From: a virus
Direction: 5' to 3' (one strand)
IMG/VR virus record: IMGVR_UViG_3300017917_000952
Coordinates: 1-64,000 of that record
Length of the DNA: 64,000 bases
Each line of letters begins with the position of its first letter. Positions within the stretch are counted from its first letter, which is position 1. The translations under genes were made by a program, and so were the position numbers. The notes under the pieces were generated by a model, which made no database searches, was not told the origin of the DNA, and worked only from the letters and a program-made list of their open reading frames with translations. Positions 1 through 64,000 of the stretch are shown one piece after another.

Positions 1-13
1 CCGACCATCCTGC

Positions 14-40
14 AATAGGCCCTTCGGGGCCTATTTTTTT
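14..40 (+). terminator. Rho-independent terminator with UUCG tetraloop
   Basis: A perfect 9-bp stem (aataggccc at 14-22 and gggcctatt at 27-35) closes a TTCG tetraloop and runs into a T tract ending at 40. It should end transcription of a gene lying left of the window and separate it from the operon that starts near 92. Confidence 0.9.
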
Positions 41-91
41 GGTTAAAATAATTTCAATAGTGCCATCTCCTTCTGTTTTCATGTGTTAAAT

Positions 92-1477
92 ATGCACATG
101 GCAAACTTAGGAAATTTAATCAAGCTCAATCGCAACCAATCGAAGGTCGCTATTATTGACGAAGATGCTCGCGTAACCTATAGACAATTGCATAATATGT
201 CTAACTATGCCGCATTTCATCTCAAATCAAAAGGTATTGCACCCGGTGACAGAGTAGCCATTAAAGGTGTTAATACCATAGGCTATGTAGCGGCATATTT
301 AGGAATTTTAAAACTAGGAGCCGTAGCGGTTCTCATAAATGTAAAACTTCCACAATCGCAGGTTGAGTTTATTTTAAAAGACAGCAATGTTAAATTTTTA
401 TGGGAAGATCCAAAAATCCCTAGCGATGTGTTTGTTGAATTTACTCCACACGAAGCTCAGGACAGTGACCCGGCTATTGTAATGTATACATCGGGTTCTA
501 CAAGCCAACCCAAAGGAGTCATTCTTCCGCATAGCCACAAATGGATTATTGAAAAGAAATCAAATTATCCGGCGGCTGTTCATAGGAGAGCGATTGTTGC
601 CGCACCATTATATCATATGAATGGCCTAAGCAATACCGAAACTACACTAAGCGGCCACGGTACTCTTATTCTTTTAAAAAGATTTGACCCGATACAATTC
701 TTAAAAAGAATAGCCTACCACCGAGTAAATTCTATTACATCTGTTCCTACGATGTTGGCATTGATACTTCAACATCAAGATGTAATGAAAAAATTAGATC
801 TAAAATGTGTTACACATATTGGAATGGCTTCTGCACCTGTTAGCAGACATTTATTTGAATCTCTAAAGGCTGCATTTCCAAAAGCAGTAATCAACAATGC
901 TTATGGAATAACTGAAGTTAGTCCGGGAATGTTTGGAAGGCATCCGACTCTACCCACGCCCGATATGAGTGTTGGATATCCAATACCTGGAATTGAATAT
1001 AGGCTAGTAGACGGAATTCTACAGGTAAAGAGTCCATCTATGTTCTTAAAATATAATAACCTAGCAACAAAAAACATAACCGAAGATGGGTTTTTTATCA
1101 CAAATGATTTGTTCAAAATAGACGAAAACGGGTTTTACTTTTTCTTAGGCCGCGCCGATGACATGTTTGTTAGCGGCGGGAATAATGTATACCCCCGTCA
1201 ATTAGAGTCAGTATTAGAAGAACACCCGTTAGTCAAACAAGCGGCAGTCATTGGCCTAGAAGATGATATTAAGGGGATGAAACCGTACGCATTTGTGGTA
1301 TCTACTGCCGGCGAGGACGAACTAAAAAGACATGTATTAGAATCGTTGCCGCCGAGTCATTGTCCTAGAAAAATTTGGTCGGTTATGACGATGCCACTAA
1401 CCAGCGTAAACAAAATAGATAAAAATGCACTAAAGAATCAAGCAAAAGAGTTATTAAATGTTGTTCAACAGAATTGA
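92..1477 (+). CDS. Adenylate-forming acid-CoA/acyl ligase (AMP-binding)
   Basis: Activates a carboxylic acid as acyl-AMP and normally transfers it to CoA or a carrier protein. The P-loop YTSGSTSQPKGVILPH lies near residues 132-147, NAYGITE follows mid-protein, GRADDMFVSGGNNVYP marks the hinge, and a C-terminal lysine near 441 fits the catalytic A10 lysine, though the usual GK is NK. At about 461 residues it is slightly short for the family but complete. The frame opens with GTG at 83; ATG at 92 or 98 is more likely, and no strong ribosome site decides it. It is the first gene of a coupled operon with an SDR and a BKACE enzyme, which suggests activation of an acid released or used there. The substrate is unknown. 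Confidence 0.88.
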   Translation: MHMANLGNLIKLNRNQSKVAIIDEDARVTYRQLHNMSNYAAFHLKSKGIAPGDRVAIKGVNTIGYVAAYLGILKLGAVAVLINVKLPQSQVEFILKDSNVKFLWEDPKIPSDVFVEFTPHEAQDSDPAIVMYTSGSTSQPKGVILPHSHKWIIEKKSNYPAAVHRRAIVAAPLYHMNGLSNTETTLSGHGTLILLKRFDPIQFLKRIAYHRVNSITSVPTMLALILQHQDVMKKLDLKCVTHIGMASAPVSRHLFESLKAAFPKAVINNAYGITEVSPGMFGRHPTLPTPDMSVGYPIPGIEYRLVDGILQVKSPSMFLKYNNLATKNITEDGFFITNDLFKIDENGFYFFLGRADDMFVSGGNNVYPRQLESVLEEHPLVKQAAVIGLEDDIKGMKPYAFVVSTAGEDELKRHVLESLPPSHCPRKIWSVMTMPLTSVNKIDKNALKNQAKELLNVVQQN

Positions 1478-2195
1478 GAATCTTAACGGTCAGGTAGCCG
1501 TAATTACCGGAGCCAACGGCGGTGTCGGGTTTGCTGTTGCAGAAAGACTAGCAAAGTCGGGTGCTCAGATTATCGGAATAGTTAGACGCAACGTAGAAGA
1601 AATGCAGGCAAGGTTAGATCAACTAGGGCCAGGTCATAGAGCCCTATTAGCGGATGTAACTAGCAGCGAACAATTAATATCGGCGGCGGCCCAGATCACA
1701 CAGTGCGATATACTTATTAATAATGCCGGCGCTTCTACTCCTATCGATCATAAAAATTTAACCTCGCTGACGGACGAAATTTTTGAAAACGTAGTAAAGG
1801 TTAATCTAAACGGCGTATTTTACACTACTAAGGCATTTTTACCTCTCCTACGAAAGAGTCAGAATGCACTGGTTGTTAATATAAGTTCGGCTAGTAGTAT
1901 ACGAACAGGCGGCAGCAATGTTGCCTATGCAGCCGCAAAAGCAGGGGTTGACTCATTGACTAGAAATTTAGCAAAGGCCCTTGCTCCAATTAGAGTAGTA
2001 AGTTTAAATCCTACACTTATAAAAACTAATTTTACACAAATGCCAGACTCTTATTACCATAACGCAGGTCTAGGAACTCCATTAAAACGAGTAGTTACTG
2101 TAGAAGATGTTGCATCAACTGTAGAGGCACTGGCAACTACAGTGAGATTTGTAACCGGCAACAACATTGTCATTGACGGAGGAAGAACACTATGA
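1458..2195 (+). CDS. Short-chain dehydrogenase/reductase (SDR)
   Basis: NAD(P)-dependent oxidoreductase of the classical SDR family, 245 residues as usual. The cofactor motif TGANGGVG is at 17-24, NNAG at 88-91, and the catalytic set Asn116, Ser144, Tyr157 and Lys161 is complete (YAAAK). It overlaps the ligase by 20 nt and the BKACE gene by an ATGA, so translation is coupled. Next to BKACE the natural guess is oxidation of a 3-hydroxy acid to the 3-keto acid that BKACE cleaves. A FabG-like reductive role is the alternative. Confidence 0.9.
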   Translation: MLFNRIENLNGQVAVITGANGGVGFAVAERLAKSGAQIIGIVRRNVEEMQARLDQLGPGHRALLADVTSSEQLISAAAQITQCDILINNAGASTPIDHKNLTSLTDEIFENVVKVNLNGVFYTTKAFLPLLRKSQNALVVNISSASSIRTGGSNVAYAAAKAGVDSLTRNLAKALAPIRVVSLNPTLIKTNFTQMPDSYYHNAGLGTPLKRVVTVEDVASTVEALATTVRFVTGNNIVIDGGRTL

Positions 2196-3064
2196 CTACA
2201 ATTATAACCTGTGCTATAACAGGAGCGGTCACTAGTAGAGATCAAACTCCGTATCTTCCAGTGACTCCTGAAGAGATTGCAATTAGCGCACTTGAAGCAG
2301 CAGAAGCCGGCGCGGCAGTAGCGCACATACATGTTCGAGATCCCGAAACAGGAAAACCGAGTATCAATGTAGAGTACTACAGAGATACAGTTGATAGAAT
2401 TCGTAAACAAAATAAAGACCTTTTGATTAACTTAACGACTGGGCCTGGCGCATTTTATTTGCCAAGTTTTGGTGTTAACCTAGCACAAGGTGCTCCAGGA
2501 ACTTTACTACTAGGCGCCGCAAAACGTGTAGAGCATATTCAGTTAATTAAACCCGATATCTGTAGTTTAGATTTTAATACCATGCATCAGGCCGGAGACG
2601 GTATCAGAATAAACCATAAACGTGTTACTAGAGAAATGCTAAGGTTAGTTCAAGAAGCAGGTACGAAACCAGAGTTAGAGATCTTTGATAGCGGAGACCT
2701 TCGCATAGCACAAGAGTTTGTTGCAGAAGGATTGGTAAAAGGTAAACCATTTTGGCAATTTGCCATGGGCGTTAAATATGGCTGGGGCGCAAGCACCAAT
2801 GCACTACAATATGCTTACAGAGAACTAACACCGGGATCGTTGTGGAGTGCCTTTGGCATAGGAAAAGAACAGATGCCATTTGTTGCACAGACAATGTTGT
2901 TAGGTGGGCATGTTAGGGTAGGCATGGAAGATAATATCTACACCAGTAAGGGAGTGTTAGCAAAAACTAATGCAGAATTGGTTAGTATGGCCGTTGACAT
3001 TATCAGACTATTAGGAGGCAAGGTTGCATCCTATCAAGAAGCAAGGGAAATTTTATTACAATGA
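2192..3064 (+). CDS. Beta-keto acid cleavage enzyme (BKACE, DUF849)
   Basis: BKACE enzymes condense a 3-keto acid with acetyl-CoA and release acetoacetate plus a new acyl-CoA, as in lysine fermentation and carnitine breakdown. The N-terminus ITCAITGAVTSRDQTPYLPV is typical of the family. By comparison with the lysine-pathway enzyme Kce from memory, His45 and His47 (HIHVRD) and Glu246 should bind zinc, with Arg242 and Asp247 beside it in RVGMEDN. The Kce residue Glu14 is Val here, which I believe many relatives share. At 290 residues it is full length. ATGA overlaps join it to the SDR and to the next gene. Confidence 0.88.
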   Translation: MTTIITCAITGAVTSRDQTPYLPVTPEEIAISALEAAEAGAAVAHIHVRDPETGKPSINVEYYRDTVDRIRKQNKDLLINLTTGPGAFYLPSFGVNLAQGAPGTLLLGAAKRVEHIQLIKPDICSLDFNTMHQAGDGIRINHKRVTREMLRLVQEAGTKPELEIFDSGDLRIAQEFVAEGLVKGKPFWQFAMGVKYGWGASTNALQYAYRELTPGSLWSAFGIGKEQMPFVAQTMLLGGHVRVGMEDNIYTSKGVLAKTNAELVSMAVDIIRLLGGKVASYQEAREILLQ

Positions 3065-3843
3065 CACAAGAAAGATTAGATACTAGACAGTCCTATTTCT
3101 ACAGGGATCATACCGGGATACGAAGAAGATACGGAATATACATGCCTGCTATTGATAGATTCCTGCATGTGTCAGAACAAGATTTATGGATGAGTCTCGA
3201 AACTGCTGAGATTCTAAGTTCCAAAGTACAAACTATGCTATATGTGCTGCCCCCTGGTTACATAAAAGTTCCCGAGTATACCGAACTTATTAATAATCAA
3301 AACTGTCTCAATTGGGGCATCTATGACAAGTCAAAATTAAAGATAGGTTCCGGCAGTGCGCTAGGTGCCAGACAGACTCCTATTATAGGTATGCTTTATC
3401 CTGATGATCGATTAGAAGAACATCAGTCTCTTCCAGAAGACTTTATCGAAGATAGTTCTATACTAATAGGTTTGAAAGACTATGCAGATTATGTATATCG
3501 AAGAGTTTTAGGAATTAGCATTGCAGTGAATTTTTATAATCCGTATTTCTCAAAGAAATTTATAGAAAAATATATCGACAATGATTGGGTAGAAAATAAA
3601 GAAAATTCAGCAGACCCTTCCTTTTCAAAAGGTATTGAATTTGAAATTAAGAAAATACTTTACCAGTGCAACTCTAAGGAAGAAGCCGAAGAAGCAATTA
3701 CTAATTTCTGGCTCGAAAATTATAGAAACGTAGGATTTATTATGGTAGGATATTATAAGGTAATCGGAGAAAGAATCCCAGAAAAACTAAGACCATACGC
3801 TTCAAATATTCACTATCTTAACCATTCAGTGTGGGTCATATAA
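3061..3843 (+). CDS. Unknown protein in the BKACE operon
   Basis: I do not recognise this 260-residue protein. It has no signal peptide or membrane segment and is rich in Tyr, Ile and charged residues; the middle part (FIEKYI, EEAEEAI) looks helical. It overlaps BKACE by an ATGA and its TAA shares one base with the next ATG (TAATG), so it is coupled on both sides and probably works with the PP-loop protein that follows. Confidence 0.75.
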   Translation: MTQERLDTRQSYFYRDHTGIRRRYGIYMPAIDRFLHVSEQDLWMSLETAEILSSKVQTMLYVLPPGYIKVPEYTELINNQNCLNWGIYDKSKLKIGSGSALGARQTPIIGMLYPDDRLEEHQSLPEDFIEDSSILIGLKDYADYVYRRVLGISIAVNFYNPYFSKKFIEKYIDNDWVENKENSADPSFSKGIEFEIKKILYQCNSKEEAEEAITNFWLENYRNVGFIMVGYYKVIGERIPEKLRPYASNIHYLNHSVWVI

Positions 3844-5102
3844 TGCTTAATATAAACGATACACTTTATTTTTCAAGCCATGTTGTGAATTGGTATACTA
3901 GAGATACTTGGGATAAGGTATACAAAAACGTCCCTCCAGACGGTCAATGGTACCTAAAGGTGTACGAAAAGGTCTTACCTAATCGATTAATAACAAGGAA
4001 TGGGGAGTGGACTACTCCGTGGCCCCAGGAACTAATTCCTAAATTTAAGATGCCCGAGTACGATCCTTACTTTAGTAAATCGTTCGAACAGGTGACAGAT
4101 GAAAACGCTCTACGGATAAGGGATAGAATTCTCCAAGGAGAAAAGTTTGCCGTCATGTATTCGGGGGGTATTGATAGTACACTAGTTCTTTCATCGTTGA
4201 TTAAAAATCTTAGCAGTGAAGAATTAGAAAATGTAACTGTAGTTTGTAGTGGAGAAAGCATTGCCGAGAACCCTGTGTTCTATAGTAAGTTCATTCACGA
4301 AAAAATGAAAACCCTAGATTCTAAACGACACAAATATGATGACCTGATTAATCTAGGTTTGACTCCTATTATTTCAGATGAAGGAGATTGTATTTTTGGA
4401 ACACTTATCGGGCTCAATATGTACAACAGTTTTGATGCCTTAGTTGATCACGTATCGGGTCCCGTAAAAGAAAATCTAAGGCTTCTAAAAGATAAAATTA
4501 GCGATCCCAGTGTTCATTACAGTACATTTAAAGACCTAATTATTAAATTTTTGGATTTACCGCATTCACCGACATTTGGTAGAATTCTGTACGACAAATA
4601 TGATCATAATATAAGAACTGCAACAGTTCCTGTTCATAGTCTCCATGATTTTTTCTGGTGGTTAATTTTCAACGTTAAATATTACAATTGTTCCGTTAGG
4701 GGTGCAATATATATCAACGATACTATAGATATCAACACAGCCGTTCACAGAATCCATAATTGGTTTAATGATGAAGATTACCAACGATGGAGTATGGCAA
4801 ACAATAACAATGGAACAAAAATTAAAAAAAGTATCCTCAGTTATAAAACGGCGGCTAAAGAATATATCTACTCCGTTGATAACAATATTTGGTACAGAAC
4901 CTTTAAGACAAAATTAGAGTCCCTGTGGAATATAAGTAACTTGCAAAATGTACAGAATATTCCGATGGAAAAAAGGCCTGTAGCAAGGATAGCAGTTAAA
5001 AAAGAAAACTGGGAATTGGTGCATCTTACTGACCCGGGGGTGGTTGAGTATTTTACTCATCATGCATCAAATTATAAAATAGATTGGACAGACATCAAAT
5101 GA
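3843..5102 (+). CDS. PP-loop ATP pyrophosphatase, asparagine synthase-like
   Basis: Contains the ATP pyrophosphatase signature SGGIDS at residues 107-112 after a beta-strand (KFAVMY), as in asparagine synthase C-domains, NAD synthase and tRNA-thiolation enzymes. These adenylate a carboxylate, amide or uridine and release pyrophosphate. There is no N-terminal glutaminase domain. The frame extends to a GTG at 3831, but ATG at 3843 makes a TAATG reinitiation junction with the upstream stop and is preferred (419 residues). It overlaps the following TctC gene by an ATGA. It is one of four PP-loop proteins in the window. The substrate is unknown. Confidence 0.8.
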   Translation: MLNINDTLYFSSHVVNWYTRDTWDKVYKNVPPDGQWYLKVYEKVLPNRLITRNGEWTTPWPQELIPKFKMPEYDPYFSKSFEQVTDENALRIRDRILQGEKFAVMYSGGIDSTLVLSSLIKNLSSEELENVTVVCSGESIAENPVFYSKFIHEKMKTLDSKRHKYDDLINLGLTPIISDEGDCIFGTLIGLNMYNSFDALVDHVSGPVKENLRLLKDKISDPSVHYSTFKDLIIKFLDLPHSPTFGRILYDKYDHNIRTATVPVHSLHDFFWWLIFNVKYYNCSVRGAIYINDTIDINTAVHRIHNWFNDEDYQRWSMANNNNGTKIKKSILSYKTAAKEYIYSVDNNIWYRTFKTKLESLWNISNLQNVQNIPMEKRPVARIAVKKENWELVHLTDPGVVEYFTHHASNYKIDWTDIK

Positions 5103-6004
5103 AAAAATTTTTAGCAACCTTATTATTAGCAACTACAGCATTTGTGGCACATGCTAAAGAAAATATTACAATTTTCTATGCATGGGGTCCAGGTGACTCT
5201 GTAGCAAACTATCATCGCACTATCGCTGCTGAAGCAAACAAAATTCAAGACAAATACAATTTTATCTTTGATACCAAGCCAGGCGCAGGTGGTGCAATCG
5301 CATCTAACCACGTACTTAATACTCCTAACAGTGTATTGGCACATAGCACAGCATTTTTTGTGCGTCCTGTAGTGTTCCCTAACGAAAGTTATGATTTAAC
5401 AAAATACAAAGAACAATATGTTCACTGCATGGCCCCAATGGCTGTGACTAGTACAAAGTATAAAACTGTAAAAGATGTACCTGCCAACGCTAGTGTAGGT
5501 ATTAGCGGCCTAGGTGTTACTACACACTTAGCAGCACTAGAACTAAAGAAACGTTATCCGGATTTAAATATCGTTCCTTTTAAATCTACCAACGATAGTA
5601 TGTTAAGTATGGTAAGCGGTCAAACTGATCTACATATTGGATTTATCAGCGAAGCAGAACAATGGAGTAAAGAAAACTCTAACAGTGATCGTAAGGTAAA
5701 TGTTTTAGGTATTACTGGATCAAAAGTTGTTAATGGTTACCAACCGTTGGTTCGTCAAGGCTTCGACGCTAGTTTTGCCGACATGAATGTTGGACATCAT
5801 CTCCTAGTACCAACAACAGTCAGCGAAGAAAAGCGCAAAGAGTTTCACGCCATTTTTGCTCGTGCAGCCCAGGCTCCTAGCGTTCGTGCTGCCTATGCAG
5901 TTGACTACTGCGAACCACAGGCTGTTACCTATGACGGTTTAGACAAGTTCTTCTTGTTCCATACAAACTATTGGAAGAAGTTAGCATCTGCGGTTAAACT
6001 ATGA
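5099..6004 (+). CDS. Secreted TctC/Bug-type solute-binding protein 1
   Basis: Periplasmic receptor of the tripartite tricarboxylate transporter type. Starting at ATG 5099 (ATGA overlap) gives 301 residues with a clear signal peptide ending VAHA near residue 19; a start at TTG 5084 would only bury it. After the signal come a TctC-like first strand, KPGAGGAIASN, and a second half with VPFKSTNDSMLSMVSGQ, matching the TctC segments PGAGG and PYKG..DLLGGQ. Known relatives bind carboxylates and hand them to a TctAB membrane unit, which is not in this window. It is coupled to a second TctC-like gene. Confidence 0.82.
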   Translation: MKKFLATLLLATTAFVAHAKENITIFYAWGPGDSVANYHRTIAAEANKIQDKYNFIFDTKPGAGGAIASNHVLNTPNSVLAHSTAFFVRPVVFPNESYDLTKYKEQYVHCMAPMAVTSTKYKTVKDVPANASVGISGLGVTTHLAALELKKRYPDLNIVPFKSTNDSMLSMVSGQTDLHIGFISEAEQWSKENSNSDRKVNVLGITGSKVVNGYQPLVRQGFDASFADMNVGHHLLVPTTVSEEKRKEFHAIFARAAQAPSVRAAYAVDYCEPQAVTYDGLDKFFLFHTNYWKKLASAVKL

Positions 6005-6894
6005 TTAAGAAATTAATTATTGGAGTTCTAGGGGCATTGGCTATTTCGGCCAATGCTGCCGAAACTATTAAGGTATACAGTCCTTACAGTGCGAGCCACA
6101 GCGGTACTCCTGCATTGTTACGAGTGTTAGACCAAGCAAACGCAAATCAAAATATCTATAAATTCGTTCCAGAATTTAAACCGGGCGGAAATCAGATCAT
6201 CGCTGTAAAAAGTGTAGATGCAAATAGCCTGGCAATTATTGCACCTGCGTTTGTTGAGAATGTAGAATCGGGTAAACTTAATGAGTCTGACTATGTTCCA
6301 GTTTATGCACTCGGTGATGCCTGCTGGGCTGTGATCACAAACGGACCTTTAGAAGGTGCTAAGGAAGTTACAGTCGGCGGGGTTGGATTTGGCAATGCTG
6401 CACACTTAACAGCACTAGCATTAGGCGAGAAGTTTAAGTTTAACGTTCGTTATATTGTTTTTAGATCTAACAACGATGCACTGGTTAACATGACTGGAAA
6501 CAACGGTGTAGAATTTGTTGTTGAAAAATACGAAAGTTACGAAGGATTAAAAACTAAAAATCCTAATCTAAGAGTTATTGCTGCTAGTTGTCCTAAGAGA
6601 TTACCCCAGGCACCAAAAGTAAAAACACTCAAGGAAATGGGAATAGAAGCACCCTATGTCTTCAACATCATTGTATCTAACAGAGAAATGCCCAGTGGTC
6701 GTAGGTTAGCAATTTCAAAAATCTTAAATGACGCTACTCTAGCACTAGGCGAAGAAGAAATTTTTAAAATCTCTGCAATGCGTCCTCCTGTGTTCGATGG
6801 TGTCACTGCTGAAGATTTTTATGTAAAATCTACAGATCTTGTCAAAAATCTTCAGAAAAAGTATAGGTCTAAGATTGAAGAATCCAAAAAGTAA
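6001..6894 (+). CDS. Secreted TctC/Bug-type solute-binding protein 2 (divergent)
   Basis: Second secreted TctC-like protein, 297 residues, with a signal peptide ending near SANA at residue 20. FKPGGNQIIAV replaces the usual KPGAGG segment and GFGNAAHLTALAL matches the mid-domain helix of the neighbour, so the two may be diverged duplicates. It begins in an ATGA overlap with the first copy and ends just before a strong terminator, so it is the last gene of the ligase-SDR-BKACE operon. The ligand is unknown. Confidence 0.72.
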   Translation: MIKKLIIGVLGALAISANAAETIKVYSPYSASHSGTPALLRVLDQANANQNIYKFVPEFKPGGNQIIAVKSVDANSLAIIAPAFVENVESGKLNESDYVPVYALGDACWAVITNGPLEGAKEVTVGGVGFGNAAHLTALALGEKFKFNVRYIVFRSNNDALVNMTGNNGVEFVVEKYESYEGLKTKNPNLRVIAASCPKRLPQAPKVKTLKEMGIEAPYVFNIIVSNREMPSGRRLAISKILNDATLALGEEEIFKISAMRPPVFDGVTAEDFYVKSTDLVKNLQKKYRSKIEESKK

Positions 6895-6902
6895 CTAAAT
6901 AT

Positions 6903-6931
6903 ATGAGCATGAAAGGTTCATGCTCATTTTT
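6903..6931 (+). terminator. Rho-independent terminator closing the BKACE operon
   Basis: A perfect 11-bp stem (6903-6913 with 6917-6927), an AGG loop and a short T run. It lies 8 nt after the second TctC stop and isolates the DctP-like gene that follows. Confidence 0.88.
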
Positions 6932-6936
6932 AACGT

Positions 6937-6944
6937 TATAAAAT
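6937..6944 (+). promoter_or_regulatory. Possible late-type promoter (TATAAAAT)
   Basis: TATAAAAT resembles the T4 late box TATAAATA. It sits in the 25 nt between the terminator and the DctP start, ahead of the ribosome site tggag. A promoter for the DctP-like gene is needed here because a terminator lies directly upstream. The match is imperfect. Confidence 0.35.
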
Positions 6945-6956
6945 GGAGCCTAAACA

Positions 6957-7904
6957 ATGACAAAAAAGCACGTAAAATGGGTTATCGCCCATGAGCCTAT
7001 TGGATTATTCCTAAAGGTAGCAGAGCGTTTTGCTAAGGAAGTAAACGAGCAGACCAACGGTATGTTCGATATCGAAGTTCTTTCTCTAAGCGATTATTCT
7101 GCAAAGTACAATGATGGTAAGAAAATTACCAAAGACGACCTAATGAAGTTAGTAGATACTGGCGCAATCGAAATGAGCCACATCTACACAACATGGTTAG
7201 CAGACTACAACAAAGATCTACACGCATTAGATCTACCTTTCTTATTCCGTGATCACGCACACGCTGACGCAGTTCTAGAAGGCGAAATCGGTGCAGAGCT
7301 TCTAGCAGGTGTTTCTAAGAACAGCAACATCAAGGCTATGAGTTTCACATATAGCGGTGGCTATCGTGTTGTTCCTGCAAACTTTGCAGCAGACACAGTA
7401 GAAGCATGGCAAGGTAAGAAAGTTCGTACCAGCCGTAGCCCAGTTGCAGTCGACACATTCAAACTGCTAGGCGCACAACCTTTTGAAGGTATTGCTTTAG
7501 AAGAAATGAATCAGGCTGCTGACCAAGGTATTATTGAAGCAGGCGAGAGCACATACGTTCGCGTATTCCCTCTAGACCAGCATAAGAGCTTCGAAGTTGT
7601 TAACGACACAGCACACAGCCTATTCTTAACAAGCATTATTGTTAACCAAGATTTCATGGCTCAGTTCAGCCAAGAAGTTCAAGAAGTTCTTGCAACAGCC
7701 GCATTCAATGCAGCACGTCAAGAGCGTCGCGAAAGTGTTGCTAACATTCCTGAAATCCTAGAACTTTGCGAAAAAGAAGGTGTTCAGGTTGTTAAGATGA
7801 GCGCAGAAGAAGAGTGCAAGTTCAAGGCAATCACAAGTCAGGTTTATGACATGTATGCCGACTATTTCACTCCCGGCTTAGTCCAGAAGATTCAGTTACA
7901 GTAA
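6957..7904 (+). CDS. DctP-family TRAP solute-binding protein without signal peptide
   Basis: Clear DctP fold: FLKVAERFAKEVNEQTNGMF near the N-terminus, DLPFLFRDHAHADAVLEGE mid-domain, GYRVVPAN and the ligand-arginine region GKKVRTSRSPVAVD, then AADQGIIEAGESTYV. Family members are exported receptors for dicarboxylates and sugar acids, but this 315-residue protein begins directly with the mature domain. An in-frame TAA two codons upstream rules out a longer, signal-bearing form. Ribosome site tggagcc is good. Its codons use more C-ending forms (AAC, GAC, ATC, TTC) than its neighbours, and it sits alone between two terminators, as expected for strong separate expression. It may be cytoplasmic or packaged. 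Confidence 0.88.
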   Translation: MTKKHVKWVIAHEPIGLFLKVAERFAKEVNEQTNGMFDIEVLSLSDYSAKYNDGKKITKDDLMKLVDTGAIEMSHIYTTWLADYNKDLHALDLPFLFRDHAHADAVLEGEIGAELLAGVSKNSNIKAMSFTYSGGYRVVPANFAADTVEAWQGKKVRTSRSPVAVDTFKLLGAQPFEGIALEEMNQAADQGIIEAGESTYVRVFPLDQHKSFEVVNDTAHSLFLTSIIVNQDFMAQFSQEVQEVLATAAFNAARQERRESVANIPEILELCEKEGVQVVKMSAEEECKFKAITSQVYDMYADYFTPGLVQKIQLQ

Positions 7905-7921
7905 TCTGTACTTAATCAAGT

Positions 7922-7944
7922 AAAGGGCCATATGGCCCTTTTCT
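7922..7944 (+). terminator. Rho-independent terminator after the DctP-like gene
   Basis: Stem AAAGGGCC (7922-7929) and GGCCCTTT (7934-7941) with an ATAT loop and a T run, 18 nt after the DctP stop. Confidence 0.85.
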
Positions 7945-7957
7945 TACGAGTATACCC

Positions 7958-7965
7958 TATAAATA
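7958..7965 (+). promoter_or_regulatory. T4-type late promoter box TATAAATA
   Basis: Exact TATAAATA, the late-promoter box recognised by T4-type gp55 sigma factors. It follows a terminator and stands only 4 nt from the first ATG of the next gene, so its start site would fall at or near that codon. Confidence 0.6.
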
Positions 7966-7969
7966 ATTC

Positions 7970-8569
7970 ATGTGGATGCCTGTTGATTTTAAAGAAATTG
8001 GAAAAATAGATCCGGAAATATTAAATCCGGTTATAGAACTATTTGATACAATAAACTGGAATGATTTTTCATACAGACGTCCAGAACCTAAACTGCGTGC
8101 CGGAAAATTACTGGCTTTGCCTTACCTGTTATACAAATATGATCATCCTGTTTATACCGAAGAGCAGCAGATGATAATTAAGGCCGTGGAACCAGTAGTA
8201 GATGAGATTATTAAACTATTCCCCGGTTATGTAAAAGTTCGCGGAGAAATTGCAACATTATTACCGGGGGTTGAATTACCTTTACATACTGATATTGTTT
8301 GGTTTCATAAGTATTGTAGGCGAATACACATTCCTATAATAACTAACAAGGACTGTTACCAACAATTTGAAAATAGAACTTCTCATTTAGAGTTTGCAAA
8401 AATATACGAGATTAATAATAGAATAATGCACGGTGCTGGTAATCTCGGAAACAGCCAACGCATACACTTAATCCTTGACTTGCTCAGTGACAACATCTAT
8501 AATATAATTGATAAAAAAGTATATCAACTTATGACGGCGCTGCCAAAAAATGAAGTCAAAATTTATTAA
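7970..8569 (+). CDS. AspH-like 2-oxoglutarate/Fe(II) oxygenase-like protein 1
   Basis: A 199-residue protein with the jelly-roll pattern of aspartyl/asparaginyl beta-hydroxylases: LPLHTDI (His106, Asp108), a basic strand RRIHIPII (118-124), then INNRIMHGAGNLG with the distal metal His154, and QRIHL with Arg164 for 2-oxoglutarate. AspH enzymes hydroxylate side chains using Fe(II) and 2-oxoglutarate. ATG 7970 lies almost at the predicted late start site, so ATG 7976 is an alternative. It overlaps the dCMP deaminase gene by 20 nt. The substrate is unknown. Confidence 0.7.
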   Translation: MWMPVDFKEIGKIDPEILNPVIELFDTINWNDFSYRRPEPKLRAGKLLALPYLLYKYDHPVYTEEQQMIIKAVEPVVDEIIKLFPGYVKVRGEIATLLPGVELPLHTDIVWFHKYCRRIHIPIITNKDCYQQFENRTSHLEFAKIYEINNRIMHGAGNLGNSQRIHLILDLLSDNIYNIIDKKVYQLMTALPKNEVKIY

Positions 8570-9098
8570 CGCATATATGAATGTGGCAAAAGAGTTTGCC
8601 AATCTAAGCCATGCACGACGATTACACGTCGGTGCTATTGTAGTCAAAGACGACCGTATCATCAGCATCGGCTACAACGGTATGCCTGCCGGTTGGGATA
8701 ACGACTGTGAATACAAAGATTACTGCCTAAGCAAAGATCTCAATGGAAATTATTTTCCAGGGGCGGAAGAAGAATATCCGTTTGTAGAAGAAGAACACGG
8801 TCCATATTACGAGTATACTCGTCGGTACCGTCTTAAAACCAGACCAGAGGTATTACATGCAGAATCAAACGCTATTGCAAAACTGGCGAAGTCTAATGAC
8901 AGTGGTGATGGGGCTGACTTATTTGTTACTCACAGTCCTTGTATCGAGTGTGCCAAACTCATTTATCAGTCAGGCATTCGTCGTGTTTATTTTGGTGAAC
9001 ACTATCGCGACGATGCTGGGATTGAATTCCTCAAGAAGTCGGGCGTGGAGGTAGTACAACCCCAACTAGGTGAATCCGAGGAACCTCAGAGCAATTAA
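8550..9098 (+). CDS. dCMP deaminase
   Basis: Deaminates dCMP to dUMP to feed phage dTTP synthesis. The zinc site is HAE at residues 103-105 and PCIEC at 130-134 with Glu105 as proton shuttle; the N-terminal RRLHVGAIVV strand is typical. At 182 residues with an insert between strands 2 and 3 it matches T4 Cd-type enzymes. ATG 8550 lies inside the end of the upstream oxygenase-like gene. Its 3' end overlaps the convergent gene at 9031. Confidence 0.9.
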   Translation: MKSKFINAYMNVAKEFANLSHARRLHVGAIVVKDDRIISIGYNGMPAGWDNDCEYKDYCLSKDLNGNYFPGAEEEYPFVEEEHGPYYEYTRRYRLKTRPEVLHAESNAIAKLAKSNDSGDGADLFVTHSPCIECAKLIYQSGIRRVYFGEHYRDDAGIEFLKKSGVEVVQPQLGESEEPQSN

Positions 9099-9588
9099 TA
9101 AATGTGTGCTTCTTTGTTGTATCTACATAGTAACTAGTGCCGTCAGCGGGCATGTGCTCTATAGAATTCTGTTCCGGAAAAATCATTAAACATTGGGGAT
9201 TAGTAATCACTGGTAAATGTATCCTAGGATACGGATCAGAATGTATGCTGTAGCAGGCCCTGGGATTCATGTACATTAATCTTGTTCTAACAATCCTATA
9301 CTCACTAAGTGATTGCAACCATTGATCAACAAAACCGCCCCGTAGTTTAGGGTGAATAAATTTATACTGGGGCTCTACTATCATTCCTCCGGTTTTTCTT
9401 ATTCTGCCGGTTGACTCGTAGAACTGCTCTATGCTATCATTGTTAGGATCTTTCACCTGCAGGCCTAACTGCATAACGTTTTCTCTAAACGGAAAATTTT
9501 TGATTAGGTCGTTTATTTCGCTAACTAAGTTATAGAAATTCTCAAACTTCTTGATAGGCGTACAGATCATATCAATATTTAATAACAT
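9031..9588 (-). CDS. AspH-like oxygenase-like protein 2
   Basis: A 185-residue protein with the same core order as the other AspH-like genes here: CYSIHSDPYPRIHLPVIT (His-x-Asp followed by a basic strand), then DTTKKHTFINCSE with the distal His and a basic RIHLVGVV strand. No signal peptide. It is alone on the minus strand between plus-strand genes, and its last 68 nt are antisense to the dCMP deaminase. The start near 9588 is not fixed by a strong ribosome site; an ATG six codons in is also possible. Confidence 0.68.
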   Translation of the reverse strand: MLLNIDMICTPIKKFENFYNLVSEINDLIKNFPFRENVMQLGLQVKDPNNDSIEQFYESTGRIRKTGGMIVEPQYKFIHPKLRGGFVDQWLQSLSEYRIVRTRLMYMNPRACYSIHSDPYPRIHLPVITNPQCLMIFPEQNSIEHMPADGTSYYVDTTKKHTFINCSEVPRIHLVGVVLPPRPTS

Positions 9589-9609
9589 TCTAACATAAGG
9601 AAAAAATAG

Positions 9610-10536
9610 ATGAACTTAAAACCCCTAGTTGCAGCACTAGTTACTGCATTTACACTTCAAGTCGGCATTGCTAATGCAGAATTTAATCCTGTAGGTAAAC
9701 AGGTTAATGTTATCATTCCGTTTGCGCCAGGCGGCGGAGTAGATCAGACATTTAGACATCTTCAGACTTATGCTTCAAAGAAAGGCGTTAATCTTGTCGC
9801 AATTTATAAACCGGGTGCAGAAGGGCTGATCGCAATGAGCGAATTAGTTACCAAACCTGCAGACGGAATGACCGTTAGTGTTACTACAGCAGGCGTTATT
9901 GCCAATTACCGATTAAAGAATCCGTCTACAGATGTAGTTGCTATCTCTGGTATTCGAGACAGTATCATGGCCTTGGTTGTTAGTAATAAGAGCCAAATTG
10001 AAAGTCTAGACCAATTAGACAAAGATCTTAAAGAAGGTAAAAAACTAAATGTAGGATATGGTGCACCAGGGCAGCAGATGTTCTTAGAGCAGTTCTTTGA
10101 ATTAGCAAAGGCAAAGAAAGGCGTTGCCATGGTTCCTTATAAGGGCGGCGGGCCGGTTGTTACTGACCTACTAGGCGGGCATATTGATGTTGCAGCAGTA
10201 CCGTTATCAATTGTTAAGGCACATATCGATTCTGGAAAAGTAAAATTAGTAGGATTAGCCAGCAGAGCAAAGATAGAAGGTTATGATTCTACTCCGCTAA
10301 TGAAGGCCAAGTATCCAAAATGGGAAGAGTTTGATAACTTTGCAGTTGTTGCCGAAAAAGGCACAGACAAAGAAGCCATTAATTGGTGGTCTAATTTCTT
10401 AAAAGATTATATCAATGACGAATCTGTTAAGAAGGATTTTGTCAAAGACATGACTGTACCTGTCGAGTTTGGTGCAACTAACCTAGAAAAAACAATTCAG
10501 TCTAGCATGAATAGACTTAAAAAGAATGGAAATTAA
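9610..10536 (+). CDS. Secreted TctC/Bug-type solute-binding protein 3
   Basis: The most canonical of the three TctC-like proteins, 308 residues: signal peptide ending IANA near residue 23, first strand VIIPFAPGGGVDQTFR, YKPGAEGLIA, and VPYKGGGPVVTDLLGGHIDV, all hallmark TctC segments. The ribosome site aaggaa is well placed. Its last 11 nt overlap the next oxygenase gene, tying a periplasmic receptor to cytoplasmic oxygenases and a radical SAM enzyme. Bug receptors are especially numerous in Burkholderiales, which hints at the host. Confidence 0.9.
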   Translation: MNLKPLVAALVTAFTLQVGIANAEFNPVGKQVNVIIPFAPGGGVDQTFRHLQTYASKKGVNLVAIYKPGAEGLIAMSELVTKPADGMTVSVTTAGVIANYRLKNPSTDVVAISGIRDSIMALVVSNKSQIESLDQLDKDLKEGKKLNVGYGAPGQQMFLEQFFELAKAKKGVAMVPYKGGGPVVTDLLGGHIDVAAVPLSIVKAHIDSGKVKLVGLASRAKIEGYDSTPLMKAKYPKWEEFDNFAVVAEKGTDKEAINWWSNFLKDYINDESVKKDFVKDMTVPVEFGATNLEKTIQSSMNRLKKNGN

Positions 10537-11290
10537 AAAATTTACAGACCGTGTAAAGTACAAGAGTTTACCCCCGGACTTTAATCATCAAAACGGGGTA
10601 AACTTTCAAAGTTCTTACGAATACACAAAAACATTCAGTAACTATCATTTTAACAAATGGGTTGTTGAAGGCGACGGCGACTGGTATCATTCATTAGGCC
10701 GATTTGAAGGCGACTGGACTGCCGACGTTGAAAAAATTATTGAAAAGAGTAAAGAACTAAGTTGGGATCAAAGCACTAAGTCAGGACTTCGACCGGGATT
10801 CAAAGGCGGACAGAGTCCCATGAAAGCGCAGGAAGAATACGATCGCGCCCAACACGGACTTGATAAGGTAGATCAAACTAATTTAGTTCTTGAGGATTTT
10901 TTAGATCAATTTCCTACTATCAAGAAAATGATAGATTACTGGGAACTAGAAAAGGTAAGTTATCGGGCACACGTTCAATGGCCTGGACAATGCTTCGGTG
11001 TTCATATTGACAAATTGTGGCATAGGTGTCCGGAAGATCCTAGCCGTATTGTAAGACTTATTCTTAATCTAGCAGACTATGAACCTGGTCAGGTAATTCT
11101 TTACGGTAACAGTGTGCTAACGCAATGGCATGCCGGAGACATTCATATTTTTGATACACTAAACGTTCCTCACGGTACATTTAATCTAAGCACTAGTCCA
11201 CGACCTAATATTACAATAACTGGTCTTAGAACTGAGGCCACTGACCGTAAATTAGCAGCAGCAAACAAAGATTCAAGATATCAAATATGA
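10526..11290 (+). CDS. AspH-like 2OG/Fe(II) oxygenase-like protein 3
   Basis: A 254-residue protein with FGVHIDKLWHRC (His-x-Asp), a basic strand SRIVRLILNL, GNSVLTQWHAGDIHIF and NVPHGTFNLS with the distal His, then RPNITITG. This fits a double-stranded beta-helix oxygenase of the AspH or prolyl-hydroxylase type. The first 120 residues (WYHSLGRFEGDW, LRPGFKGGQ) are an added domain I do not recognise. It starts inside the TctC gene and ends in an ATGA overlap with the next gene. Confidence 0.68.
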   Translation: MEIKKFTDRVKYKSLPPDFNHQNGVNFQSSYEYTKTFSNYHFNKWVVEGDGDWYHSLGRFEGDWTADVEKIIEKSKELSWDQSTKSGLRPGFKGGQSPMKAQEEYDRAQHGLDKVDQTNLVLEDFLDQFPTIKKMIDYWELEKVSYRAHVQWPGQCFGVHIDKLWHRCPEDPSRIVRLILNLADYEPGQVILYGNSVLTQWHAGDIHIFDTLNVPHGTFNLSTSPRPNITITGLRTEATDRKLAAANKDSRYQI

Positions 11291-11859
11291 CTCCCTACGA
11301 GCCCTTGAATATATGGTTGCCCGAAGATCTTCCTCTATATCAAAAATATAAAGATCTAAAATATAGACAGGTAGATACTGGAGCATATGAAATAGATAAA
11401 ACTTTTGAACGGGCAGGCCTTTCTATGAAAGAGTTTGAATCTGTTCCTGCCTTACTTGATCTTATAAAAAAATATAAGATGTTGTCAAAAGTGTTTATGC
11501 TATTGCCTAACACCACGTATAATTGGCATGTTGACGCATTTAGGTACGTAGCATTTAATTGTCTACTTACTACAGACGACTCTAACTATCTTACTTTGTT
11601 TTGCGATGAATTAGAAAAATATAATCTTGTATACTTCAAAACTAAAAGATTAGTATATGAACCAAGAAGATTTTATTTGTTTAACACACAGGTTCCTCAC
11701 ATAATAACAAATTATAGCGACAAACCTAGATATCTAATTTCTATTGCACCCTACTTTGCAGAAAAAATTTCTAATGAAAACATTAAAGCCACTGATAGAA
11801 ATTTTTCTACATATCTTAAAATTGTCGAAGAATTAAAACTACAAGGCCTGATAAATTAA
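11287..11859 (+). CDS. AspH-like oxygenase-like protein 4
   Basis: A 190-residue protein carrying the core TTYNWHVDAFRYVAFNCLL (His-x-Asp and basic strand), then YLFNTQVPHIITNYSDKPRY with the distal His and Arg. It resembles the three other AspH-like proteins in order and size but not closely in sequence. ATGA coupling to the oxygenase before it and a 3-nt gap to the radical SAM gene after it suggest one operon. Confidence 0.65.
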   Translation: MTPYEPLNIWLPEDLPLYQKYKDLKYRQVDTGAYEIDKTFERAGLSMKEFESVPALLDLIKKYKMLSKVFMLLPNTTYNWHVDAFRYVAFNCLLTTDDSNYLTLFCDELEKYNLVYFKTKRLVYEPRRFYLFNTQVPHIITNYSDKPRYLISIAPYFAEKISNENIKATDRNFSTYLKIVEELKLQGLIN

Positions 11860-11862
11860 ATT

Positions 11863-13293
11863 ATGCAGATTGTAATTTTAACCGGCGGAACTGATAACCG
11901 AAGATTTCTAAGGTACTTAGGTCCTTATCAAATAGCATGGTGGATGCGTGAACATGGATATTCTGTTCAGGTACTAGATTTTTTATTTTTTCTTCCTAAG
12001 GTGGAGAGAATAAATCTCCTAAGAAAATTTATAACAAAAGAAACAAAAGTAGTTTCAGTTGCCCCCTTTGCATACTTGGACTGGCATCACGACAGTGCTC
12101 TGGCTCCTATTATAAGTTTATTCCAAGACATAAAATACGAATTTCCTTGGGTCAAAATATCTGTAGGCGGGCAGTTTGCTACTAATTTTTTAAAGAAAAA
12201 AGTTTATACAAGACTAAAGTATAAGGTTGATGCAGTATTCCAAGGACCAGGAGAACATTCTTATCTAGACTATTGTAACTACATTTTTGGAAAGTCAGAT
12301 AAACACCCGGCATTCAAACTTATAGATGACCATAAAGTATTCGAATCCTCAGTAGAGTATGATGTACAAAACTGTAGAATGAGATTTTCTACTCAAGATT
12401 TTATTCTACCCGGAGAAGCATTACCAATCGAATTAAGTCGTGGATGTATTTTCAAATGTGCATTCTGTCAGTATCCTAACTTAGGCAAAGACAAAGACGA
12501 CTTCAACAGGAAGATTGAGAATATCCGAGATACCATGATTCATAATTATGAAAATTTCGGGACCACAGAATATTACATAGCAGACGATACAATTAACTCA
12601 CATAGGCAACGGACTAAAGATCTGCACGAAATGTCTAAAACATTACCTTTCAAATTAAATTACATAGGGTATGTAAGATTAGACCTGTTAGACATTTGGC
12701 CCGAGCAGCAAGAGATATTGCCAGAGTCGGGACTGGTTAGTTGCCACTTTGGAATAGAATCACTAGATCCTTACTCTTGCAAACAGATAGGCAAAGGTTG
12801 GGGAGCGAAGAATCACAAAATATGGATTCCTAAGATCGCAGAAATGTGGAAAGATACTGTGTCAATAAGATGTTCATTAATTGCAGGCCTTGGGAAAGAA
12901 ACAGAAAAAGACTGGAATGAAACAATGGAGTGGTTTAAAACTACCGGTGTAAAAGATTGGTTCTATAACCTACTGGTCCTAAGGAAAGAAATTGACCTAA
13001 GTCTTTTTGAAAAGAATCCCGAAAAGTACGGTTACAAATTTGATAGCAAAGGTAATTGGTATACAGATACAATGACCTATTATAGAGCAAAGGAATGGCA
13101 AACACTTAACTACTATAGTAATCTGTCTTTAAGATATGCTACCACATGGGATTACATAGGACTAAGAAACTTAGGATTCAGCAAAGAACAACTTAATACT
13201 GAAAAGTTTGGGTCCATGATTAAAGCCGTTGCAGCAAGAACTCAAGCCCGAGACTTTGCTAAACGTTACTACCAACTGGCAATGAGTTATTAA
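11863..13293 (+). CDS. B12-binding-type radical SAM enzyme
   Basis: 476 residues. The N-terminal 170 residues form a Rossmann-like region as in cobalamin-binding radical SAM enzymes (VSVAPFAYLDW, ISVGGQFATNF, VFQGPGEHSYLDY). The [4Fe-4S] motif CIFKCAFC uses Cys195, Cys199 and Cys202, preceded by PIELSRG. GIESLDPYSCKQIGKG and SLIAGLGKETEKDW are usual later strands. Such enzymes methylate unreactive carbons, rearrange rings or add thiomethyl groups. It is the last gene of the TctC-oxygenase operon and meets the minus-strand aminotransferase-like gene with a 4-nt overlap. The substrate is unknown. Confidence 0.87.
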   Translation: MQIVILTGGTDNRRFLRYLGPYQIAWWMREHGYSVQVLDFLFFLPKVERINLLRKFITKETKVVSVAPFAYLDWHHDSALAPIISLFQDIKYEFPWVKISVGGQFATNFLKKKVYTRLKYKVDAVFQGPGEHSYLDYCNYIFGKSDKHPAFKLIDDHKVFESSVEYDVQNCRMRFSTQDFILPGEALPIELSRGCIFKCAFCQYPNLGKDKDDFNRKIENIRDTMIHNYENFGTTEYYIADDTINSHRQRTKDLHEMSKTLPFKLNYIGYVRLDLLDIWPEQQEILPESGLVSCHFGIESLDPYSCKQIGKGWGAKNHKIWIPKIAEMWKDTVSIRCSLIAGLGKETEKDWNETMEWFKTTGVKDWFYNLLVLRKEIDLSLFEKNPEKYGYKFDSKGNWYTDTMTYYRAKEWQTLNYYSNLSLRYATTWDYIGLRNLGFSKEQLNTEKFGSMIKAVAARTQARDFAKRYYQLAMSY

Positions 13294-14210
13294 GGCAGTT
13301 TGCCGTCTTTTAGATATTTAGAAAAGCACAATCTATTAGATCCTGTTCCTCGATTGTACTCTGTAAACTTATCTGTAGAAGTTGCGAAAAATACACACTT
13401 AGTCGGATTCACTCCTAACTGATCACTAAACATTTCCTGAGTATTTCTATAGGTATTATAGTTGTAATCGGGACTGTATTTTTCAATTAGTTTTTCACCA
13501 ACAGCGGCTCCTAAACGATTTACATATTTGTTTTTGTTGTAAACAAACAAAGGATCATCATTATCTAGTCGTGTTAACCTCATTCCTATTCTAAGATGTT
13601 GTACAGGAAAGTTTTTGCTTAGACTAAAAACTATTTCTTCAATACATTGATAATTAAAATCAAATTTTACATTACCGCATACACCAAAATAGCAACAGTC
13701 TACTAATACAGGAACATTTAGTTTTTCACAGACAGATAAAATATCTTCCATTAAGGGATTTTCTGCTCCGTTATCGGCGAAAGGTAAACTAAAAATTACA
13801 ACATCGTCTGCACGGATAGCATCGTCTTCGATAACTGCAACTCTATCAAAGTATGCTTTACCTGATGCAATGTGATACATGTACTCGCCTTTGAAATAAC
13901 GAAGGCGACGTTCTTTATGTTTTAGATAAAATTTATCAAATGCTTCCGTTGTTCCGTTACTGAAAGCAAAGGCATTGAAATTTTCTAGTCCTGCAATTTG
14001 ATTGTTCTTTGTTGATAAGATCCATTCTTTATATTTTCTGCAGAACCGATCGTGAACTTCAACATCATTTAAGCAACCTTCGGCAACAACAGTATTAATA
14101 ATACCTGCAACTTCTTGTTCTAGTTCTTCGTTTTTTACACAATGTACGCTACCGAAGGGTAGGCTTTTTAATTTTAACAGTGCATTCCACTGTTCTTCTT
14201 TTTGAGTCAT
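13290..14210 (-). CDS. PLP-dependent aminotransferase-like enzyme (fold type I)
   Basis: 306 residues with the signposts of class I/II aminotransferases: FAFSNGTTEAFD (phosphate-binding turn near 82-91), PVLVDCCYFGV (Asp171 for the PLP nitrogen and Tyr174), and SLSKNFPVQHLRIGMRL with the Schiff-base Lys199 and the usual RIG. At about 300 residues it is much shorter than the usual 380-400, and the small C-terminal domain is reduced. Its start shares a base with the stop of the PP-loop gene upstream (TAATG), so the two are co-translated. Confidence 0.75.
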   Translation of the reverse strand: MTQKEEQWNALLKLKSLPFGSVHCVKNEELEQEVAGIINTVVAEGCLNDVEVHDRFCRKYKEWILSTKNNQIAGLENFNAFAFSNGTTEAFDKFYLKHKERRLRYFKGEYMYHIASGKAYFDRVAVIEDDAIRADDVVIFSLPFADNGAENPLMEDILSVCEKLNVPVLVDCCYFGVCGNVKFDFNYQCIEEIVFSLSKNFPVQHLRIGMRLTRLDNDDPLFVYNKNKYVNRLGAAVGEKLIEKYSPDYNYNTYRNTQEMFSDQLGVNPTKCVFFATSTDKFTEYNRGTGSNRLCFSKYLKDGKLP

Positions 14211-15337
14211 TATTCGCTCACAAATATTTTCTTGGTAGGAATTAATCTATAACCTTTGTTCCACCACATTAGGTTAGGACGCAACTGCGACAGATGCTCT
14301 GCGGCCATATATTCGTATCTGTCTTTAAACTCTTTTAGTTCAGGGTACTGCCATAACCAGAAGTGTTTATCAGATCTATTAAGTCTAAGAGGTTTCTCTG
14401 CCTGGAATCTATCTGTCCAATTAGTATATAGAACATGGCGTAAAAACTTTTGTTGTTCTTTTTGTTTGAAGTAAAACATTTCAAGACTGTTCTTTACATC
14501 TCTTGTAAATGCTAATTCTGATAATTCTTTTTCTCTCTTGAATACTTTAATTGCTGCATTGGCCATTTCAAACGCAAGAATAGGAAATTTCGGTGTCCAG
14601 TAAAAATATTCCGTGCCGTAGATATTACCAGGATAAGGTGTTCCCATTGTAACAGCAGAGTCACAGAACCACATATAATTTTTATTGTCTTCGAAATAGG
14701 TCTTAGGTTTGTCAACACCGTATATCGATGCTACTTTCTTACCTTGCTCAGACAATTTAATTTCATTTGGACTCCATACTGCTAAAGAAGTAACTTCTAC
14801 ATCGTGCCAGTGATTAACTAGGCCAAATATTTCTTCTTGACCGATGGATGTTCTATCTTTAAACCAATCAACAATTTCAATTTTTATGTTAGGGTGTTTT
14901 TGAGCGACTTCTTCCAGGACCGGTTTGATAGCGTAGTCCCATTCACTCAAATAATTTACCGCGGTTTTTTCTTCTGTATTAGGTACGTAGATACCTCGGT
15001 CAATAACATCCGACGCCCATTTTACACAAATTTCATCTAGATGTATTCCGTTATCTAAAAATGAACGTAATACATTATAACTGTCAGCGCCGCCCGAGAA
15101 GTATAAAATAAGATAATCGTAACTGTCTCGCAACTGCTGAGCACGTTGTTTATATAGTTCATTGAGACTAAATTTACCAATCAATGATCTATCAAAATTT
15201 TGCCACACATCATCAAAAAATCTATACTGAACAGTGTTGTTTGTTTTAGTTGCATAGAGCAAAGCCTGATATTTGTTTATAAACTTTTGATCAGCGACTT
15301 CCCAATATCCTTGAGGGTAATTTTCTATAAATTGCAT
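14210..15337 (-). CDS. PP-loop ATP pyrophosphatase, asparagine synthase-like
   Basis: 375 residues with SGGADS at 81-86 after YDYLILYF. The rest fits an adenylating amidotransferase-like C-domain without a glutaminase half. A TATAAATA box on the minus strand lies 9 nt upstream. The stop overlaps the start of the PLP enzyme, so the pair may act in sequence, for example adenylation or amidation of an amino acid coupled to transamination; that is inference. The C-terminus is basic and aromatic (RPNLMWWNKGYRLIP). Confidence 0.78.
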   Translation of the reverse strand: MQFIENYPQGYWEVADQKFINKYQALLYATKTNNTVQYRFFDDVWQNFDRSLIGKFSLNELYKQRAQQLRDSYDYLILYFSGGADSYNVLRSFLDNGIHLDEICVKWASDVIDRGIYVPNTEEKTAVNYLSEWDYAIKPVLEEVAQKHPNIKIEIVDWFKDRTSIGQEEIFGLVNHWHDVEVTSLAVWSPNEIKLSEQGKKVASIYGVDKPKTYFEDNKNYMWFCDSAVTMGTPYPGNIYGTEYFYWTPKFPILAFEMANAAIKVFKREKELSELAFTRDVKNSLEMFYFKQKEQQKFLRHVLYTNWTDRFQAEKPLRLNRSDKHFWLWQYPELKEFKDRYEYMAAEHLSQLRPNLMWWNKGYRLIPTKKIFVSE

Positions 15338-15345
15338 AGCAGTGA

Positions 15346-15353
15346 TATTTATA
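15346..15353 (-). promoter_or_regulatory. Late promoter box TATAAATA (minus strand)
   Basis: Exact TATAAATA on the minus strand, 9 nt before the ATG of the PP-loop gene. It is half of a divergent pair with the plus-strand box at 15374. Confidence 0.6.
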
Positions 15354-15373
15354 GGCGGGTGTTTTGTAAAAGC

Positions 15374-15380
15374 ATAAATA
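15374..15380 (+). promoter_or_regulatory. Late promoter box ATAAATA
   Basis: GCATAAATA lies 18 nt before the ATG at 15398, followed by a strong AAAGGGG ribosome site. It serves the 123-residue gene. Confidence 0.6.
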
Positions 15381-15397
15381 TTGAAAAGGGGAACACC

Positions 15398-15769
15398 ATG
15401 CCATATATGATGTTAAAAGGAACATTTACACGACCAAACACAGATGTAGAATTTTTCGATGGGTCGGTTAATAGACCTGTCATGGAAGATATGCAGCAAA
15501 AGGGATTGATTATCGATCGCGGCAGTTATCTGTCAGAGGATCAATTGACCAAGACCCATTATTTCACTTCACAGATCGAAACGGCGTCAGATATTAATAT
15601 TGTTACCTCTGCTCTCAGAACTGATCCAAACTTCTATGAAATGCACATTGCATTTCAAGAGTACTGCGATCAACACGGAATTACCAGAGGACCGATTGTT
15701 ATTGAAGTTTACACTTCTGACTGGATTCTTATGAACACCATGAACTTTATGGTTGCTGATCTTTTCTAA
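15398..15769 (+). CDS. Unknown 123-residue protein with late promoter
   Basis: I do not recognise this protein. The frame is open from 15200, but ATG 15398 is preferred because it follows AAAGGGG and an ATAAATA box; the upstream extension is antisense to the PP-loop gene. The product is acidic and soluble, with no signal or membrane segment. The last 23 nt overlap the convergent gene at 15747. Confidence 0.75.
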   Translation: MPYMMLKGTFTRPNTDVEFFDGSVNRPVMEDMQQKGLIIDRGSYLSEDQLTKTHYFTSQIETASDINIVTSALRTDPNFYEMHIAFQEYCDQHGITRGPIVIEVYTSDWILMNTMNFMVADLF

Positions 15770-16373
15770 TAAGTTCTTCCCTGAATTCCGGTTTAAGTGT
15801 TAGTAAAGAAATTAAGGTATCTCGTTTTACCTTATTATCGGGCCTAAAGAAAAATTCATGCGGCTCAAGTATTTCAACATCACCTTTCTTATAGATCTTA
15901 TCTAGCATATATATATACCTAATATCAGCAGAAGTATACACATTTTTTTCAACTAGCCTTTTATAATATCGGGCCATTGCGAGCCCTTCAGATAGTTCTC
16001 TAGCCATGTACATTTGGAATATTCCCAAAGACTCGGCCTGTGTAGTAAGCAACCTGAGGATATTATAGAAAACTTCTGCATATAAAGAAAAATGGTTGAA
16101 GCCGTTATACTCAATATTGAAACACTGACCATGACTACATGCCGCCATCTTGTTCCGAAAATAACGAGCTGCGCTAACAGCAACTAGTCGATCTTCTAAA
16201 AAACAACCGGATACTCGATAGTCGGGTTGGAAGAATAACCAAGCAAGGCGGTCAATGTATTCCTTCTTATCTGCCTCAGTCAAGGGATGATTCATAAACG
16301 TATTTTTCGTCTTATGCAATTTAATAAACTGCGAAAAGTCGCCTGCCTCTAAAAATCTGTAAGTGTAATTCAT
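15747..16373 (-). CDS. Possible GNAT-like acyltransferase
   Basis: About 208 residues from ATG 16373; a GTG start at 16406 would add 11. The opening YTYRFLEAGDFSQFIKLHK and the later strand-helix pattern (VSGCFLEDRLVAVSAARYF, LYAEVFYNILRLLTTQAESLG) recall N-acetyltransferases, but I see no clean Q/RxxGxG/A acetyl-CoA loop. The fold call is tentative. It is convergent with the preceding gene and divergent from the carbamoyltransferase unit. Confidence 0.55.
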   Translation of the reverse strand: MNYTYRFLEAGDFSQFIKLHKTKNTFMNHPLTEADKKEYIDRLAWLFFQPDYRVSGCFLEDRLVAVSAARYFRNKMAACSHGQCFNIEYNGFNHFSLYAEVFYNILRLLTTQAESLGIFQMYMARELSEGLAMARYYKRLVEKNVYTSADIRYIYMLDKIYKKGDVEILEPHEFFFRPDNKVKRDTLISLLTLKPEFREELIRKDQQP

Positions 16374-16406
16374 GTCCGTAGTATTTTTCGAAGTATTTAG
16401 TACCAC

Positions 16407-16414
16407 TATAAATA
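16407..16414 (+). promoter_or_regulatory. T4-type late promoter box TATAAATA
   Basis: Exact TATAAATA, 7 nt before the ATG of a 35-residue reading frame and 116 nt before the carbamoyltransferase. Confidence 0.65.
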
Positions 16415-16421
16415 GCAGACT

Positions 16422-16529
16422 ATGAATATTTTTAAAAGAATCATTAACTGGTACAAATTAAGAAAGCAGCGCAAAGAACTAGAAAAACGCCTGGCCGAAC
16501 TTAGAAAACGAGATCCATTCATCTATTAA
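16422..16529 (+). CDS. 35-residue basic amphipathic microprotein
   Basis: ATG 16422 to TAA 16529 encodes 35 residues beginning MNIFKRIINWYKLRKQRK and continuing as a Lys/Arg/Glu/Leu-rich helix (KELEKRLAELRKR) that ends in PFIY. An aromatic-hydrophobic head followed by a charged helix could lie on a membrane or bind nucleic acid. A late box directly upstream and a 1-nt gap to the carbamoyltransferase support expression. It may also be only a leader frame. Confidence 0.5.
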   Translation: MNIFKRIINWYKLRKQRKELEKRLAELRKRDPFIY

Positions 16530-16530
16530 C

Positions 16531-17985
16531 ATGATACTAGGTATTAACGGTCAGAATCATGATGCAAGCATGGCCTTGGTAGATCAAGAATCTATCTTAT
16601 GGGCTGCACACGCAGAACGGTATTCTAGAACTAAAAACGATAAACTCCTTAATACTGATATGATTAAGGAAATGTACGAGTACGGTGCTCCAAAGGTTGC
16701 GGTATGGTTTGAAAAACCTTTCTCAAAGTCTATGAGAAAACTTTACAGCGGAGAACGACCCTGGTGGTGCAATCCTAAGGAAGAACTAAAGCGTGTCGGT
16801 CTAGGTCATCTAAGCCTAGAAAAAGTAGGACACCACGAAAGTCATGCAGCCGCAGGATTCTATACAAGTAAGTTTCAAGATGCGGCAATTCTTGTAGTAG
16901 ATGCAATAGGAGAATGGGACTCTGCCAGTATGTGGCACGGAACAGCCTACGGTCTTAATAAAATCTGGGATATGAAATATCCAGACAGCATGGGGTTATT
17001 CTACACAGCATTTACACAGTTCTTAGGACTGAAACCCAACGAAGAAGAATATATCTTAATGGGTATGGCTGCACTAGGCAAGCCTATAGTTGTAGAACAA
17101 ATTAAAAAAGATTTCTTTGATAGTTTTGGTCCACCGTTTATTAAATTAAAACACAATTTACATAGAGGTTGTCGTTGGTGGGAAGCACCTAAGGGCGTGA
17201 CTAATTTTGATATTGCAGCCAGTGTTCAATACATAATGGAAGAATATCTCTTAGATACCGTTGCTGCCCTAAGATCAAATGTAGCCAGTGATAATTTAGT
17301 ATTCATGGGCGGTGTTGCTCTTAACTGTGTTGCAAATAGTATCATTGCAAAACAAAAATATTTTAAAAATATTTGGGTAATGCCTAATCCTGGCGATGCA
17401 GGCAGTTCTATTGGTGCGGTTGCAGCGTTAGAAAGAAAGCACCTCGACTGGCGACATCCTTATCTAGGCACCTCTATTAATCGTGTATTAGATATAGAAG
17501 GCGTTGTTAAAGAACTTATGGCAGGTAATGTTGTTGCAGTCGCTAATGGTCGGGCAGAATTTGGGCCAAGGGCATTGGGTAATAGAAGTTTACTCTGCGA
17601 TCCTCGTGGCCCGGACGCTAAGGCCAGAATGAATAGGTTAAAGCGAAGGGAAGAATTTAGACCCTTTGCTCCTGCTATCCTAGAGGAACATGCACATTAT
17701 TATTTTGATATGGTTGTACCTACTAGTCCATACATGCAGTTTGTTATGCGGTGCAAGGATCCTAAGAATTTCCCGGGTATTTGCCACTACGACAATACCA
17801 GTAGGGTGCAGACAGTTAACCACGCAGATAATCCAAATTTTAGGGCTATTTTGGAATTATGGTACGAAAAAACCGGTTGTCCGATGCTTATGAATACTAG
17901 TCTAAATGTAAAAGGCGAGCCCTTGGTAAATAGTTTAAGCGATGCTGTACGTTGGGAAAAGTTAAATGGCGTAAAAGTATTTTGA
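16531..17985 (+). CDS. NodU/TobZ-type O-carbamoyltransferase
   Basis: Transfers a carbamoyl group from carbamoyl phosphate, through carbamoyl-AMP, to a hydroxyl or amine of an antibiotic, Nod factor or similar acceptor. The N-terminal metal site is HHESH (His101, His105) with the VVDAIGE acid near 124; FMGGVALNCVANS and GPRALGNRSLLCDPR with RREEFRPFAPAI form the C-terminal YrdC-like adenylating part. At 484 residues it is shorter than the usual 550-600 but has all blocks. It follows a microprotein under a late promoter. The acceptor is unknown; a glycan, nucleobase or small molecule are all possible. Confidence 0.9.
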   Translation: MILGINGQNHDASMALVDQESILWAAHAERYSRTKNDKLLNTDMIKEMYEYGAPKVAVWFEKPFSKSMRKLYSGERPWWCNPKEELKRVGLGHLSLEKVGHHESHAAAGFYTSKFQDAAILVVDAIGEWDSASMWHGTAYGLNKIWDMKYPDSMGLFYTAFTQFLGLKPNEEEYILMGMAALGKPIVVEQIKKDFFDSFGPPFIKLKHNLHRGCRWWEAPKGVTNFDIAASVQYIMEEYLLDTVAALRSNVASDNLVFMGGVALNCVANSIIAKQKYFKNIWVMPNPGDAGSSIGAVAALERKHLDWRHPYLGTSINRVLDIEGVVKELMAGNVVAVANGRAEFGPRALGNRSLLCDPRGPDAKARMNRLKRREEFRPFAPAILEEHAHYYFDMVVPTSPYMQFVMRCKDPKNFPGICHYDNTSRVQTVNHADNPNFRAILELWYEKTGCPMLMNTSLNVKGEPLVNSLSDAVRWEKLNGVKVF

Positions 17986-18011
17986 CTTTGCCCAAAATTG
18001 AGTTTTACAAT
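17982..18011 (+). promoter_or_regulatory. Sigma70-like promoter
   Basis: TTGACT (17982-17987), an 18-nt spacer and TACAAT (18006-18011), placed 24 nt before the HEXXH gene and overlapping the carbamoyltransferase stop. Confidence 0.65.
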
Positions 18012-18034
18012 TTAACTATTGTAGAGGAGCAAAA

Positions 18035-18769
18035 ATGGGTACATCTGGATCAAAATTTAATTGGTCAATATTAGACCGAGAAGGTCTGATTGAGTATTTT
18101 TACTCGTTGTACCCCGAAGTCTGCGATAAAAGAATGACTATTACTCAGTTACACAACAAAATCGCTAGACACATTAAAAAGCAACTACCAGTTAGAATTA
18201 CAAAAAAACGAGATCCGAAAGTAGATGAAGGATGGATTTGGGTCGGCGGTACCTATTATAGCGACTGGGACCAAGAAAAGAAAAAGTGCATTGAGTTAGA
18301 TCTAGTCTATGAACTATTTCACGACACTATAACTCTAACTAAACGCAGGTATCAACGTGTTTGTTACAGTCTTGCAGACACCCTGCTGCATGAAATAATG
18401 CACATGAGGCAATATCGCAGGAGGAAATTTAAAAACCTACCCGATTATGCTAGCAATGCATCTAGAGAAGAAAAAAGACAAGAACAAGAATATCTAGGTA
18501 ACAGTGACGAGATTGATGCCTACAGTTTTAATATTGCTTGTGAACTTCTAGACAAGTTCGATTACAACACAAAGAAGGTAATAAATTACCTGAACGAAAA
18601 CCAAAAAGGAAAACATCGTAGGCACAACTGTTGGAGGATGTACTTAAAAGCGTTTGATCACGATCATAACCACCCAGTCATCCAAAAAGTAAAAACCAAA
18701 GTTATTCGATATATCCCACATGCAATGAACGGCAAGCCTTATAGAAATAAAGATTGGATAGGCCGTTGA
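18035..18769 (+). CDS. Predicted zinc metalloprotease-like protein (HEIMH)
   Basis: 244 residues with LLHEIMHMRQYR near 124-135, a HEXXH zinc site on a helix, and downstream DEIDAYSFNIACELL, whose Glu could be a third ligand. The C-terminal 60 residues are rich in His, Lys and Arg (DHDHNHP). It resembles small gluzincin or SprT-like proteins found in phages. A sigma70-like promoter and GAGGAG ribosome site start an early transcription unit here. Target unknown; the lack of a signal peptide indicates the cytoplasm. Confidence 0.68.
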   Translation: MGTSGSKFNWSILDREGLIEYFYSLYPEVCDKRMTITQLHNKIARHIKKQLPVRITKKRDPKVDEGWIWVGGTYYSDWDQEKKKCIELDLVYELFHDTITLTKRRYQRVCYSLADTLLHEIMHMRQYRRRKFKNLPDYASNASREEKRQEQEYLGNSDEIDAYSFNIACELLDKFDYNTKKVINYLNENQKGKHRRHNCWRMYLKAFDHDHNHPVIQKVKTKVIRYIPHAMNGKPYRNKDWIGR

Positions 18770-18794
18770 CATAAAACAACATACCTGCTATCAT
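18766..18794 (+). promoter_or_regulatory. Sigma70-like promoter, apparently giving a leaderless mRNA
   Basis: TTGACA (18766-18771), 17 nt and TATCAT (18789-18794). The expected start is about 18801, the ATG of the next gene. Confidence 0.6.
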
Positions 18795-18800
18795 GTAGGT

Positions 18801-19028
18801 ATGATTTTCACAGAACATAAAAGCCAAGTACACTCAATTCGTCAAGACGATCCAGAGTTTAAGATCGTAGACGGCTTTGCCGTACACCCCCGAGCAATGG
18901 TACATATTTTACCAGAATGTCCCTGGGAACTTAGAGACCAAATTAATTTTGCCATTGCCAAGGGCTATCTAAAATTGGTCGCCAACATTACGGAGCGTGA
19001 ACGTATTTTTATGGGCCTGACAAAATGA
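18801..19028 (+). CDS. Unknown 75-residue protein
   Basis: A small soluble protein I do not recognise (HPRAMVHILPECPWELRDQ, ending ERIFMGLTK). It has no ribosome site before ATG 18801, and the promoter at 18766 would start the RNA at that base, so it may be read leaderless. Its stop overlaps the next gene by ATGA. Confidence 0.62.
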   Translation: MIFTEHKSQVHSIRQDDPEFKIVDGFAVHPRAMVHILPECPWELRDQINFAIAKGYLKLVANITERERIFMGLTK

Positions 19029-19879
19029 TATTAAATATGCCAGGGACAGCCGGAAGTGCAAAGATTACTATGAGACCACTATTAACAGAAAAAAAATTAG
19101 GCATTATTGGATTAGGATTCGTCGGAGGTGCAATTAAAGCATCACTTGACTGGGGTGACGAAATTTGGGTTGTTATTGATCCTGCTAAAGGATTTAATGC
19201 AACCTATCAAGAACTAGCAGAAAAAACAGACGGCGTGTTTGTCTGTGTGCCTACTCCTATGGGAGATGACGGCGTCTGCGATACCAGTTATTTAGAAGAT
19301 GTTCTTAAAAATCTAAAGTCTGTGAACTATGAAGGCGTTATTATCAGCAAATGTACAGCACCTCCTTCTGTTTACGAACGGTTAAACAAGGATCATCCCA
19401 ACCTTGTACATGCACCAGAATTTTTAACTGCCGCAAACGCAAACAGAGACTACGTTAATGGGCAATTTGCAATCATTGGCGGTCGAGTGAATGCCTACAT
19501 CCGAGAAGCAGAACGCATTATTAAAATTACTCAAACTAATTTAAAAGATGTTATGCACTGCACCATTGGCGAAGCCGCATTAGCAAAATATACTATCAAT
19601 AGTTTCCTGGCTACCAAAGTTGCGTTTATGAACGAAGTTTATGAAATTGCACAGGCAGCAAACATGGACTATGATAAGATCGCGCATATGGTAACTTTAG
19701 ATCCTCGCATTGGACGCACCCACATGCAGGTCCCAGGACCCGACGGGCAGTTTGGGTTTGGCGGGGCCTGTTTTCCTAAGGATACCAGTGCATTGCTGAA
19801 ATATGCAGAAAGTCTAAACCAAACACCTATGGTATTAGATGCCGCTGTGAAAAAGAATACCCTACTACGCTTAAAGTGA
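19025..19879 (+). CDS. UDP-glucose/GDP-mannose 6-dehydrogenase-like, short form
   Basis: Would oxidise UDP-glucose to UDP-glucuronate with two NAD+. The Rossmann motif GLGFVG is at 29-34, FVCVPTPMG and SKCTAPPSV follow, HAPEFLTAANA matches the family, and the catalytic Cys249 is in GFGGACFPKD. At 284 residues it lacks the C-terminal UDP-binding domain of the usual 390-450-residue enzyme. It is coupled by ATGA to the gene before. With the UDP-xylose synthase at 35028 it could supply UDP-xylose. Confidence 0.82.
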   Translation: MILNMPGTAGSAKITMRPLLTEKKLGIIGLGFVGGAIKASLDWGDEIWVVIDPAKGFNATYQELAEKTDGVFVCVPTPMGDDGVCDTSYLEDVLKNLKSVNYEGVIISKCTAPPSVYERLNKDHPNLVHAPEFLTAANANRDYVNGQFAIIGGRVNAYIREAERIIKITQTNLKDVMHCTIGEAALAKYTINSFLATKVAFMNEVYEIAQAANMDYDKIAHMVTLDPRIGRTHMQVPGPDGQFGFGGACFPKDTSALLKYAESLNQTPMVLDAAVKKNTLLRLK

Positions 19880-19884
19880 GAAAT

Positions 19885-20145
19885 ATGGAAAAAGAAATCC
19901 TTGATGAAGTTATTCGTTTAGTTGGAAAGATTAAAAAAGATCTTCCAAAAGAAAAAATTGTACCAACTGCTGAATTTGTTAAAGATTTAGAATTTGACAG
20001 TCTGGATATTACAGAACTTGTTATCGATCTTGAAGACGAGTTTCATTTCGACTTAGCAGAAAAGAACGCTAAGGGCGTGGTTACAATTCAAGATTTGGTT
20101 AATACAATTCTAAAATTAGTTGACAAATCTAAAGTTAGTAACTAA
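19885..20145 (+). CDS. acpP: Acyl carrier protein
   Basis: 86 residues from ATG 19885 (a GTG at 19876 adds three). FVKDLEFDSLDITELVIDLE contains the DSLD site whose Ser39 takes 4'-phosphopantetheine; the protein is acidic and four-helical as expected. No phosphopantetheinyl transferase is seen here, so a host one would load it. It lies 5 nt after the UDP-sugar dehydrogenase. The acyl ligase at 92 and the desaturase at 55025 are possible partners. Confidence 0.88.
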   Translation: MEKEILDEVIRLVGKIKKDLPKEKIVPTAEFVKDLEFDSLDITELVIDLEDEFHFDLAEKNAKGVVTIQDLVNTILKLVDKSKVSN

Positions 20146-20148
20146 AAT
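20120..20148 (+). promoter_or_regulatory. Sigma70-like promoter for folE
   Basis: TTGACA (20120-20125), 17 nt and TAAAAT (20143-20148), overlapping the end of the acyl carrier gene, 43 nt before the folE start. Confidence 0.62.
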
Positions 20149-20190
20149 TATTACGGCAATCCTCTGCCTTAACATCGGAGAACAAAAATA

Positions 20191-20937
20191 ATGACAGATA
20201 AGAAAGAAACGGCACTAGATGCCATGGCCGGAGACGGCGGATACGAAGAAGCGTACCTCGGCGACCATCTTCGCTTTAAAATGAAACGTGATAAAAAACG
20301 TTTTTGGGCCGGAGATAACATCAGCGATTATCTCAAAGAGGGAGACAAAGAACGTCTAATCGACGAAGCAACAGAAGCATTTGAACTAGTGCTCGATCGG
20401 TTGCTGATTGATCGAGAAGACGATCCTAACAGCAAAGGTACAGCCCGCAGGCTTGCTAAAATGTACTTTAACGAAATAATGGCAGGAAGATATGACCCAG
20501 CACCAGACGCAACCAGTTTCCCAAACGACTCGGCGGACCGTTACGAAGGTATGCTTGTTGTTCGCAGTGAGCTTCGCAGTATGTGTAGCCATCATCACCA
20601 ACCTGTGGTTGGCGTTGCTTATATTGGTATTATTGCCGCTCAACATCTTATTGGCCTATCGAAATATACAAGAATCGCCCAGTGGTGTGCCCGACGTGGT
20701 ACTCTCCAGGAGGAGTTGGCTAATGACATTGCTAGGGAAATCGCCAAAGCAACAGGAGCCAAGGACCTAGGTGTGTATATTCAAGCCACGCATGGGTGCT
20801 GTGAGAATCGCGGCATTATGGCACACTCTAGTCTAACACAGACCACAGTGTTAAAGGGTGCGTTTAGAGACGACATGGGCACAAAGAAAGAATTCTTTGA
20901 CAACATTAAAATGCAACAGGAATTTTCTCCGCGATGA
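20191..20937 (+). CDS. folE: GTP cyclohydrolase I (FolE)
   Basis: Opens GTP to dihydroneopterin triphosphate, the first step to folate and to 7-deazaguanine bases. Zinc ligands fit Cys132 and His135 (MCSHHHQP) and Cys203 (THGCCENRG); the core [16 protein letters not shown] is canonical. 248 residues include an N-terminal extension of about 50. It overlaps the GMP reductase gene by ATGA. A QueD-like gene is at 32259, but QueC and QueE are not in the window. Confidence 0.92.
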
Positions 20938-21953
20938 GAATCGAAGACGAAATTAAATTAGACTTTAAGGATGTGTTAATTCGTCCTAAGCGCAGTACAT
21001 TGTCTAGCCGTAAAGAAGTTGATCTAAAAAGAACTTATAGATTCAAACATAGCGGATCTAACTGGACTGGTATTCCTATTATGGCTGCAAACATGGACGG
21101 AGTCGGAACCATTGCTGTGGCTAAAGAACTCTATGAATATCGATTGTTTACATGTCTAACAAAGTCGTACACTGAAGATCAGTTTGAAGATCTAGTAGAC
21201 GAAGTTGGCGGAAATTACTTTGCTGTAAGTACTGGTACAAGCGACAGTGATTTTCAAAGATTGAATAGAATTATCAACGCTTATCCGGAGATACATTTTA
21301 TTTGCATCGACGTGGCTAACGGATATCAAGAACGATTTGGCGACTATGTTGCAAAAGTTCGACAGACTTTCCCGCACTGTACTATCATTGCAGGAAATGT
21401 TGTTACAGCAGATATGACACAGGAGTTAATTTTACGTGGTGCTGATATTGTTAAAGTGGGTATTGGCCCTGGTAGTGTTTGTACTACTCGTATTCAAACT
21501 GGTGTGGGTTATCCGCAACTCTCCGCGATCATTGAGTGTGCAGATGCGGCCCATGGTTTGGGTGGTCATATTATCGCTGATGGTGGATGCACTTGTCCTG
21601 GCGATGTTGCTAAGGCTTTTGGTGCAGGTGCGGACTTTGTTATGCTAGGCGGTATGCTGGCAGGACACGACGAAGGTGGCGGAACTGTTGAAAACGGTAT
21701 GGTTACTTTCTACGGTATGAGTTCAGATACCGCTATGGAAAAACATCACGGCGGTGTTGCCGAATATCGCAGTAGCGAAGGAAGAACTGTGACTATTCCA
21801 TACAAAGGCGCTATTAAAAATACAGTTCTAGATATTCTAGGCGGCTTAAGAAGTACCTGTACCTACGTCGGTGCTTCTACACTTAAACAATTAAGTAAGT
21901 GTACCACATTTATTAGGGTTAATCGTCAAATTAATGACGTCTTTCTAAAATAA
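20934..21953 (+). CDS. guaC: GMP reductase (IMPDH/GuaC family)
   Basis: Reduces GMP to IMP. The 339-residue barrel has [14 protein letters not shown] at the start, [11 protein letters not shown], the catalytic loop [11 protein letters not shown] with Cys183, [20 protein letters not shown] and the [12 protein letters not shown] flap. There is no CBS pair, and the start motif favours GMP reductase over IMP dehydrogenase. It is coupled to folE, which also consumes guanine nucleotides. Confidence 0.88.
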
Positions 21954-21968
21954 TGGCAAAATCAACTA

Positions 21969-21997
21969 TTGACTTTTTCCATTTACTACATTACAAT
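21969..21997 (+). promoter_or_regulatory. Sigma70-like promoter
   Basis: TTGACT (21969-21974), 17 nt and TACAAT (21992-21997), 17 nt before the glycosyltransferase ATG with a TAAGG ribosome site. Confidence 0.68.
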
Positions 21998-22014
21998 AAA
22001 CTATAAGGTAACTC

Positions 22015-22734
22015 ATGAAAAAACCAAAGCTCAATATTCCTAACAGACAACAGTTTGCACAGCGTCCTACAGCACAGCCTGCTCCTGCACCTCAGGCTGG
22101 AGGCAAACCTCCTAGCGTTATGATCGCCGTTCCTGCAATGGAAATGGTTAACGCAGAATTTGCACAACATCTAGCAATGGCCGCAGCCAATATGGTTGCA
22201 CACGGCATTCGAATCAATTGTGCTTTTAATATCGGTAGTGTTATTACTATTGCTCGACGCAATCTTGTCGAAATCTTTTTAAAGAGCGATTTTGATTATA
22301 TGTTCTGGGTCGATAGCGATATGAAGTTTCCTATCGATGCCCCTGTTCGATTACTGCAACGAAACAAAGATATTGTAGGTTGTAACTACCGTCGTCGTCG
22401 TTTCCCTAACCCTAACTTCACAGGAATGATGGGTACCAGCGGAAACTTCACTGAATTCCAAACTACGGACAATAGTCCCGCAATGGAAAAGATCGACGTT
22501 CTTCCACATGGACTTGTAATGGTTAAACGACATGTCTATGAAACTATTCCTCACCCGCATTATCTACAGGAATTCTTACCAGAGAAAAACTTAGAAATCG
22601 GTGAAGATATCTACTTCTGTCAGCAGGCATACAAGGCAGGCTTTGAAGTATGGTGTGACCAGGAACTTAGCCGAGAAATAGCACATATTGGTATTTTCCA
22701 CTACAACTATAATCTCAGTGTTCCTAAATCTTAA
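22015..22734 (+). CDS. GT-A-type glycosyltransferase
   Basis: 239 residues. After a Pro/Gln/Ala-rich tail (10-33) the GT-A core runs SVMIAVPAMEMV, ARRNLVEIFL and DYMFWVDSDMKFP with the metal-binding DSD at 100-102, then IGEDIYFCQQAYKAG, the acidic late motif. It would move a sugar from a nucleotide sugar to an unknown acceptor; UDP-xylose made by the phage is one candidate donor. It heads a unit of small phage genes behind a sigma70-like promoter. Confidence 0.78.
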   Translation: MKKPKLNIPNRQQFAQRPTAQPAPAPQAGGKPPSVMIAVPAMEMVNAEFAQHLAMAAANMVAHGIRINCAFNIGSVITIARRNLVEIFLKSDFDYMFWVDSDMKFPIDAPVRLLQRNKDIVGCNYRRRRFPNPNFTGMMGTSGNFTEFQTTDNSPAMEKIDVLPHGLVMVKRHVYETIPHPHYLQEFLPEKNLEIGEDIYFCQQAYKAGFEVWCDQELSREIAHIGIFHYNYNLSVPKS

Positions 22735-22749
22735 AAAGAAAGGCAACCT

Positions 22750-22923
22750 ATGTTATTTGAAAGCATAGAAATTCGCAAAGTGTGTAACGGTGTAATCGTC
22801 ACACTGCGAAGCGACGAAGATGAAGATCAAGAATATGTATATGATAGCGACCGAAAGGCTATCAAATTCGTAAAAGATCTTCTCGAAAGCAAAGGGAAAG
22901 TCTCAGTCGCAGAGACTGAATAA
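22750..22923 (+). CDS. Unknown 57-residue acidic protein
   Basis: ATG 22750, after AAAGGCAACCT, to TAA 22923. The product is a small acidic protein (RSDEDEDQEYVYDSD) with a helical end (KAIKFVKDLLES). It fits exactly between the glycosyltransferase and the next gene. Function unknown. Confidence 0.6.
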   Translation: MLFESIEIRKVCNGVIVTLRSDEDEDQEYVYDSDRKAIKFVKDLLESKGKVSVAETE

Positions 22924-22926
22924 TCT

Positions 22927-23388
22927 ATGACAGTTAAGAAAAAATATAAGGTAGGTGATACCGTATGGATCTACGGTATTGGCAGAAGTAATGTTAAGCC
23001 TACTCAAGGTAAAGTTATTAAAGTCGTTGACCTAAGCGATGCGGGATATTCTATCGGTGATCATTACATTATCGAAGTTCCTACACATATCGAGCCTCTT
23101 TTAGAAGTTCGAACATGGCACAATATCAGCCAAGACGAAAAAGGCCCCATTGGATCTTTCAGAGAAATGGGCAATGTAGAATCTACAATTAAATTTGCTT
23201 CTACTATTGGATTTGCATTTGATGATAATCCAGAATTAGATCCTAGTGCCGACGAAGACGACGAAATTGATCCTAACATTATCCATGCCGCTCTTGAGAA
23301 AAGTCAAAAGGACGTTACACACGCACCGTTGAATCTCAAAACCGAAAAGCCTCGGCGCAGAAATTTTAGAAAAAAATCTAAAGAATGA
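22927..23388 (+). CDS. Conserved phage protein, KOW-like start
   Basis: 153 residues. The opening KKYKVGDTVWIYGIG and KVIKVVDL resemble a small SH3/KOW beta-barrel; the middle is acidic (DPSADEDDEIDP) and the C-terminus very basic (KPRRRNFRKKSKE). This charge split suggests nucleic-acid or protein binding. It overlaps the next gene by ATGA. Function unknown. Confidence 0.65.
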   Translation: MTVKKKYKVGDTVWIYGIGRSNVKPTQGKVIKVVDLSDAGYSIGDHYIIEVPTHIEPLLEVRTWHNISQDEKGPIGSFREMGNVESTIKFASTIGFAFDDNPELDPSADEDDEIDPNIIHAALEKSQKDVTHAPLNLKTEKPRRRNFRKKSKE

Positions 23389-23729
23389 ACACTGCAAGCG
23401 CCGAGCGTTGGACGCAGATTCTGACAGGCATCACTCCTGATTATTTTAAATGGAAAGATATATTGGATAACGGTCCCGATATTGTTGTAGATATTAGTCG
23501 GAAGGGCAGATTCTGGCGAGTAACTCTACAGGATCGACACCATTCGGGAGAATGGACTCCGGTATGGATAGATCCCGGAGCCGTTGACGAACGAGTAAAC
23601 TGGACAGATGAACAACTTTTACATTGGTCCGGAGTTAAACGTATGGCATACGATATGTGGTACTTTCAACACAAACGCGATGCTGAAAAATTTCAAACAC
23701 TATATAATTTAAAATGGGGCTCGGCGTAA
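23385..23729 (+). CDS. Unknown 114-residue Trp-rich protein
   Basis: A soluble protein with many Trp and Asp residues (WKDILDNGPDIVVDI, HWSGVKRMAYDMWYF). Coupled by ATGA to the gene before and overlapping the next by 16 nt. Not recognised. Confidence 0.62.
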   Translation: MNTASAERWTQILTGITPDYFKWKDILDNGPDIVVDISRKGRFWRVTLQDRHHSGEWTPVWIDPGAVDERVNWTDEQLLHWSGVKRMAYDMWYFQHKRDAEKFQTLYNLKWGSA

Positions 23730-24028
23730 GATTTCGTGTTGTCCACGAAAATGGTGAAGACCGTGTTGAAGAAATTCACAAGGTTGTTGTACATAGATTT
23801 AGGCTAAGTGATGTCGACGATCCTGATATCTATGCGGCTCAGCCTATATGGGAATGGCAACAAACTGACGCTGGAAAGTTTGTTATGGAGCACGCCATAG
23901 AGACTCCCTCATACCATCAACATTTAGATGCTTCTACCTACAGTTACCAATATGCAATAACAGCAAAGTTAGAAAAGAAAAAACTATCAGAATTCTATTT
24001 AAGATGGGGCAAACCACAATGGAAATAA
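23714..24028 (+). CDS. Unknown 104-residue phage protein
   Basis: Soluble protein with VEEIHKVVVHRF and WEWQQTDAGKFVMEHA. It overlaps its neighbours at both ends in the same small-gene operon. Not recognised. Confidence 0.6.
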   Translation: MGLGVRFRVVHENGEDRVEEIHKVVVHRFRLSDVDDPDIYAAQPIWEWQQTDAGKFVMEHAIETPSYHQHLDASTYSYQYAITAKLEKKKLSEFYLRWGKPQWK

Positions 24029-24249
24029 CAAGACATGAAGATCACTGCGAAGTAAAGCAGGCCAATAATTCTAAAAGTGTACGGGCAGAAATTTTAGAAT
24101 TTAAAGAGCACGATAGACTGATTGCAGTCTTAAACAAAAGCGTAAAATTGCCAATGAAATGGAACGGCCGTGTGTACGAAGGCCGTATGGCAGGTATGGA
24201 CTTTACTACTACCGGACCGAAGGTAACAAAAACATCAACAGGAAGATAA
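24019..24249 (+). CDS. Small conserved phage protein
   Basis: 76 residues from ATG 24019, chosen because ATGGGG lies at proper distance before it; an ATG at 24004 is in frame. SVRAEILEFKEHDRLIAVLN and KLPMKWNGRVYEG look like a small beta-rich fold. I believe similar proteins occur in T4-like cyanophages. Function unknown. Confidence 0.62.
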   Translation: MEITRHEDHCEVKQANNSKSVRAEILEFKEHDRLIAVLNKSVKLPMKWNGRVYEGRMAGMDFTTTGPKVTKTSTGR

Positions 24250-24250
24250 C

Positions 24251-24655
24251 ATGACAAACCCTTTTAGAGACCAAGAAAAATTTATGCGGGCCTGCGACCA
24301 ATCAGTTGACGGTTCAGACCATGATCAATTTAAGATGTACCTAAAACTTATCAAAGAAGAATTTGATGAGTTACAAGAAGCACACGGAATTGATCTAGAA
24401 ACTGGAGAACAGGTTAGACCTTCTGATCCAGTTGAAACACTAGACGCACTGCTAGACATGTTGGTTGTTACTATTGGCGCTATCCATTCAGCAGGTTTCA
24501 ACGGCGAAGGTGGCTGGAAAGAAGTTATGCGTACAAACTTTGCCAAAATTGATAAAGAAACGGGCAAGGTTAGAAAAAGAGAGGACGGAAAGGTGCTAAA
24601 ACCAGTAGGTTGGACTCCTCCCGATTTAAATAGTTTTATAACCAAAGGAGATTAA
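24251..24655 (+). CDS. MazG-like nucleotide pyrophosphohydrolase
   Basis: 134 residues with the all-alpha NTP pyrophosphatase pattern: LIKEEFDELQEA near 38-49 carries the Glu metal ligands and DALLDMLVVTIGAIHSAG the second set. Such phage enzymes hydrolyse NTPs or related nucleotides and may blunt ppGpp or dNTP imbalance. The tail KPVGWTPPDLNSF is typical of phage forms. It is next to a Bax-inhibitor-like gene. Confidence 0.8.
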   Translation: MTNPFRDQEKFMRACDQSVDGSDHDQFKMYLKLIKEEFDELQEAHGIDLETGEQVRPSDPVETLDALLDMLVVTIGAIHSAGFNGEGGWKEVMRTNFAKIDKETGKVRKREDGKVLKPVGWTPPDLNSFITKGD

Positions 24656-24656
24656 C

Positions 24657-25349
24657 ATGGTTGATACTACATATGATTCAGTTTCTTATAGATCTGCAGG
24701 CGAGATCAACACCGCAATGGGCAGAGTCTATGCTAACATGGGTCTCGCAGTTCTTACATCTATGCTGATTAGTTATTTGGTAGGTAGTAGTCCTGCACTG
24801 TTGGCATTCTTTTTTACAGGTTTCCTAAAGTGGGTTGTAATTTTTGCACCACTAGTTGCTGTATTTGGAATTGGATTTGTTCTAGAAAACGAGAAACTAC
24901 CCAAATCGGTTTATCATTTATGTCTACACGGGTTTGCTGGACTGATGGGCCTAAGTTTTGCAACAATCTTTGCCGTTTTCCAAATGGGTAGCATTGTTAG
25001 TGCCTTCGTAGGAGCAGGAGTTCTATTTGGGGTAATGAGCTTTTACGGGTACTTTACCAAAAAAAGTCTAGATAGTTTAGGAAAATGGTTACTTGTTGGC
25101 TTGATTTCTATCGTGATTGCTAGTATAATTAACTTGTTCGTTGGTAGTTCTGTATTTCAAATGGTTATTTCGACATTAGCCATTGTAATTTTTACAGCAC
25201 TAACAGCATATGATACACAACAGATTAGGGAAGAATTAAGCGTTAGTACCAGCGAGGCTGCAGAAGTCCGTGGCGCTCTAAGATTGTACTTAGACTTTAT
25301 TAACCTATTCATCCATCTTTTACAACTTTTTGGTAGTAAGAAAGAATAA
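24657..25349 (+). CDS. Bax inhibitor-1/YccA-like membrane protein
   Basis: 230 residues with about seven membrane helices from residue 27 on, and the family features AMGRVYANMGLAVLTSML, TIFAVFQMG and the C-terminal TALTAYDTQQIREE with Asp, followed by LYLDFINLFIHLLQLFG. Bacterial YccA and YbhL members restrain FtsH or leak Ca2+. In a phage it may protect membrane proteins from FtsH or time lysis; that is inference. Confidence 0.88.
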   Translation: MVDTTYDSVSYRSAGEINTAMGRVYANMGLAVLTSMLISYLVGSSPALLAFFFTGFLKWVVIFAPLVAVFGIGFVLENEKLPKSVYHLCLHGFAGLMGLSFATIFAVFQMGSIVSAFVGAGVLFGVMSFYGYFTKKSLDSLGKWLLVGLISIVIASIINLFVGSSVFQMVISTLAIVIFTALTAYDTQQIREELSVSTSEAAEVRGALRLYLDFINLFIHLLQLFGSKKE

Positions 25350-26177
25350 ATGAACCACTACTGGACATGCTCAAAGTTTGCAGACTGGCTTCGCGGAACG
25401 CCAAAAGGCGAAGCCAAGACTGGACGTGGATGGTGGGAATGGGAAAAGGCTGCAAAAGAGTCTCATCCCATTCGTTACTGGATTGCTGAAGAAGGTCTTG
25501 ACTATGTCCAAAAAGTAGTTTATTTCATTCCCGATAAACTCCATGCAGTCAAATACTATATTAACAATCGTTGGGTTACCCGCACTCATGCTCTTACTGC
25601 CCATCCTAGGGACCTTAAGCGCGGTGAATGGTGTGATGTAGGAAATCGCTTTCTTCCTTGTCTTTTTAACGAGCTCGTGGACTTTGTTGAAATAGAGCTT
25701 GCATGGTGGCACCTTGCCTGGAACAGCGAAGAACGACACAAGTATGACGCACCTTGGTGGGCGTTTGGATGGTTCCGTTGGAGAACATGGCGTTGTCCGC
25801 AAGCAGGACTTGACAACCTCAAGTGGCAAAGCGAACTTGTCTGGAAAGAAGATGAATGCGAGCCAGGAAGTCCAAACATTGGCAAGCCAACATACCAAGC
25901 AGAAAAGGCTCTGGAAATCCTTGCGCTCTACAAGTGGTGGACTGACGTTTATCGTAATAGACCAGATCCTCACGATGCCAGCGGTTGGTCCGAATTCTGT
26001 GACCGCAGGCGCAACGATGATCGACACTTTCTAGACTTTGAAAGCGAGACCGCAGAAGAAAAGGCAGAAAGTCGTAGAATTCTTGATCTGTGCCACAGCA
26101 TCGAACAGGAATATGAAAAGGAAGATGAAGAAATGATGATTCGTCTTATTAAAATCCGTAACTCACTCTGGACTTAA
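25350..26177 (+). CDS. Unknown 275-residue Trp-rich phage protein
   Basis: No signal or membrane segment, but more than fifteen Trp residues (WWEWEKAAKE, AWWHLAWN, WWAFGWFRWRTWR) and a helical acidic C-terminus (EQEYEKEDEEMM). It starts at the base after the BI-1 stop. Long antisense frames across it reflect its codon pattern. I do not recognise a family beyond conserved phage protein. Confidence 0.65.
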   Translation: MNHYWTCSKFADWLRGTPKGEAKTGRGWWEWEKAAKESHPIRYWIAEEGLDYVQKVVYFIPDKLHAVKYYINNRWVTRTHALTAHPRDLKRGEWCDVGNRFLPCLFNELVDFVEIELAWWHLAWNSEERHKYDAPWWAFGWFRWRTWRCPQAGLDNLKWQSELVWKEDECEPGSPNIGKPTYQAEKALEILALYKWWTDVYRNRPDPHDASGWSEFCDRRRNDDRHFLDFESETAEEKAESRRILDLCHSIEQEYEKEDEEMMIRLIKIRNSLWT

Positions 26178-26178
26178 A

Positions 26179-26469
26179 ATGGCAAAGAAAAAACCTGAAG
26201 ATATGACTCCCGAAGAACGCAAAGAACTTAAAATTGAATTTGCACCTGGGTGCTTTGACAGTTTCGATGGAACTCAAGAAGAACTCGACCAGATGGTTGC
26301 AGAGATTCAAAAAATGATTCTCGACGGTAGCCTGTTTGAAAAGTCAAAAGAAATTGATCTCGACGAACTGATCGAAAGTGACGATCCAGACGATCAAGCA
26401 CTGGCTACAAAGATCCTACGATCCATTGATCGAGACCTCAACGGCGACAACGACCGAAACCTACAATGA
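26179..26469 (+). CDS. Unknown 96-residue acidic protein
   Basis: Acidic helical protein (EELDQMVAEIQKMILDG, SDDPDDQALATKIL). It overlaps the next gene by ATGA. Function unknown. Confidence 0.65.
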   Translation: MAKKKPEDMTPEERKELKIEFAPGCFDSFDGTQEELDQMVAEIQKMILDGSLFEKSKEIDLDELIESDDPDDQALATKILRSIDRDLNGDNDRNLQ

Positions 26470-27023
26470 GCGTGTCGAAAAGCCCGCAGAGGCATACCTT
26501 CCAAAAGGAAGGTTACTTAGAGCGCATGAAAGAAAAAGGCGAAGAGCCTAGCCAAGATTATCTTGACATGTTTGAGAAAATTTTGGAACAGCACAACCAC
26601 AAGTTTGACGATCCTGCCAGCCGTGTGGATAATATGGAATGGGATTTACTTACAACTGATTGGATTTTGGAAAAGGCCCGAGCCAGTAAAGACTATGCCC
26701 AAAATATCTATGCGGCATTATGCAACAACGGGTTTATCAAATTGGATGTTATTCCAATTCTAACCGAAAAGGAATGGAGTTGCAGTTGGCGCTATGCCGG
26801 AGGTATTGTTGCAGATATGCGACAAGAGGGCGACTACATTGATTGGTACTGTAGCGGTATTCGAAATGATTACGGAGATGACGCAGTTGAATCTCCAACT
26901 GGCTATGTGCCAGAGGGTCGTATAACTAACGAAATTCGAGAAGACTTCAAGAAATTAGGCTGGGCAGTTGCGCCTGGTGGTGATTGGGAAAACTTCGATG
27001 AGCAAACCGATAATTCTGTCTGA
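26466..27023 (+). CDS. Unknown 185-residue phage protein
   Basis: A helical half (EPSQDYLDMFEKILEQH, WILEKARASKDYAQNIYAAL) followed by a beta-rich half (CSWRYAGGIVADMR, DYIDWYCSG). The mid-part looks conserved among T4-like phages. It overlaps the next gene by about 26 nt. Function unknown. Confidence 0.65.
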   Translation: MSVSKSPQRHTFQKEGYLERMKEKGEEPSQDYLDMFEKILEQHNHKFDDPASRVDNMEWDLLTTDWILEKARASKDYAQNIYAALCNNGFIKLDVIPILTEKEWSCSWRYAGGIVADMRQEGDYIDWYCSGIRNDYGDDAVESPTGYVPEGRITNEIREDFKKLGWAVAPGGDWENFDEQTDNSV

Positions 27024-27279
27024 AGAAGCCTGGGCTAAACTGCATACACGGCTGTCTCAAGACAACCATTCGAGTGTTATGCTAATTAGGACCAAGATGC
27101 GGGCAGTTTTGGGCTTTACTGTCAGACGCCATAGAGAGTGGCGTCACGATATGGGCGGTGTACAGCCCATAGATCTAATCCATTTGGATTTTTATAACGA
27201 GCCAAAACGTACAATGTTCATGCTCAAATATTCGGAATTTTTGGATAAATCTGGTAAAATTGATCTACGGGACAGTTGA
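26998..27279 (+). CDS. Unknown 93-residue protein
   Basis: ATG 26998 is preferred over 26968 to shorten the overlap. Small basic protein with RTKMRAVLGFTVRRHREW. The downstream promoter begins before its stop codon. Not recognised. Confidence 0.55.
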   Translation: MSKPIILSEEAWAKLHTRLSQDNHSSVMLIRTKMRAVLGFTVRRHREWRHDMGGVQPIDLIHLDFYNEPKRTMFMLKYSEFLDKSGKIDLRDS

Positions 27280-27304
27280 CATCTTGGTAAAAATGCTCTA
27301 TAAT
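27276..27304 (+). promoter_or_regulatory. Perfect sigma70 consensus promoter
   Basis: TTGACA (27276-27281), exactly 17 nt and TATAAT (27299-27304). It should be very strong with host RNA polymerase right after infection. It drives the 395-residue gene at 27336, whose ribosome site is aaaggag. Confidence 0.9.
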
Positions 27305-27335
27305 ATAACTATACTGAAACGCAAAGGAGCACAAA

Positions 27336-28523
27336 ATGGCTACCAAACTTAAACAAGCAAGCATCGCACTTCGTCAAAACAAGGGCCGTGACATGAGCCC
27401 GAAGTGGGACGGTGCTGACGAATGGACTGGCGATCAGTTTACTAACCATTTCCGTCGGTCGATGGAATGGTATCGTTTGGAAAGTTCCGTTAAGGACCTC
27501 AAACCCAAACTCGTTGAATGGATGCACGGTGCAGGTTACGACCGCAGTGATATTAATGCCATTCGAAAGACCAAAGACAAATATTTTAGCGGCACTATGG
27601 TCGGTGTTGCCGCTTGCCTTGTTAAGGGTATGCCCGAAATTCACGAAGGCTTTAACAGTGGCAAGGATTCTGGCGCTTGGCTTCGCAACGAGATTGAAAA
27701 CGTGCTTAAAGCAGGTGCTAACGATCTTGAAGAAGACGAGGATGCACCCAAGGTTAAAGAAGAAAAGCCGGTTGTGGTTCAACCTAGTATTCAAGATCGT
27801 CTGCGTGAAGCCGCAGGTGACATGAGTGAAGAACTAGATTACGCTATTGACAGTTTTATCACTGACCCGGATGCCTTTGATCCCAAGGCTTTCAAGATCC
27901 TTAACCTGCTTCGCGGCAAGGGTGCCAAGGCTGCTCACACTCGTTTTATTAAGAACTACTTTTCTTTCAGTCATGGTCTGTTGCAAGAGCTCGCTAGTGG
28001 CAACGCAGACGAACAACTGCGAGAAGCATACAAACACCTACCCCGTAAGAACGTTAAGAAGTTGATTGAGTTCTACGATAGCATTATGGCCGCTTGTGAC
28101 CAAATTGCCGCAGAACAAAAAGTTCTCAAGAAGCCTCGTGCTAAGAAAGTTAAGCCTGCAGAGCAACTGGTTTCTAAACTCAAGTTCTGTATCAAGGACG
28201 ATAAGTTGGGCATTGTGTCAGTGCCGCCGGCGGGCATCATCGGTGCTCAGGGTGTCGTAGTCTACAACGTCAAGACTCGCAAGATCGGCTACTATGTTAG
28301 TAAGACTTCGGCAGGCTTGGGCGTCAAAGGTACTAGCCTAACTGACTTTACTGACAAGAGTACTCAAAAAACTCTGCGTAAACCTCCTGAACAACTCAAA
28401 GAGTTTAAGGAACAGAATACGCAGAAGCGTGTTGAAACCTGGTTCAAGGCAATCAAGACTACTGAGGTTGCTCTCAACGGTCGATTCAACGAAGATACTG
28501 TTATTCTCAAGGTGTTTAAATGA
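27336..28523 (+). CDS. Conserved T4-like phage protein, 395 residues
   Basis: Follows a consensus promoter and strong ribosome site, so it should be an abundant early product. It is helical and Lys-rich with an acidic linker near 128-145 and a basic stretch KKPRAKKVKPAEQL near 267-280, then a C-terminal beta-rich domain (KLGIVSVPPAGIIGAQGVVVYN). The start (KLKQASIALRQNKGRDMSPK) is, as I recall, shared with cyanophage proteins of unknown function. A nucleic-acid or host-takeover role fits the charge but is unproven. It overlaps the next gene by ATGA. Confidence 0.8.
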   Translation: MATKLKQASIALRQNKGRDMSPKWDGADEWTGDQFTNHFRRSMEWYRLESSVKDLKPKLVEWMHGAGYDRSDINAIRKTKDKYFSGTMVGVAACLVKGMPEIHEGFNSGKDSGAWLRNEIENVLKAGANDLEEDEDAPKVKEEKPVVVQPSIQDRLREAAGDMSEELDYAIDSFITDPDAFDPKAFKILNLLRGKGAKAAHTRFIKNYFSFSHGLLQELASGNADEQLREAYKHLPRKNVKKLIEFYDSIMAACDQIAAEQKVLKKPRAKKVKPAEQLVSKLKFCIKDDKLGIVSVPPAGIIGAQGVVVYNVKTRKIGYYVSKTSAGLGVKGTSLTDFTDKSTQKTLRKPPEQLKEFKEQNTQKRVETWFKAIKTTEVALNGRFNEDTVILKVFK

Positions 28524-28741
28524 TTACAGGTGTACGTTGGTTTACTAGTCAACACTGTATGGGCATTGTACAAATCGTACAGGACCATCAGAAAGAAGAA
28601 TATCGTCAAACAGGCACTGCCGACTTCAAATACTATATTGGAGTAGGTTGGGGCGAGGATGAAAAAACTGATACCAGTTATATTGCAGAACATGGTGCGC
28701 CGTTTCCAAAAGAGGCAGGCGATGCCCTGTTTAATATATGA
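28520..28741 (+). CDS. Unknown 73-residue phage protein
   Basis: Small soluble protein, FKYYIGVGWGEDEKTD in the centre. ATGA overlaps on both sides place it in the operon from 27276. Similar short proteins occur in cyanophages, as I recall; function unknown. Confidence 0.65.
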   Translation: MITGVRWFTSQHCMGIVQIVQDHQKEEYRQTGTADFKYYIGVGWGEDEKTDTSYIAEHGAPFPKEAGDALFNI

Positions 28742-28917
28742 AGTGGTTATCGATAATATTCTTGCAAATTCTTTTGCTCTGTGCTACAATGTTCGTTATA
28801 CTAACATATTATCCACGAACCGGAACTGTCAGGTATGATTGCACATTGGCTGAAATCTCTCCTGACATTCCATTAAAAGCAAAAGAAGAATGTAGGAATG
28901 CGAAAAAGAATCAATGA
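28738..28917 (+). CDS. 59-residue single-pass membrane protein
   Basis: ATG 28738 (ATGA overlap) to TGA 28917. One N-terminal helix (SIIFLQILLLCATMFVILTY, residues 5-24) then a short periplasmic tail with two cysteines (YDCTLAEISPD, KEECRN) that may pair. The same layout is seen in small cyanophage membrane proteins. Function unknown. Confidence 0.68.
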   Translation: MKWLSIIFLQILLLCATMFVILTYYPRTGTVRYDCTLAEISPDIPLKAKEECRNAKKNQ

Positions 28918-29119
28918 ACTAGCAAAAGAAGCAGGTTATGCGGCGCCTGAACTTGCATTAAGAATGCAAAAAATGGTCGACCTTGTACTCAACGAAGTTA
29001 TTGTTGCAATTGAAAAAACACCGACTCACTGTGCATTTACGACACACGACCTCGGGGCTGTTCGATGCACAATTCAAAAGACTGTTGAAACTGTAAAAAA
29101 CCACTTTAAAGAGGAATAA
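28898..29119 (+). CDS. Unknown 73-residue helical protein
   Basis: All-helical, LALRMQKMVDLVLNEVIVAI then a Cys-containing loop and a second helix. It overlaps the membrane protein by 20 nt. Function unknown. Confidence 0.62.
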   Translation: MRKRINELAKEAGYAAPELALRMQKMVDLVLNEVIVAIEKTPTHCAFTTHDLGAVRCTIQKTVETVKNHFKEE

Positions 29120-29120
29120 T

Positions 29121-29699
29121 ATGATCACGCTAAAGCAATGGATGGAAGTTGTTAACTATCGTATCACTGAAGGTGATGCATGGCATTCACAAGCATTTGG
29201 ACATAATGCACACTGTCTAAGTGCGTGGAACGGTGTTCACGGCACGGGCGGGTGGAGTCTTAACATTGTGTTTGACACAGAGACTCAACTGGTCTATCAG
29301 GTCGAAGCCTGTGATTATTCTAACGATCGTGCCTATCGTATGATCAATCCTCTTTACAAAGAGGCACACGATAAGGAAGCCAAAGGCGACAACTATGCTA
29401 ACCAAGCATGGGACGATGTTGACTATACTGATCTCGAAGTTGACGAGGATTGGCTTAACAAGGCCACTGCTATTGTTGACGGTGAAGAGTACGACACTCG
29501 TGTCAGTATTCCGCTCGACTTTACAGACGAAGAATTGCTCAAGTACATGACAATGGCACATGAGCGAGACATGACCTTCAATCAATTTGTTGAAGAAGCA
29601 CTTAAGGCGGCTATCGAAGAACATAAGCGAGATCCCGAAGGCTTTAAGGCCCGCGCTCAGGTATTTCTTAAAAAAGAATCAGAACCTCACGGTTATTAA
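29121..29699 (+). CDS. Conserved phage protein, 192 residues
   Basis: The start TLKQWMEVVNYRITEGDAW and the phrase YQVEACDYSNDRAYRMINP recall a family in T4-like cyanophages of unknown function. Acidic; its C-terminal third is helical (FNQFVEEALKAAIEEHKRD) like a ribbon-helix-helix or coiled region. It lies 1 nt after the previous stop. Confidence 0.72.
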   Translation: MITLKQWMEVVNYRITEGDAWHSQAFGHNAHCLSAWNGVHGTGGWSLNIVFDTETQLVYQVEACDYSNDRAYRMINPLYKEAHDKEAKGDNYANQAWDDVDYTDLEVDEDWLNKATAIVDGEEYDTRVSIPLDFTDEELLKYMTMAHERDMTFNQFVEEALKAAIEEHKRDPEGFKARAQVFLKKESEPHGY

Positions 29700-29700
29700 A

Positions 29701-29958
29701 ATGACTCTACCCGACGAAAGATATCGTGCTGTAATGTGGGCTAGTAGATTCCTTCAGGATATTGCCCACGATACTAAAAAGTACCCTAGGATTCCAAAGA
29801 CAGTACGGCGAGAAGCCTATAGTATCTTACGACACTTTCCTAGTAGTTGGGATATGCAACGTGCCTCTAACGGTGCGCCGGAGGTATTCCAAGAACGAAT
29901 GGAACCGTTATACAGAATGGTAAAAGCCTACGAACAGGACAAGAAAGATGAGAACTGA
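29701..29958 (+). CDS. BPSL0761-like small phage protein
   Basis: 85 residues from ATG 29701; the open frame back to 29587 is a shadow of the preceding gene. LPDERYRAVMWASRFLQDI and RRIP-type TVRREAYSILRHFPSSWDM match a small protein family seen in proteobacterial prophages. Function unknown. Confidence 0.68.
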   Translation: MTLPDERYRAVMWASRFLQDIAHDTKKYPRIPKTVRREAYSILRHFPSSWDMQRASNGAPEVFQERMEPLYRMVKAYEQDKKDEN

Positions 29959-30382
29959 AGAGCAATACGAAGAATTTGCCAAACGAATGGAAGAAAAGTT
30001 TCCAAAGATGTTTGCACGGCCCTACGGAGGTTTCTGTGTTGATGCAGGATGGTGGCCTATTCTCGAAAGCCTGTGCAGTCAAATACAACATCACATCGAC
30101 TGGAAAAATAAACAGAAAGAAGAATACAACAAGGGCGACGGGTGCGCTCAAGTAGTTGTAGAACAAATTAAAGAAAAGTTTGGCGGACTACGTTTCTATT
30201 ACCAAGGCGGTGATGATATGATTCATGGCATGGTCTATATGGCAGAAAGTTGGGCATCTAGGCACTGTGAAGTTTGCGGCAAGCCCGGAGAAAGCCGTAG
30301 CAAAGGTTGGATCAAAACACTTTGTGACGAACATCACGAAGAACGAGAAGCACTTTATAAGAAAAGGTTCGGCAATGAATAA
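29948..30382 (+). CDS. Phage protein with C-terminal zinc knuckle
   Basis: 144 residues. FGGLRFYYQGGDD in the middle and a C-terminal CEVCGKPGES...TLCDEHH set that could bind zinc through two CxxC-like pairs and His. It resembles a conserved phage protein of unknown function. It overlaps the genes on both sides. Confidence 0.68.
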   Translation: MRTEEQYEEFAKRMEEKFPKMFARPYGGFCVDAGWWPILESLCSQIQHHIDWKNKQKEEYNKGDGCAQVVVEQIKEKFGGLRFYYQGGDDMIHGMVYMAESWASRHCEVCGKPGESRSKGWIKTLCDEHHEEREALYKKRFGNE

Positions 30383-30854
30383 ACTATTCAGAATCACTCC
30401 TTTGGAAAAGAAAAGTGTTGAGTACTTTGTAGATGTCTACGAAACATTGCCAGACGGCTCTATTCGAGGCTTTGATGTTACTGAAACGTGGCGTTGGGGA
30501 TTTGGATTTAAAGAACTAGACGACCCAGTATACGAGTACGAAACTAAGAGTGGAGTACATTGTAATCCGCAGGTAGGTTGGGGCTGCGATCTTGACGACC
30601 TATGCAGTGTTTTTGTAAACTTTACAGACGGATTTACTGAAGAAGAAAAAGCAGAAATTGAAGCAATTCTTCGTGGCGAAAAGGAAGATGAAGACGGTCG
30701 CTGGGGTACTGCTTGGATCTATGATGGAGACCACAATTGGGAAGTGGAAGACGATCATCTAAGAATCTTACCTCCATTTAAAATTGATTTAGTAGACGAA
30801 AGCGGTTACGGAGATTCTGCCGTTCTAGAAGAAAACGTGCAACCGGAAAAATAA
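30375..30854 (+). CDS. Unknown 159-residue acidic phage protein
   Basis: ATG 30375 overlaps the previous gene by 8 nt; the frame from 30225 is a shadow. Acidic (about one residue in four is Asp or Glu), with two Cys in GWGCDLDDLCSVF. Function unknown. Confidence 0.65.
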   Translation: MNKLFRITPLEKKSVEYFVDVYETLPDGSIRGFDVTETWRWGFGFKELDDPVYEYETKSGVHCNPQVGWGCDLDDLCSVFVNFTDGFTEEEKAEIEAILRGEKEDEDGRWGTAWIYDGDHNWEVEDDHLRILPPFKIDLVDESGYGDSAVLEENVQPEK

Positions 30855-30864
30855 AAGGTTATAT

Positions 30865-31302
30865 ATGAAAATTGGACTTAGTTACAGTCGATGTATTAGA
30901 GACATCGTCGAAGGCAAAGTAGACATTCAGGATGTCCTTGTGATTATTGCTCGAACGGATTTCGATCCGCGAGACAATGAACAATGGGAAAGTATTTGGC
31001 GTGGCTACGGTGGCGGCAATGGCGGGAGAGGTAGCATTTGGAGCCGTCCGGAATGGGCAGACTACGAAGCAGAAGATGAGGACCGTTTCCGCAGTGTCAG
31101 TATCGAACTTTGGGAAAGCGGTAAACTGCATCAGCCTCGACAGTTCGGATCAAATCCAGGTCGCTTGCCCTACTACTGGTTAGAAGCAAGTTTGCCCGCC
31201 GAAGAACTCGAATCAAACCCTGCTGTAAAAAAGGCTTGGGAACAATTTCAGATTGTTGCAGGTCTGAGCAAATCTACAAAAATTTTAAAGGATGATTTCT
31301 AA
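30865..31302 (+). CDS. Conserved T4-like phage protein, 145 residues
   Basis: Starts [20 protein letters not shown] and contains [16 protein letters not shown], a family I recall from cyanophages without known function. A Gly-rich loop ([11 protein letters not shown]) interrupts it. It lies just before clpP in the same direction. Confidence 0.68.
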
Positions 31303-31303
31303 T

Positions 31304-31888
31304 ATGTTAGTACCAATGGTTATTGAAAAGACTGGTCAAGGCGAGCGAGCATTTGACATTTACAGTCGACTGCTCAACGAGCGTATTGTGTTCCTTAACG
31401 GACCAGTTGACGATACCAGTTCAAATTTAATCGTAGCACAGATGCTACATCTCGAAAGCCAAGATAGCGAAAAGGACATTAACTTTTATATCAATAGCCC
31501 CGGCGGTGTTATTACTAGCGGAATGGCCATCTACGATGTAATGCAATTTGTTAAACCGGATGTTGCTACTTACGTTCTCGGTCAGGCTTGTTCTATGGGG
31601 TCATTTCTAGCACAGGCAGGCACCCCGGGTAAACGCTTTATGCTACCACATGCCCGCCATATGATTCATCAACCTAGCGGTGGTGCTCGTGGTATGCAGA
31701 GCGATATCGAGATCCAATACAAGGAAATCACGCAAATGAAAACCATGCTGACTAAGTTGTATGTCGAGCATAACACGGCAGGAAAAACGTATGCCGACTT
31801 TGAAAAGGACATGGATCGAGATACTTTTATGAGTGCAGACGAAGCACTTACATACGGTCTCTGTGATCGAATCGTAACAAAGCGATAA
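31304..31888 (+). CDS. clpP: ClpP-like serine protease
   Basis: 194 residues from ATG 31304, chosen because AAAGGA lies 11 nt before it (ATG 31292 overlaps the ribosome site). The catalytic triad is present: Ser97 in [14 protein letters not shown], His122 in [11 protein letters not shown] and Asp173 in [29 protein letters not shown] is canonical. It would form a tetradecamer with host ClpX or ClpA, redirecting host proteolysis. Phage ClpP also serves as a head protease elsewhere, but no capsid genes are near. Confidence 0.9.
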
Positions 31889-31899
31889 ACTACTGACTA

Positions 31900-31945
31900 A
31901 AATCTCCCATCGAGCAGTGTAAATATTACTGCTTATGGGAGATTT
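31900..31945 (+). promoter_or_regulatory. Long hairpin covering a ribosome site, late-like box in the loop
   Basis: An 11-bp outer stem (31900-31910 with 31935-31945) and a 6-bp inner stem (31913-31918 with 31928-31933) surround the loop gtaaatatt. The 3' arm holds the GGGAGA ribosome site of the gene at 31949. A TGTAAATA box at 31918-31925 resembles the late promoter. RNA read through from clpP would hide the site; RNA started at the box would lack the 5' arm. Confidence 0.65.
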
Positions 31946-31948
31946 ATT

Positions 31949-32167
31949 ATGGCACTAATTAGAATAATACTTTTATCATCTTTATTTTTTACAACACTAC
32001 TGTGGCTGATGTTTCTAGGTAAACTTGCTCTGGACAATTTTAGAAAAGAACGAGAACTTCTTGTTTCTCTAAACAAAGAAATGGTGGGGCTAAGATCGGA
32101 ACTTAATCTTTTTAAGGAAGATATTGATGATCTTAAGAAAAAAATAGTTGACAAGTCAGACAGTTAA
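31949..32167 (+). CDS. 72-residue membrane-anchored coiled-coil protein
   Basis: One N-terminal membrane helix (residues 3-25) followed by a charged coiled coil (NFRKERELLVSLNKEMVG, LNLFKEDIDDLKKKI). The ribosome site GGGAGA is inside a hairpin, suggesting control by transcript origin. It resembles a small i-spanin or scaffold-like anchor, but no function can be given. Confidence 0.6.
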   Translation: MALIRIILLSSLFFTTLLWLMFLGKLALDNFRKERELLVSLNKEMVGLRSELNLFKEDIDDLKKKIVDKSDS

Positions 32168-32177
32168 ATACTATACT
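32148..32177 (+). promoter_or_regulatory. Sigma70-like promoter for the queD-like gene
   Basis: TTGACA (32148-32153), 18 nt and TATACT (32172-32177), giving a leader of about 75 nt before ATG 32259. I see no clear riboswitch fold in that leader. Confidence 0.66.
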
Positions 32178-32258
32178 TTGTTAGTGGACTGCGACATTCA
32201 CCCCACTTTAAATACTCTGCGTGTCATCAAACTTGCTACTTTTTAAAGGAGACTAGAG

Positions 32259-32765
32259 ATGGCAAATCTACAACCAATCACATACAAATGGACTAGTACT
32301 AAGGAATATGTTGATGCATTTCCTTGTGCTTATCGTCAATGGCGTGCTGATTCTCACTGTAATCTAATTCACGGTTACAGTTTTTCAATGAAGTTCTATT
32401 TTGGAACCAACGACTTAGACGTTCGTAACTGGGCTGCTGACTACGGTGGTCTAAAAGAACTTAAAAAACAACTAGAAGCTCAATTCGATCATACATTGAT
32501 TGTAGCACAAGACGATCCAGAAATGGAAACATTCAAATTGCTACAAGAAAAGAATATGGCCAAGATCGTAGTTCTACCTCGCCTAGGCTGTGAAGGTCTA
32601 GCCGACATGCTTTACAAGTATGTTAACGGTGTTTATATCCCCGAAATGTGGGGGCCAGGAGAAGCAGAACGTCTCTGGTGCTATCGTGTAGAAGTCCGCG
32701 AAACACAGGCTAACATGGCTTTCCGTGAAGGTCATCGTGAGTGGAATGAGGACCTGTTTGCATGA
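32259..32765 (+). CDS. queD: QueD/PTPS-family protein with altered zinc site
   Basis: 168 residues of the 6-carboxytetrahydropterin/6-pyruvoyltetrahydropterin synthase fold: Cys34 in HCNLIHGYSF as catalytic Cys, NWAADYGGLKELKKQL, QFDHTL and VRETQ at the end. Two of the three usual zinc histidines are Tyr: AHR is A24-Y25-R26 and HGH is H38-G39-Y40. It may use another metal set or have a new activity. FolE at 20191 could make its substrate. It is followed by a cupin gene overlapping by ATGA. Confidence 0.78.
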   Translation: MANLQPITYKWTSTKEYVDAFPCAYRQWRADSHCNLIHGYSFSMKFYFGTNDLDVRNWAADYGGLKELKKQLEAQFDHTLIVAQDDPEMETFKLLQEKNMAKIVVLPRLGCEGLADMLYKYVNGVYIPEMWGPGEAERLWCYRVEVRETQANMAFREGHREWNEDLFA

Positions 32766-33094
32766 GATTGAATATCAATGACGTGGGCGGAGAGGTTGTT
32801 AAAGACAACGAGACCTATGTTCTCAAAGACAATAAAACTTTGAAGAATCTAGTTCTAAGCTCTACAGATCTAAAACCCGGACAGCAGACTAGAGGACACT
32901 CACATCCCGGTCAAGAAGAAGTCTACCATTTTATCTCCGGAAAGGGTTCTATACAGATCGACAATGATTTGTACAATGCGTCTGCCGGAGATATTTTCCT
33001 AATTCCGGATGGTGCATTTCATAAAGTCTTTAACGGATCAGAATCTGAAAATCTGTACTTTATCTGCGTATTTGATGGAAAGAGAAATCACTAA
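32762..33094 (+). CDS. Small cupin protein
   Basis: 110 residues, one cupin barrel: GHSHPGQEEVYHFISGKGSI (His46, His48, Glu52 or 53, His56) and GDIFLIPDGAFHKVFN with His87. Cupins of this size are sugar isomerases, dioxygenases or binding proteins. It is coupled to the QueD-like gene and touches the aldolase gene by one base. Confidence 0.78.
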   Translation: MRLNINDVGGEVVKDNETYVLKDNKTLKNLVLSSTDLKPGQQTRGHSHPGQEEVYHFISGKGSIQIDNDLYNASAGDIFLIPDGAFHKVFNGSESENLYFICVFDGKRNH

Positions 33095-33717
33095 TGTTAG
33101 AAACTATCTGCGAAACATTAGTCGAAGCATACCGCCGCAATTGGATTACCAGTCGCGACGGTAATGTTAGCATACGACACCACGATCGCGATCACTTTTA
33201 CATTACACCAAGCGGTGTACGTAAGCAGACAATGCAGCCCGATCAGTTTAAGAAGATTGGAATTGACGGGAATAATTGGGTAGACTTACCATATACTGAT
33301 ATCAGTTCTAATCTTAAGCCTAGCGGAGAAATTCCACTACACTTTGGCCTACAAAAGAATATGGGACAACACAGCAACGATGTTCGTGTAGTAGTACACC
33401 TGCATCCTACTTACTGTGTTGCGGCTATGCACGCCGGTATCGAATTAGGTTCCATTGCAAAGCAGTTCCCAGAACTTAGTCGTTATACCAAGGTAGCCTA
33501 CAATGTAGGTGATGTTCCTCCTATCAGTCAAGAACTGGCAGATCAGTGTCATCATCATCTTGAGTTAGACGATCGGGGCAATATCGCATACGATATCGTT
33601 GGTATCAAAGGGCACGGTGTTGTAGCCATTGACACTAGCCCCTGGCGTGCTTTTGAACACATCGAACGTCTGGAACATATCTGTAAAATTGTGCTTTCAA
33701 GTAAGGGGCATCAATGA
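33094..33717 (+). CDS. Class II aldolase/adducin-family protein
   Basis: 207 residues. Zinc ligands His102 and His104 (HLHPTY) and His174 (KGHGVVA), with acid Glu79 (PSGEIPLH) as in fuculose-phosphate aldolase and methylthioribulose-phosphate dehydratase. The N-terminal SRDGNVSIRHHDRDHFYITPSG is typical. Substrate is probably a phosphorylated sugar. It sits between the cupin and DadA-like genes with 1- and 4-nt overlaps. Confidence 0.85.
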   Translation: MLETICETLVEAYRRNWITSRDGNVSIRHHDRDHFYITPSGVRKQTMQPDQFKKIGIDGNNWVDLPYTDISSNLKPSGEIPLHFGLQKNMGQHSNDVRVVVHLHPTYCVAAMHAGIELGSIAKQFPELSRYTKVAYNVGDVPPISQELADQCHHHLELDDRGNIAYDIVGIKGHGVVAIDTSPWRAFEHIERLEHICKIVLSSKGHQ

Positions 33718-34904
33718 AACAGGTGGCAGTTATCGGAGCAGGTATTACTGGACTCATGTCTGCATATTATCTTGCTAAATCGGGATACAAAGTTGTTGTG
33801 TTCGAACAAGAACACTATCCTGCTATGAGAACTAGTTTTGCTAACGGAGGACAGATTAGCGTCAGCAACAGCGAGGTCTGGACTACTTGGAGTAATGTCA
33901 AAAAAGGCATCAAATGGATGTTTCAAAAAGACGCTCCATTATTAATTCGACCAAGTTTTTCTCTTTCAAAAATTGCATGGTTAACGAAATTTCTTTTTCA
34001 TACTATTTCTAATGCCTATGCAAAGAACACATCAGAAACTATCTGTCTAGGTTTAGAATCTAGAAAACTCTATAAACAAATTATAGAAGAAGAAAATTTA
34101 GAATTTGATCAAAGTTTCTGCGGTATCCTACATTTTTACAAAGATTCACAATACATGAATAATGCGGTTTCGGCAAAGGAACTGTATAACACTAACGGTT
34201 GCGAATGGGATATACTCAGTGCTAACGAAACTCTTAAAAAAGATCCTGCACTCGAAGACATAGAATTTGTTATCGGAGGCGCTTGGACTGGAGGAGATTG
34301 GACTGGAGACATTCATAAATTCTGTAAAGAACTGTCTAAAGTACTAGTACAGAAATACGGCGTGGATTTTGTGTTTGATTTTAAAATTCAAAAACAAGAT
34401 ATTTCTTCTATTTTTGAAGAGTTCGATTATGTCGTAGTATCAGCAGGTGTTGGTTCTATAAAACTTGCAAAACTTTTAGGTGACTCGCTGCCTATCTATC
34501 CTGTAAAAGGTTACAGCATTACTATTAATGTTAAAGAAGAGGATATGAAATATATTCCTAAAATTAGTCTACTCGATGACCAGGCTAAGATTGTAACCAG
34601 CACATTGGGTAATAGATTTAGAGTAGCAGGCACAGCCGAGTTAGACGGGGAAAATTACGATATTAGACGAGATAGAATCGAGCCGTTGTTAAATTGGGTG
34701 CATGATAACTTTCCAAAAATTGATACAAGCAATTATTCAAGTTGGGCTTGCCTAAGGCCAATGACTCCAAATATGATGCCTATTGTCCGCAAAGGTAAAA
34801 ATAAGAAAGTATTCTATCATGCAGGGCACGGACACCTAGGTTGGACATTGAGCCCGGCAACGGCTAAAAAACTAACGGAGTTGATTCAAAATGCAGATGA
34901 CTGA
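33714..34904 (+). CDS. DadA-like FAD-dependent D-amino acid oxidoreductase
   Basis: 396 residues of the DAO family. The FAD motif GAGITG is at 8-13, SFANGGQISVSN near 41-52 is the DadA-type segment, and HAGHGHLGWTLSPATAKKL closes the FAD site. DadA oxidises D-amino acids to keto acids and passes electrons to the quinone pool. It could salvage D-Ala or D-Glu from peptidoglycan; the actual substrate is unknown. Coupled to the aldolase gene by ATGA. Confidence 0.82.
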   Translation: MKQVAVIGAGITGLMSAYYLAKSGYKVVVFEQEHYPAMRTSFANGGQISVSNSEVWTTWSNVKKGIKWMFQKDAPLLIRPSFSLSKIAWLTKFLFHTISNAYAKNTSETICLGLESRKLYKQIIEEENLEFDQSFCGILHFYKDSQYMNNAVSAKELYNTNGCEWDILSANETLKKDPALEDIEFVIGGAWTGGDWTGDIHKFCKELSKVLVQKYGVDFVFDFKIQKQDISSIFEEFDYVVVSAGVGSIKLAKLLGDSLPIYPVKGYSITINVKEEDMKYIPKISLLDDQAKIVTSTLGNRFRVAGTAELDGENYDIRRDRIEPLLNWVHDNFPKIDTSNYSSWACLRPMTPNMMPIVRKGKNKKVFYHAGHGHLGWTLSPATAKKLTELIQNADD

Positions 34905-35031
34905 TAAAGATTGGTTAGAAAGAATTAAAATTGCATATAAAGCATATCCATTCCCTAATAAGGATATTGAATCGTTTATTAGTTGGATGTATAAACAGTA
35001 TGGCATTGTAGAAAAAAAGGATAAAGAATGA
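34891..35031 (+). CDS. Unknown 46-residue protein
   Basis: ATG 34891 follows ACGGAG at good spacing; TGA at 35031 overlaps the UXS start by ATGA. Small amphipathic protein with Trp and Tyr ([25 protein letters not shown]). It bridges the DadA-like and UXS genes and keeps translation continuous. Confidence 0.6.
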
Positions 35032-35966
35032 AAAAGATTTTAGTAACCGGCGGCGCTGGATTTTTAGGTAGTCACTTGTGTGAAAGACTTGTAGACCAAG
35101 GTCACCACGTTCTGTGTGTAGACAACTATTTTACAGGCAGTAAAAATAATATTGCACACCTACTAGATAACAAAAATTTTGAAGTCATTCGACAGGATGT
35201 CTGCTTTCCATTGTATGTAGAAGTAGATGAGATTTATAATCTTGCCTGCCCGGCAAGTCCTTATTACTATCAATGGGATCCTATTCAAACAATGAAGACC
35301 AGTGTGATTGGTACCTACAATATGCTAGGTCTAGCCAAGCGCACTGGTGCTAAGATCCTACAGGCCAGTACTAGCGAAGTATACGGTGATCCCACAGTAC
35401 ACCCGCAGCCAGAAGAATATTGGGGAAATGTAAACCCAATTGGAATCCGTAGTTGCTACGACGAAGGTAAACGTGCTGCCGAAACACTCTGCATGGATTA
35501 CTTCCGTATGCACAATGTTGATGTGCGTATCATTCGTATTTTTAATACCTACGGTCCTCGTATGGCACAGAATGACGGGCGTGTAGTCAGTAACTTTATT
35601 GTACAGGCTTTACAAGGCAAGGATATCACAGTCTATGGTAGCGGAGAACAAACTCGCAGTTTCTGCTATGTAGACGACCTCATTGATGGTATGATTGCTT
35701 ACATGGCCTTAGATGCCGCAGACGGTATGCCCGGTCCTATTAACCTAGGCAATCCCGGAGAATTTACCATGAATGAATTGGCCGAAAAAGTTATTGCCCT
35801 AACTGGTACTAAGAGCCAGGTGCTACATCCACCATTACCGCAGGACGATCCAAAACAGCGTAAACCCAATATCAGCCGCGCTAAGAGTATTTTAGGTTGG
35901 GAGCCAAAAATTCCTCTAGAAGAAGGACTCAAGAAGACCATTGACTATTTCCGCAAAATAGTGTAA
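35028..35966 (+). CDS. uxs: UDP-glucuronate decarboxylase (UDP-xylose synthase)
   Basis: 312-residue extended [13 protein letters not shown] at 7-16 binds [13 protein letters not shown] with Glu117, and Tyr144-x3-Lys148 (CYDEGKR) complete the active site; the SEVYG and NTYGPRM patterns match UXS rather than dTDP-glucose dehydratase. It turns UDP-glucuronate into UDP-xylose. The UDP-glucuronate could come from the dehydrogenase at 19025. Confidence 0.9.
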
Positions 35967-35969
35967 AAT
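35941..35969 (+). promoter_or_regulatory. Sigma70-like promoter
   Basis: TTGACT (35941-35946), 17 nt and TAAAAT (35964-35969), inside the end of the UXS gene and 22 nt before ATG 35991. Confidence 0.62.
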
Positions 35970-35990
35970 ATTACATTATAGGAGTTAATT

Positions 35991-36167
35991 ATGGAATCTT
36001 TTCGTAACTGGTATGTTTGTAACCAAGACGCAATTACCTGGTTTCTTATTGGTTGGCTTACCTTTGCCGGGTTTGATAGTCTAGCAACGGGTAGTTATAT
36101 TTGGGCGGCTGTGAGTTTTATTCTTGCCTACTTTAATTACAAACTAACTGCTGTGAGACTGCAATGA
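35991..36167 (+). CDS. 58-residue protein with one or two membrane helices
   Basis: ATG 35991 after a TAGGAG ribosome site, TGA at 36167 overlapping the next start. Hydrophobic segments ITWFLIGWLTFAGF and YIWAAVSFILAYF separated by a short turn suggest a small hairpin membrane protein. Function unknown. Confidence 0.65.
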   Translation: MESFRNWYVCNQDAITWFLIGWLTFAGFDSLATGSYIWAAVSFILAYFNYKLTAVRLQ

Positions 36168-36328
36168 CCAAGTGGACCATCACTGTAGAAGAAGATCCAG
36201 AAACAGGAGAGCTTATCTTGCCTTTACCAGAAGATATGCTCAAAATGCAAGGGTGGGTTGAAGGCGACACACTCGAGTGGATTGATAACAACGATGGTTC
36301 ATGGAGCCTTCAAAAGGTAGACAAATGA
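36164..36328 (+). CDS. AbrB/MazE-like small protein
   Basis: 54 residues from ATG 36164. TITVEEDPETGELILPLPED and LKMQGWVEGDTLEWIDNN follow the swapped-hairpin AbrB pattern (ELxLP...GWxEGDxLEW). Phages often carry such single-domain proteins; role unknown, DNA binding possible. ATGA overlaps on both sides. Confidence 0.7.
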   Translation: MTKWTITVEEDPETGELILPLPEDMLKMQGWVEGDTLEWIDNNDGSWSLQKVDK

Positions 36329-36933
36329 AAACCTTTATTCAAGTAGGAGCAGGCGCAGGTGATCGAGATCCTAGCGCCAACTTTGTAGACGGGTTTACAC
36401 GAATGGTCAAGGCTCTAGATCCTGCTACTGTAGGTAGGGTTTTACTTGTCGAACCAAATCCAATAAACATACCCTTTTTGCAAGAGTGTTGGAAAGATTA
36501 TCCGCAGGCAGAAATTTACAATATTGGTATTGTTCCTAGTTCTTACACAGAGCGTACTATTACTTTTTATTATGCCTTGTCAGATGGTCCACATTTTCAA
36601 TGCACAAGCATTAAAAAAGAACATACTCGACAGAGCAATTTGGGCCAGTTCATTGCACCCTGCGAGACTCTAACAGAGTTTTTAACCAGAACAGTTGACA
36701 AAACCTATATCGATGTGTTAGCATTAGATATTGAAGGTATTGACGGCGACGTTATTATTGACACTAATTGGGACTCTTTCAACATCGATCAACTGAGTTT
36801 TGAGTATACAAACCTCGGCGGTCAGACAGAGCTTGTGAAACAACATCTAGAAAAATATAACTTTGAGTACATGGGTGTCGGACTTGACCGAGACGGACTC
36901 GACTGGATGTATCAAAAAAGAAAGACACTATGA
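36325..36933 (+). CDS. FkbM-type SAM-dependent methyltransferase
   Basis: 202 residues from ATG 36325 (ATGA overlap). Rossmann motif TFIQVGAGAGD at 3-13, RVLLVEPNPINIPFLQ as motif II and IDVLALDIEGIDGDVI as the FkbM-characteristic motif. Such enzymes methylate sugar hydroxyls. It lies between UXS and UvdE genes, so a glycan target fits the nearby sugar genes. Confidence 0.82.
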   Translation: MKTFIQVGAGAGDRDPSANFVDGFTRMVKALDPATVGRVLLVEPNPINIPFLQECWKDYPQAEIYNIGIVPSSYTERTITFYYALSDGPHFQCTSIKKEHTRQSNLGQFIAPCETLTEFLTRTVDKTYIDVLALDIEGIDGDVIIDTNWDSFNIDQLSFEYTNLGGQTELVKQHLEKYNFEYMGVGLDRDGLDWMYQKRKTL

Positions 36934-37958
36934 CTAAGCGTATTGGCTTTGCCTGCAAGTGGATTGATCATGCAGGCCAAGTTGACGGCATCAAACCCAA
37001 AGATGATGCTAAAAAATACAACACCGGCGCTACAACTGTTGCTTGGCTAAATAGACAAAGTCAGCATGTAGCCGAAGAAAAACTATGGGACCTAGTTAAA
37101 GGTAACATCGAGGCTACTCGACTTCTAGTTAAAAGAGTAGGGGAACTTGATGAAAATCGTAGAATGGTTCGACTCAGTAGCGATATCCTTCCTGTGTACA
37201 CTGAGCCAGTATGGGGCAAGTTTTACAGGCTATCCGATGTGCGAGACTATTGCGAAAGAGGATTTGGGCAAATCGGAGATCTGGCTCGCGAGAATAATGT
37301 GCGCCTCAGTTTTCATCCTGGCCAGTTTACTGTCTTGGCATCTGATAACCCAGATATTGTAAATCGCAGTATTGAGGAGTTTGAGTATCATGCAGATATG
37401 GCCCGTTGGATGGGATACGGTAAATCGTTTCAGGACTTTAAGATCAACGTCCACATTTCGGGTCGAGCCGGTACAGAAGGTATCCGACAAGCCTATAAGA
37501 GACTCAGTCCAGAAGCCCGTAACACACTTACCATCGAAAACGAAGAAATAAGTTACGGTCTTAACGACTGTCTTGAACTAGCAGATATTCTTCCGATTGT
37601 TCTCGATATCCACCACCATTGGATTCGCGAAGGTGAGTATATTTCTGCCAATGACTGCCGTGTTCAACAGGTAGTAGATTCATGGCGAGGTGTACGTCCA
37701 GTTTTGCACTATTCGGTGAGTCGAGAAGATATCCTTGTAGGCCACGATCCTATGGTTCCTCCTGATCATGCTCAACTGCTAACCGAAGGACACAAAAAGC
37801 AAAAGCTCAGAGCACATTCTGATTTCTACTGGAATTCAGCAGTTAACGAATGGGCACTGAGCTTCTTAGGTACACATGATATCATGTGCGAGTCTAAGGC
37901 TAAGAATCTTGCAAGCGAAAAACTTGCAGAGCAGGCACGTAAATTACGCCTTCTTTGA
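36930..37958 (+). CDS. uvdE: UV damage endonuclease UvdE
   Basis: 342-residue TIM-barrel nuclease that nicks 5' of UV photoproducts. Family blocks in order: GFACKW, RLSSDILPVYTEP, SFHPGQFTVLAS, NVHISGRAG, TIENEE, LDIHHHW, HYSVSRE, HSDFYW and DIMCESKAKN, supplying the metal ligands. Useful for a phage in sunlit water, where it supports repair independent of the host. Coupled by ATGA to the methyltransferase; the end overlaps the convergent gene by 15 nt. Confidence 0.93.
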   Translation: MTKRIGFACKWIDHAGQVDGIKPKDDAKKYNTGATTVAWLNRQSQHVAEEKLWDLVKGNIEATRLLVKRVGELDENRRMVRLSSDILPVYTEPVWGKFYRLSDVRDYCERGFGQIGDLARENNVRLSFHPGQFTVLASDNPDIVNRSIEEFEYHADMARWMGYGKSFQDFKINVHISGRAGTEGIRQAYKRLSPEARNTLTIENEEISYGLNDCLELADILPIVLDIHHHWIREGEYISANDCRVQQVVDSWRGVRPVLHYSVSREDILVGHDPMVPPDHAQLLTEGHKKQKLRAHSDFYWNSAVNEWALSFLGTHDIMCESKAKNLASEKLAEQARKLRLL

Positions 37959-38285
37959 TTTCTTAGTTGCTTTCATAGCCGCTGCCTTTTTAGGTGCGGC
38001 TTTTTTTGCGGCTGGCTTTTCTGCTTTAGGAGCACGAGGTTTGCGTGTCTTTTTAGCAGGTGCTTCCTCTGCTACAGGAGCAGGAGGAATTTCAACAACA
38101 CCGGCGCCTTCTACAACTGCAACAGGTGTAGGCTCGGGTTGAGGTGCAACATCACCAGCAGGTACAGGTGCATCAACCTTATAAGGTGCGTCAGATGTTT
38201 CTGTAACAACTGGCTCATCCTTCTTGCGGAAGAATACAAAGTAGCCAACTACGGCAATGACTAATAGTCCAATAATTAATTCCAT
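37944..38285 (-). CDS. Membrane-anchored histone H1-like protein
   Basis: 113 residues from the inner ATG at 38285, which follows AAGGAATCC on the minus strand. One membrane helix (ELIIGLLVIAVVGYFVFF, residues 2-19), a Pro/Val/Ala-rich linker and a C-terminus rich in Lys, Ala and Pro (AKKTRKPRAPKAEKPAAKK) like H1 tails. It could tether DNA or RNA to the membrane. The Lys-rich coding region also contains a plus-strand terminator. Confidence 0.7.
   Translation of the reverse strand: MELIIGLLVIAVVGYFVFFRKKDEPVVTETSDAPYKVDAPVPAGDVAPQPEPTPVAVVEGAGVVEIPPAPVAEEAPAKKTRKPRAPKAEKPAAKKAAPKKAAAMKATKKSKKA
37977..38007 (+). terminator. Terminator for uvdE inside an antisense gene
   Basis: AGCCGC (37977-37982) pairs with GCGGCT (37996-38001), with an inner CCT/AGG extension and a loop of T, followed by a run of seven T to 38007. 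On the plus strand it should stop the uvdE transcript; on the minus strand the same bases code for Lys and Ala codons. Confidence 0.6.
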
Positions 38286-38379
38286 GATATGGATTCCTTT
38301 ACGTAAATTGTGATTATATTTACTATTCACTAAATATCTATGAAACAAAAAATGGAGGGCAATCTAACCATATTAAGTA

Positions 38380-38393
38380 GGTAGATATCTACC
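38380..38393. repeat. Perfect 14-bp palindrome
   Basis: GGTAGATATCTACC in the 134-nt gap between the histone-like gene and ATG 38419. It could be an operator or a weak hairpin before the A/T run. The rest of the gap holds a CTAAATA box near 38330 and nothing else clear. Confidence 0.4.
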
Positions 38394-38418
38394 AAAAATT
38401 TTTATTTGGAGTAACATA

Positions 38419-38643
38419 ATGCCCAACAGCATCCAATCTACAGATGTACTCATCGACGAGTACGAAGAAACAAACGAAGACGCCACAGAAGATTTTACCT
38501 TTGTTCTACATTCAGACGGTAGTTTAAAATCATTTTCTGTACCACAACATCTAATGGATGAGATTCCCGAAGAAGTTCAACTAATACTAGGGCTTTTTGG
38601 AATAGAAGATATACACCAACTTAACGATAGAACTATCCATTGA
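38419..38643 (+). CDS. Unknown 74-residue acidic protein
   Basis: Acidic protein after a TTTGGAG ribosome site (DEYEETNEDATEDFTF), second half helical (EEVQLILGLFGIEDIHQL). It precedes the giant fibre. Function unknown. Confidence 0.65.
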   Translation: MPNSIQSTDVLIDEYEETNEDATEDFTFVLHSDGSLKSFSVPQHLMDEIPEEVQLILGLFGIEDIHQLNDRTIH

Positions 38644-38651
38644 CTTCAGTA

Positions 38652-38687
38652 AAACCACTTTTTGGTAAATACACTACAAAGTGGTTT
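38652..38687 (+). promoter_or_regulatory. Hairpin with TAAATA box in its loop before the tail fibre
   Basis: AAACCACTTT (38652-38661) pairs with AAAGTGGTTT (38678-38687); the 16-nt loop contains GGTAAATA, like a late box. The GAGG ribosome site starts four bases after the stem. The layout matches the hairpin at 31900. Confidence 0.5.
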
Positions 38688-38701
38688 ATTGAGGAAAATC
38701 A

Positions 38702-41700
38702 ATGTCTTTACAACTAATTAATTTAGGAGAAGGTGCGAACAGCGGCACCGGGGATAGCATCCTAACTGCGTTTCAAAAGGTAAACGATAACTTCGTTCAA
38801 ATTTACGGAACCGTAAATCCTTCGGAACTAAACTATGATGCCCTGGCTTCTATAATTTTAAACAACACATCGAGCTTTGTCTCACTGTTTTCTAGTCTCG
38901 GAATTACCGCAGATAATGTAAATTACGATTCCTTATTAGATCTACTTGAACTAAATTCCTCTACATTCGCAACATTTTTATCCGGGTTAGGCATTACCGG
39001 CACAACAATTTCTACTGCAACCTCTTTGAGTTCTGGACAATTAACACAGGTCCAGGGATTAATTGCAACTAGCACAGGTAGTATTGCCTTAAGATTTAAC
39101 CAGTTAGAAACCACATTTAACAATTCGTTAACCAACCTCAATAATGCAATTAATACCAAGGCTAGCATAAGCGACGTTAGCATTGCGATCAGTAACAGTA
39201 CAGCAAGTCTAGCCACACGAATCAGTGGACTACAAACCAACTTTACTCAACTACAAGGTTCATTAACTAACTTAACATCTGTTGTTAACACTAAGGCCAG
39301 CATCACTGATGTTCAGACCGCTGTAAGCAATAGCACAGCAAGTTTGGCAACAAGAATTAGTGGCCTACAAACTAACTTTACTCAATTACAAGGCTCGTTA
39401 ACTAACCTAACCTCTGTAATTAACAGTAAGGCCAGTATCACTGATGTGCAGACCGCTATCAGTAATGCAACCGCTAGTATTGCAATTAGAGTCAGTGGAC
39501 TCGAAACAAATTATACCAACGTCAACAATAGTTTAACCAACGTCGGTAACTGGATTAATATTGGTAGCAATGCTGCTATCGTAAATCTACAAAGTGCTAT
39601 CAGTAATAGCACAGCAAGTATTGCCACACAGATCAGTGGATTACAAACTAATTTTACACAAATACAAGGCTCATTAACTGGATTAACTTCAGTTATCAAC
39701 AGCAAAGCCAGCATTTCGGACGTACAAACTGCTATCAGTAATGCGACCGCAAGTATCGCAACTCGTGTTACAGGTCTTGAAACTAATTTCAGTGCTGTCA
39801 ACAACAGTTTAACCAATGTCGGCGTATGGGCCAACTTGACCAGCAACGCTGCGATTACCAATTTACAAACTGCAATTAGCAATAGCACAGCAAGTATTGC
39901 CACTCAGATCAGTGGGCTACAGACTAATTTCAATGCAGTCAGTAACAGCCTAACAAACGCAGGAACCTGGATTAATCTAACCAGCAACGCTGCGATTACC
40001 AATTTACAAAGTGCTATCAGTAATAGCACAGCAAGTATCGCCACACAGGTTAGTGGACTACAGACAAACTTCACCCAACTCGAAGGATCGTTAACTGGCC
40101 TAACATCTGTTGTTAACAGCAAGGCCAACATTACAGATGTTCAAACTGCTATCAGTAATGCGACTGCAAGTATCGCAACTCGAGTTAGCGGACTAGAAAC
40201 AAACTATACAAACGTATCTAACAGTCTAACTAATGCAGGCAGTTGGATCGATATCGGTAGCAACGCTGCTATCACCAATTTACAAAATTCTATTAGTAGT
40301 AGTACAGGTAGTTTTGCCACACAGATTAGTGGATTACAGACCAACTTCACCCAGCTCGAAGGGTCTCTAACAGGATTAACCTCTGTCGTTAACAGCAAGG
40401 CTAACATTACAGATGTTCAAACTGCTATCAGCAACGCAACCGCAAGTATTGCAACTAGGGTATCTGGTCTAGAGACCAATTACACCAGTGTTGATAACAG
40501 TCTAACTAATGCAGGAAATTGGATTAACTTAACTAGCAATGCTGCAATTACCAATTTACAAAATTCTATTAGTAGTAGTACAGGTAGTTTTGCTACACAG
40601 ATTAGTGGATTACAGACTAACTTTACTCAGTTAGAAGGATCTCTAACAGGATTAACTTCTGTTGTCAGTACTAAGGCCAGCATAACAGATGTTCAAACTG
40701 CTATCAGCAATAGCACAGCAAGTTTGGCGTCAAGGACATCTAGCCTAGAGACTAACTTTACAAATGTTAATAACAGTTTGACCAACGTCGGCGATTGGGC
40801 TAATATCAGTACCAACGCTGCAATTACAAACCTACAAACTGCAATCAGCAATAGTACTGGTAGTTTGGCAACACAGGTAAGCGGCCTACAGACCCAATAT
40901 AATGACCTGGCTAATTCTGTTACTACGTTCTCGACTTACACTCAAGAAGTTATCAGCATCAGCAACAGTTTTACCAGTGTTCTAACCAGTATCAACAATC
41001 TGCAGACTGCGTTTAATACGTTATCGACCGGTACAGGTGCAACTGTAGAATATGTTGACACCGCAATTAGTAATAGCACAGGTAGTTTTGCTAGTACGCT
41101 GAATACTCTTCAGACTAACTTTAATACCGTACAGAACACACTGACTAATATTAACAATAGTCTAACAAACATTGGCAATTGGTCGAATCTTGCTAACAAT
41201 TCTGCAATTACAGGTATTAACAACAGTTTGACCAATGTTGGCACATGGGCAGATATTCAAAACAACCTTGCTATTTTAGGCATTAACAACAGTTTAACCA
41301 ATGTCGGTAACTGGGTCAATTTAAGTAGCAATGCTGCGATTACAAACCTACAAACTGCAATCAGCAACAGTACTGGTAGTTTAGCCAGCAGTGTTAACGC
41401 TTTACAGACAAGTTTCAGTTCACAACAGAGCACAATTAATGACCTAAACAATACATTAACCAATGTTAATAACAGTCTAACTAATTTGAATAATAGTTTG
41501 ACTAATGTAGCAACATGGGTCAATTTAAGTAGCAATGCTGCGATCACAAACCTACAAACTGCAATCAGCAACAGCACCGCAAGTATCGCATCAACTGTTA
41601 ACACACTACAGACAAACTATACCAGCCAACAGACTACTATTAATGCAATTAATAACACCCTGACAAACGTTAATAACAGTCTAACTAATTTGAATAATAG

Positions 41701-44700
41701 TTTGACTAACGTAGCAACATGGGTTAACCTCAGTAGTAATGCTGCGATTACTAATTTACAGAACGCGATTAGTGCAAGCACAGGTAGTTTGGCTACAACT
41801 GTTAACACCCTACAGACTAACTTCTCAACCCAACAGGGAACCATTACTGGTCTTCAAGGTAGTTTAACCAATGTTCTAAATACTCTAACTGACATCAACA
41901 ACAGTTTGACCAACGTTGGTACCTGGGCTAACCTATCGACCAATGCTGCTATTACTAATCTGCAGACTTCTATTAGTAACAGCACAGGCAGTTTAGCATC
42001 TTCTGTTAATACACTACAGACAAATTATAACAGTCAACAGGCAACAATAACCAATATCAACAACAGTTTGACCAACGTTGGTACCTGGGCTAACCTATCG
42101 ACCAATGCTGCTATTACTAATCTGCAGACTGCAATCAGCAATAGCACTGGTAGTTTGGCTACCAGAACTTCTGCCCTTGAAACAAACTTTACAAATGTTA
42201 ACAACAGTTTAACCACGGTTGGTACTTGGGCTAACTTGAGTAATAACGCTGCGATCACAAACTTACAGACTGCTATCAGTAACAGCACCGCAAGTTTAGC
42301 CAGCAGTGTAAGCACTCTACAGACAAACTTCACAAGTCAACAGAGCTCGTTAACCAATATCAACAATAGTTTGACTAACGTGGGCGCATGGACTGGTATT
42401 AACGGCTCTATTACAAACATTAACAACAGTTTAACTAACGTCGGTTCGTGGGCTAACTTGAGCACCAACGCTGCAATTACTAACCTACAGACTGCTATCA
42501 GTAATAGCACTGCAAGTTTAGCGACAAGAGTAACTGGTCTTGAAACTAGTGCAACTTCTTTCAACGGGTCTATTGTAAACATCAACAACAGTCTAACTGG
42601 TATTGTAAGTTTAACAACTACCAAGGCTTCTATTAGTTACGTTGATACAGCAATTAGCAATAGTACTGCGAGCCTTGCAACAAGCGTAAGTACCCTACAG
42701 ACAAATTATACAAGTCAGCAGAGTTCGTTAACTAATATCAACAATAGTTTAACCAACGTTGGTAACTGGGCTAACTTGAGCAATAATGCTGCAATTACGA
42801 ACCTACAGACTGCAATTAGTAACAGTACTGCAAGTTTGGCCAGCAGTGTGAGCACACTACAGACTCAGTATACAAATCAACAGAGCTCGTTGACTAATAT
42901 CAACAATAGTTTAACCAACGTTGGTAACTGGGCTAACCTGAGCAATAATGCTGCAATCACAAACCTACAGACTGCAATTAGTAACAGTACTGCAAGTTTG
43001 GCAACAAGAACATCAAGTCTAGAAACTAACTTTACTAACTTGAACAGTTCGTTGACCAACGTGGGCGTATGGACTGGTATTAACAACAGCCTAACATCCA
43101 TTGTTAACCTAACTACAACTAAGGCTACGATCAGTTACGTTGACAATGCGGTAAGTGGCAGCACTTCGAGTTTAGCATCTAGTGTAAGTACCTTACAGAC
43201 AAACTATACAAATCAACAGACTTCTATTACCAACATCAGTGGTAGTTTAACTAACATTGTCAGTAACATTGCAACCAATTATGCAACTATTACTACAATG
43301 AACACTGCTATCAGTAATAGTACTGCGAGCTTGGCATCTAGAGCATCTACTCTAGAAACAAACTATACTAACCTGAATAGTTCGTTAACCAACGTAGGTG
43401 TATGGACTGGTATTAATAATAGTTTAACATCTATTGTTGCCATAACAACTTCTAAGGCCACGATCAGTTACGTCGATACTGCTGTAAGCAATAGCACTGC
43501 TTCTTTTGCAACCAGAATCAGCAATATCGAAACTGTTAATACTAACCAAGCGAACTCGTTAACCAACGTGGGCGTATGGAGTGGTATCAACAACAGTTTA
43601 ACATCTATTGTTTCGCTAACTACAACCAAGGCAAGTATCAGTTATGTTGACACTGCTGTAAGCAATAGCACCGGTAGTTTTGCAACTCGTGTTTCAAATA
43701 TTGAAAGTAGTGCAACAACATTTAACACTGCTATTGGTAATATCAATAACTCTTTAACAAACTTTAATACTTCCTTGAATACCAAGGCAAGTATTACCTA
43801 TGTGGACACTGCTGTAAGTAACAGCACTGCGTCTTTTGCTACTCGAGTTACAAACATCGAAACTGTTAATACTAACCAAGCCAGTTCTCTAACTAACTTC
43901 GGTAATAGTTTAACTAACGTAGGTGTTTGGACTGGTATTAACAACAGTTTAACATCTATTGTTGCTCTAACTACAACCAAGGCAAGTATCAGTTATGTTG
44001 ACACTGCTGTAAGCAATAGCACCGGCAGTTTTGCTACTCGTATCAGTAACATCGAAACTGTTAATACTAACCAAGCGAACTCGTTAACCAACGTGGGTGT
44101 TTGGACCGGTATTAATAACTCGTTGACTTCGATTGTTGCAATAACAACAACAAAGGCTACCATCAGTTATGTTGACACTGCTGTAAGTAATAGCACAGGA
44201 TCGTTTGCTACTCGTATTAGCAATATTGAAACAGTTAATACTAATCAGGCAAGTTCGTTAACCAACATCAATAACACCCTAGGTACCAAGGCATCTATTA
44301 CCTATGTTGATACTGCTGTAAGTAGTAGTACCGCTAGCCTGGCAACCAGTGTTCAAACACTAACCAGCAACTACAATGGTCTAAGTGCTACAATCCAAAC
44401 ACAGCAAAGTACTATTAACGGATTAACTGCTACCTATAGTGTAACTGTTAATAGCAACGGTGCAGTAAGCGGATTTAAGTTAAACAGCAACGGAACAACA
44501 TCTTCGTTTATTGTTCAAGCCGACCAGTTTAAGATTTACACATCAACCGGCGCGGCCGCACCGTTCAGTGTAAGCGGTAATACTGTCACAATGTCTAACG
44601 TAAACATCACCGGTGGTGTTAGTGCTAGTGCTATTCAGGCTGGTACCATTAGCGTCGGAGTTAAGATTCAATCTTCAGACGGTAAATTCGTCATTGACTT

Positions 44701-44731
44701 TGCTAATAAATACATCCAAATTAGTGTCTAA
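38702..44731 (+). CDS. Giant repetitive tail fibre, 2009 residues
   Basis: Starts QLINLGEGANSGTGDSILTA with VNDNFVQIYG, a usual phage fibre head. Residues about 130-1880 are a Ser/Asn/Thr-rich repeat with about 26 copies of NSLTN or SSLTN, many ISNST(A/G)S(L/F)A units and coiled-coil spacing, fitting a long trimeric shaft. The last 130 residues (TATYSVTVNSNGAVSGFKLN, VQADQFKIYTSTGAAAPF, SSDGKFVIDFANKYIQI) match the DUF1983-type C-terminus of lambda gpJ-like host-specificity proteins. A hairpin with a late box precedes it. It probably governs receptor contact. Antisense frames across it are repeat shadows. Confidence 0.9.
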   Translation: MSLQLINLGEGANSGTGDSILTAFQKVNDNFVQIYGTVNPSELNYDALASIILNNTSSFVSLFSSLGITADNVNYDSLLDLLELNSSTFATFLSGLGITGTTISTATSLSSGQLTQVQGLIATSTGSIALRFNQLETTFNNSLTNLNNAINTKASISDVSIAISNSTASLATRISGLQTNFTQLQGSLTNLTSVVNTKASITDVQTAVSNSTASLATRISGLQTNFTQLQGSLTNLTSVINSKASITDVQTAISNATASIAIRVSGLETNYTNVNNSLTNVGNWINIGSNAAIVNLQSAISNSTASIATQISGLQTNFTQIQGSLTGLTSVINSKASISDVQTAISNATASIATRVTGLETNFSAVNNSLTNVGVWANLTSNAAITNLQTAISNSTASIATQISGLQTNFNAVSNSLTNAGTWINLTSNAAITNLQSAISNSTASIATQVSGLQTNFTQLEGSLTGLTSVVNSKANITDVQTAISNATASIATRVSGLETNYTNVSNSLTNAGSWIDIGSNAAITNLQNSISSSTGSFATQISGLQTNFTQLEGSLTGLTSVVNSKANITDVQTAISNATASIATRVSGLETNYTSVDNSLTNAGNWINLTSNAAITNLQNSISSSTGSFATQISGLQTNFTQLEGSLTGLTSVVSTKASITDVQTAISNSTASLASRTSSLETNFTNVNNSLTNVGDWANISTNAAITNLQTAISNSTGSLATQVSGLQTQYNDLANSVTTFSTYTQEVISISNSFTSVLTSINNLQTAFNTLSTGTGATVEYVDTAISNSTGSFASTLNTLQTNFNTVQNTLTNINNSLTNIGNWSNLANNSAITGINNSLTNVGTWADIQNNLAILGINNSLTNVGNWVNLSSNAAITNLQTAISNSTGSLASSVNALQTSFSSQQSTINDLNNTLTNVNNSLTNLNNSLTNVATWVNLSSNAAITNLQTAISNSTASIASTVNTLQTNYTSQQTTINAINNTLTNVNNSLTNLNNSLTNVATWVNLSSNAAITNLQNAISASTGSLATTVNTLQTNFSTQQGTITGLQGSLTNVLNTLTDINNSLTNVGTWANLSTNAAITNLQTSISNSTGSLASSVNTLQTNYNSQQATITNINNSLTNVGTWANLSTNAAITNLQTAISNSTGSLATRTSALETNFTNVNNSLTTVGTWANLSNNAAITNLQTAISNSTASLASSVSTLQTNFTSQQSSLTNINNSLTNVGAWTGINGSITNINNSLTNVGSWANLSTNAAITNLQTAISNSTASLATRVTGLETSATSFNGSIVNINNSLTGIVSLTTTKASISYVDTAISNSTASLATSVSTLQTNYTSQQSSLTNINNSLTNVGNWANLSNNAAITNLQTAISNSTASLASSVSTLQTQYTNQQSSLTNINNSLTNVGNWANLSNNAAITNLQTAISNSTASLATRTSSLETNFTNLNSSLTNVGVWTGINNSLTSIVNLTTTKATISYVDNAVSGSTSSLASSVSTLQTNYTNQQTSITNISGSLTNIVSNIATNYATITTMNTAISNSTASLASRASTLETNYTNLNSSLTNVGVWTGINNSLTSIVAITTSKATISYVDTAVSNSTASFATRISNIETVNTNQANSLTNVGVWSGINNSLTSIVSLTTTKASISYVDTAVSNSTGSFATRVSNIESSATTFNTAIGNINNSLTNFNTSLNTKASITYVDTAVSNSTASFATRVTNIETVNTNQASSLTNFGNSLTNVGVWTGINNSLTSIVALTTTKASISYVDTAVSNSTGSFATRISNIETVNTNQANSLTNVGVWTGINNSLTSIVAITTTKATISYVDTAVSNSTGSFATRISNIETVNTNQASSLTNINNTLGTKASITYVDTAVSSSTASLATSVQTLTSNYNGLSATIQTQQSTINGLTATYSVTVNSNGAVSGFKLNSNGTTSSFIVQADQFKIYTSTGAAAPFSVSGNTVTMSNVNITGGVSASAIQAGTISVGVKIQSSDGKFVIDFANKYIQISV

Positions 44732-44742
44732 TAAGGAATAAA

Positions 44743-45384
44743 ATGTTCGGAATCGAAATACCAACTATAATCAGAGATGCCTGTGCCGCTAACGGTAATC
44801 AGGGTTATCTTGTAAACAACTTCGGAAAGATAGGGTTTTCACCAACTTTTACCGAAAACAAGACCGTGGCCATTATCAAAACTAATCACAACGATATGTC
44901 TATACCAGATGACATTCGTGCAGAGATGAACGAAAGAAATTTAATTTACACTATCATCGGAGAAAACAAAGATAACAGTAAAAGTTACCTTCCAGATAGA
45001 TATCTAGAAAAAGTTGGTTACGAAAATAGACTTTACATCTATGGAGTAAATGATTGCTACACGTTGTTAAGAGATTATTTCAGAGACAAGTACAACGCCT
45101 ACTTACCGTCAAACATTGACCGATCTTTCGGATGGTGGTTTATGGGACAAAGTTTGTATGTAGACAACTACTCCGAGTTCGGATTTAAAGAGACTAAAGA
45201 CTTTATTCGAAAAGACGATGTCCTATTGTTTAAATTTGAATCTGGTACTCCTAGCCATACTGCTATCTATATGGGCGACGGAATGATGTTGCACCACATG
45301 TTAGGTCGCTTCAGTTGTATAGAGCCCTACGACGGTACCTATAAAATGAACTTAGTTGGGGTCTTTAGGCATGGGTCAGTCTAA
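44743..45384 (+). CDS. NlpC/P60 tail-tip peptidase (lambda gpK-like)
   Basis: 213 residues. The C-terminal half is an NlpC/P60 papain-like domain: YGVNDCYTLLRDYF with Cys105, and GTPSHTAIYMGDGMML with His172. It would cut peptidoglycan stem peptides during entry or help tail assembly, as lambda gpK does. The N-terminal 75 residues are not recognised; a worn MPN domain is possible. Located right after the gpJ-like fibre, it supports a lambda-like tip module. Confidence 0.82.
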   Translation: MFGIEIPTIIRDACAANGNQGYLVNNFGKIGFSPTFTENKTVAIIKTNHNDMSIPDDIRAEMNERNLIYTIIGENKDNSKSYLPDRYLEKVGYENRLYIYGVNDCYTLLRDYFRDKYNAYLPSNIDRSFGWWFMGQSLYVDNYSEFGFKETKDFIRKDDVLLFKFESGTPSHTAIYMGDGMMLHHMLGRFSCIEPYDGTYKMNLVGVFRHGSV

Positions 45385-46408
45385 TCTCGTTAATTTAGAC
45401 ACTACAACTCTTGCAACAGGCTCAACTGCGTCTGCAAAAAAGAGTTTGTATGTAGGTAATTACGGAGGAACTACACCTGCGGTGGCTATCTACGGTGGCG
45501 AAGATGCTAGTGTCGTCGCTAATCCTACAGCAAACTTTGATAAACTGTTCTTCCATACTAACTTCGATTATCTTAGAATTAAGTCTGCGATAAGTTTTAA
45601 CATTTCGCTACCAACAAGATCAACTAGATCGTCTGGGGGAGGAAAGAAGGGTGGTTCTCAATTAACTAGTTATAATGGTTATTCTGATCGGTACATCCAT
45701 CAACACAACTACGGTTCGCCGCCGCCGGCATTTAGTATTGTGCTAGACAACGATCCGGCTAACGGATCGTACGCAGGTATGGCCTTAGCAGGTAGCGTTC
45801 CTATTCAGTATCTAAGCAATAACAGTTTTAGATTGGCTGTTGCATATTCAACCGATACTTACCTTGTTATTAGAGAACGCTATCAAGTTTATCAACAAGA
45901 ATTGGCCGCAATAACATTAAAGGCCACTGCTTACTTCTATAATAATCCAACTAACGTACAGGCTCTTAATGCTATGTCTGTACTTCATAGTCCGTTAACG
46001 TTTAACGATGTTGTTCCTTATAATGGTCAGCGAGGCAATGTCTATACCAATAGTGTAACTTTTACAAGCCAACAGGGCTCAACATTTAATCAGGTAGAGG
46101 TGTTAAGATTTGGGGGCGGAGTACCAGGAGACCCGGCAAAAAATCCTTTTAAGATTAAAACAATCAATGGTAGTGCAGTAACTCCATTTGATCCGTACTT
46201 TACATGGACAACTTATTCTTTTGGTTCTCAACAGACAAGTTTTAGTATGGGTATAGAGATTAAAGACATAGCAAGCAGTGTGGCTATTGGAAAGAACAAA
46301 TATGTGTACTATACACCTCGTTGGTACGCTAGATTTACAAATACCGTAACAGGTCAAACATTTACAGATTCTTGGGGAGGAGTGGTAAGTTTCTACATCT
46401 TACCTTAA
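45371..46408 (+). CDS. Putative virion/tail protein, 345 residues
   Basis: ATG 45371 is used, overlapping the previous gene by 14 nt. Rich in Ser, Gly, Tyr and Phe with beta-strand-like text (FRLAVAYSTDTYLVIRERY, YVYYTPRWYARFTN) and a Gly/Ser/Lys loop (SSGGGKKGGS). Position and composition suggest a tail or adhesin protein. Not recognised. Confidence 0.68.
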   Translation: MGQSNLVNLDTTTLATGSTASAKKSLYVGNYGGTTPAVAIYGGEDASVVANPTANFDKLFFHTNFDYLRIKSAISFNISLPTRSTRSSGGGKKGGSQLTSYNGYSDRYIHQHNYGSPPPAFSIVLDNDPANGSYAGMALAGSVPIQYLSNNSFRLAVAYSTDTYLVIRERYQVYQQELAAITLKATAYFYNNPTNVQALNAMSVLHSPLTFNDVVPYNGQRGNVYTNSVTFTSQQGSTFNQVEVLRFGGGVPGDPAKNPFKIKTINGSAVTPFDPYFTWTTYSFGSQQTSFSMGIEIKDIASSVAIGKNKYVYYTPRWYARFTNTVTGQTFTDSWGGVVSFYILP

Positions 46409-46414
46409 AAAATT

Positions 46415-46756
46415 ATGGCAGATACATTTCAACTTCGCATTGAACCAGGAGTGTTCAGTGTTACTCGAGTTTCAAACGGTGAGAAAATATTCAGCACCGA
46501 CTACAACTATCTCTATTACGACCCAACAGGCGCAATTAAATTTCCAGTAGGCCAGACTATGAAAGGTGCAGGCGGGAATCTAACTTGGCAATTTAACGGC
46601 GTTCAGCATACAATTGCAAATACCTACTACCCCGCTGGGGCGCAAGATTTTAACACATACCTAATTCCTCTAACGGCACTAAACCCAGGAATTACAGCAA
46701 GCACATTTACACCTGTAGAAGTTACAAACGTCGAAGGAAGCTCAGCAGGGGTATAA
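46415..46756 (+). CDS. Putative small structural protein, 113 residues
   Basis: Beta-rich sequence (FQLRIEPGVFSVTRVSNGEK, YYDPTGAIKFPVGQ) typical of small tail proteins. It belongs to a run of five structural candidates. Not recognised. Confidence 0.65.
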   Translation: MADTFQLRIEPGVFSVTRVSNGEKIFSTDYNYLYYDPTGAIKFPVGQTMKGAGGNLTWQFNGVQHTIANTYYPAGAQDFNTYLIPLTALNPGITASTFTPVEVTNVEGSSAGV

Positions 46757-46759
46757 TCA

Positions 46760-47287
46760 ATGGCAAATACTTTTTACGCTAATAATAACAGCATCGAAAT
46801 TAACAATGCTACGCAGACTATCTTCAGTACTAACAGAAGAATGCCGCACATTGTCAGCGCTGTCTCTGGCACATTTAACTCCACTGATGCTGCAATAACA
46901 TCAAGCTCTAGCGGAGTATTTGTTAATACAACGACAGATACTTATGTTGCTAACAGTGCAAATTATAAATTTGCAGATTCTTTCGTATGGGCTTGGATGA
47001 AGATAACTACAAACGCAAACAGAACAGACTTAGACATAGGTAATCCAATTTTCTTAACAGGTTCTGTTCTGCTAAGATTTTATATCGGTAATAGTTCGTT
47101 GCGAGGAAGTTATATTCTAACACCTATGATATTCAATGGTAGTATTGGATTTAGAGAAGAATGGAACTTTGCAAATAACAATATTACAAACCCACCGGGT
47201 GGTCTATACGCAACGGACCTGGCAGAAACAAACGGTAACTTAGGTCTTACCTATAGTTACACTATATACTATGGAAGATTCATATGA
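46760..47287 (+). CDS. Putative structural protein, 175 residues
   Basis: Asn/Ser/Thr-rich beta protein (FYANNNSIEINNATQTIFS, SVLLRFYIGNSSLRGSYIL). It overlaps the next gene by ATGA. Probably a fibre or tail component; no family recognised. Confidence 0.62.
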   Translation: MANTFYANNNSIEINNATQTIFSTNRRMPHIVSAVSGTFNSTDAAITSSSSGVFVNTTTDTYVANSANYKFADSFVWAWMKITTNANRTDLDIGNPIFLTGSVLLRFYIGNSSLRGSYILTPMIFNGSIGFREEWNFANNNITNPPGGLYATDLAETNGNLGLTYSYTIYYGRFI

Positions 47288-47529
47288 AAACAATTAACAT
47301 TCAAACTATTGCTGTAGAGTTTCCTAATCAGGTAACCAAAGTAACTTTGCAAGTTGTAGAGACTACAGGTATTATTACAAAGGTAACTGATACATTAACA
47401 TTAAACGTTCCCGGAATTTATCAAAGTTTAAATTCTGAACTTTACAATATTGTACTAACAGAACTAGTAAATGCCGGTTACGACATACAAGCAGGTGTCC
47501 CGGGCGACCAGCCGACCCAGACACAATAA
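47284..47529 (+). CDS. Unknown 81-residue beta-rich protein
   Basis: TINIQTIAVEFPNQVTKVTL, then a Val/Thr-rich strand series and a disordered end. Its stop TAA lies inside the ATAAATA box of the next gene. Confidence 0.6.
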   Translation: MKTINIQTIAVEFPNQVTKVTLQVVETTGIITKVTDTLTLNVPGIYQSLNSELYNIVLTELVNAGYDIQAGVPGDQPTQTQ

Positions 47530-47532
47530 ATA
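47526..47532 (+). promoter_or_regulatory. Late promoter box ATAAATA
   Basis: CAATAAATA over the stop codon of the preceding gene, 7 nt before ATG 47540 of the He_PIG-type fibre. Confidence 0.5.
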
Positions 47533-47539
47533 GTATGTT

Positions 47540-49519
47540 ATGGCAATATCATGGGTAACCCCTGAAGGTACACTTTTTACTTGCACAGCCGGTGCTGTGA
47601 TAAGCAGTTCGGTGCAGGCAAACAATGCATCGTCATATTCTCTCCTATGCGGAAAGTTACCCAGCGGACTAAGTTTGAGTACCGCAGGAAATATTACAGG
47701 AACCCCAGATCCTGTTAATTATACTACTACTTCGAGATTTGTAATTAGAGCAACTGATGCAACAACATCAAAAGACCGAACATTTAGTATTTCAGTATGG
47801 GATGCTACTCCAGTATTATGGAACGACGACGAGTTCAACGTTAGCAGTGGTGTTTTTAGAAAACTGTTAATCAACAAAGACTATGTAGAAATACAACTGT
47901 CCGTTAACAACGAACTTCCCTCAACCTTTACAATAGACAAAACTACTGGGAATTTACCGTTTGGAATGAAAATGGACTCCAATGGATTGATTACTGGAAG
48001 TCCGAAATTAATCCTTGCTCCTGGTATCGTAGAGGATTTTACTTTCGATGTTGTAGCATTTGACGGTGTCAATGAATACAGACAAACATTTAGTTTTTCA
48101 GTATTAGACAGTTTTACATTCACTGTAGATAATACAACCCTGTTTCTAGGAACAAATACTACTTCGTTAATTAATCTCGGTAACACGGGTACAGTTACCT
48201 TATCGAATTTACAGCCTGCAGAATTTGTCACCGATGGTAACCTAGGAATAGCACTTGCCGACGATCGACAATATCTTTCTGTTCGTGCATATGATCCAAA
48301 CCCCGGTATGGGCCCGTTAGTGTATACCGCACTAACTCCCTTACCCCCAGGATTATCGCTAGACAGAGGTATAGGGTATCTATATGGTAACCTAAGCCCA
48401 CAAGCGGATTTCTCTCACATTTATAATTTTTCGATAGAAGCGAAAAAATCAAATATCAGGTCAGGCGAGTTTGTTCTAAGTACTGGAACATTTTATCTAA
48501 CAGTAGTAAATCAATACTACAATAATGTAGTATGGCCTGAATCAAATTTAGGTAATATCTTAGAAGGTACAGTTAGTGAACTAGCCGTAACTGCTAAACA
48601 AAAGGATGCAACTTGGGACTTAAACTATTATCTAGTTCCGGATAGTCAACTACCAGACGGTCTTACATTATCTACTAGCACAGGCAATATTATCGGAAAC
48701 GCTACTACCAGCGGAAACTTTACATTTAGAATTGCTGCTTCTACCTCTACATACCAACCACACGAATTGTTGTGGCCTGTATTATCGAGCCCTGTTTCGT
48801 TCAATACATTTAATTTGACTGTAAGTCCTATCTCGGGAGAATTTACCAGTATTTGGGCTAAGCCATTCTTAATTCCTTCCCAACGAGCAGTGTGGGAAAC
48901 ATTTATCAATAATGAAAATGTATTCTTACCTGATATACTATATCGTGCAGATGACCCTATTTTTGGTGTTCAAAAGGACTTAAGAGTATTTTTAGAATTT
49001 GGCATAGAACGTGTAGAAATAGGTGAGTACGCTTCTGCACTATATCAAAATCTATACGAAAGAAGATTAACCTTTGGTAAAGTTAAGTCTGCTATAGCCA
49101 AGGACAAGAAAGGCAATCACGTTTATGATGCTATCTATGTTGATGTAGTTGACGAACTGGAGGGATCAAAAACGTCTATAGAAATAAACGGTGTCACGTA
49201 TTACCCAGGTAGCGTTGATAATATAAGAAATTCTTTACAATCTGTTGTTCTAGACGACGGCGGCGAGATTAAAGTCGACGGAAGATTTTTACCAAAATTT
49301 ATGACTACTGTTGCACCAGATCAGCCATATGGCTATATTCGTGCAGCCGTATTATGTTATACTAAGCCAGGAGAATCTAACAAAATCCTTAACAGGATAC
49401 GTGCATCCAAGTTTAACTTCAACAACTTGAGCTTCTTTATAGACCGCTTGATTGTGCAAAACAGTTTAGATCAAACAGGCACAACCTACATAGCATTTAA
49501 TAGACAGCCCATCGGTTAA
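47540..49519 (+). CDS. Tail protein with putative Ig (He_PIG-like) repeats
   Basis: 659 residues. Four He_PIG-like hallmarks: KLPSGLSLSTAGNITGTP, NLPFGMKMDSNGLITGSP, PLPPGLSLDRGIGYLYGN and QLPDGLTLSTSTGNIIGN, each after a strand-rich stretch, give a string of Ig-like domains over about residues 1-430. The C-terminal 200 residues (FLEFGIERVEIGEYASALYQ, DGGEIKVDGRFLPKF) form a separate domain. Ig-like decorations bind cell surfaces or stabilise fibres. Confidence 0.78.
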   Translation: MAISWVTPEGTLFTCTAGAVISSSVQANNASSYSLLCGKLPSGLSLSTAGNITGTPDPVNYTTTSRFVIRATDATTSKDRTFSISVWDATPVLWNDDEFNVSSGVFRKLLINKDYVEIQLSVNNELPSTFTIDKTTGNLPFGMKMDSNGLITGSPKLILAPGIVEDFTFDVVAFDGVNEYRQTFSFSVLDSFTFTVDNTTLFLGTNTTSLINLGNTGTVTLSNLQPAEFVTDGNLGIALADDRQYLSVRAYDPNPGMGPLVYTALTPLPPGLSLDRGIGYLYGNLSPQADFSHIYNFSIEAKKSNIRSGEFVLSTGTFYLTVVNQYYNNVVWPESNLGNILEGTVSELAVTAKQKDATWDLNYYLVPDSQLPDGLTLSTSTGNIIGNATTSGNFTFRIAASTSTYQPHELLWPVLSSPVSFNTFNLTVSPISGEFTSIWAKPFLIPSQRAVWETFINNENVFLPDILYRADDPIFGVQKDLRVFLEFGIERVEIGEYASALYQNLYERRLTFGKVKSAIAKDKKGNHVYDAIYVDVVDELEGSKTSIEINGVTYYPGSVDNIRNSLQSVVLDDGGEIKVDGRFLPKFMTTVAPDQPYGYIRAAVLCYTKPGESNKILNRIRASKFNFNNLSFFIDRLIVQNSLDQTGTTYIAFNRQPIG

Positions 49520-49542
49520 AATATAAGTAGTTAATATATCGA

Positions 49543-49549
49543 ATAAATA
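49543..49549 (+). promoter_or_regulatory. Late promoter box ATAAATA
   Basis: GAATAAATA, 26 nt before the fibre gene at 49576. Confidence 0.6.
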
Positions 49550-49575
49550 AAGAAAGCAAGTTACGGAGTCCATTA

Positions 49576-50535
49576 ATGGCATCTACTATTACAAATTTAA
49601 TTAACACAATTGACGTCAATTTCCCGGTTGCAGGTCAGGACAATGACAGTCAAGGTTTCAGGAATAATTTCAGCATTATTCAGCAGTCTCTCCTAGCACA
49701 GGAAGGTGAGATCGAACAGATTAACAATACAATTAGCACACTAGGCGGTAGTGTATATGTTACAGCAACACACATTGTTGCACTACAAGATGTAACTATC
49801 GGTACAACAAATACGGCGGTCTTGAGCGTAACTGACAGCGGTATTGTTGCCCAAGTGAACACCGGCTCAATGGTTTTACTAGGATTGAGTCAAACAATTG
49901 ATGCGTCTGTTGCATTTGCTATTACTGATTCTGTTACTGACTCAACTGCAACAACATTTGCAGTTCTCGATTCAACAGATATTATTGTCGGAGCACGGGT
50001 TGTAATCGGCGGAACGAATCGAACTGTTACAAACATCGATAGGAACACTAACTACATTACCGTAACTCCCGCTTTCACAGTTCCTTCTTTTAATGTAGGC
50101 GATGTTTTAACATTCAACAATCCGTACACTAGCCCAGTTGGTAATTTATTCTTAGACGGCGACATCGTTGCTACAGGTAATATTACTGCGTTTGCAGGTA
50201 GCCCGTCTGATGCAAGATTAAAAGAAAATGTATCAACAATCACTAACGCACTATCAATGGTAAACACCATGAGAGGTGTGATGTATGATTGGACTGATGC
50301 ATACCTAGAAAACATTAACTTTTCTCCCTTCTTAACTAAACACGATACTGGTGTTATTGCTCAAGAGATGCAAGAAGTATTTCCAGAGATTGTGTTTATG
50401 AAACCTAATGGCGACCTAAGTGTCAAATACGAAAAACTTGCCGGTGTATTCATCGAAGCAATCAAAGAATTGTCTAACAAGGTTGCATCGTTAGAAGCAC
50501 AAGTAAGTGCTCTAACAACCTCAACGAATGTTTAA
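49576..50535 (+). CDS. Tail fibre with C-terminal S74 self-cleaving chaperone
   Basis: 319 residues. The start TNLINTIDVNFPVAGQDNDS with RNNFSIIQQ is a common T4-like virion N-terminus. Residues 209-319 are an endosialidase-type intramolecular chaperone: SPSDARLKENVS places Ser211 and Lys216 five apart as in the known Ser-Lys dyad, then TGVIAQEMQEVFPEIV and a final coiled coil (LSNKVASLEAQV). The chaperone should trimerise the fibre and cut itself off. Overlaps the next gene by 8 nt. Confidence 0.88.
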   Translation: MASTITNLINTIDVNFPVAGQDNDSQGFRNNFSIIQQSLLAQEGEIEQINNTISTLGGSVYVTATHIVALQDVTIGTTNTAVLSVTDSGIVAQVNTGSMVLLGLSQTIDASVAFAITDSVTDSTATTFAVLDSTDIIVGARVVIGGTNRTVTNIDRNTNYITVTPAFTVPSFNVGDVLTFNNPYTSPVGNLFLDGDIVATGNITAFAGSPSDARLKENVSTITNALSMVNTMRGVMYDWTDAYLENINFSPFLTKHDTGVIAQEMQEVFPEIVFMKPNGDLSVKYEKLAGVFIEAIKELSNKVASLEAQVSALTTSTNV

Positions 50536-50773
50536 TCCGTTAATTGAAGATACACGAAAATTAAAAGACTTGGATCTAGAAAAGAAAATTTTAGATCTAA
50601 GTCAAAAATATAATGTTGCTCTTAGATTAGGCCAAGGTAGCCTTGCACATCAAATTGCAGTCGCTCTAGAACAGTATAAAAGCGAGTATAGAGATCGACA
50701 GGTTGCTGCCCTAAAGAAAATAGAAGAAAAACAAAAAGAGCAAGGTTTAGATGATTTAATAAATGTCGATTGA
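50528..50773 (+). CDS. Unknown 81-residue helical protein
   Basis: Charged two-helix protein (LKDLDLEKKILDLSQKY, YRDRQVAALKKIEEKQKEQ). Overlaps the fibre gene by 8 nt and the next by 11. I recall similar small proteins in T4-like phages; function unknown. Confidence 0.65.
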   Translation: MFNPLIEDTRKLKDLDLEKKILDLSQKYNVALRLGQGSLAHQIAVALEQYKSEYRDRQVAALKKIEEKQKEQGLDDLINVD

Positions 50774-51320
50774 AAGTTCTCAAATAGTTTGGCCAGTTAG
50801 TTTTGTATGCACACTAGTAACTGAGAATAGAATTTTACCAAACTCATATACCCTAAATATTAGTATAGTTCCGATAGATGCTGCACCGGGTAGCATCACA
50901 ATAGGATATAAAAAGATCAGATATTTTGTTGACGAATATCTGCACAACAGTATATTCATTTCAAAAGAAAATCCGCTAGCCGAAAGTCTAGCAAAGACAA
51001 CAAACAATTTGGTTCTATTTCCAACTGAACCATATGACTTGTTTGTTGGGCACGTTCTCTATTCAAAATTTTTATCAATTTCTGAAAAATATTTCCACAT
51101 TGACATGATTAATATTGACAGCGTAGTCGGTGATAATATATGCTATAACATAGCAGACACAGACGGCTGCAATTTAGATCTTGAAGGTGAACATTGGTGG
51201 AACTCGGACTCAACTCACACAGGACATGGTCCTGCAGAAGGTTGGGGAAACATTACAGAAGAGTCATCACCAAAGTTTGAGCCTAAGATCATCAAAGGCG
51301 GAAAAAAGAGTGATAATTGA
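50763..51320 (+). CDS. Unknown 185-residue phage protein
   Basis: Beta-rich first part (SYTLNISIVPIDAAPGSITI), then a region with FPTEPYDLFVGHVLYSKF and an acidic, Trp/His-containing end (EGEHWWNSDSTHTGHGP). Conserved-looking phage protein without known function. Confidence 0.65.
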   Translation: MSIESSQIVWPVSFVCTLVTENRILPNSYTLNISIVPIDAAPGSITIGYKKIRYFVDEYLHNSIFISKENPLAESLAKTTNNLVLFPTEPYDLFVGHVLYSKFLSISEKYFHIDMINIDSVVGDNICYNIADTDGCNLDLEGEHWWNSDSTHTGHGPAEGWGNITEESSPKFEPKIIKGGKKSDN

Positions 51321-51831
51321 CAGATACGGCAGAGTATCTCTAACAGAACAAGAAGCATTTGAAGGACTATACACTGGTAAACTAAAAAGTTTAGACAGTG
51401 TCTTTATCAATGGCCCCATTAACCAATACAATCAGGCCCGTCGAACAAATGCTGATAAAATTCCAGAACTAGCTCTACTAGAAGATCTAGAAGATGTTAG
51501 CATAGAATTTTTTGACGAGTCAAATCAATGCGATTGGTTCATGCCCGAAGATTACTGTCCAAATCTCGTAGAAATGCTCTACGGATTGTGCGAAACAGAT
51601 GAACAAAAAGACAGGGTAACTAAAGAACTAGAACTTTTTATACAACACGGAATGTTTGATCTGTTGTTTTATCTAAAGTATCTAGTAGACACTATGCGGG
51701 CTAATAACATAGTATGGGGTGTAGGACGAGGGTCCAGTGTAGCCAGTTTTGTGCTATATTTAATTGGCGTTCACAAGATTAACAGTATTAAATACAATCT
51801 CGACATACACGAATTTCTAAAGGAGAAATAA
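51310..51831 (+). CDS. DNA polymerase III alpha (DnaE)-like fragment protein
   Basis: 173 residues. The C-terminal part NIVWGVGRGSSVASFVLYLI with GVHKINSIKYNLDIHEFL matches the DnaE palm motif GPGRGSGAGSLVAYALGI and the following PL.Y.LLFERFL. The rest of the polymerase is absent. GTG 51310 is chosen as start since AAGGCGG lies before it and it overlaps the previous stop by 11 nt; the frame back to 51181 is a shadow. A regulatory or decoy role is more likely than polymerisation. Confidence 0.7.
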   Translation: MIIDRYGRVSLTEQEAFEGLYTGKLKSLDSVFINGPINQYNQARRTNADKIPELALLEDLEDVSIEFFDESNQCDWFMPEDYCPNLVEMLYGLCETDEQKDRVTKELELFIQHGMFDLLFYLKYLVDTMRANNIVWGVGRGSSVASFVLYLIGVHKINSIKYNLDIHEFLKEK

Positions 51832-52125
51832 ATGGTCTACAGAACAATGCAAGGTAAAATTATCGACATGGACAAACTAATGCAGAAGAACGAGTTGACT
51901 CCTGCTGTTGGTAATGCTAAAATGAATGCAAGGGGCGATAAATTAGGCCCAGGCGGAAAAATTATTAAAACTAGAGAAGAAGTAGTTGCTGAATACTACG
52001 AAAGTAACCCAAAGGCTAAAAAAAGAGCACCAGGGGCTACTATCGTAGAAGACTCTGCTCCTGCACAGTCTACTCCGGCTCCTGCATCTACAGGTAAAAC
52101 AAGAAAAACACAATCAGAGGAATAA
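51832..52125 (+). CDS. Conserved T4-like phage protein, 97 residues
   Basis: YRTMQGKIIDMDKLMQKNEL, NARGDKLGPGGKIIKTREEV and a Pro/Ala/Thr-rich disordered end. I recall the same start in cyanophage proteins of unknown, perhaps virion, function. It begins right after the polymerase-like stop. Confidence 0.7.
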   Translation: MVYRTMQGKIIDMDKLMQKNELTPAVGNAKMNARGDKLGPGGKIIKTREEVVAEYYESNPKAKKRAPGATIVEDSAPAQSTPAPASTGKTRKTQSEE

Positions 52126-52467
52126 ATGAAAGTTGAAGGCAAAATTGTTCCGTTACGCGACATGATTATTGGTAGCGATATGGAATTTGGAATGGAAAAA
52201 CTAGCGTCCGGTATTATCTTGCATAGTGACAACGGCAAGACTACCGGAATCCATCCTAGGTGGTGCAGAGTATACGCAGTTGGCCCTGAACAAAAAGATG
52301 TTACAGTAGGACAATGGATTTGCGTAGAACACGGCCGATGGGGTAGAACTATTGAGCTAGAACAACAAAACGGTGAGAAGATCGAACTACGTGCGATCGA
52401 TCCAAAGTGTGTTATGTTAGTATCCGACGAAAAACCCGAAGGTACTACTATGAGAAACGTGGCATAA
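52126..52467 (+). CDS. GroES/gp31-like co-chaperonin candidate
   Basis: 113 residues. KIVPLRDMIIGSDMEFGMEK, SGIILHSDNGKTTG as a mobile-loop region, RVYAVGPEQKDVTVGQWICV and PKCVMLV follow the Cpn10 pattern (PLxDxVL..GGI.L......V.AVG.....VGD.V). T4 gp31 replaces GroES to fold the major capsid protein; this could do the same. Confidence 0.62.
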   Translation: MKVEGKIVPLRDMIIGSDMEFGMEKLASGIILHSDNGKTTGIHPRWCRVYAVGPEQKDVTVGQWICVEHGRWGRTIELEQQNGEKIELRAIDPKCVMLVSDEKPEGTTMRNVA

Positions 52468-52468
52468 A

Positions 52469-52708
52469 ATGGGACACAAGTATCAACTAGACATGGCCAG
52501 TATTGCTGCACAGATTAATGCAGCAGCCTATGAAACCAATAGTCCATATAACGATGGATTTATTGGCTGGGGTTACAAACAAGACCTTTATAGACTTAAA
52601 TGGCTTCTAGATGATGCACTAAAACGCTGCCCGCCTTTTTCAGGAGAAGAAGAGTGGTTACGCGAACAAGAAAAGAAACAGGTAATTAAAATCCTTTCTG
52701 AGAAATAA
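52469..52708 (+). CDS. Unknown 79-residue phage protein
   Basis: Helical protein with IAAQINAAAYETNSPYNDG and KQDLYRLKWLLDDALKR; conserved-looking among T4-like phages. Function unknown. Confidence 0.65.
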   Translation: MGHKYQLDMASIAAQINAAAYETNSPYNDGFIGWGYKQDLYRLKWLLDDALKRCPPFSGEEEWLREQEKKQVIKILSEK

Positions 52709-52709
52709 A

Positions 52710-52877
52710 ATGACGCTGATCTACGACGAGTACGCCGAGGTATGGGTGTGGGTTGAAGAAAACAATCACGACATCGAACTCAGTCCACAGTTCGATTATG
52801 AAGAAGCAGCCAGACTGTGGAAAACTAGGATGATTAATATCCTGTGTAAGGGCAAGCATGATATTCAACAAAGTTAA
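52710..52877 (+). CDS. Unknown 55-residue protein
   Basis: ATG 52710 one base after the previous stop, TAA 52877, overlapping the nucleotidyltransferase start by 20 nt. Contains VWVWVEENNHDIELSP. Function unknown. Confidence 0.58.
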   Translation: MTLIYDEYAEVWVWVEENNHDIELSPQFDYEEAARLWKTRMINILCKGKHDIQQS

Positions 52878-53322
52878 AGAATTAAAAGCCAAGGGCTTAA
52901 AAATTGGAATAACATTTAGTACATTTGACCTGCTCCACGCAGGTCATATTGCTATGTTAGCCGAAGTTAAGAATCACTGCGATTATCTAATTGCCGCAGT
53001 TCAAACTGATCCTACTATTGACAGACCTGATACAAAAAACAAGCCTGTTCAAAGTATTGTAGAAAGACAGATACAGGTTAGCGCCTGCAGATTTGTGGAC
53101 GAAATAGTTGTTTACCAAACAGAAAAAGATCTCGAAGACATCTTGCTTACACTGCCTATTGATGTTAGAATTTTAGGTGTAGAGTATAAAGACAAAGAAT
53201 TCACAGGCAAGAAAATCTGTGAACAGCGAGGAATTGAAATTGTCTACAACGGTAGAGATCACAGTTTCAGTTCTAGCAGTCTACGCAAACGTGTGGCGGA
53301 AGCCGAGAAAGGTAAAAAATAA
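52858..53322 (+). CDS. TagD/RfaE-type nucleotidyltransferase
   Basis: 154 residues. GITFSTFDLLHAGHIAML with the HxGH motif (His27, His30) and RDHSFSSSSLRKRV as the ISSTxxR-type second motif. Such enzymes transfer CMP or AMP to glycerol-3-phosphate, phosphocholine or heptose-phosphate. The substrate cannot be told from sequence. It could feed the sugar genes or modify lipids. Confidence 0.8.
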   Translation: MIFNKVKELKAKGLKIGITFSTFDLLHAGHIAMLAEVKNHCDYLIAAVQTDPTIDRPDTKNKPVQSIVERQIQVSACRFVDEIVVYQTEKDLEDILLTLPIDVRILGVEYKDKEFTGKKICEQRGIEIVYNGRDHSFSSSSLRKRVAEAEKGKK

Positions 53323-53702
53323 TGGAAACAGCATACGCAGTAGAGTCAGATCATCGTCCGATGGCTGTGGCAACAAAGAAAAAGAAAATTGGATTTATTA
53401 AGCGTTGGCTACTAAATTCTGTAAAAGAAGCAGTTGACCAAGAGCGGGGTCAAGTTATTAGTAAAGAACGAGACTACCCATTAAGTAGTAGCGGCCAAAT
53501 TGGCATTCAGCGAGGTGGTATTGATCAACCCGAACGTGCTATTCATTTTACTGTACATGTGGCCAACGGGGGTCGTGTTGTTGAAACTCGGCGTATGGAT
53601 AGAAAGACTGAACGATCCACTAACGGTCTGTATGTTATTACAAATGATCAAGATTTCGGTAAAGAAATTGACAAGATCATTACCATGGAAGCACTGCGAT
53701 GA
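53322..53702 (+). CDS. Conserved phage protein, 126 residues
   Basis: Basic start (TKKKKIGFIKRWLLNSVKEA) then a beta-rich half (AIHFTVHVANGGRVVETRRM). Conserved-looking in T4-like phages. It overlaps neighbours by 1 and 4 nt. Function unknown. Confidence 0.65.
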   Translation: METAYAVESDHRPMAVATKKKKIGFIKRWLLNSVKEAVDQERGQVISKERDYPLSSSGQIGIQRGGIDQPERAIHFTVHVANGGRVVETRRMDRKTERSTNGLYVITNDQDFGKEIDKIITMEALR

Positions 53703-53947
53703 CCTGTTCTACCTGCGGTAAAGAATATACTGCATCTTGTGATTATAATCAAGGCAGGTGTCCACATCATCCGCCTATGTTAAACATTCAGCCTAAAGAC
53801 ACAAGCAAAGGACATTTCTATGTTAGCCTTGTAAAAAGCGGATTGAGAATTCTTGCAGGGGCTGTTCTTATTTCAGGTAGTCTATACTGGGCGGGTGCTC
53901 TAATCATCACCGCAGAAATTTTAGGCATTGTTGAGGAATTAGTATGA
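53699..53947 (+). CDS. Small membrane protein with N-terminal Cys/His cluster
   Basis: 82 residues. CSTCGKEYTASCDYNQGRCPHHP at 3-25 could bind zinc; two hydrophobic stretches near 48-80. ATGA overlaps both sides. Function unknown. Confidence 0.62.
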   Translation: MTCSTCGKEYTASCDYNQGRCPHHPPMLNIQPKDTSKGHFYVSLVKSGLRILAGAVLISGSLYWAGALIITAEILGIVEELV

Positions 53948-54126
53948 AATTATTGCTCATTAAGATTTACTTGCAGATTATTGTAATGCTACAATATACT
54001 TTGCTAAAAATTTCAAAAGCGGCTATGTTCATGTATGGACCATTGCCTGCCTGTGCTTTGCAGGCTAGACTATTAATTGAGGATATTAAGAATGAAAGAA
54101 CTGTGGACAGAAAAATATCGTCCTAA
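53944..54126 (+). CDS. 60-residue hydrophobic protein
   Basis: Starts in an ATGA overlap with the gene before and overlaps the clamp loader by 35 nt. A hydrophobic N-terminal segment (LLLIKIYLQIIVMLQYTLL) is followed by a short soluble end. May be a membrane peptide or only a translational link. Confidence 0.45.
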   Translation: MKLLLIKIYLQIIVMLQYTLLKISKAAMFMYGPLPACALQARLLIEDIKNERTVDRKISS

Positions 54127-55006
54127 AACTGTAAGCGACTATGTATTTCGTGATGAGGCGCAACGCCGTCAAGTAGACTCATGGATCAAAGAGGGAAGCA
54201 TCCCTCACTTACTGTTAAGTGGCGCTGCTGGCATCGGAAAGACCACCTTAGCAAAAGTTCTATGCCACGAACTAGGTATCGAGGACTATGATATTCTTGA
54301 AATCAACGCTAGCCGTGATAACAATGTTGACACAGTTCGTGATAAAATTGTGAACTTTGTTCAGATGATTCCGTTTGGTCCATTTAAGGTTGTATTGTTA
54401 GACGAGGCTGATTATCTAACACCTAATGCACAGGCTATCTTGCGTGGTGTTATGGAACAATATTCTAGCACTGCTCGATTTATTCTAACTTGCAATTATC
54501 CTAACAGAATCATTCCTGCTATTCACAGCCGGTGCCAGGGTTATCATGTCGAGAAGACTGACCAAACTGAATTCACTGCTAGAGTAGCAACAATTCTAGT
54601 TACCGAGGGAGTTGACTTCGATCTAGATACGCTTGACACTTATGTTAAGGCTGCTTACCCAGATTTGCGTAAGTGTATTAATATGGTTCAACAAAATGTG
54701 CAAGGTGATAAACTGTCTGCTCCGACAGCAGAAGCAGACGGCGGTGATTATCGAATTGAAATGGTTGAACTGTTTAAGAAAGGTAAGATCCCCGAAGCAC
54801 GTAAACTAGTATGCTCAAAGGCTCGTCCTGAAGAGATCGAGGATATTTTCCGCTGGCTGTACGATAATCTTGATCTATTCGGAGACTCTGAAGAGAAGAA
54901 AGATAGTGCCTTGCTTATTATCAAACAAGGTCTAGTAGATCATACGCTTATCGCGGATCCAGAAATAAATTTATCAGCCACTTTAGTTAAATTAGCAAGG
55001 CTATAA
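54092..55006 (+). CDS. 44: Sliding clamp loader large subunit (T4 gp44-like)
   Basis: 304 residues from ATG 54092 after GAGG. AAA+ ATPase: start LWTEKYRPKTVSDYV, Walker A GAAGIGKT at 44-51, Walker B LLDEAD ending at 107, SRC arginine-finger motif at 146-148. It opens the phage clamp with ATP together with a gp62-like partner, which is not seen here. This is the best T4-core marker in the window. Confidence 0.93.
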   Translation: MKELWTEKYRPKTVSDYVFRDEAQRRQVDSWIKEGSIPHLLLSGAAGIGKTTLAKVLCHELGIEDYDILEINASRDNNVDTVRDKIVNFVQMIPFGPFKVVLLDEADYLTPNAQAILRGVMEQYSSTARFILTCNYPNRIIPAIHSRCQGYHVEKTDQTEFTARVATILVTEGVDFDLDTLDTYVKAAYPDLRKCINMVQQNVQGDKLSAPTAEADGGDYRIEMVELFKKGKIPEARKLVCSKARPEEIEDIFRWLYDNLDLFGDSEEKKDSALLIIKQGLVDHTLIADPEINLSATLVKLARL

Positions 55007-55012
55007 TAGACA

Positions 55013-55019
55013 ATAAATA
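55013..55019 (+). promoter_or_regulatory. Late promoter box ATAAATA
   Basis: CAATAAATA, 5 nt before ATG 55025 of the desaturase. Its RNA would start at or just after that ATG, so a second promoter or a leaderless message must be considered. Confidence 0.45.
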
Positions 55020-55024
55020 CCTAA

Positions 55025-55780
55025 ATGAAGCATATATTTAGGTTAACTGAAAAATCAGTCCTGATCAACAGATATATTCTGTTATCAGGATTTCTCTTAT
55101 TGCTGTATTACGGAACACTAATTCACTGGCTCGTTGTTTTAGGTGTTTATCTAGTCAAGGGACTTATGGGTACTGCGGTTATTCACAGAGGACTTTCTCA
55201 CAGAGCCTTCAAAATGAATAAATTGGTTGAGAGATTGTTTGGAGGATTTTCTCTGTTAGGGACAAATTCTACTCCTATTTCATGGGTAGCAGTTCATCGA
55301 CAGCACCATAGATTTTCTGATCACCAAGGAGATTTACATAGTCCGCAAATATACCCTTATTGGGATGTTCAATTAATGAAGTTCCACGATCCTATAGATC
55401 TAACTTATGCTCCGGATTTAGTTCGTCAACCTTACTATACATGGCTTTTTAGATACCACTGGGCAATCAGTTATAGTATTGCCTTACTATTATTAATAAT
55501 TGATCCTATGCTACTTTTATGTGCGTGGCTTGCTCCAAATTTTATACAATCATATGCAGGAACTACTGTAAACGCACTTAACCATATTAATTTTGGTTAC
55601 AGAAATTTTGCTACCAAAGATAACAGCCATAACAACTGGATTACAGGAATCTTCTGTTTAGGTGAAGGATGGCATAACAATCACCACCACGACCCTGCAA
55701 ATCCAAACTTCGGAGTTAAATGGTGGGAGTTTGATTTAGGATATCAATTTGTAAAACTAATTCAACAAAAAACCGCATAG
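55025..55780 (+). CDS. Acyl-lipid/acyl-CoA fatty acid desaturase
   Basis: 251 residues. Three His boxes of delta-9-type membrane desaturases: HRGLSH at 54-59, HRQHH at 91-95 and HNNHH at 217-221, with membrane helices near 17-50 and 148-180. It introduces a cis double bond with di-iron, O2 and an electron donor. It may alter host membrane fluidity during infection; the acyl carrier, acyl ligase and PanD genes fit a lipid theme. Its 3' end is part of the terminator. Confidence 0.93.
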   Translation: MKHIFRLTEKSVLINRYILLSGFLLLLYYGTLIHWLVVLGVYLVKGLMGTAVIHRGLSHRAFKMNKLVERLFGGFSLLGTNSTPISWVAVHRQHHRFSDHQGDLHSPQIYPYWDVQLMKFHDPIDLTYAPDLVRQPYYTWLFRYHWAISYSIALLLLIIDPMLLLCAWLAPNFIQSYAGTTVNALNHINFGYRNFATKDNSHNNWITGIFCLGEGWHNNHHHDPANPNFGVKWWEFDLGYQFVKLIQQKTA

Positions 55781-55810
55781 TCGTTTGCAGGTCGAATTCT
55801 ATGCGGTTTT
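55769..55810. terminator. Bidirectional terminator between desaturase and phoH
   Basis: A 12-bp stem (aaaaccgcatag at 55769-55780 with ctatgcggtttt at 55799-55810) and an 18-nt loop. A- and T-runs on both sides suit both convergent genes. The 5' arm encodes the last desaturase codons and stop. Confidence 0.8.
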
Positions 55811-55830
55811 CTTATGGGTATTAGTAGGCC

Positions 55831-56619
55831 TTACTCGATACTCGTCTCCTTATATATGCTCAAGATCTCTTTTACCACAGGATGACGTTCAACATCCTTA
55901 GACTCAAATCTTGCCATAGCAATCATACGATAGTCACCTCCTTCTCCGTACAATGTGCAAAATTCTAGCAGACCGTTTTCCCTTGGCCGGTCAGCCTGAT
56001 TCAAGTCTCCAGTTACTACCATTCTAGAATTTTCTCCTAGTCTAGTTAGTAACATTTTCATCTGCGACGGAGTTGCGTTCTGCATCTCGTCGGCAATAAT
56101 GAAAGCATTTTTAAAAGTTCTACCACGCATGTATGCTAGTGGACTGATTTCAATTACACCATCTTCTAGCATGTCCTGGATCTCTCGCGGGTGGTAATAC
56201 TCTTCGAACACATCAAAAATCGGTCGTGTCCAAGGTTCCATTTTTTGATTTAATGTGCCCGGAAGAAATCCATGTTCCTCATCAACACTAACAGCAGGTC
56301 TTGTTACAATAATTTTACTTATTGCACCTTCTTTGAATAACTTGATGGCCATTTGAACGGCCAGCATAGTTTTACCCGTCCCTGCTGGGCCTATAGCAAA
56401 AGTGATGAATTTACGGGGATTTTTTAGCAATTCTAAATAGTTTTCTTGCGCCACATTGCGTGGAACGATTAAAACTTGTTGCTTTCTTTTTAGGTAAGGC
56501 TTGATCTGAATCAAGTTACTTCCATTCTGTAGAGAGCGAGGATCATGGTGAACCTGCTCTTTGATGTTACGTCGTTTGGCTCTAGGCAATTTTACCTCCT
56601 TGGTAATCTCGACCTGCAC
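55831..56619 (-). CDS. phoH: PhoH-family ATPase
   Basis: 262 residues. Walker A GPAGTGKT at 77-84, TRPAVSVDEEHGFLPG and the PhoH box, Walker B AFIIADEMQNATPSQMK, then VVTGDLNQADRP. A basic N-terminus (KLPRAKRRNIK) precedes it. PhoH is widespread in marine phages; its RNA-helicase-like or stress role in infection is unproven. It is alone on the minus strand between the desaturase terminator and a late promoter. Confidence 0.93.
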   Translation of the reverse strand: MQVEITKEVKLPRAKRRNIKEQVHHDPRSLQNGSNLIQIKPYLKRKQQVLIVPRNVAQENYLELLKNPRKFITFAIGPAGTGKTMLAVQMAIKLFKEGAISKIIVTRPAVSVDEEHGFLPGTLNQKMEPWTRPIFDVFEEYYHPREIQDMLEDGVIEISPLAYMRGRTFKNAFIIADEMQNATPSQMKMLLTRLGENSRMVVTGDLNQADRPRENGLLEFCTLYGEGGDYRMIAMARFESKDVERHPVVKEILSIYKETSIE

Positions 56620-56684
56620 AGATATTTACACTCTTAAGAAAAAAACCGCCTCAAATTAACGAATTTTTTCCCATGGTAATTCTG

Positions 56685-56692
56685 TATAAATA
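56685..56692 (+). promoter_or_regulatory. T4-type late promoter box TATAAATA
   Basis: Exact TATAAATA, 20 nt before ATG 56713, heading two virion-type genes. Confidence 0.72.
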
Positions 56693-56712
56693 AAACAATA
56701 ACGAGACCTACT

Positions 56713-57252
56713 ATGCACGATATTATCGACGTAATTAAAAATGTTCAAACCCTAAGCGAGAACAACAATGCTTTCAAGGTATTAAAAGACTTTGAGCGTG
56801 TTCTCGACGAACTAGATATCTATGTATTTAAAAACTGGGAAGATGGTGAACTCATTGCAGGTCCTGAAGTAAACAGATATACCGTAACCTGTTCCTTTAT
56901 GTGGGACAGAGATGAAATGCCCGACCCCGAAGGCGGAGAACGTCTAAGCGATTACGGGTGTAAAGTAATTTACAAAAAGACAAACATATTGATTCCTAGA
57001 AAAATTAAGAGTCCCGGTGATTATCGTCCTGGTACGAAAAAAGGAAAGATTGATGCACATCCTATTTGGGTAGTTGAAATTTCAATGCCTAAGAAACTAA
57101 TGCAGGATGTATACATAGGTAAAGAAAACCAAGAGAACAACCAGATGGCCGAATTCATGAAGTATCGTTCAGATGCTAGCGCAGCAGCACAGGCCGACGA
57201 AGTTGCTCAGGAGAATCCAGAAAATGCAGAACCAGAAACACCAACGGCTTGA
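56713..57252 (+). CDS. Conserved T4-like virion-type protein, 179 residues
   Basis: DIIDVIKNVQTLSENNNAFK, KDFERVLDELDIYVFKNWED and WVVEISMPKKLMQDVY recall a protein conserved in T4-like cyanophages, often called structural. The last 35 residues are Glu/Ala/Pro-rich and disordered. Late promoter supports a virion or morphogenesis role. Overlaps the next gene by 29 nt. Confidence 0.75.
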   Translation: MHDIIDVIKNVQTLSENNNAFKVLKDFERVLDELDIYVFKNWEDGELIAGPEVNRYTVTCSFMWDRDEMPDPEGGERLSDYGCKVIYKKTNILIPRKIKSPGDYRPGTKKGKIDAHPIWVVEISMPKKLMQDVYIGKENQENNQMAEFMKYRSDASAAAQADEVAQENPENAEPETPTA

Positions 57253-57979
57253 TGAAGGTCTACGCTCGAAAGATCTAAAAGATTACGTAAGTGATCTTTT
57301 TACTGTTGACCAATATCGTAGCAAGATGGGGGAAGACCGAGACATCGTTGTCTTAGGATTTCGCGTAAACGAAAAACACCCTGCTGCTGACCTAATGGAA
57401 TTCATGGAACGCGGATACAATTTTATTTTAGATGCTGATATGAGTGCAGGAGAAGAGCACGACGGAAAATATCAAGTGTTTGTTGAGATCGAAAGAACTG
57501 AAGAATTTCCGGAACAACTAGAATCACTGTTAAGGGGTATCGGACAATTAACAGACATTAGAGAATGGCGATATCGCTATCAGAAGTCTAGCAATAGTGT
57601 TGAGTATAAGAAAGAAACTATTAAAGAACACATTCCTTTAACTCCCCAAGAATACGAACAAAAAGTTTTAGAATTTAAGACTACTGATGTTAAAGAGTTT
57701 TTTGACCAGGGTAGTGTAGATGTAGAGTTAGATGAGGATAATAATTTAACTTTCAAGAAGCCTTACGCAGGTGATGTAACTGCAAAATTTATTTCTATCG
57801 GTGACTACGAAGATGTAAAACATACTGTCCCTGGCGGAATAAACCTAGATGAAAGTAGTCAAGGACAAGTTCTATTCCTAAACAAATTCTTAGGTAACTA
57901 CGACATCAATAAGATAGGTAATAAATTTTTAATTCGTAATAAAGATAAGGCAATTGTAATAGAAAAAGGTAGGTGGTAA
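57224..57979 (+). CDS. Conserved T4-like virion-type protein, 251 residues
   Basis: ATG 57224 follows AGGAG; the frame from 57173 is a shadow. RLDEGLRSKDLKDYVSDLFT, VLGFRVNEKHPAADLMEFME and YNFILDADMSAGEEHDGKYQ match what I recall of cyanophage proteins found beside the gene before. Acidic, alpha/beta. Probably a virion or assembly protein. Confidence 0.75.
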   Translation: MQNQKHQRLDEGLRSKDLKDYVSDLFTVDQYRSKMGEDRDIVVLGFRVNEKHPAADLMEFMERGYNFILDADMSAGEEHDGKYQVFVEIERTEEFPEQLESLLRGIGQLTDIREWRYRYQKSSNSVEYKKETIKEHIPLTPQEYEQKVLEFKTTDVKEFFDQGSVDVELDEDNNLTFKKPYAGDVTAKFISIGDYEDVKHTVPGGINLDESSQGQVLFLNKFLGNYDINKIGNKFLIRNKDKAIVIEKGRW

Positions 57980-57980
57980 A

Positions 57981-58454
57981 GTGTGGCAACTGTCATGGAT
58001 GCTTAGTTTTATTCCGACTGCATTATGGTCTATATTGCTTTGGGGTAGCCTAGCAACTTTTGCTGCAACTTATTTTCTTACATTCATCAAGCCTCTTGCA
58101 ATCTACGCACATATCATTAGACCGATTGCACTTGTAATTGCTTTCTTTTCCGTATATTGGTTAGGCGGCGCCGACGTTGAAGAACGTTGGCAAGCAAAGG
58201 TAAAGGACCTTGAAAATAAAGTTGCAGTGGCTGAAGAACAGGCTCGTACTGCAAATGCAAAGATTGAAACAAAAGTAATAACCAAGACTAAGGTAGTAAA
58301 AGAAAAGGGCGATCAAATTGTTCAATATGTTGATCGTGTTGTAACACAAGATAAGGAAGTTGTTAAGTTTGTTGAACGCTGTCCTATACCTCCTGCTGTT
58401 GTTAACACTATCAATGCCGCAGCAAAAAATCAACCAATAGAGGAAAAGAAATGA
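57981..58454 (+). CDS. Inner-membrane spanin (Rz-like) candidate
   Basis: 157 residues from GTG 57981 (preceded by AGGTGG). Two or three N-terminal membrane helices (about 5-60) then a long coiled coil (VKDLENKVAVAEEQARTANA) with VVKEKGDQIVQYVDRVV, and a Cys/Pro end. Next to a lipoprotein and an endolysin, this fits the i-spanin that joins inner and outer membranes at lysis. Overlaps the lipoprotein by ATGA. Confidence 0.62.
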   Translation: MWQLSWMLSFIPTALWSILLWGSLATFAATYFLTFIKPLAIYAHIIRPIALVIAFFSVYWLGGADVEERWQAKVKDLENKVAVAEEQARTANAKIETKVITKTKVVKEKGDQIVQYVDRVVTQDKEVVKFVERCPIPPAVVNTINAAAKNQPIEEKK

Positions 58455-58723
58455 AGCACATTGCATTTCTATTAGTTCCTATGTTACTAGTTGGGTGTGG
58501 AACTACTGCACCTGTTACAGTTAAATTTCCAGAGGCACCGTCAGTTCTTTTAGAAAAGTGTCCGCCTTTACAAACTATCGAGAAAGAAGAAGTAAGCATT
58601 ATAGACATTACAAAAAATGTAACAGTAAACTATACCACTTATCACGAATGTGGAATAAAGGTAGAAAATTGGATCGAATGGTATAACGATCAAAAGAAGA
58701 TTTTTGAAAAGATTAAACGATGA
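58451..58723 (+). CDS. Outer-membrane lipoprotein spanin (Rz1-like) candidate
   Basis: 90 residues with a lipobox LLVGC at 12-16, then VTVKFPEAPSVLLEKCPPL and a short periplasmic domain. Coupled by ATGA to the i-spanin, it fits the o-spanin. A second lipoprotein follows, also coupled. Confidence 0.66.
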   Translation: MKHIAFLLVPMLLVGCGTTAPVTVKFPEAPSVLLEKCPPLQTIEKEEVSIIDITKNVTVNYTTYHECGIKVENWIEWYNDQKKIFEKIKR

Positions 58724-59124
58724 AAAAATTACTTTTAATCCTAGTCGCATTATCATTAAGTGGGTGTGCCGTAGTTGATGCTTTTCTAATGACCAAATAT
58801 GATCCTAACGAATATCAACTAATTACCAATGTTCGCTTGCAAGCACAGCAGGCAAAAGAACAGTGTGGTGATGCCGCTGTAAGCAAACAGAACGCCGTTA
58901 GGATCAATTCCGACACACAGATGTTCATGTTATATAGCGAACATATTCCACGCAACAAAGACATGATTGATGCTTCTAAAAGTTTATATGAAATTGCCAA
59001 AGGACTTAATGATCAATACATTAAATCAGACAAAGTAAGTCCTGCGTTTTGCCGAATAAAATTTCAAAACATAGAAACCTCGGCAGATAAAATTCAAACT
59101 GTTATATCAGGGAGGCCGAGATGA
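58720..59124 (+). CDS. Second lipoprotein of the lysis region
   Basis: 134 residues, lipobox LSGC near residue 16, then an Ala/Gln-rich helical domain with paired Cys (QCGDAA and FCRIKF). Role unknown; it could be a variant spanin, a superinfection-exclusion lipoprotein, or a receptor mask. Confidence 0.6.
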   Translation: MKKLLLILVALSLSGCAVVDAFLMTKYDPNEYQLITNVRLQAQQAKEQCGDAAVSKQNAVRINSDTQMFMLYSEHIPRNKDMIDASKSLYEIAKGLNDQYIKSDKVSPAFCRIKFQNIETSADKIQTVISGRPR

Positions 59125-59381
59125 GTGTAGAGCAACATCAACAAGAACTATTAACTTGTTATCAAAACACCGCAGATCCAAAGATGCAGAGTGCTGCTGA
59201 ACAAGCAAATAGTTACACAGAATTACTAAAGGCCGGACAAATTAGTCGAGATGAATATATAGAACTAATGGAAGATATTAAGCGTCAGGCTAACATAGAT
59301 CAACGTGTAGAACATCAACAACTGTTAATACACATGAACACTGCAATTAACGGACTAATCAGTCTAGCAAAACTAGTTTAA
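59121..59381 (+). CDS. Unknown 86-residue helical protein
   Basis: Gln-rich helices (EQHQQELLTCYQNTADPKM, QVEHQQLLIHMNTAINGL). Coupled by ATGA to the lipoprotein gene and 11 nt before the endolysin. Function unknown. Confidence 0.62.
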   Translation: MSVEQHQQELLTCYQNTADPKMQSAAEQANSYTELLKAGQISRDEYIELMEDIKRQANIDQRVEHQQLLIHMNTAINGLISLAKLV

Positions 59382-59392
59382 AGGAAATACCA

Positions 59393-60016
59393 ATGTCAGC
59401 ATTTATTTTACCAAAAGAGCAATTCGCACAGATTTTAAAAGGAAACCCATACGTAGATTATTGGTATCATGCACTTGAACAGTGCTTGCCTGATTACGAT
59501 ATTAATAGTCCGCAGCGTGTTTCTGCATTCTTAGCACAGTGTATGCATGAAAGCGGTAACTTTAAATTTCTAAAAGAAAATTTAAACTATCGTGCAGAAA
59601 GTCTAATGCGTGTATGGCCTCGCTATTTTCCTAACATCGAAATTGCACGTCAATATGCACAGAAACCGGAAATGATTGCAAATCGAGCCTACGGTGGGCG
59701 TATGGGCAATGGTCCAGAAGAAACTGGTGACGGTTGGAAGTTCTGTGGACGAGGTCTTATTCAGTTAACTGGCCGTAATAACTATCAAGCATTTGCCGAC
59801 AGCATTGAAACACCCATTGACGATATTCCCGAGTATCTTCAGACCTTCGAAGGCGCTGTACAGAGCGCCTGTTGGTTCTGGGAAACAAATAATCTAAATC
59901 AATGGGCAGACCGCGGAGATATGGTTACACTGACCAAACGAATCAATGGCGGCACACTAGGTCTCGAAGACCGTATTAAACACTATCAACACATCTTACA
60001 TATTTTAGGAGCATAA
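59393..60016 (+). CDS. GH19-type endolysin (chitinase/lysozyme fold)
   Basis: 207 residues. SAFLAQCMHESGNFKFLKEN carries the catalytic Glu53; WKFCGRGLIQLTGRNNY is the GH19 signature; no signal peptide. It would cut peptidoglycan at lysis after release by a holin. It is followed by a membrane protein gene and preceded by the spanin pair. Confidence 0.92.
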   Translation: MSAFILPKEQFAQILKGNPYVDYWYHALEQCLPDYDINSPQRVSAFLAQCMHESGNFKFLKENLNYRAESLMRVWPRYFPNIEIARQYAQKPEMIANRAYGGRMGNGPEETGDGWKFCGRGLIQLTGRNNYQAFADSIETPIDDIPEYLQTFEGAVQSACWFWETNNLNQWADRGDMVTLTKRINGGTLGLEDRIKHYQHILHILGA

Positions 60017-60017
60017 C

Positions 60018-60584
60018 ATGGCAGGATTAGTAGATTCAGTATTAGGATTACTTCGTAAAGAACCGAAGGACCCAGACGCACCAAAGCCGCCGGTGGGCAG
60101 TCGTAGCGAGCGAGAAGCAAAGATTAAAGATAAAGCAGGTCTAGTTATCAACGTCTTTGCATTATTGTTAGCCATTAACTCCTGGTATGGGGGTAAACTA
60201 TCGAGCACGGTATTAAACAATACTATTGCTGCAAACAATCAATGGTCTTGGTACCAGGCAAAGAACGTCCGAGAAGTTCTATACACAACTAGCGCCCTAG
60301 AAGCAAAGGTTCCTGAGAACAAAGCAAAGTTTGAGGCAGAAGCCGCACGTATGAATGCCGATAAGAAAGAAATCTTAGAAAAGGCTACCAAACTAGAAAA
60401 AGAACGCGACGAAGCAAAACTACGTAGCCCGTGGATTGGTTATGCTAATACTGCATATCAATTAGCGATTGTGTTACTGTCTGCGAGTATTCTTGCTGTC
60501 AGTATGCCTTTATTCTGGGGCAGTTTTGTAGTTGCTGGAATTGGCTTATTATTAAGCAGCCAAGGACTATTTCTCTGGCTTTAA
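60018..60584 (+). CDS. DUF4337-type membrane protein, holin candidate
   Basis: 188 residues. One helix near 41-58 (LVINVFALLLAINSWYGG), an Ala/Lys/Glu coiled middle (90-138) and two helices near 142-188. AINSWYGGKLSSTVLNNTIA and WSWYQAKNVREVLY match the DUF4337 family as I recall it. Placed right after the endolysin, it may form the lysis hole or control timing. Confidence 0.68.
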   Translation: MAGLVDSVLGLLRKEPKDPDAPKPPVGSRSEREAKIKDKAGLVINVFALLLAINSWYGGKLSSTVLNNTIAANNQWSWYQAKNVREVLYTTSALEAKVPENKAKFEAEAARMNADKKEILEKATKLEKERDEAKLRSPWIGYANTAYQLAIVLLSASILAVSMPLFWGSFVVAGIGLLLSSQGLFLWL

Positions 60585-61456
60585 TTTATACCAAACTGGC
60601 TTTTAATTAGTCGCACAGGAACATTCCTAGAAACTACTTCCCCTAATTTTTGTCTTCGGGGAACAATGTAGTTTAGAGCTAGGTCTGTTCCTGTTATCTT
60701 TTCGAAGCCGTCATATTTCATCCTACGTGGCATTTCTGGCCAGTACTTATGATATACAGTTAGTTTTTCGGGGCTAGTTGTTGGCCACACTGTAACAAAA
60801 TATTCAGGATCAGTTAACATAAAATTTATTAACCCTTGGCTAAAGTAGGAAGCCATAATTTCAGAATTTTGCCAATAGAAATATGGAAAGTGTTTTTGGT
60901 TATTATTCTTTAACCAATCAAGACACATAAACTCATCTATTTTAAAATTCAAACATATTTCACCGTCTACAGTAAAGAACGGCGACGGGCCGCCGCCGAG
61001 TACCGCAGTATATCCTAAAGATTCTGCAAGTTCAAAAAGATACAACTGTTGAAATCTAAAAGTTCTCCAAGTAACATAACCCTGTTCGATATATTTAGGA
61101 ATTTTGTTAATAACAAAATCTTCAAAGTCAAAGTCGATAACAATGTGTTTTAAATTCCTGTCTCGGCAAAATTTTATTGCCCAATCTACATCGTGATTGT
61201 TTGTTCCTTTTATGTGCCTTAAACTTAATGCAGTGAATTCAATATTGTTTTCTATAAATGCACGAGCAACTACTTCGCTATCGATGCCTCCGCTCATACA
61301 CAGTAATAAAGGTCTATCAGTTAGAGAACGTATTTGTTTGGCCGTTTCATATACTTCTTGTTTCCAGCCTAATAAAGGTCGAGTTACTGGCTTGAACTTA
61401 ATATCAAAAGTTCCATCAGCAGTATATGAATAATCAAAATTCACAATATCTTTCAT
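60581..61456 (-). CDS. PP-loop ATP pyrophosphatase paralogue A
   Basis: 291 residues. The PP-loop SGGIDS lies near 55-60 after RPLLLCM, followed by VVARAFIENNIEFTALSLRH. The middle AILGGGPSPFF-like segment (YTAVLGGGPSPFFT) and the C-terminal GFEKITGTDLALNYIVPRR are shared with the next gene upstream, so the pair are tandem duplicates. It has no glutaminase domain. The substrate is unknown. It is the second gene of a minus-strand pair with the late box at 62340. Confidence 0.78.
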   Translation of the reverse strand: MKDIVNFDYSYTADGTFDIKFKPVTRPLLGWKQEVYETAKQIRSLTDRPLLLCMSGGIDSEVVARAFIENNIEFTALSLRHIKGTNNHDVDWAIKFCRDRNLKHIVIDFDFEDFVINKIPKYIEQGYVTWRTFRFQQLYLFELAESLGYTAVLGGGPSPFFTVDGEICLNFKIDEFMCLDWLKNNNQKHFPYFYWQNSEIMASYFSQGLINFMLTDPEYFVTVWPTTSPEKLTVYHKYWPEMPRRMKYDGFEKITGTDLALNYIVPRRQKLGEVVSRNVPVRLIKSQFGIN

Positions 61457-61457
61457 T

Positions 61458-62330
61458 TTAAATTCCTAGTTGTTCTCTAATTAAAGATACAGGTATATAT
61501 TGAGATACCGGATCTCCTAATTCTTTCCTTCGTGGATGTACATAGTTAATAGTGAAATCGGCTGTTTTTAAATTTTCAAAGCCGTTAAACTTTTTTCGTC
61601 GTTTCATCTCGGGCCAATTTTTATGATACACAAACATTTTATCATAACTAGTATCATTGCCCCAAACGTTAACAAAATAAGAAGGATCTTTATGCATATA
61701 CTGTATTAACTTATCGTTTAGATAAGATGCATAAAGTTCAGAATTCTGCATATGAAAGAATGGAAAATGTAGTTTTTTGTTATTTTTCAACCATTCCACA
61801 CACATAAAAAAATCACTTTTAAAGTTTATACATATCTCGTTATTCTTAGTTATGTATGTCTGTTCTCCGCCACCTAAAACTGTGGTTCCTCCAAGAGATT
61901 CTGCTAGTTCAAAAAGGTATATCTGTTGAAATCTAAATGTGCGCCACGACCGATATCCTTGTTCTATATAGAAGGGAATATTATTTCTAATAAAGAAAGA
62001 AATATCAAAATCTACAATCTTATGAGGAATATTGTAGGCCTTACAAAATTCTCTAGCATAAACTATGTCGTGTTCATTAGTTCCAGCATTATGTCTGAGA
62101 GTTAATGCTGTAAATTCTATACCTGCTTTAATAAAACTTCTAGCAGCAACTTCACCGTCTATCCCGCCGCTTAGACATAGGAATAAAGGCTTGTCAGTAA
62201 GAGCTCTAATATTTTTTGCTGTTTGAATTAATTCACTTTTCCAATCTAACAGCGGGCGGCTTATGGGATTGAAATTTATCTTAAAGGTGCCGTCCTGGTT
62301 AAGTAGATAAGTAAAGTTTACATTATTCAT
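61458..62330 (-). CDS. PP-loop ATP pyrophosphatase paralogue B (SGGIDG)
   Basis: 290 residues, clearly homologous to the adjacent copy throughout (NFTYLLNQDGTFKINFNPIS, SLGGTTVLGGGEQTY, PRRKELGDPVSQYIPVSLIR). The PP-loop reads SGGIDG instead of SGGIDS, so the last Ser that helps bind pyrophosphate is Gly. It may be inactive and form a heterodimer with the intact copy. A late box is 10 nt upstream. Confidence 0.76.
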   Translation of the reverse strand: MNNVNFTYLLNQDGTFKINFNPISRPLLDWKSELIQTAKNIRALTDKPLFLCLSGGIDGEVAARSFIKAGIEFTALTLRHNAGTNEHDIVYAREFCKAYNIPHKIVDFDISFFIRNNIPFYIEQGYRSWRTFRFQQIYLFELAESLGGTTVLGGGEQTYITKNNEICINFKSDFFMCVEWLKNNKKLHFPFFHMQNSELYASYLNDKLIQYMHKDPSYFVNVWGNDTSYDKMFVYHKNWPEMKRRKKFNGFENLKTADFTINYVHPRRKELGDPVSQYIPVSLIREQLGI

Positions 62331-62339
62331 GGGTAGAGG

Positions 62340-62346
62340 TATTTAT
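62340..62346 (-). promoter_or_regulatory. Late promoter box ATAAATA (minus strand)
   Basis: Minus-strand ATAAATA, 10 nt before the PP-loop paralogue B start. It overlaps the ATG of the panD-like gene on the plus strand. Confidence 0.5.
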
Positions 62347-62716
62347 GTTAAATTTAATGGTTAAATCAAAAATTCACAGGGCAACAGTTACAGATGGAAA
62401 TCTTGCATACAAGGGAAGTATAACAGTAGATAGGAAGTTAATGAAGGCAGCAAATTTGCGACCTTTTGAATTCGTTCATGTTAACAATCTAAGCAATGCC
62501 CAACACTGGGAAACTTATGTAATTCCTGGAAACGACGGAGAGATTATCCTAAACGGGCCACCTGCAAGATTATTTCAAAAGGGCGACAAAGTTGTTATAT
62601 TAGGGTTCAGTTATCTATCAAACGACGAATTATCTACATTTGAGCACGTAGATGTAATGGTTACAGAAACTAACGAAATCACTAACGTGATCGTTTCAAA
62701 AAGCGATTTTGAATAA
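62345..62716 (+). CDS. panD: Aspartate 1-decarboxylase (PanD)-like protein
   Basis: 123 residues aligning end to end with PanD: VKSKIHRATVTDGNLAYKGS ends at the processing site Gly24-Ser25, where self-cleavage makes the pyruvoyl group; Lys9, Thr57 and Tyr58 (ETYVI) match, and LNGPPARLFQKGDKVVIL is the late block. Compared from memory with E. coli PanD, Arg54 is His here. PanD makes beta-alanine for pantothenate and CoA. The ribosome site is AGAGG. No plus-strand promoter is plain, and the upstream genes run the other way. Confidence 0.85.
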   Translation: MLNLMVKSKIHRATVTDGNLAYKGSITVDRKLMKAANLRPFEFVHVNNLSNAQHWETYVIPGNDGEIILNGPPARLFQKGDKVVILGFSYLSNDELSTFEHVDVMVTETNEITNVIVSKSDFE

Positions 62717-62719
62717 ATA
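62713..62719 (+). promoter_or_regulatory. Late promoter box ATAAATA
   Basis: GAATAAATA over the panD stop codon, 29 nt before ATG 62749. Confidence 0.58.
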
Positions 62720-62748
62720 AATTAACACTACACAAAATGGAGCAACAC

Positions 62749-63270
62749 ATGTCCGAAGAAAAAATGAGCGAAAGCCAAAAGAAAAAAGAAGATTGGATGA
62801 ACGCTAAATGGCGTCCTATGATGGGATGGATGTACATGGTCGTCTGTATGATGGACATGGTAATCTTTCCTGTTCTTTGGAGTCTATTGCAAACATTCGC
62901 AAAAGTACCTCTAACCCAGTGGAACCCATTAACTCTACAGGGTGCTGGACTATTCCATATCGCTATGGGTGCAGTTCTAGGTATTGCAGCATTTGGAAGA
63001 ACACAAGAAAAATTAAACGGAGCAAACAATGGCGGCGCACAATTACCATCAAGCGGGTTTGCAGCATCTAGCGTACCTGCGTCAGGCGGTTTCGGAACAC
63101 CAGTTGCAGCAAGCGGCTTTGGGGCAGTCGGTAGCACAGTACCCGCGTATGGCGGAGGTGGCTTTGGAAGCGTATCTAGTACACCAACAGCGGACACAGG
63201 CTTCGGACAAGTTACCACAGGTTTCGGAGGAAAGCCTGCACCAATCCAACCTCCACAACCGTTAATTTAA
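62749..63270 (+). CDS. Holin-like protein with FG-repeat tail
   Basis: 173 residues from ATG 62749, preceded by TGGAG; an ATG at 62737 adds four residues. Two membrane helices (about 22-50 and 63-83) with KWRPMMGWMYMVVCMMDMVI and GLFHIAMGAVLGIAAFGR, as in small phage holins. Residues 100-160 repeat Gly-Phe-Gly units (SGFAAS, GGFGTP, SGFGAV, GGFGSV, TGFGQV, TGFGGK), an unusual low-complexity tail. A late promoter lies ahead. Role: probable holin, with tail function unknown. Confidence 0.72.
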   Translation: MSEEKMSESQKKKEDWMNAKWRPMMGWMYMVVCMMDMVIFPVLWSLLQTFAKVPLTQWNPLTLQGAGLFHIAMGAVLGIAAFGRTQEKLNGANNGGAQLPSSGFAASSVPASGGFGTPVAASGFGAVGSTVPAYGGGGFGSVSSTPTADTGFGQVTTGFGGKPAPIQPPQPLI

Positions 63271-63280
63271 GGAAACACTT

Positions 63281-63508
63281 ATGAAGAAAATTATTTTTGT
63301 TGCAGGTCTTGCCCTAAGCCTAGCATTCCCAACATTTGCAGCAGACGAAGGTCCGGGCAAAGGTGAAATGAAAACTGTTTGCCATCCAAAAAAAGATAAG
63401 GCCGGCAAAGAGGTAAAAGGTAAAGACGGAAAAGTTGTAGAAGAATGCAAGCAGATCAAGGTTCGCAAGAAACTAGAAGGAACAGAAATTCCTCCTGCTA
63501 AGAAGTAA
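63281..63508 (+). CDS. Small secreted Lys-rich protein
   Basis: 75 residues: signal peptide of about 20 (IFVAGLALSLAFPTFA), then a 55-residue Lys-rich periplasmic peptide with two cysteines (TVCHPKKDKAGKEVKG, EECKQIKVRKKLEG) that could pair. Function unknown; host-derived peptides of similar look exist in bacteria. Confidence 0.68.
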   Translation: MKKIIFVAGLALSLAFPTFAADEGPGKGEMKTVCHPKKDKAGKEVKGKDGKVVEECKQIKVRKKLEGTEIPPAKK

Positions 63509-63512
63509 CTAC

Positions 63513-63541
63513 TTGACAAATCCAAAAAGGTATAGTAAAAT
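63513..63541 (+). promoter_or_regulatory. Sigma70-like promoter for dnaJ
   Basis: TTGACA (63513-63518), 17 nt and TAAAAT (63536-63541). It is embedded in the terminator palindrome of the gene before. Confidence 0.65.
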
Positions 63542-63556
63542 TTACTATACCTTTTT
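63524..63556 (+). terminator. Terminator palindrome overlapping the dnaJ promoter
   Basis: AAAAAGGTATAGTAAA (63524-63539) pairs with TTTACTATACCTTTTT (63541-63556). It ends in T-runs, so it can stop the upstream transcript while holding the -10 of the dnaJ promoter. Confidence 0.7.
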
Positions 63557-63561
63557 CTATT

Positions 63562-64000
63562 ATGGCTGACCATTATCAAACACTCGGCGTAGACCGAACT
63601 GCCTCACAAGATGATATCAAAAAAGCGTTCCGCAAACTTGCGGCACAGCATCATCCTGACCGCGGCGGGGACACGGCCAAATTTCAAGAAATACAGGCTG
63701 CGTATGCTACACTTAGCGATCCAGAAAAACGGGCGCAGTACGACAACCCTACTCCACAATTTGAAGGCTTCCGACAATATGGCGGTATGCCTCCCGGGTT
63801 TGAAGATGTTATAAATCAAATGTTTGGAGGTAATCATCCGTTTAATGATATTTTTGGAAGACCGCATCCGACTCAACCTAAAAACAGAATATTAAACATC
63901 CAGACTACAATTACATTGGAAGAAGCATTCTCTGGTAAGGAGATGGTGGCGAACATCACTCTGCCCAGCGGCCGTGATCAAATTTTACAAATTAAAATTC
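63562..64000 (+). CDS. dnaJ: DnaJ-type co-chaperone, cut by the window end
   Basis: ATG 63562 runs open to the window edge (146 residues). J-domain with [20 protein letters not shown] and the HPD motif (His31-Pro32-Asp33), then a Gly/Phe/Pro linker ([18 protein letters not shown]) and the start of the C-terminal peptide-binding domain ([20 protein letters not shown]). No zinc cysteines follow the linker, so it is a CbpA-like type II protein. It would steer host DnaK. Confidence 0.9.

Follow-up and report, generated by a model that had tools for sequence, protein, structure and literature searches.

A selected and recurrent gene cassette of uncultured phages, possibly for uptake and activation of a carboxylate

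The 64,000-nucleotide stretch analysed here (the window) belongs to the 206,751-bp contig of a large freshwater phage, and close to its start lies a cassette of genuine phage genes that is under selection and recurs in many related uncultured phages. Positions 83-6894 encode, in genes that overlap end to end, a ligase, a short-chain dehydrogenase (SDR), a BKACE, an uncharacterised protein, a PP-loop ATPase and two secreted TctC receptors (Table 1). The cassette consists of two joined modules: module A comprises the ligase, SDR and BKACE, and module B the PP-loop ATPase and a leaderless DctP-family protein, often with the uncharacterised protein and TctC. Gene content, order, recurrence, selection, motifs and leader status can be read directly from the DNA. 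The best explanation, in which belief and doubt are about evenly balanced, is that this is a phage-specific, selected carboxylate locus, and that uptake and activation of a carboxylate most likely feeds phage growth.

Table 1. Features of the cassette and its flanks, with positions in the window
Feature	Position	Strand	Evidence and remarks
Terminator-like hairpin	14..35	+	Hairpin and T-run, directly upstream of the ligase and operon
AMP-forming acyl/aryl-CoA-ligase-like protein (ANL family)	92..1477	+	PF00501 3e-59, PF13193 2e-15; possible GTG start at 83
Classical short-chain dehydrogenase	1458..2195	+	adh_short_C2 PF13561 1e-42; Y-x3-K site; Arg after beta2, NADP(H)-type
BKACE	2192..3064	+	PF05853 1.7e-94, residues 3-288; H45/H47 and E246/D247; phage clade 100/99
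Uncharacterised protein, companion of the PP-loop gene in many phages	3061..3843	+	Homologues precede PP-loop genes
PP-loop (N-type ATP pyrophosphatase) protein	3843..5102	+	SGG.DST motif, fold; possible GTG start at 3831
TctC-like receptor 1, signal peptide	5099..6004	+	PF03401 2.9e-5 (weak); hydrophobic leader; most likely start ATG 5099
TctC-like receptor 2, signal peptide	6001..6894	+	PF03401 2.2e-6; most likely start 6001
11-bp hairpin, possible two-way terminator	6903..6927		Pattern scan: terminator on minus strand only
Leaderless DctP-family protein (TRAP receptor fold)	6957..7904	+	PF03480 5e-40; in-frame stop just upstream
Third TctC receptor, signal peptide	9610..10536	+	PF03401 1.2e-21

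The initial annotation described positions 92-6894 as a phage operon for acid uptake and beta-keto acid cleavage, joined by overlaps and closed by a terminator. All seven open reading frames are present and are identified as proposed by Pfam, motif, fold and homology evidence, and the junctions overlap, as claimed, by 4-20 bases. The operon is real and its enzymes keep their catalytic motifs, but the functional unit runs beyond 6894 to the DctP gene, and PP-loop and DctP genes form a separate and far commoner phage module. A hairpin does follow the second TctC gene, but it scores as a terminator on the minus strand only, and the pattern scan was near chance (9 terminators found versus 7.3 expected). 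The ligase gene starts 82 bases from the start of the contig, so genes further upstream are not visible.

The cassette-bearing genome is that of a bona fide phage, as befits auxiliary metabolic genes, with T4-type head (capsid), portal, sheath and polymerase genes found by profile search. A search of viral genomes for recurrence of the operon, called for by the initial annotation, located BKACE at 33 or more IMG/VR viral loci from many metagenomes, including T4-type phages of 170-345 kb; all five BKACE records of at least 126 kb contain a T4-type head gene. The order ligase-SDR-BKACE is kept at 15 of the 27 loci examined, with mostly 4-base overlaps, and the distances of the three proteins co-vary (Mantel p 0.002-0.022). 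All 23 distinct phage BKACEs fall within a single clade that excludes 36 bacterial BKACEs, and substitution in the phage genes is strongly purifying (dN/dS 0.03-0.13). The operon occurs in uncultured phages. It is missing from all 50,697 records of named phages, among which BKACE and the PP-loop protein had no match; DctP and the ligase had matches there, of 21-31% identity among those listed and mostly in unannotated records, some of which are probably host DNA.

In module A, the A3, A5 and A8 motifs and the A10 lysine of the ligase are conserved among 21 aligned phage proteins. Of the 16 BKACE records, 13 contain one SDR each, and these 13 also contain a ligase. An alignment of phage and bacterial SDRs reveals that the phage enzymes have arginine and no aspartate after beta2, and that this arginine is missing from the bacterial partner SDRs. 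This suits NADPH and reduction, and the phage SDRs may work reductively. The BKACE matches its family profile over its full length, and the metal-site histidine pair and the Glu-Asp pair are invariant in the phage alignment. The position of the catalytic tyrosine is occupied by phenylalanine (Phe165) in 22 of 23 phage sequences and in all 36 bacterial members of the subfamily. Membership of the BKACE family is assigned by sequence, and cleavage activity is predicted as likely only, because the catalytic tyrosine is replaced.

Genetics shows that Pseudomonas simiae, Paraburkholderia bryophila and Burkholderia phytofirmans depend on an SDR-BKACE pair to catabolise deoxyribonate (Price 2019, PMC6365646), by a pathway in which a free 3-hydroxy acid is oxidised and then cleaved in an acetyl-CoA-dependent reaction (PMC6365646). 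SDR and BKACE genes are clustered in the phage as well; however, the bacterial oxidative pathway has an NAD+-linked SDR, a lactonase, MFS transporters and a glycerate kinase, whereas the phage has a ligase, an SDR whose cofactor motif points to NADP(H), and neither a lactonase nor a glycerate kinase detectable by Pfam in the operon or its flanks. BKACEs 52-57% identical to that of the phage occur in operons on Caballeronia, Skermanella and Rhizobium replicons, which have an SDR beside or near BKACE and in some cases receptors nearby, but differ in encoding a ring-cleavage dioxygenase and an SDR without the NADP-type arginine, with no related ligase found nearby. The best PDB sequence match to the phage BKACE (9zsc, 274 bits) is BsfD of flavophos biosynthesis (PMC12871164), which C-acetylates and likewise has phenylalanine for the catalytic tyrosine; unlike the surroundings of this phosphonate pathway enzyme, those of the phage cassette contain no recognised phosphonate genes. 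Phe165 was rejected as a sign of BsfD-type chemistry, since the bacterial relatives generally carry phenylalanine too.

In module B, the uncharacterised protein matches no family, Pfam included, and its structural model is poor (pLDDT 64), with no fold match. The PP-loop protein also has no Pfam match, but the initial assignment is sustained by a motif of the SGGIDST type, invariant across 14 homologues, by a weak match to LarE, and by a structural model (pLDDT 85) that modestly matches asparagine synthetase, LarE and NAD synthetase (E about 3e-3 to 3e-2), which together with the SGGxDS loop is what defines N-type ATP pyrophosphatases. DctP, encoded on at least 383 viral stretches and evolving at dN/dS 0.05-0.10, shares the fold of TRAP receptors and keeps their ligand arginine (R157), which is conserved in most copies. 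Unlike those receptors, none of 73 distinct phage copies has a signal peptide, for which reason DctP is probably cytosolic; it is partnered by a PP-loop ATPase, and no DctM permease is encoded in the 16 BKACE records, this phage included. An ordinary periplasmic TRAP receptor was therefore rejected on the lack of both leader and DctM. The leaderless DctP and its PP-loop partner are a phage gene pair that is common and apparently new to the literature.

The two TctC receptors of the operon were likewise correctly predicted from the start. Receptor 1 has no match in a general Pfam search and is assigned by its weak profile match together with homology to receptor 2; it shares 57% identity with a phage protein resembling TctC at another locus, and receptor 2 is 71% identical to a homologue in the same operon elsewhere (locus L030). 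TctC occurs in nine of the 16 BKACE records, with hydrophobic leaders wherever these were read, as in secreted receptors of TctABC transporters. TctC similarity yielded no plasmid match that might point to a host. No TctA permease is encoded by the cassette-bearing phage, unlike a full TctABC system, or in the 15 other BKACE records, but uptake via TctC is plausible because three related phage lineages (five of 30 DctP records) also encode TctA, one of them with TctB. Phage pstS nutrient-uptake genes (PMC6359870) similarly provide a receptor able to serve a host permease, but for phosphate rather than carboxylate, and the phage TctC genes are coupled to an enzyme set.

The preferred explanation, in which all substrates, the direction of flow and a compound common to both modules are predicted, would operate as follows. 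TctC would capture a carboxylate in the periplasm and transfer it to the TctAB permease of the host, or in relatives to a phage-encoded one; the SDR would interconvert a 3-hydroxy acid and a 3-keto acid; BKACE would convert the 3-keto acid and acetyl-CoA to acetoacetate and an acyl-CoA two carbons shorter; and the ligase would form the CoA ester of a carboxylate, which may be the initial acid or the acetoacetate that BKACE releases. In the cytosol, the DctP-fold protein may bind a carboxylate that the PP-loop enzyme may adenylate. The net effect would most likely be to supply acyl-CoA, acetyl-CoA and reducing power for phage growth. The bacterial relatives lie in catabolic operons with an SDR-BKACE pair, and TctC or TRAP receptors are encoded close to some of them. 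Counting against this explanation are the lack of a TctA or DctM permease in the 16 BKACE records, the NADP-type SDR, the frequent separation of the modules, Phe165, and the absence from the phage operon of the dioxygenase present in several of the nearest bacterial operons.

Some of these features would suit a biosynthetic cassette, an unlikely reading but the strongest competitor, in which an acyl-CoA made by the ligase would react with acetoacetate on BKACE working in reverse, yielding acetyl-CoA and a 3-keto acid; NADPH-dependent reduction of this keto acid by the SDR would give a 3-hydroxy acid, which the PP-loop enzyme would attach by an amide bond to a protein, glycan or nucleotide. The arginine of the phage SDRs, the fusion of ligase and SDR at one locus (L035), the closeness of the PP-loop fold to amide-forming enzymes, and a radical-SAM-type gene family that adjoins DctP and PP-loop genes at 46 loci, often among tail-fibre-like genes, are consistent with it, but neither a carrier protein nor a dedicated acyltransferase was recognised among the genes next to the cassette, the SDR-BKACE pairs of bacteria are catabolic, and secreted TctC indicates intake. 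Somewhat less probable again is that the modules are independent and simply neighbours here, with A devoted to acyl-CoA chemistry and B to another purpose: BKACE was found in just one of 20 larger DctP records, and several BKACE records, G002 and G004 among them, have the modules widely separated, but 15 of the 16 BKACE records contain DctP and 15 the PP-loop gene, and L030 holds ligase, SDR, BKACE, unknown, PP-loop, TctC and DctP genes as one run. A counter-defence role, with leaderless DctP as a sponge for a carboxylate signal that the enzymes destroy, would account for a probably cytosolic binding protein without a permease, but is improbable: a PADLOC search gave no family match of note, secreted TctC partners fit badly, and no carboxylate signal of this type is known. 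A host island or misassembly fused to a phage contig, the refutation envisaged initially and suggested by the position of the operon at the extreme contig end, is barely credible and was rejected because of the recurrence of BKACE, the kept gene order, purifying selection and the phage-only clade, against which all records would have to be chimeric.

In the literature searched, no BKACE in phages was found, and nothing relevant on TctC or DctP in phages save a tctA domain match on a putative SUP05 viral contig (PMC4164917), in keeping with the initial impression that no such operon had been described in a phage. A broader proposition, somewhat more doubtful than the carboxylate locus itself, is that hundreds of uncultured, largely T4-like phages encode an undescribed cytosolic carboxylate system of leaderless DctP and PP-loop protein, to which some add TctABC and others the phage-only ligase-SDR-BKACE set, making a phage pathway for the import and activation of a carboxylate, to an end with no known parallel in viruses.

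The metabolic genes of phages are mostly single enzymes of photosynthesis, phosphate and nucleotide metabolism. Here a multi-enzyme organic-acid cassette and a receptor-ATPase pair are maintained by selection across many uncultured phages, which also have BKACEs in a clade of their own and, in some lineages, permeases. The leaderless DctP/PP-loop pair is amenable now to test with purified proteins. If the uptake reading is true, intake of dissolved carboxylates by infected aquatic bacteria would be under viral control, tying infection directly to the carbon cycle.

The window covers bases 1-64,000 of a 206,751-bp IMG/VR record, probably of freshwater origin going by its IMG sample number. The record is that of a T4-like phage, since its genes match profiles of the T4-type major head protein (4e-99), portal (2e-113), tail sheath (2e-217) and DNA polymerase (6e-197). 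The gene list and overlapping order of the initial annotation proved correct for all seven ORFs, and the fourth operon protein had no relatives in the family libraries searched. The statement that the operon is closed by a terminator is weaker: an 11-bp hairpin does lie between receptor 2 and the DctP gene, but a pattern scan scores it as a terminator on the minus strand only, and the number of terminator calls across this stretch is near chance expectation.

Features of the operon and genes of interest among the window's other genes, a part of which was annotated
Feature	Position	Details
AMP-forming ligase, SDR, BKACE, unknown protein, PP-loop protein, two TctC-like receptors	83-6894	one strand; overlaps of 4-20 bases
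DctP-family protein	6957-7904	starts 62 bases past receptor 2; 5e-40
Third TctC	9610-10536	outside the operon as initially annotated
Two aspartyl/asparaginyl hydroxylase-like proteins	7970-8569, 9031-9588	opposite strands; next to the operon
Nol/NodU-like carbamoyltransferase	16531-17985	phrog_1601, 9e-98
Desaturase-like membrane protein	55025-55780	judged by eye
Three more PP-loop-like proteins	14210-15337, 60581-61456, 61458-62330	two other families

Recurrence of the operon genes in viral genomes, a check proposed earlier, was found for the BKACE, with relatives at 16 IMG/VR loci in a first scan and 33 in a later one (contigs up to 345 kb); these counts, obtained with short peptide patterns, are lower bounds, and most of the records are fragments. 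No BKACE relatives were found among 50,697 named phage records. The single contig that matched the phage-derived patterns in a one-genome-per-species collection (50% identity) reflects the patterns used, because other bacteria hold BKACE relatives of up to 57% identity. The order ligase-SDR-BKACE occurs in 15 of 27 examined loci, mostly with 4-base overlaps; ligase-BKACE-SDR and ligase-BKACE occur once each, and SDR-BKACE in six loci where the ligase is missing, located elsewhere or divergent. Ligase and SDR are fused into one 721-aa protein in locus L035 and its near-copies, and the uninterrupted run ligase-SDR-BKACE-unknown-PP-loop-TctC-DctP is kept in L030, from a related phage that also has a fatty acid desaturase gene (PF00487) near its BKACE (L030:12680-13468). 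Several examined loci are near-copies, so the independent lineages are fewer.

In a tree of 59 BKACEs, the 23 distinct phage sequences lie on one side of a branch (100/99 support) and 36 bacterial sequences on the other, the phage group being monophyletic relative to a partial bacterial sample, made up of plasmids plus 289 genomes from a single class. Values of dN/dS are 0.03-0.13 for BKACE, 0.07-0.41 for SDR, 0.08-0.13 for ligase and 0.05-0.10 for DctP, the most distant pairs being close to synonymous saturation. Pairwise distances of ligase, SDR and BKACE correlate over 13 records (Spearman 0.33-0.42, Mantel p 0.002-0.022), as would be expected of joint inheritance.

The nearest bacterial BKACEs adjoin or lie near an SDR; three of these pairs also have a ring-cleavage dioxygenase gene adjacent or close by, and some have TctC or TRAP receptors. 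The best-studied SDR-BKACE pair degrades 2-deoxyribonate (PMC6365646). These contexts make oxidation, then cleavage, the default reading of the phage pair, although the diagnostic partners of the bacterial operons are missing from the phage operon.

Adenylation motifs and the A10 lysine are kept in 21 of 21 aligned ligases, and the SDRs retain Y-x3-K. In the phage SDRs read, beta2 is followed at once by an Arg and no Asp is present, a combination that in classical SDRs usually marks use of NADP(H); this Arg is missing from the bacterial BKACE-neighbour SDRs that aligned well. The BKACEs keep the metal-site His pair and Glu-Asp, with Phe165 at the position of the catalytic Tyr. That Tyr is said to be present in characterised BKACEs and is stated for all BKACEs (PMC12871164), but the claim fails for the subfamily of the window enzyme (2192-3064) and its bacterial relatives (L058-L093): all 36 bacterial sequences sampled have Phe. 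In BsfD, Phe there accompanies C-acetylation, not cleavage (PMC12871164); since Phe is shared by all the bacterial relatives examined, Phe165 was rejected as a basis for assigning BsfD chemistry. The residue nevertheless cautions against presuming textbook BKACE cleavage.

Of 16 BKACE records, 13 hold both SDR and ligase and the other three, short contigs of one type, hold neither; DctP and PP-loop are each present in 15 and TctC in nine. At least 383 viral stretches encode DctP relatives; a main-type PP-loop gene lies within 3 kb of DctP in 64 of the best 80 of these, and BKACE occurs in one of 20 larger DctP records. PP-loop and DctP therefore constitute a widespread phage pair, with the ligase-SDR-BKACE module added to it in some lineages. 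A gene family with a radical-SAM protein as its tested member, often surrounded by tail-fibre-like genes, is close by in 46 of the best 80 DctP loci. At L106:1196-5113 and about 45 similar loci, a radical-SAM-type gene, a small gene (~104 aa), a leaderless DctP gene and a PP-loop gene stand in a row that resembles a modification operon. The chief rival to uptake and cleavage is a reductive, biosynthetic use of the operon, ending in a modification.

For carboxylate uptake, the best support is that some DctP-bearing phages encode a permease. TctA and DctM were sought in the 16 BKACE records and not found; TctA is present in three other DctP-bearing lineages, in two copies on G309 (250 kb), accompanied by TctB on G314/G325, and two genes upstream of DctP on G326/G327, with a T4-type head gene on G309, G314 and G326. 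At L196:5688-9840 (G314) and L191:15388-18662 (G309), TctA occurs with secreted receptors and a leaderless DctP in T4-like phages. The window's DctP gene has a stop codon immediately upstream of its start, and extending the N-terminus as far as possible yields no signal-like hydrophobic stretch in any of 73 distinct phage copies; the TctC proteins that were read in these phages do carry leaders. By alignment, the counterpart of the arginine in the 'GKKIR' ligand motif of a solved DctP structure is R157, which most phage copies keep (lost in L050 and L055). Lacking a leader and mostly keeping the ligand arginine, the DctP-fold protein is probably a cytosolic carboxylate-binding protein. In three related records, in-frame TAA codons split DctP into two adjacent ORFs of 156 and 162 aa (L041:10907-11869, L043:2685-3647, L046:10906-11868), suggesting a two-chain protein.

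Uptake, activation and acyl-CoA formation is the most likely scheme for the operon. The sequences show which genes are present, how they are ordered, the selection on them and which proteins have leaders, while the substrates, the direction of flow, the link between the two modules and the gain for the phage are our inference. The TctC receptors would deliver a carboxylate to a permease of the host or the phage; in the cell, DctP would bind a carboxylate and the PP-loop enzyme would adenylate one, and SDR, BKACE and ligase would convert a 3-hydroxy or 3-keto acid to acyl-CoA and acetoacetate.

Follow-up and report, generated by a model that had tools for sequence, protein, structure and literature searches.

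Solute-binding proteins (SBPs) are extracytosolic by definition, and those encoded by phages are usually read as nutrient-scavenging helpers. The closest described relatives of the phage protein considered here are the DctP-type SBPs of TRAP transporters (PF03480; SiaP, DctP, 4ovr, 4nq8, and 4xeq), with which it has in common the sequence family, a two-lobe fold (Z ~35), and the arginine that contacts the ligand carboxylate. In SiaP, the carboxylate is bound by Arg147, and an arginine is present at this position in 96.8% of DctP SBPs (PMC4646407). Unlike these receptors, the phage DctP has no signal peptide, no DctM was found with it, its first lobe contains a YxxKYN segment that ordinary TRAP SBPs lack, and its codon use resembles that of capsid genes. 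The occurrence of DctP in phages is annotated already, in two proteins of ~160 aa from uncultured Caudovirales named "TRAP transporter solute receptor DctP/TeaA" (A0A6J7WI33 and A0A6J7WKL0), which are 41-51% identical over the fragment. However, these BFVD fragments are partial database annotations only, and the literature searched yielded no paper that deals with a phage DctP lacking its signal peptide. Exported orphan proteins of Bdellovibrionota (L116, L121, and L122) are 44-47% identical and share the HEP, YTT, and TYSGG motifs with the phage DctP, but they carry clear signal peptides and are encoded by single genes on bacterial contigs. Two further comparisons are more distant. TctC/Bug-type proteins are also phage-borne SBPs, but they belong to another family (PF03401) and keep their signals. 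In binding stoichiometrically inside the infected cell, DctP would resemble the sponges Tad1, Tad2, Acb2, and Acb4, although their families are unrelated to DctP and their ligands are nucleotides.

The DNA analyzed here (the window) covers positions 1-64000 of a virus record with a length of 206,751 bases. This T4-like virus has a gene matching the PHROG "major head protein" family at 137848-139035 and sheath and tube genes at 166476-170104. The product of the DctP gene matched the PF03480 profile over the whole domain (138 bits; cut-off, 23.4) as well as NF037995 TRAP_S1 (108 bits; cut-off, 50), and its first residue corresponds to the mature N terminus of TRAP-type proteins. An earlier note, made from the sequence of the window, had assigned the gene to an exported family and had described an in-frame stop two codons upstream of its start; both statements held, and no signal was encoded in any upstream frame. 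GGAG/AGGA-like sites precede the same methionine in most relatives. The features of the locus are listed in Table 1.

Table 1 Features of the DctP locus in the window
Feature	Position	Strand	Basis or remark
260-aa protein of unknown function (c16), 5' of PP-loop gene	3061..3843	+	same pair beside DctP in ~12 other loci
PP-loop ATPase, asparagine-synthetase-like (SGGIDS), recurrent DctP neighbor (c1)	3843..5102	+	homologues in 67/90 DctP loci
TctC-type SBP with signal peptide (MKKFLATLLLATTAFVAHA), contrast case	5084..6004	+	clusters with 6001-6894 product; below Pfam threshold
TctC (PF03401) SBP with signal peptide, contrast case	6001..6894	+	Pfam
CTAAATA box, T4-late-promoter-like, 62 nt 5' of DctP ATG	6895..6901	+	enriched 7-mers
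11-bp hairpin with short T run, between upstream gene and DctP	6903..6927	+	-13.8 kcal/mol, z -5.3
GGAG ribosome-binding site, 8 nt 5' of DctP ATG (6957)	6945..6948	+	sequence
In-frame TAA stop, two codons 5' of DctP ATG	6951..6953	+	sequence
Signal-less DctP-family (PF03480) SBP, 315 aa	6957..7904	+	Pfam, 138 bits
8-bp hairpin with TTTTCTT 3' of DctP, probable terminator	7922..7941	+	-15.2 kcal/mol, z -4.6
Aspartyl/asparaginyl hydroxylase-like 2OG oxygenase, next gene after DctP, own TATAAATA box	7970..8569	+	PF05118

The AlphaFold model of DctP (pLDDT 94.4) aligned end to end with mature TRAP SBPs in Foldseek (TM 0.85-0.92), and in VIA, a DALI-like comparison, model residues 3-315 matched TRAP SBPs with a Z score of 35.5. 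The start of the model coincides with residue 3-4 of the mature proteins, and the predicted two-lobe TRAP SBP fold is intact. As read from sequence alignment, the pocket is likewise retained: R157 occupies the position of SiaP Arg147 and is invariant in an 18-row diverse alignment, together with the polar residues H12, E13, Y77, T78, Y132, E197, R202, and H220.

The earlier note had proposed a search for other signal-less DctP genes in phages, and such genes proved to be widespread. Scanning IMG/VR with the DctP protein of the window yielded 52 related loci with 63-87% identity, and a scan with the alignment of these loci identified at least 148 viral contigs encoding relatives, whose carriers are many freshwater and aquatic tailed phages. 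Signal peptides were judged from hydrophobicity and comparison of start sites. None of the 66 non-redundant relatives (~90 loci with a readable start) has a signal-like N terminus, while the adjacent TctC-type proteins in the same phages retain a signal peptide in 15 of 15 cases. The Kyte-Doolittle mean of the most hydrophobic N-terminal 12-mer does not exceed 1.62 in the 66 proteins, compared with 2.1-2.7 in exported relatives, and all readable starts precede the motif WV(I/L)AHEP by 4-8 residues. Viral relatives retrieved with an exported bacterial query were likewise signal-less. For an upstream frameshift restoring the signal, which the earlier note had considered, or an alternative start, there was no candidate in three frames, and the leaders of the relatives are mutually unrelated, with stops 0-26 codons upstream. 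Chance or an assembly artifact is ruled out by the at least 148 viral relatives and by the 0 of 66 with a signal, and bacterial contamination was rejected because phage structural genes surround the IMG/VR relatives. The comparison of N termini thus shows that the phage family never carries an export signal, and the DctP of the window, as encoded, cannot play the normal role of a TRAP receptor. A third TctC-type protein with a signal peptide is encoded at 9610-10536, in addition to the pair in 5084-6894; the three are presumably periplasmic scavengers.

Few relatives were found outside the viral data set. Matches in cultured phages are at most 24-25% identical and bacterial looking, and a scan of 84,980 species returned four related loci only; among sampled genomes, relatives were present in 8 of 240 in the phylum of G004 and in 1 of 369 in the class of G002. 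Two of the bacterial loci (L054 and L057) place a signal-less DctP on Bacteriovorax-type chromosomes, adjoining flagellin genes, so that the term "phage-specific" used in the earlier note is slightly too strong in its strict sense. At these two loci and in L055, a Gammaproteobacteria MAG, the gene order is MFS transporter, ~200-aa protein, and signal-less DctP (L057:2162-4948 and L055:358-3272), and the ~200-aa protein has an HxD...H...R pattern like that of 2OG oxygenases. In the same two Bacteriovorax-type genomes there are also relatives that carry clear signal peptides and lack an adjacent membrane partner, and further exported relatives come from other genomes of this phylum. These exported Bdellovibrionota proteins share most of the conserved motifs (HEP, YTT, TYSGG, and HSLFLTS). 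A phylogeny of 79 proteins groups the exported relatives into a single clan (85/98; 81% of bootstraps), from which every signal-less protein is separate, although the outgroup branches are too long for the tree to fix the direction of signal loss. DctP proteins outside this subfamily are exported. Given this single clan and the shared motifs, the most economical interpretation is that the compartment changed once while the pocket was kept.

The gene is also mobile. Phages whose DctP is 77-84% identical to that of the window have capsid proteins that are only 36-39% identical; where DctP is 83% identical, for example, the capsid protein reaches only 37%. Conversely, L086 has a capsid protein 77% identical to that of the window's phage, whereas its DctP is 59% identical. 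These discordant identities imply that DctP is exchanged among phages that are otherwise divergent.

The codon use of the gene sets it apart from its surroundings, as the earlier note had observed. The codons AGA, AGG, CGA, CGG, and ATA are absent from the DctP gene of the window and TTC, AAC, and CGT are preferred, unlike in neighboring genes, and within the same genome the major capsid gene comes closest in codon use, with tube, prohead-region, and sheath genes next. Rare arginine codons are fewer in DctP than in its neighbors in 80 of 83 loci (sign test, 2e-20, with rows that are not independent); ATA is less frequent in 81 of the 83, and TTC more frequent in 77. The neighboring PP-loop gene has no such bias. 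In ten further phages with a capsid gene, the codon use of DctP was capsid-like in eight but not in L060 and L077, and the signal-less genes of bacteria likewise show little or none of this bias.

The late promoter of T4 is TATAAAT (PMC3037559), and the intergenic leaders of the window's phage show a 24-68-fold enrichment of similar TAAATA-type 7-mers. Such a box is present in 22 of 26 DctP leaders of at least 40 nt and in 197 of the 276 leaders that precede other genes; since it is equally common in the leaders of neighboring genes, it says only that DctP is a late-region gene. Hairpins of the kind that flank DctP occur in 8 of the 26 DctP leaders compared with 84 of the 276 others, and the idea of a special DctP leader combining late box and hairpin was dropped, as neither is commoner there than in front of other genes. 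The two flanking hairpins, which the earlier note had taken for terminators, are real. However, a simple terminator scan of the + strand called neither of them and hairpins are not specific to DctP, so that a terminator function is plausible and no more. Similarly, the description of the gene as standing alone is correct for the window, where it has no co-directional overlap, but in ~50 relatives DctP sits in a dense string of late genes. The codon bias and the late box are both in line with late expression at capsid level, as indirect signs.

Two arrangements recur around DctP. One of them, shared by the window and about a dozen relatives, runs from the 260-aa protein through the PP-loop ATPase and often TctC-type genes to DctP; metabolic genes surround DctP in the window and ~20 relatives. 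In ~45 loci, DctP lies within baseplate/fiber genes, in the order baseplate/fiber genes, radical SAM/SPASM protein, ~100-aa protein, DctP, PP-loop ATPase, and fiber genes. Elsewhere, it directly follows sheath and tube genes (L092/L093) or is preceded by a tube-like gene and a head-closure gene (L036/L044/L051/L094). DctM (PF06808) was absent from the record of the window's phage and from eight other DctP phage records, whose contigs may be incomplete. The PP-loop protein of the window was modeled with a pLDDT of 79.6, and its best Foldseek matches were asparagine synthetase, beta-lactam synthetase, and LarE, all of them weak and none below E 0.001. The notion that the PP-loop partner forms one orthologous pair with DctP everywhere was weakened by the identity of only ~23% between window-type and fiber-type proteins. 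A necessary link of DctP to the radical SAM and Asn-Cys-rich fiber module was discarded because the phage of the window has neither.

The surroundings held several further observations. Some 40 loci (such as L005:2608-2994 and L003:2331-3443) encode fiber-type proteins and proteins of ~120 aa that terminate in long Asn-Cys repeats (NCNCNC...) and adjoin the peptide-maturase-like radical SAM/SPASM protein and the ~100-aa protein; this looks like a RiPP-like phage system that modifies cysteine-rich fiber tips. The window itself encodes four asparagine-synthetase-like PP-loop (SGGxDS) proteins with no glutaminase domain (3843-5102, 14210-15337, 60581-61456, and 61458-62330) and, at 83-3064, a metabolic string of AMP-dependent ligase, SDR, and BKACE (beta-keto acid cleavage enzyme); in L028, too, the neighbors of DctP include homologues of this SDR and this BKACE. 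A run of 2OG-oxygenase or aspartyl-hydroxylase-like genes is found next to DctP (7970-8569 by Pfam; 9031-9588, 10526-11290, and 11287-11859 putative). Inspection of the sequence by eye gave a putative Bax-inhibitor-1/YccA-type membrane protein at 24657-25349 and a putative fatty-acid desaturase with His boxes at 55025-55780.

The intact pocket and the capsid-like codon signature together point to a role by stoichiometric binding at the place where the protein is made. We therefore lean, at somewhat less than even confidence, toward DctP as a late, abundant, non-exported carboxylate binder that would act by stoichiometry in the infected cell. The protein would stay where it is made, be produced late and in large amounts, and close around one small carboxylate of the sugar acid, di- or keto-acid class; by its amount, it would hold or remove this acid in the infected cell, with no hand-over to a TRAP membrane pair. 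PP-loop ATPases are an enzyme class that activates carboxylates, and the neighboring one may consume or make the bound acid. The main rival, which we consider rather unlikely, is that DctP is a virion component, built into tail, baseplate, or head or packaged, and hence needs no signal; after adsorption, it could bind an outside ligand or dock on host TRAP subunits during entry. The loci within baseplate and tail-fiber strings or behind sheath, tube, and head-closure genes speak for it, as does a codon use like that of capsid and sheath genes, and fiber genes are highly mobile as well. However, among the relatives examined, DctP is never fused to a structural domain and is always a free SBP of ~315 aa, it has metabolic surroundings in the window and ~20 relatives, its exchange between phages with 37% identical capsids argues against a tightly fitted part, and the signal-less copies on bacterial chromosomes are not virion parts. 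A wider formulation, to which we give guarded and tentative credence, is that of a pre-cleaved receptor that tailed phages have repeatedly exchanged and that is present in cytoplasm or virion at capsid-like amounts, either as a free-standing sponge for a small molecule or as a virion part engaging host TRAP subunits at entry.

By analogy with the Tad and Acb proteins, which capture nucleotide signals, DctP might sequester a carboxylate-bearing immune signal or a toxic metabolite as a counter-defense sponge. The codon signature of an abundant protein, the intact pocket, the lack of export, and the mobility between phages would all fit, but the TRAP fold is not known to be tied to any defense signal, late-type boxes suggest late expression while sponges are needed early, and the copies in bacterial operons that include an MFS transporter point to metabolism, which makes this explanation improbable. 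Proteins of the MqnA type have a periplasmic-binding fold whose pocket is an active site, and a similar conversion of DctP into an enzyme might account for its many invariant polar residues and its enzyme neighbors (PP-loop ATPase, 2OG oxygenases, and radical SAM). We regard it as quite improbable, since most of these residues are also present in the exported relatives from bacteria, in appearance ordinary binding proteins, and enzymes do not usually have a codon bias at capsid level. Least probable of all is ordinary scavenging, in which DctP would reach the periplasm by a signal-free route (leakage, lysis, or an unknown one) and feed a host TRAP transporter. Its family membership and the exported TctC-type proteins of the same phages, presumably scavengers, are consistent with such a role, but the signal is absent from all DctP relatives though their TctC neighbors keep theirs, and no DctM was found in nine DctP phages. 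The cytoplasmic, packaged, or scavenging role foreseen by the earlier note is thus supported overall, except that scavenging in the periplasm is unlikely.

A signal-less phage family that keeps its pocket and has a capsid-level codon signature contradicts the nutrient-scavenging reading of phage-borne SBPs, and it warns that such phage DctP genes are not to be annotated as transport genes. The ligand, if found, would name a small acid whose level in the infected cell or virion merits a large outlay of protein.
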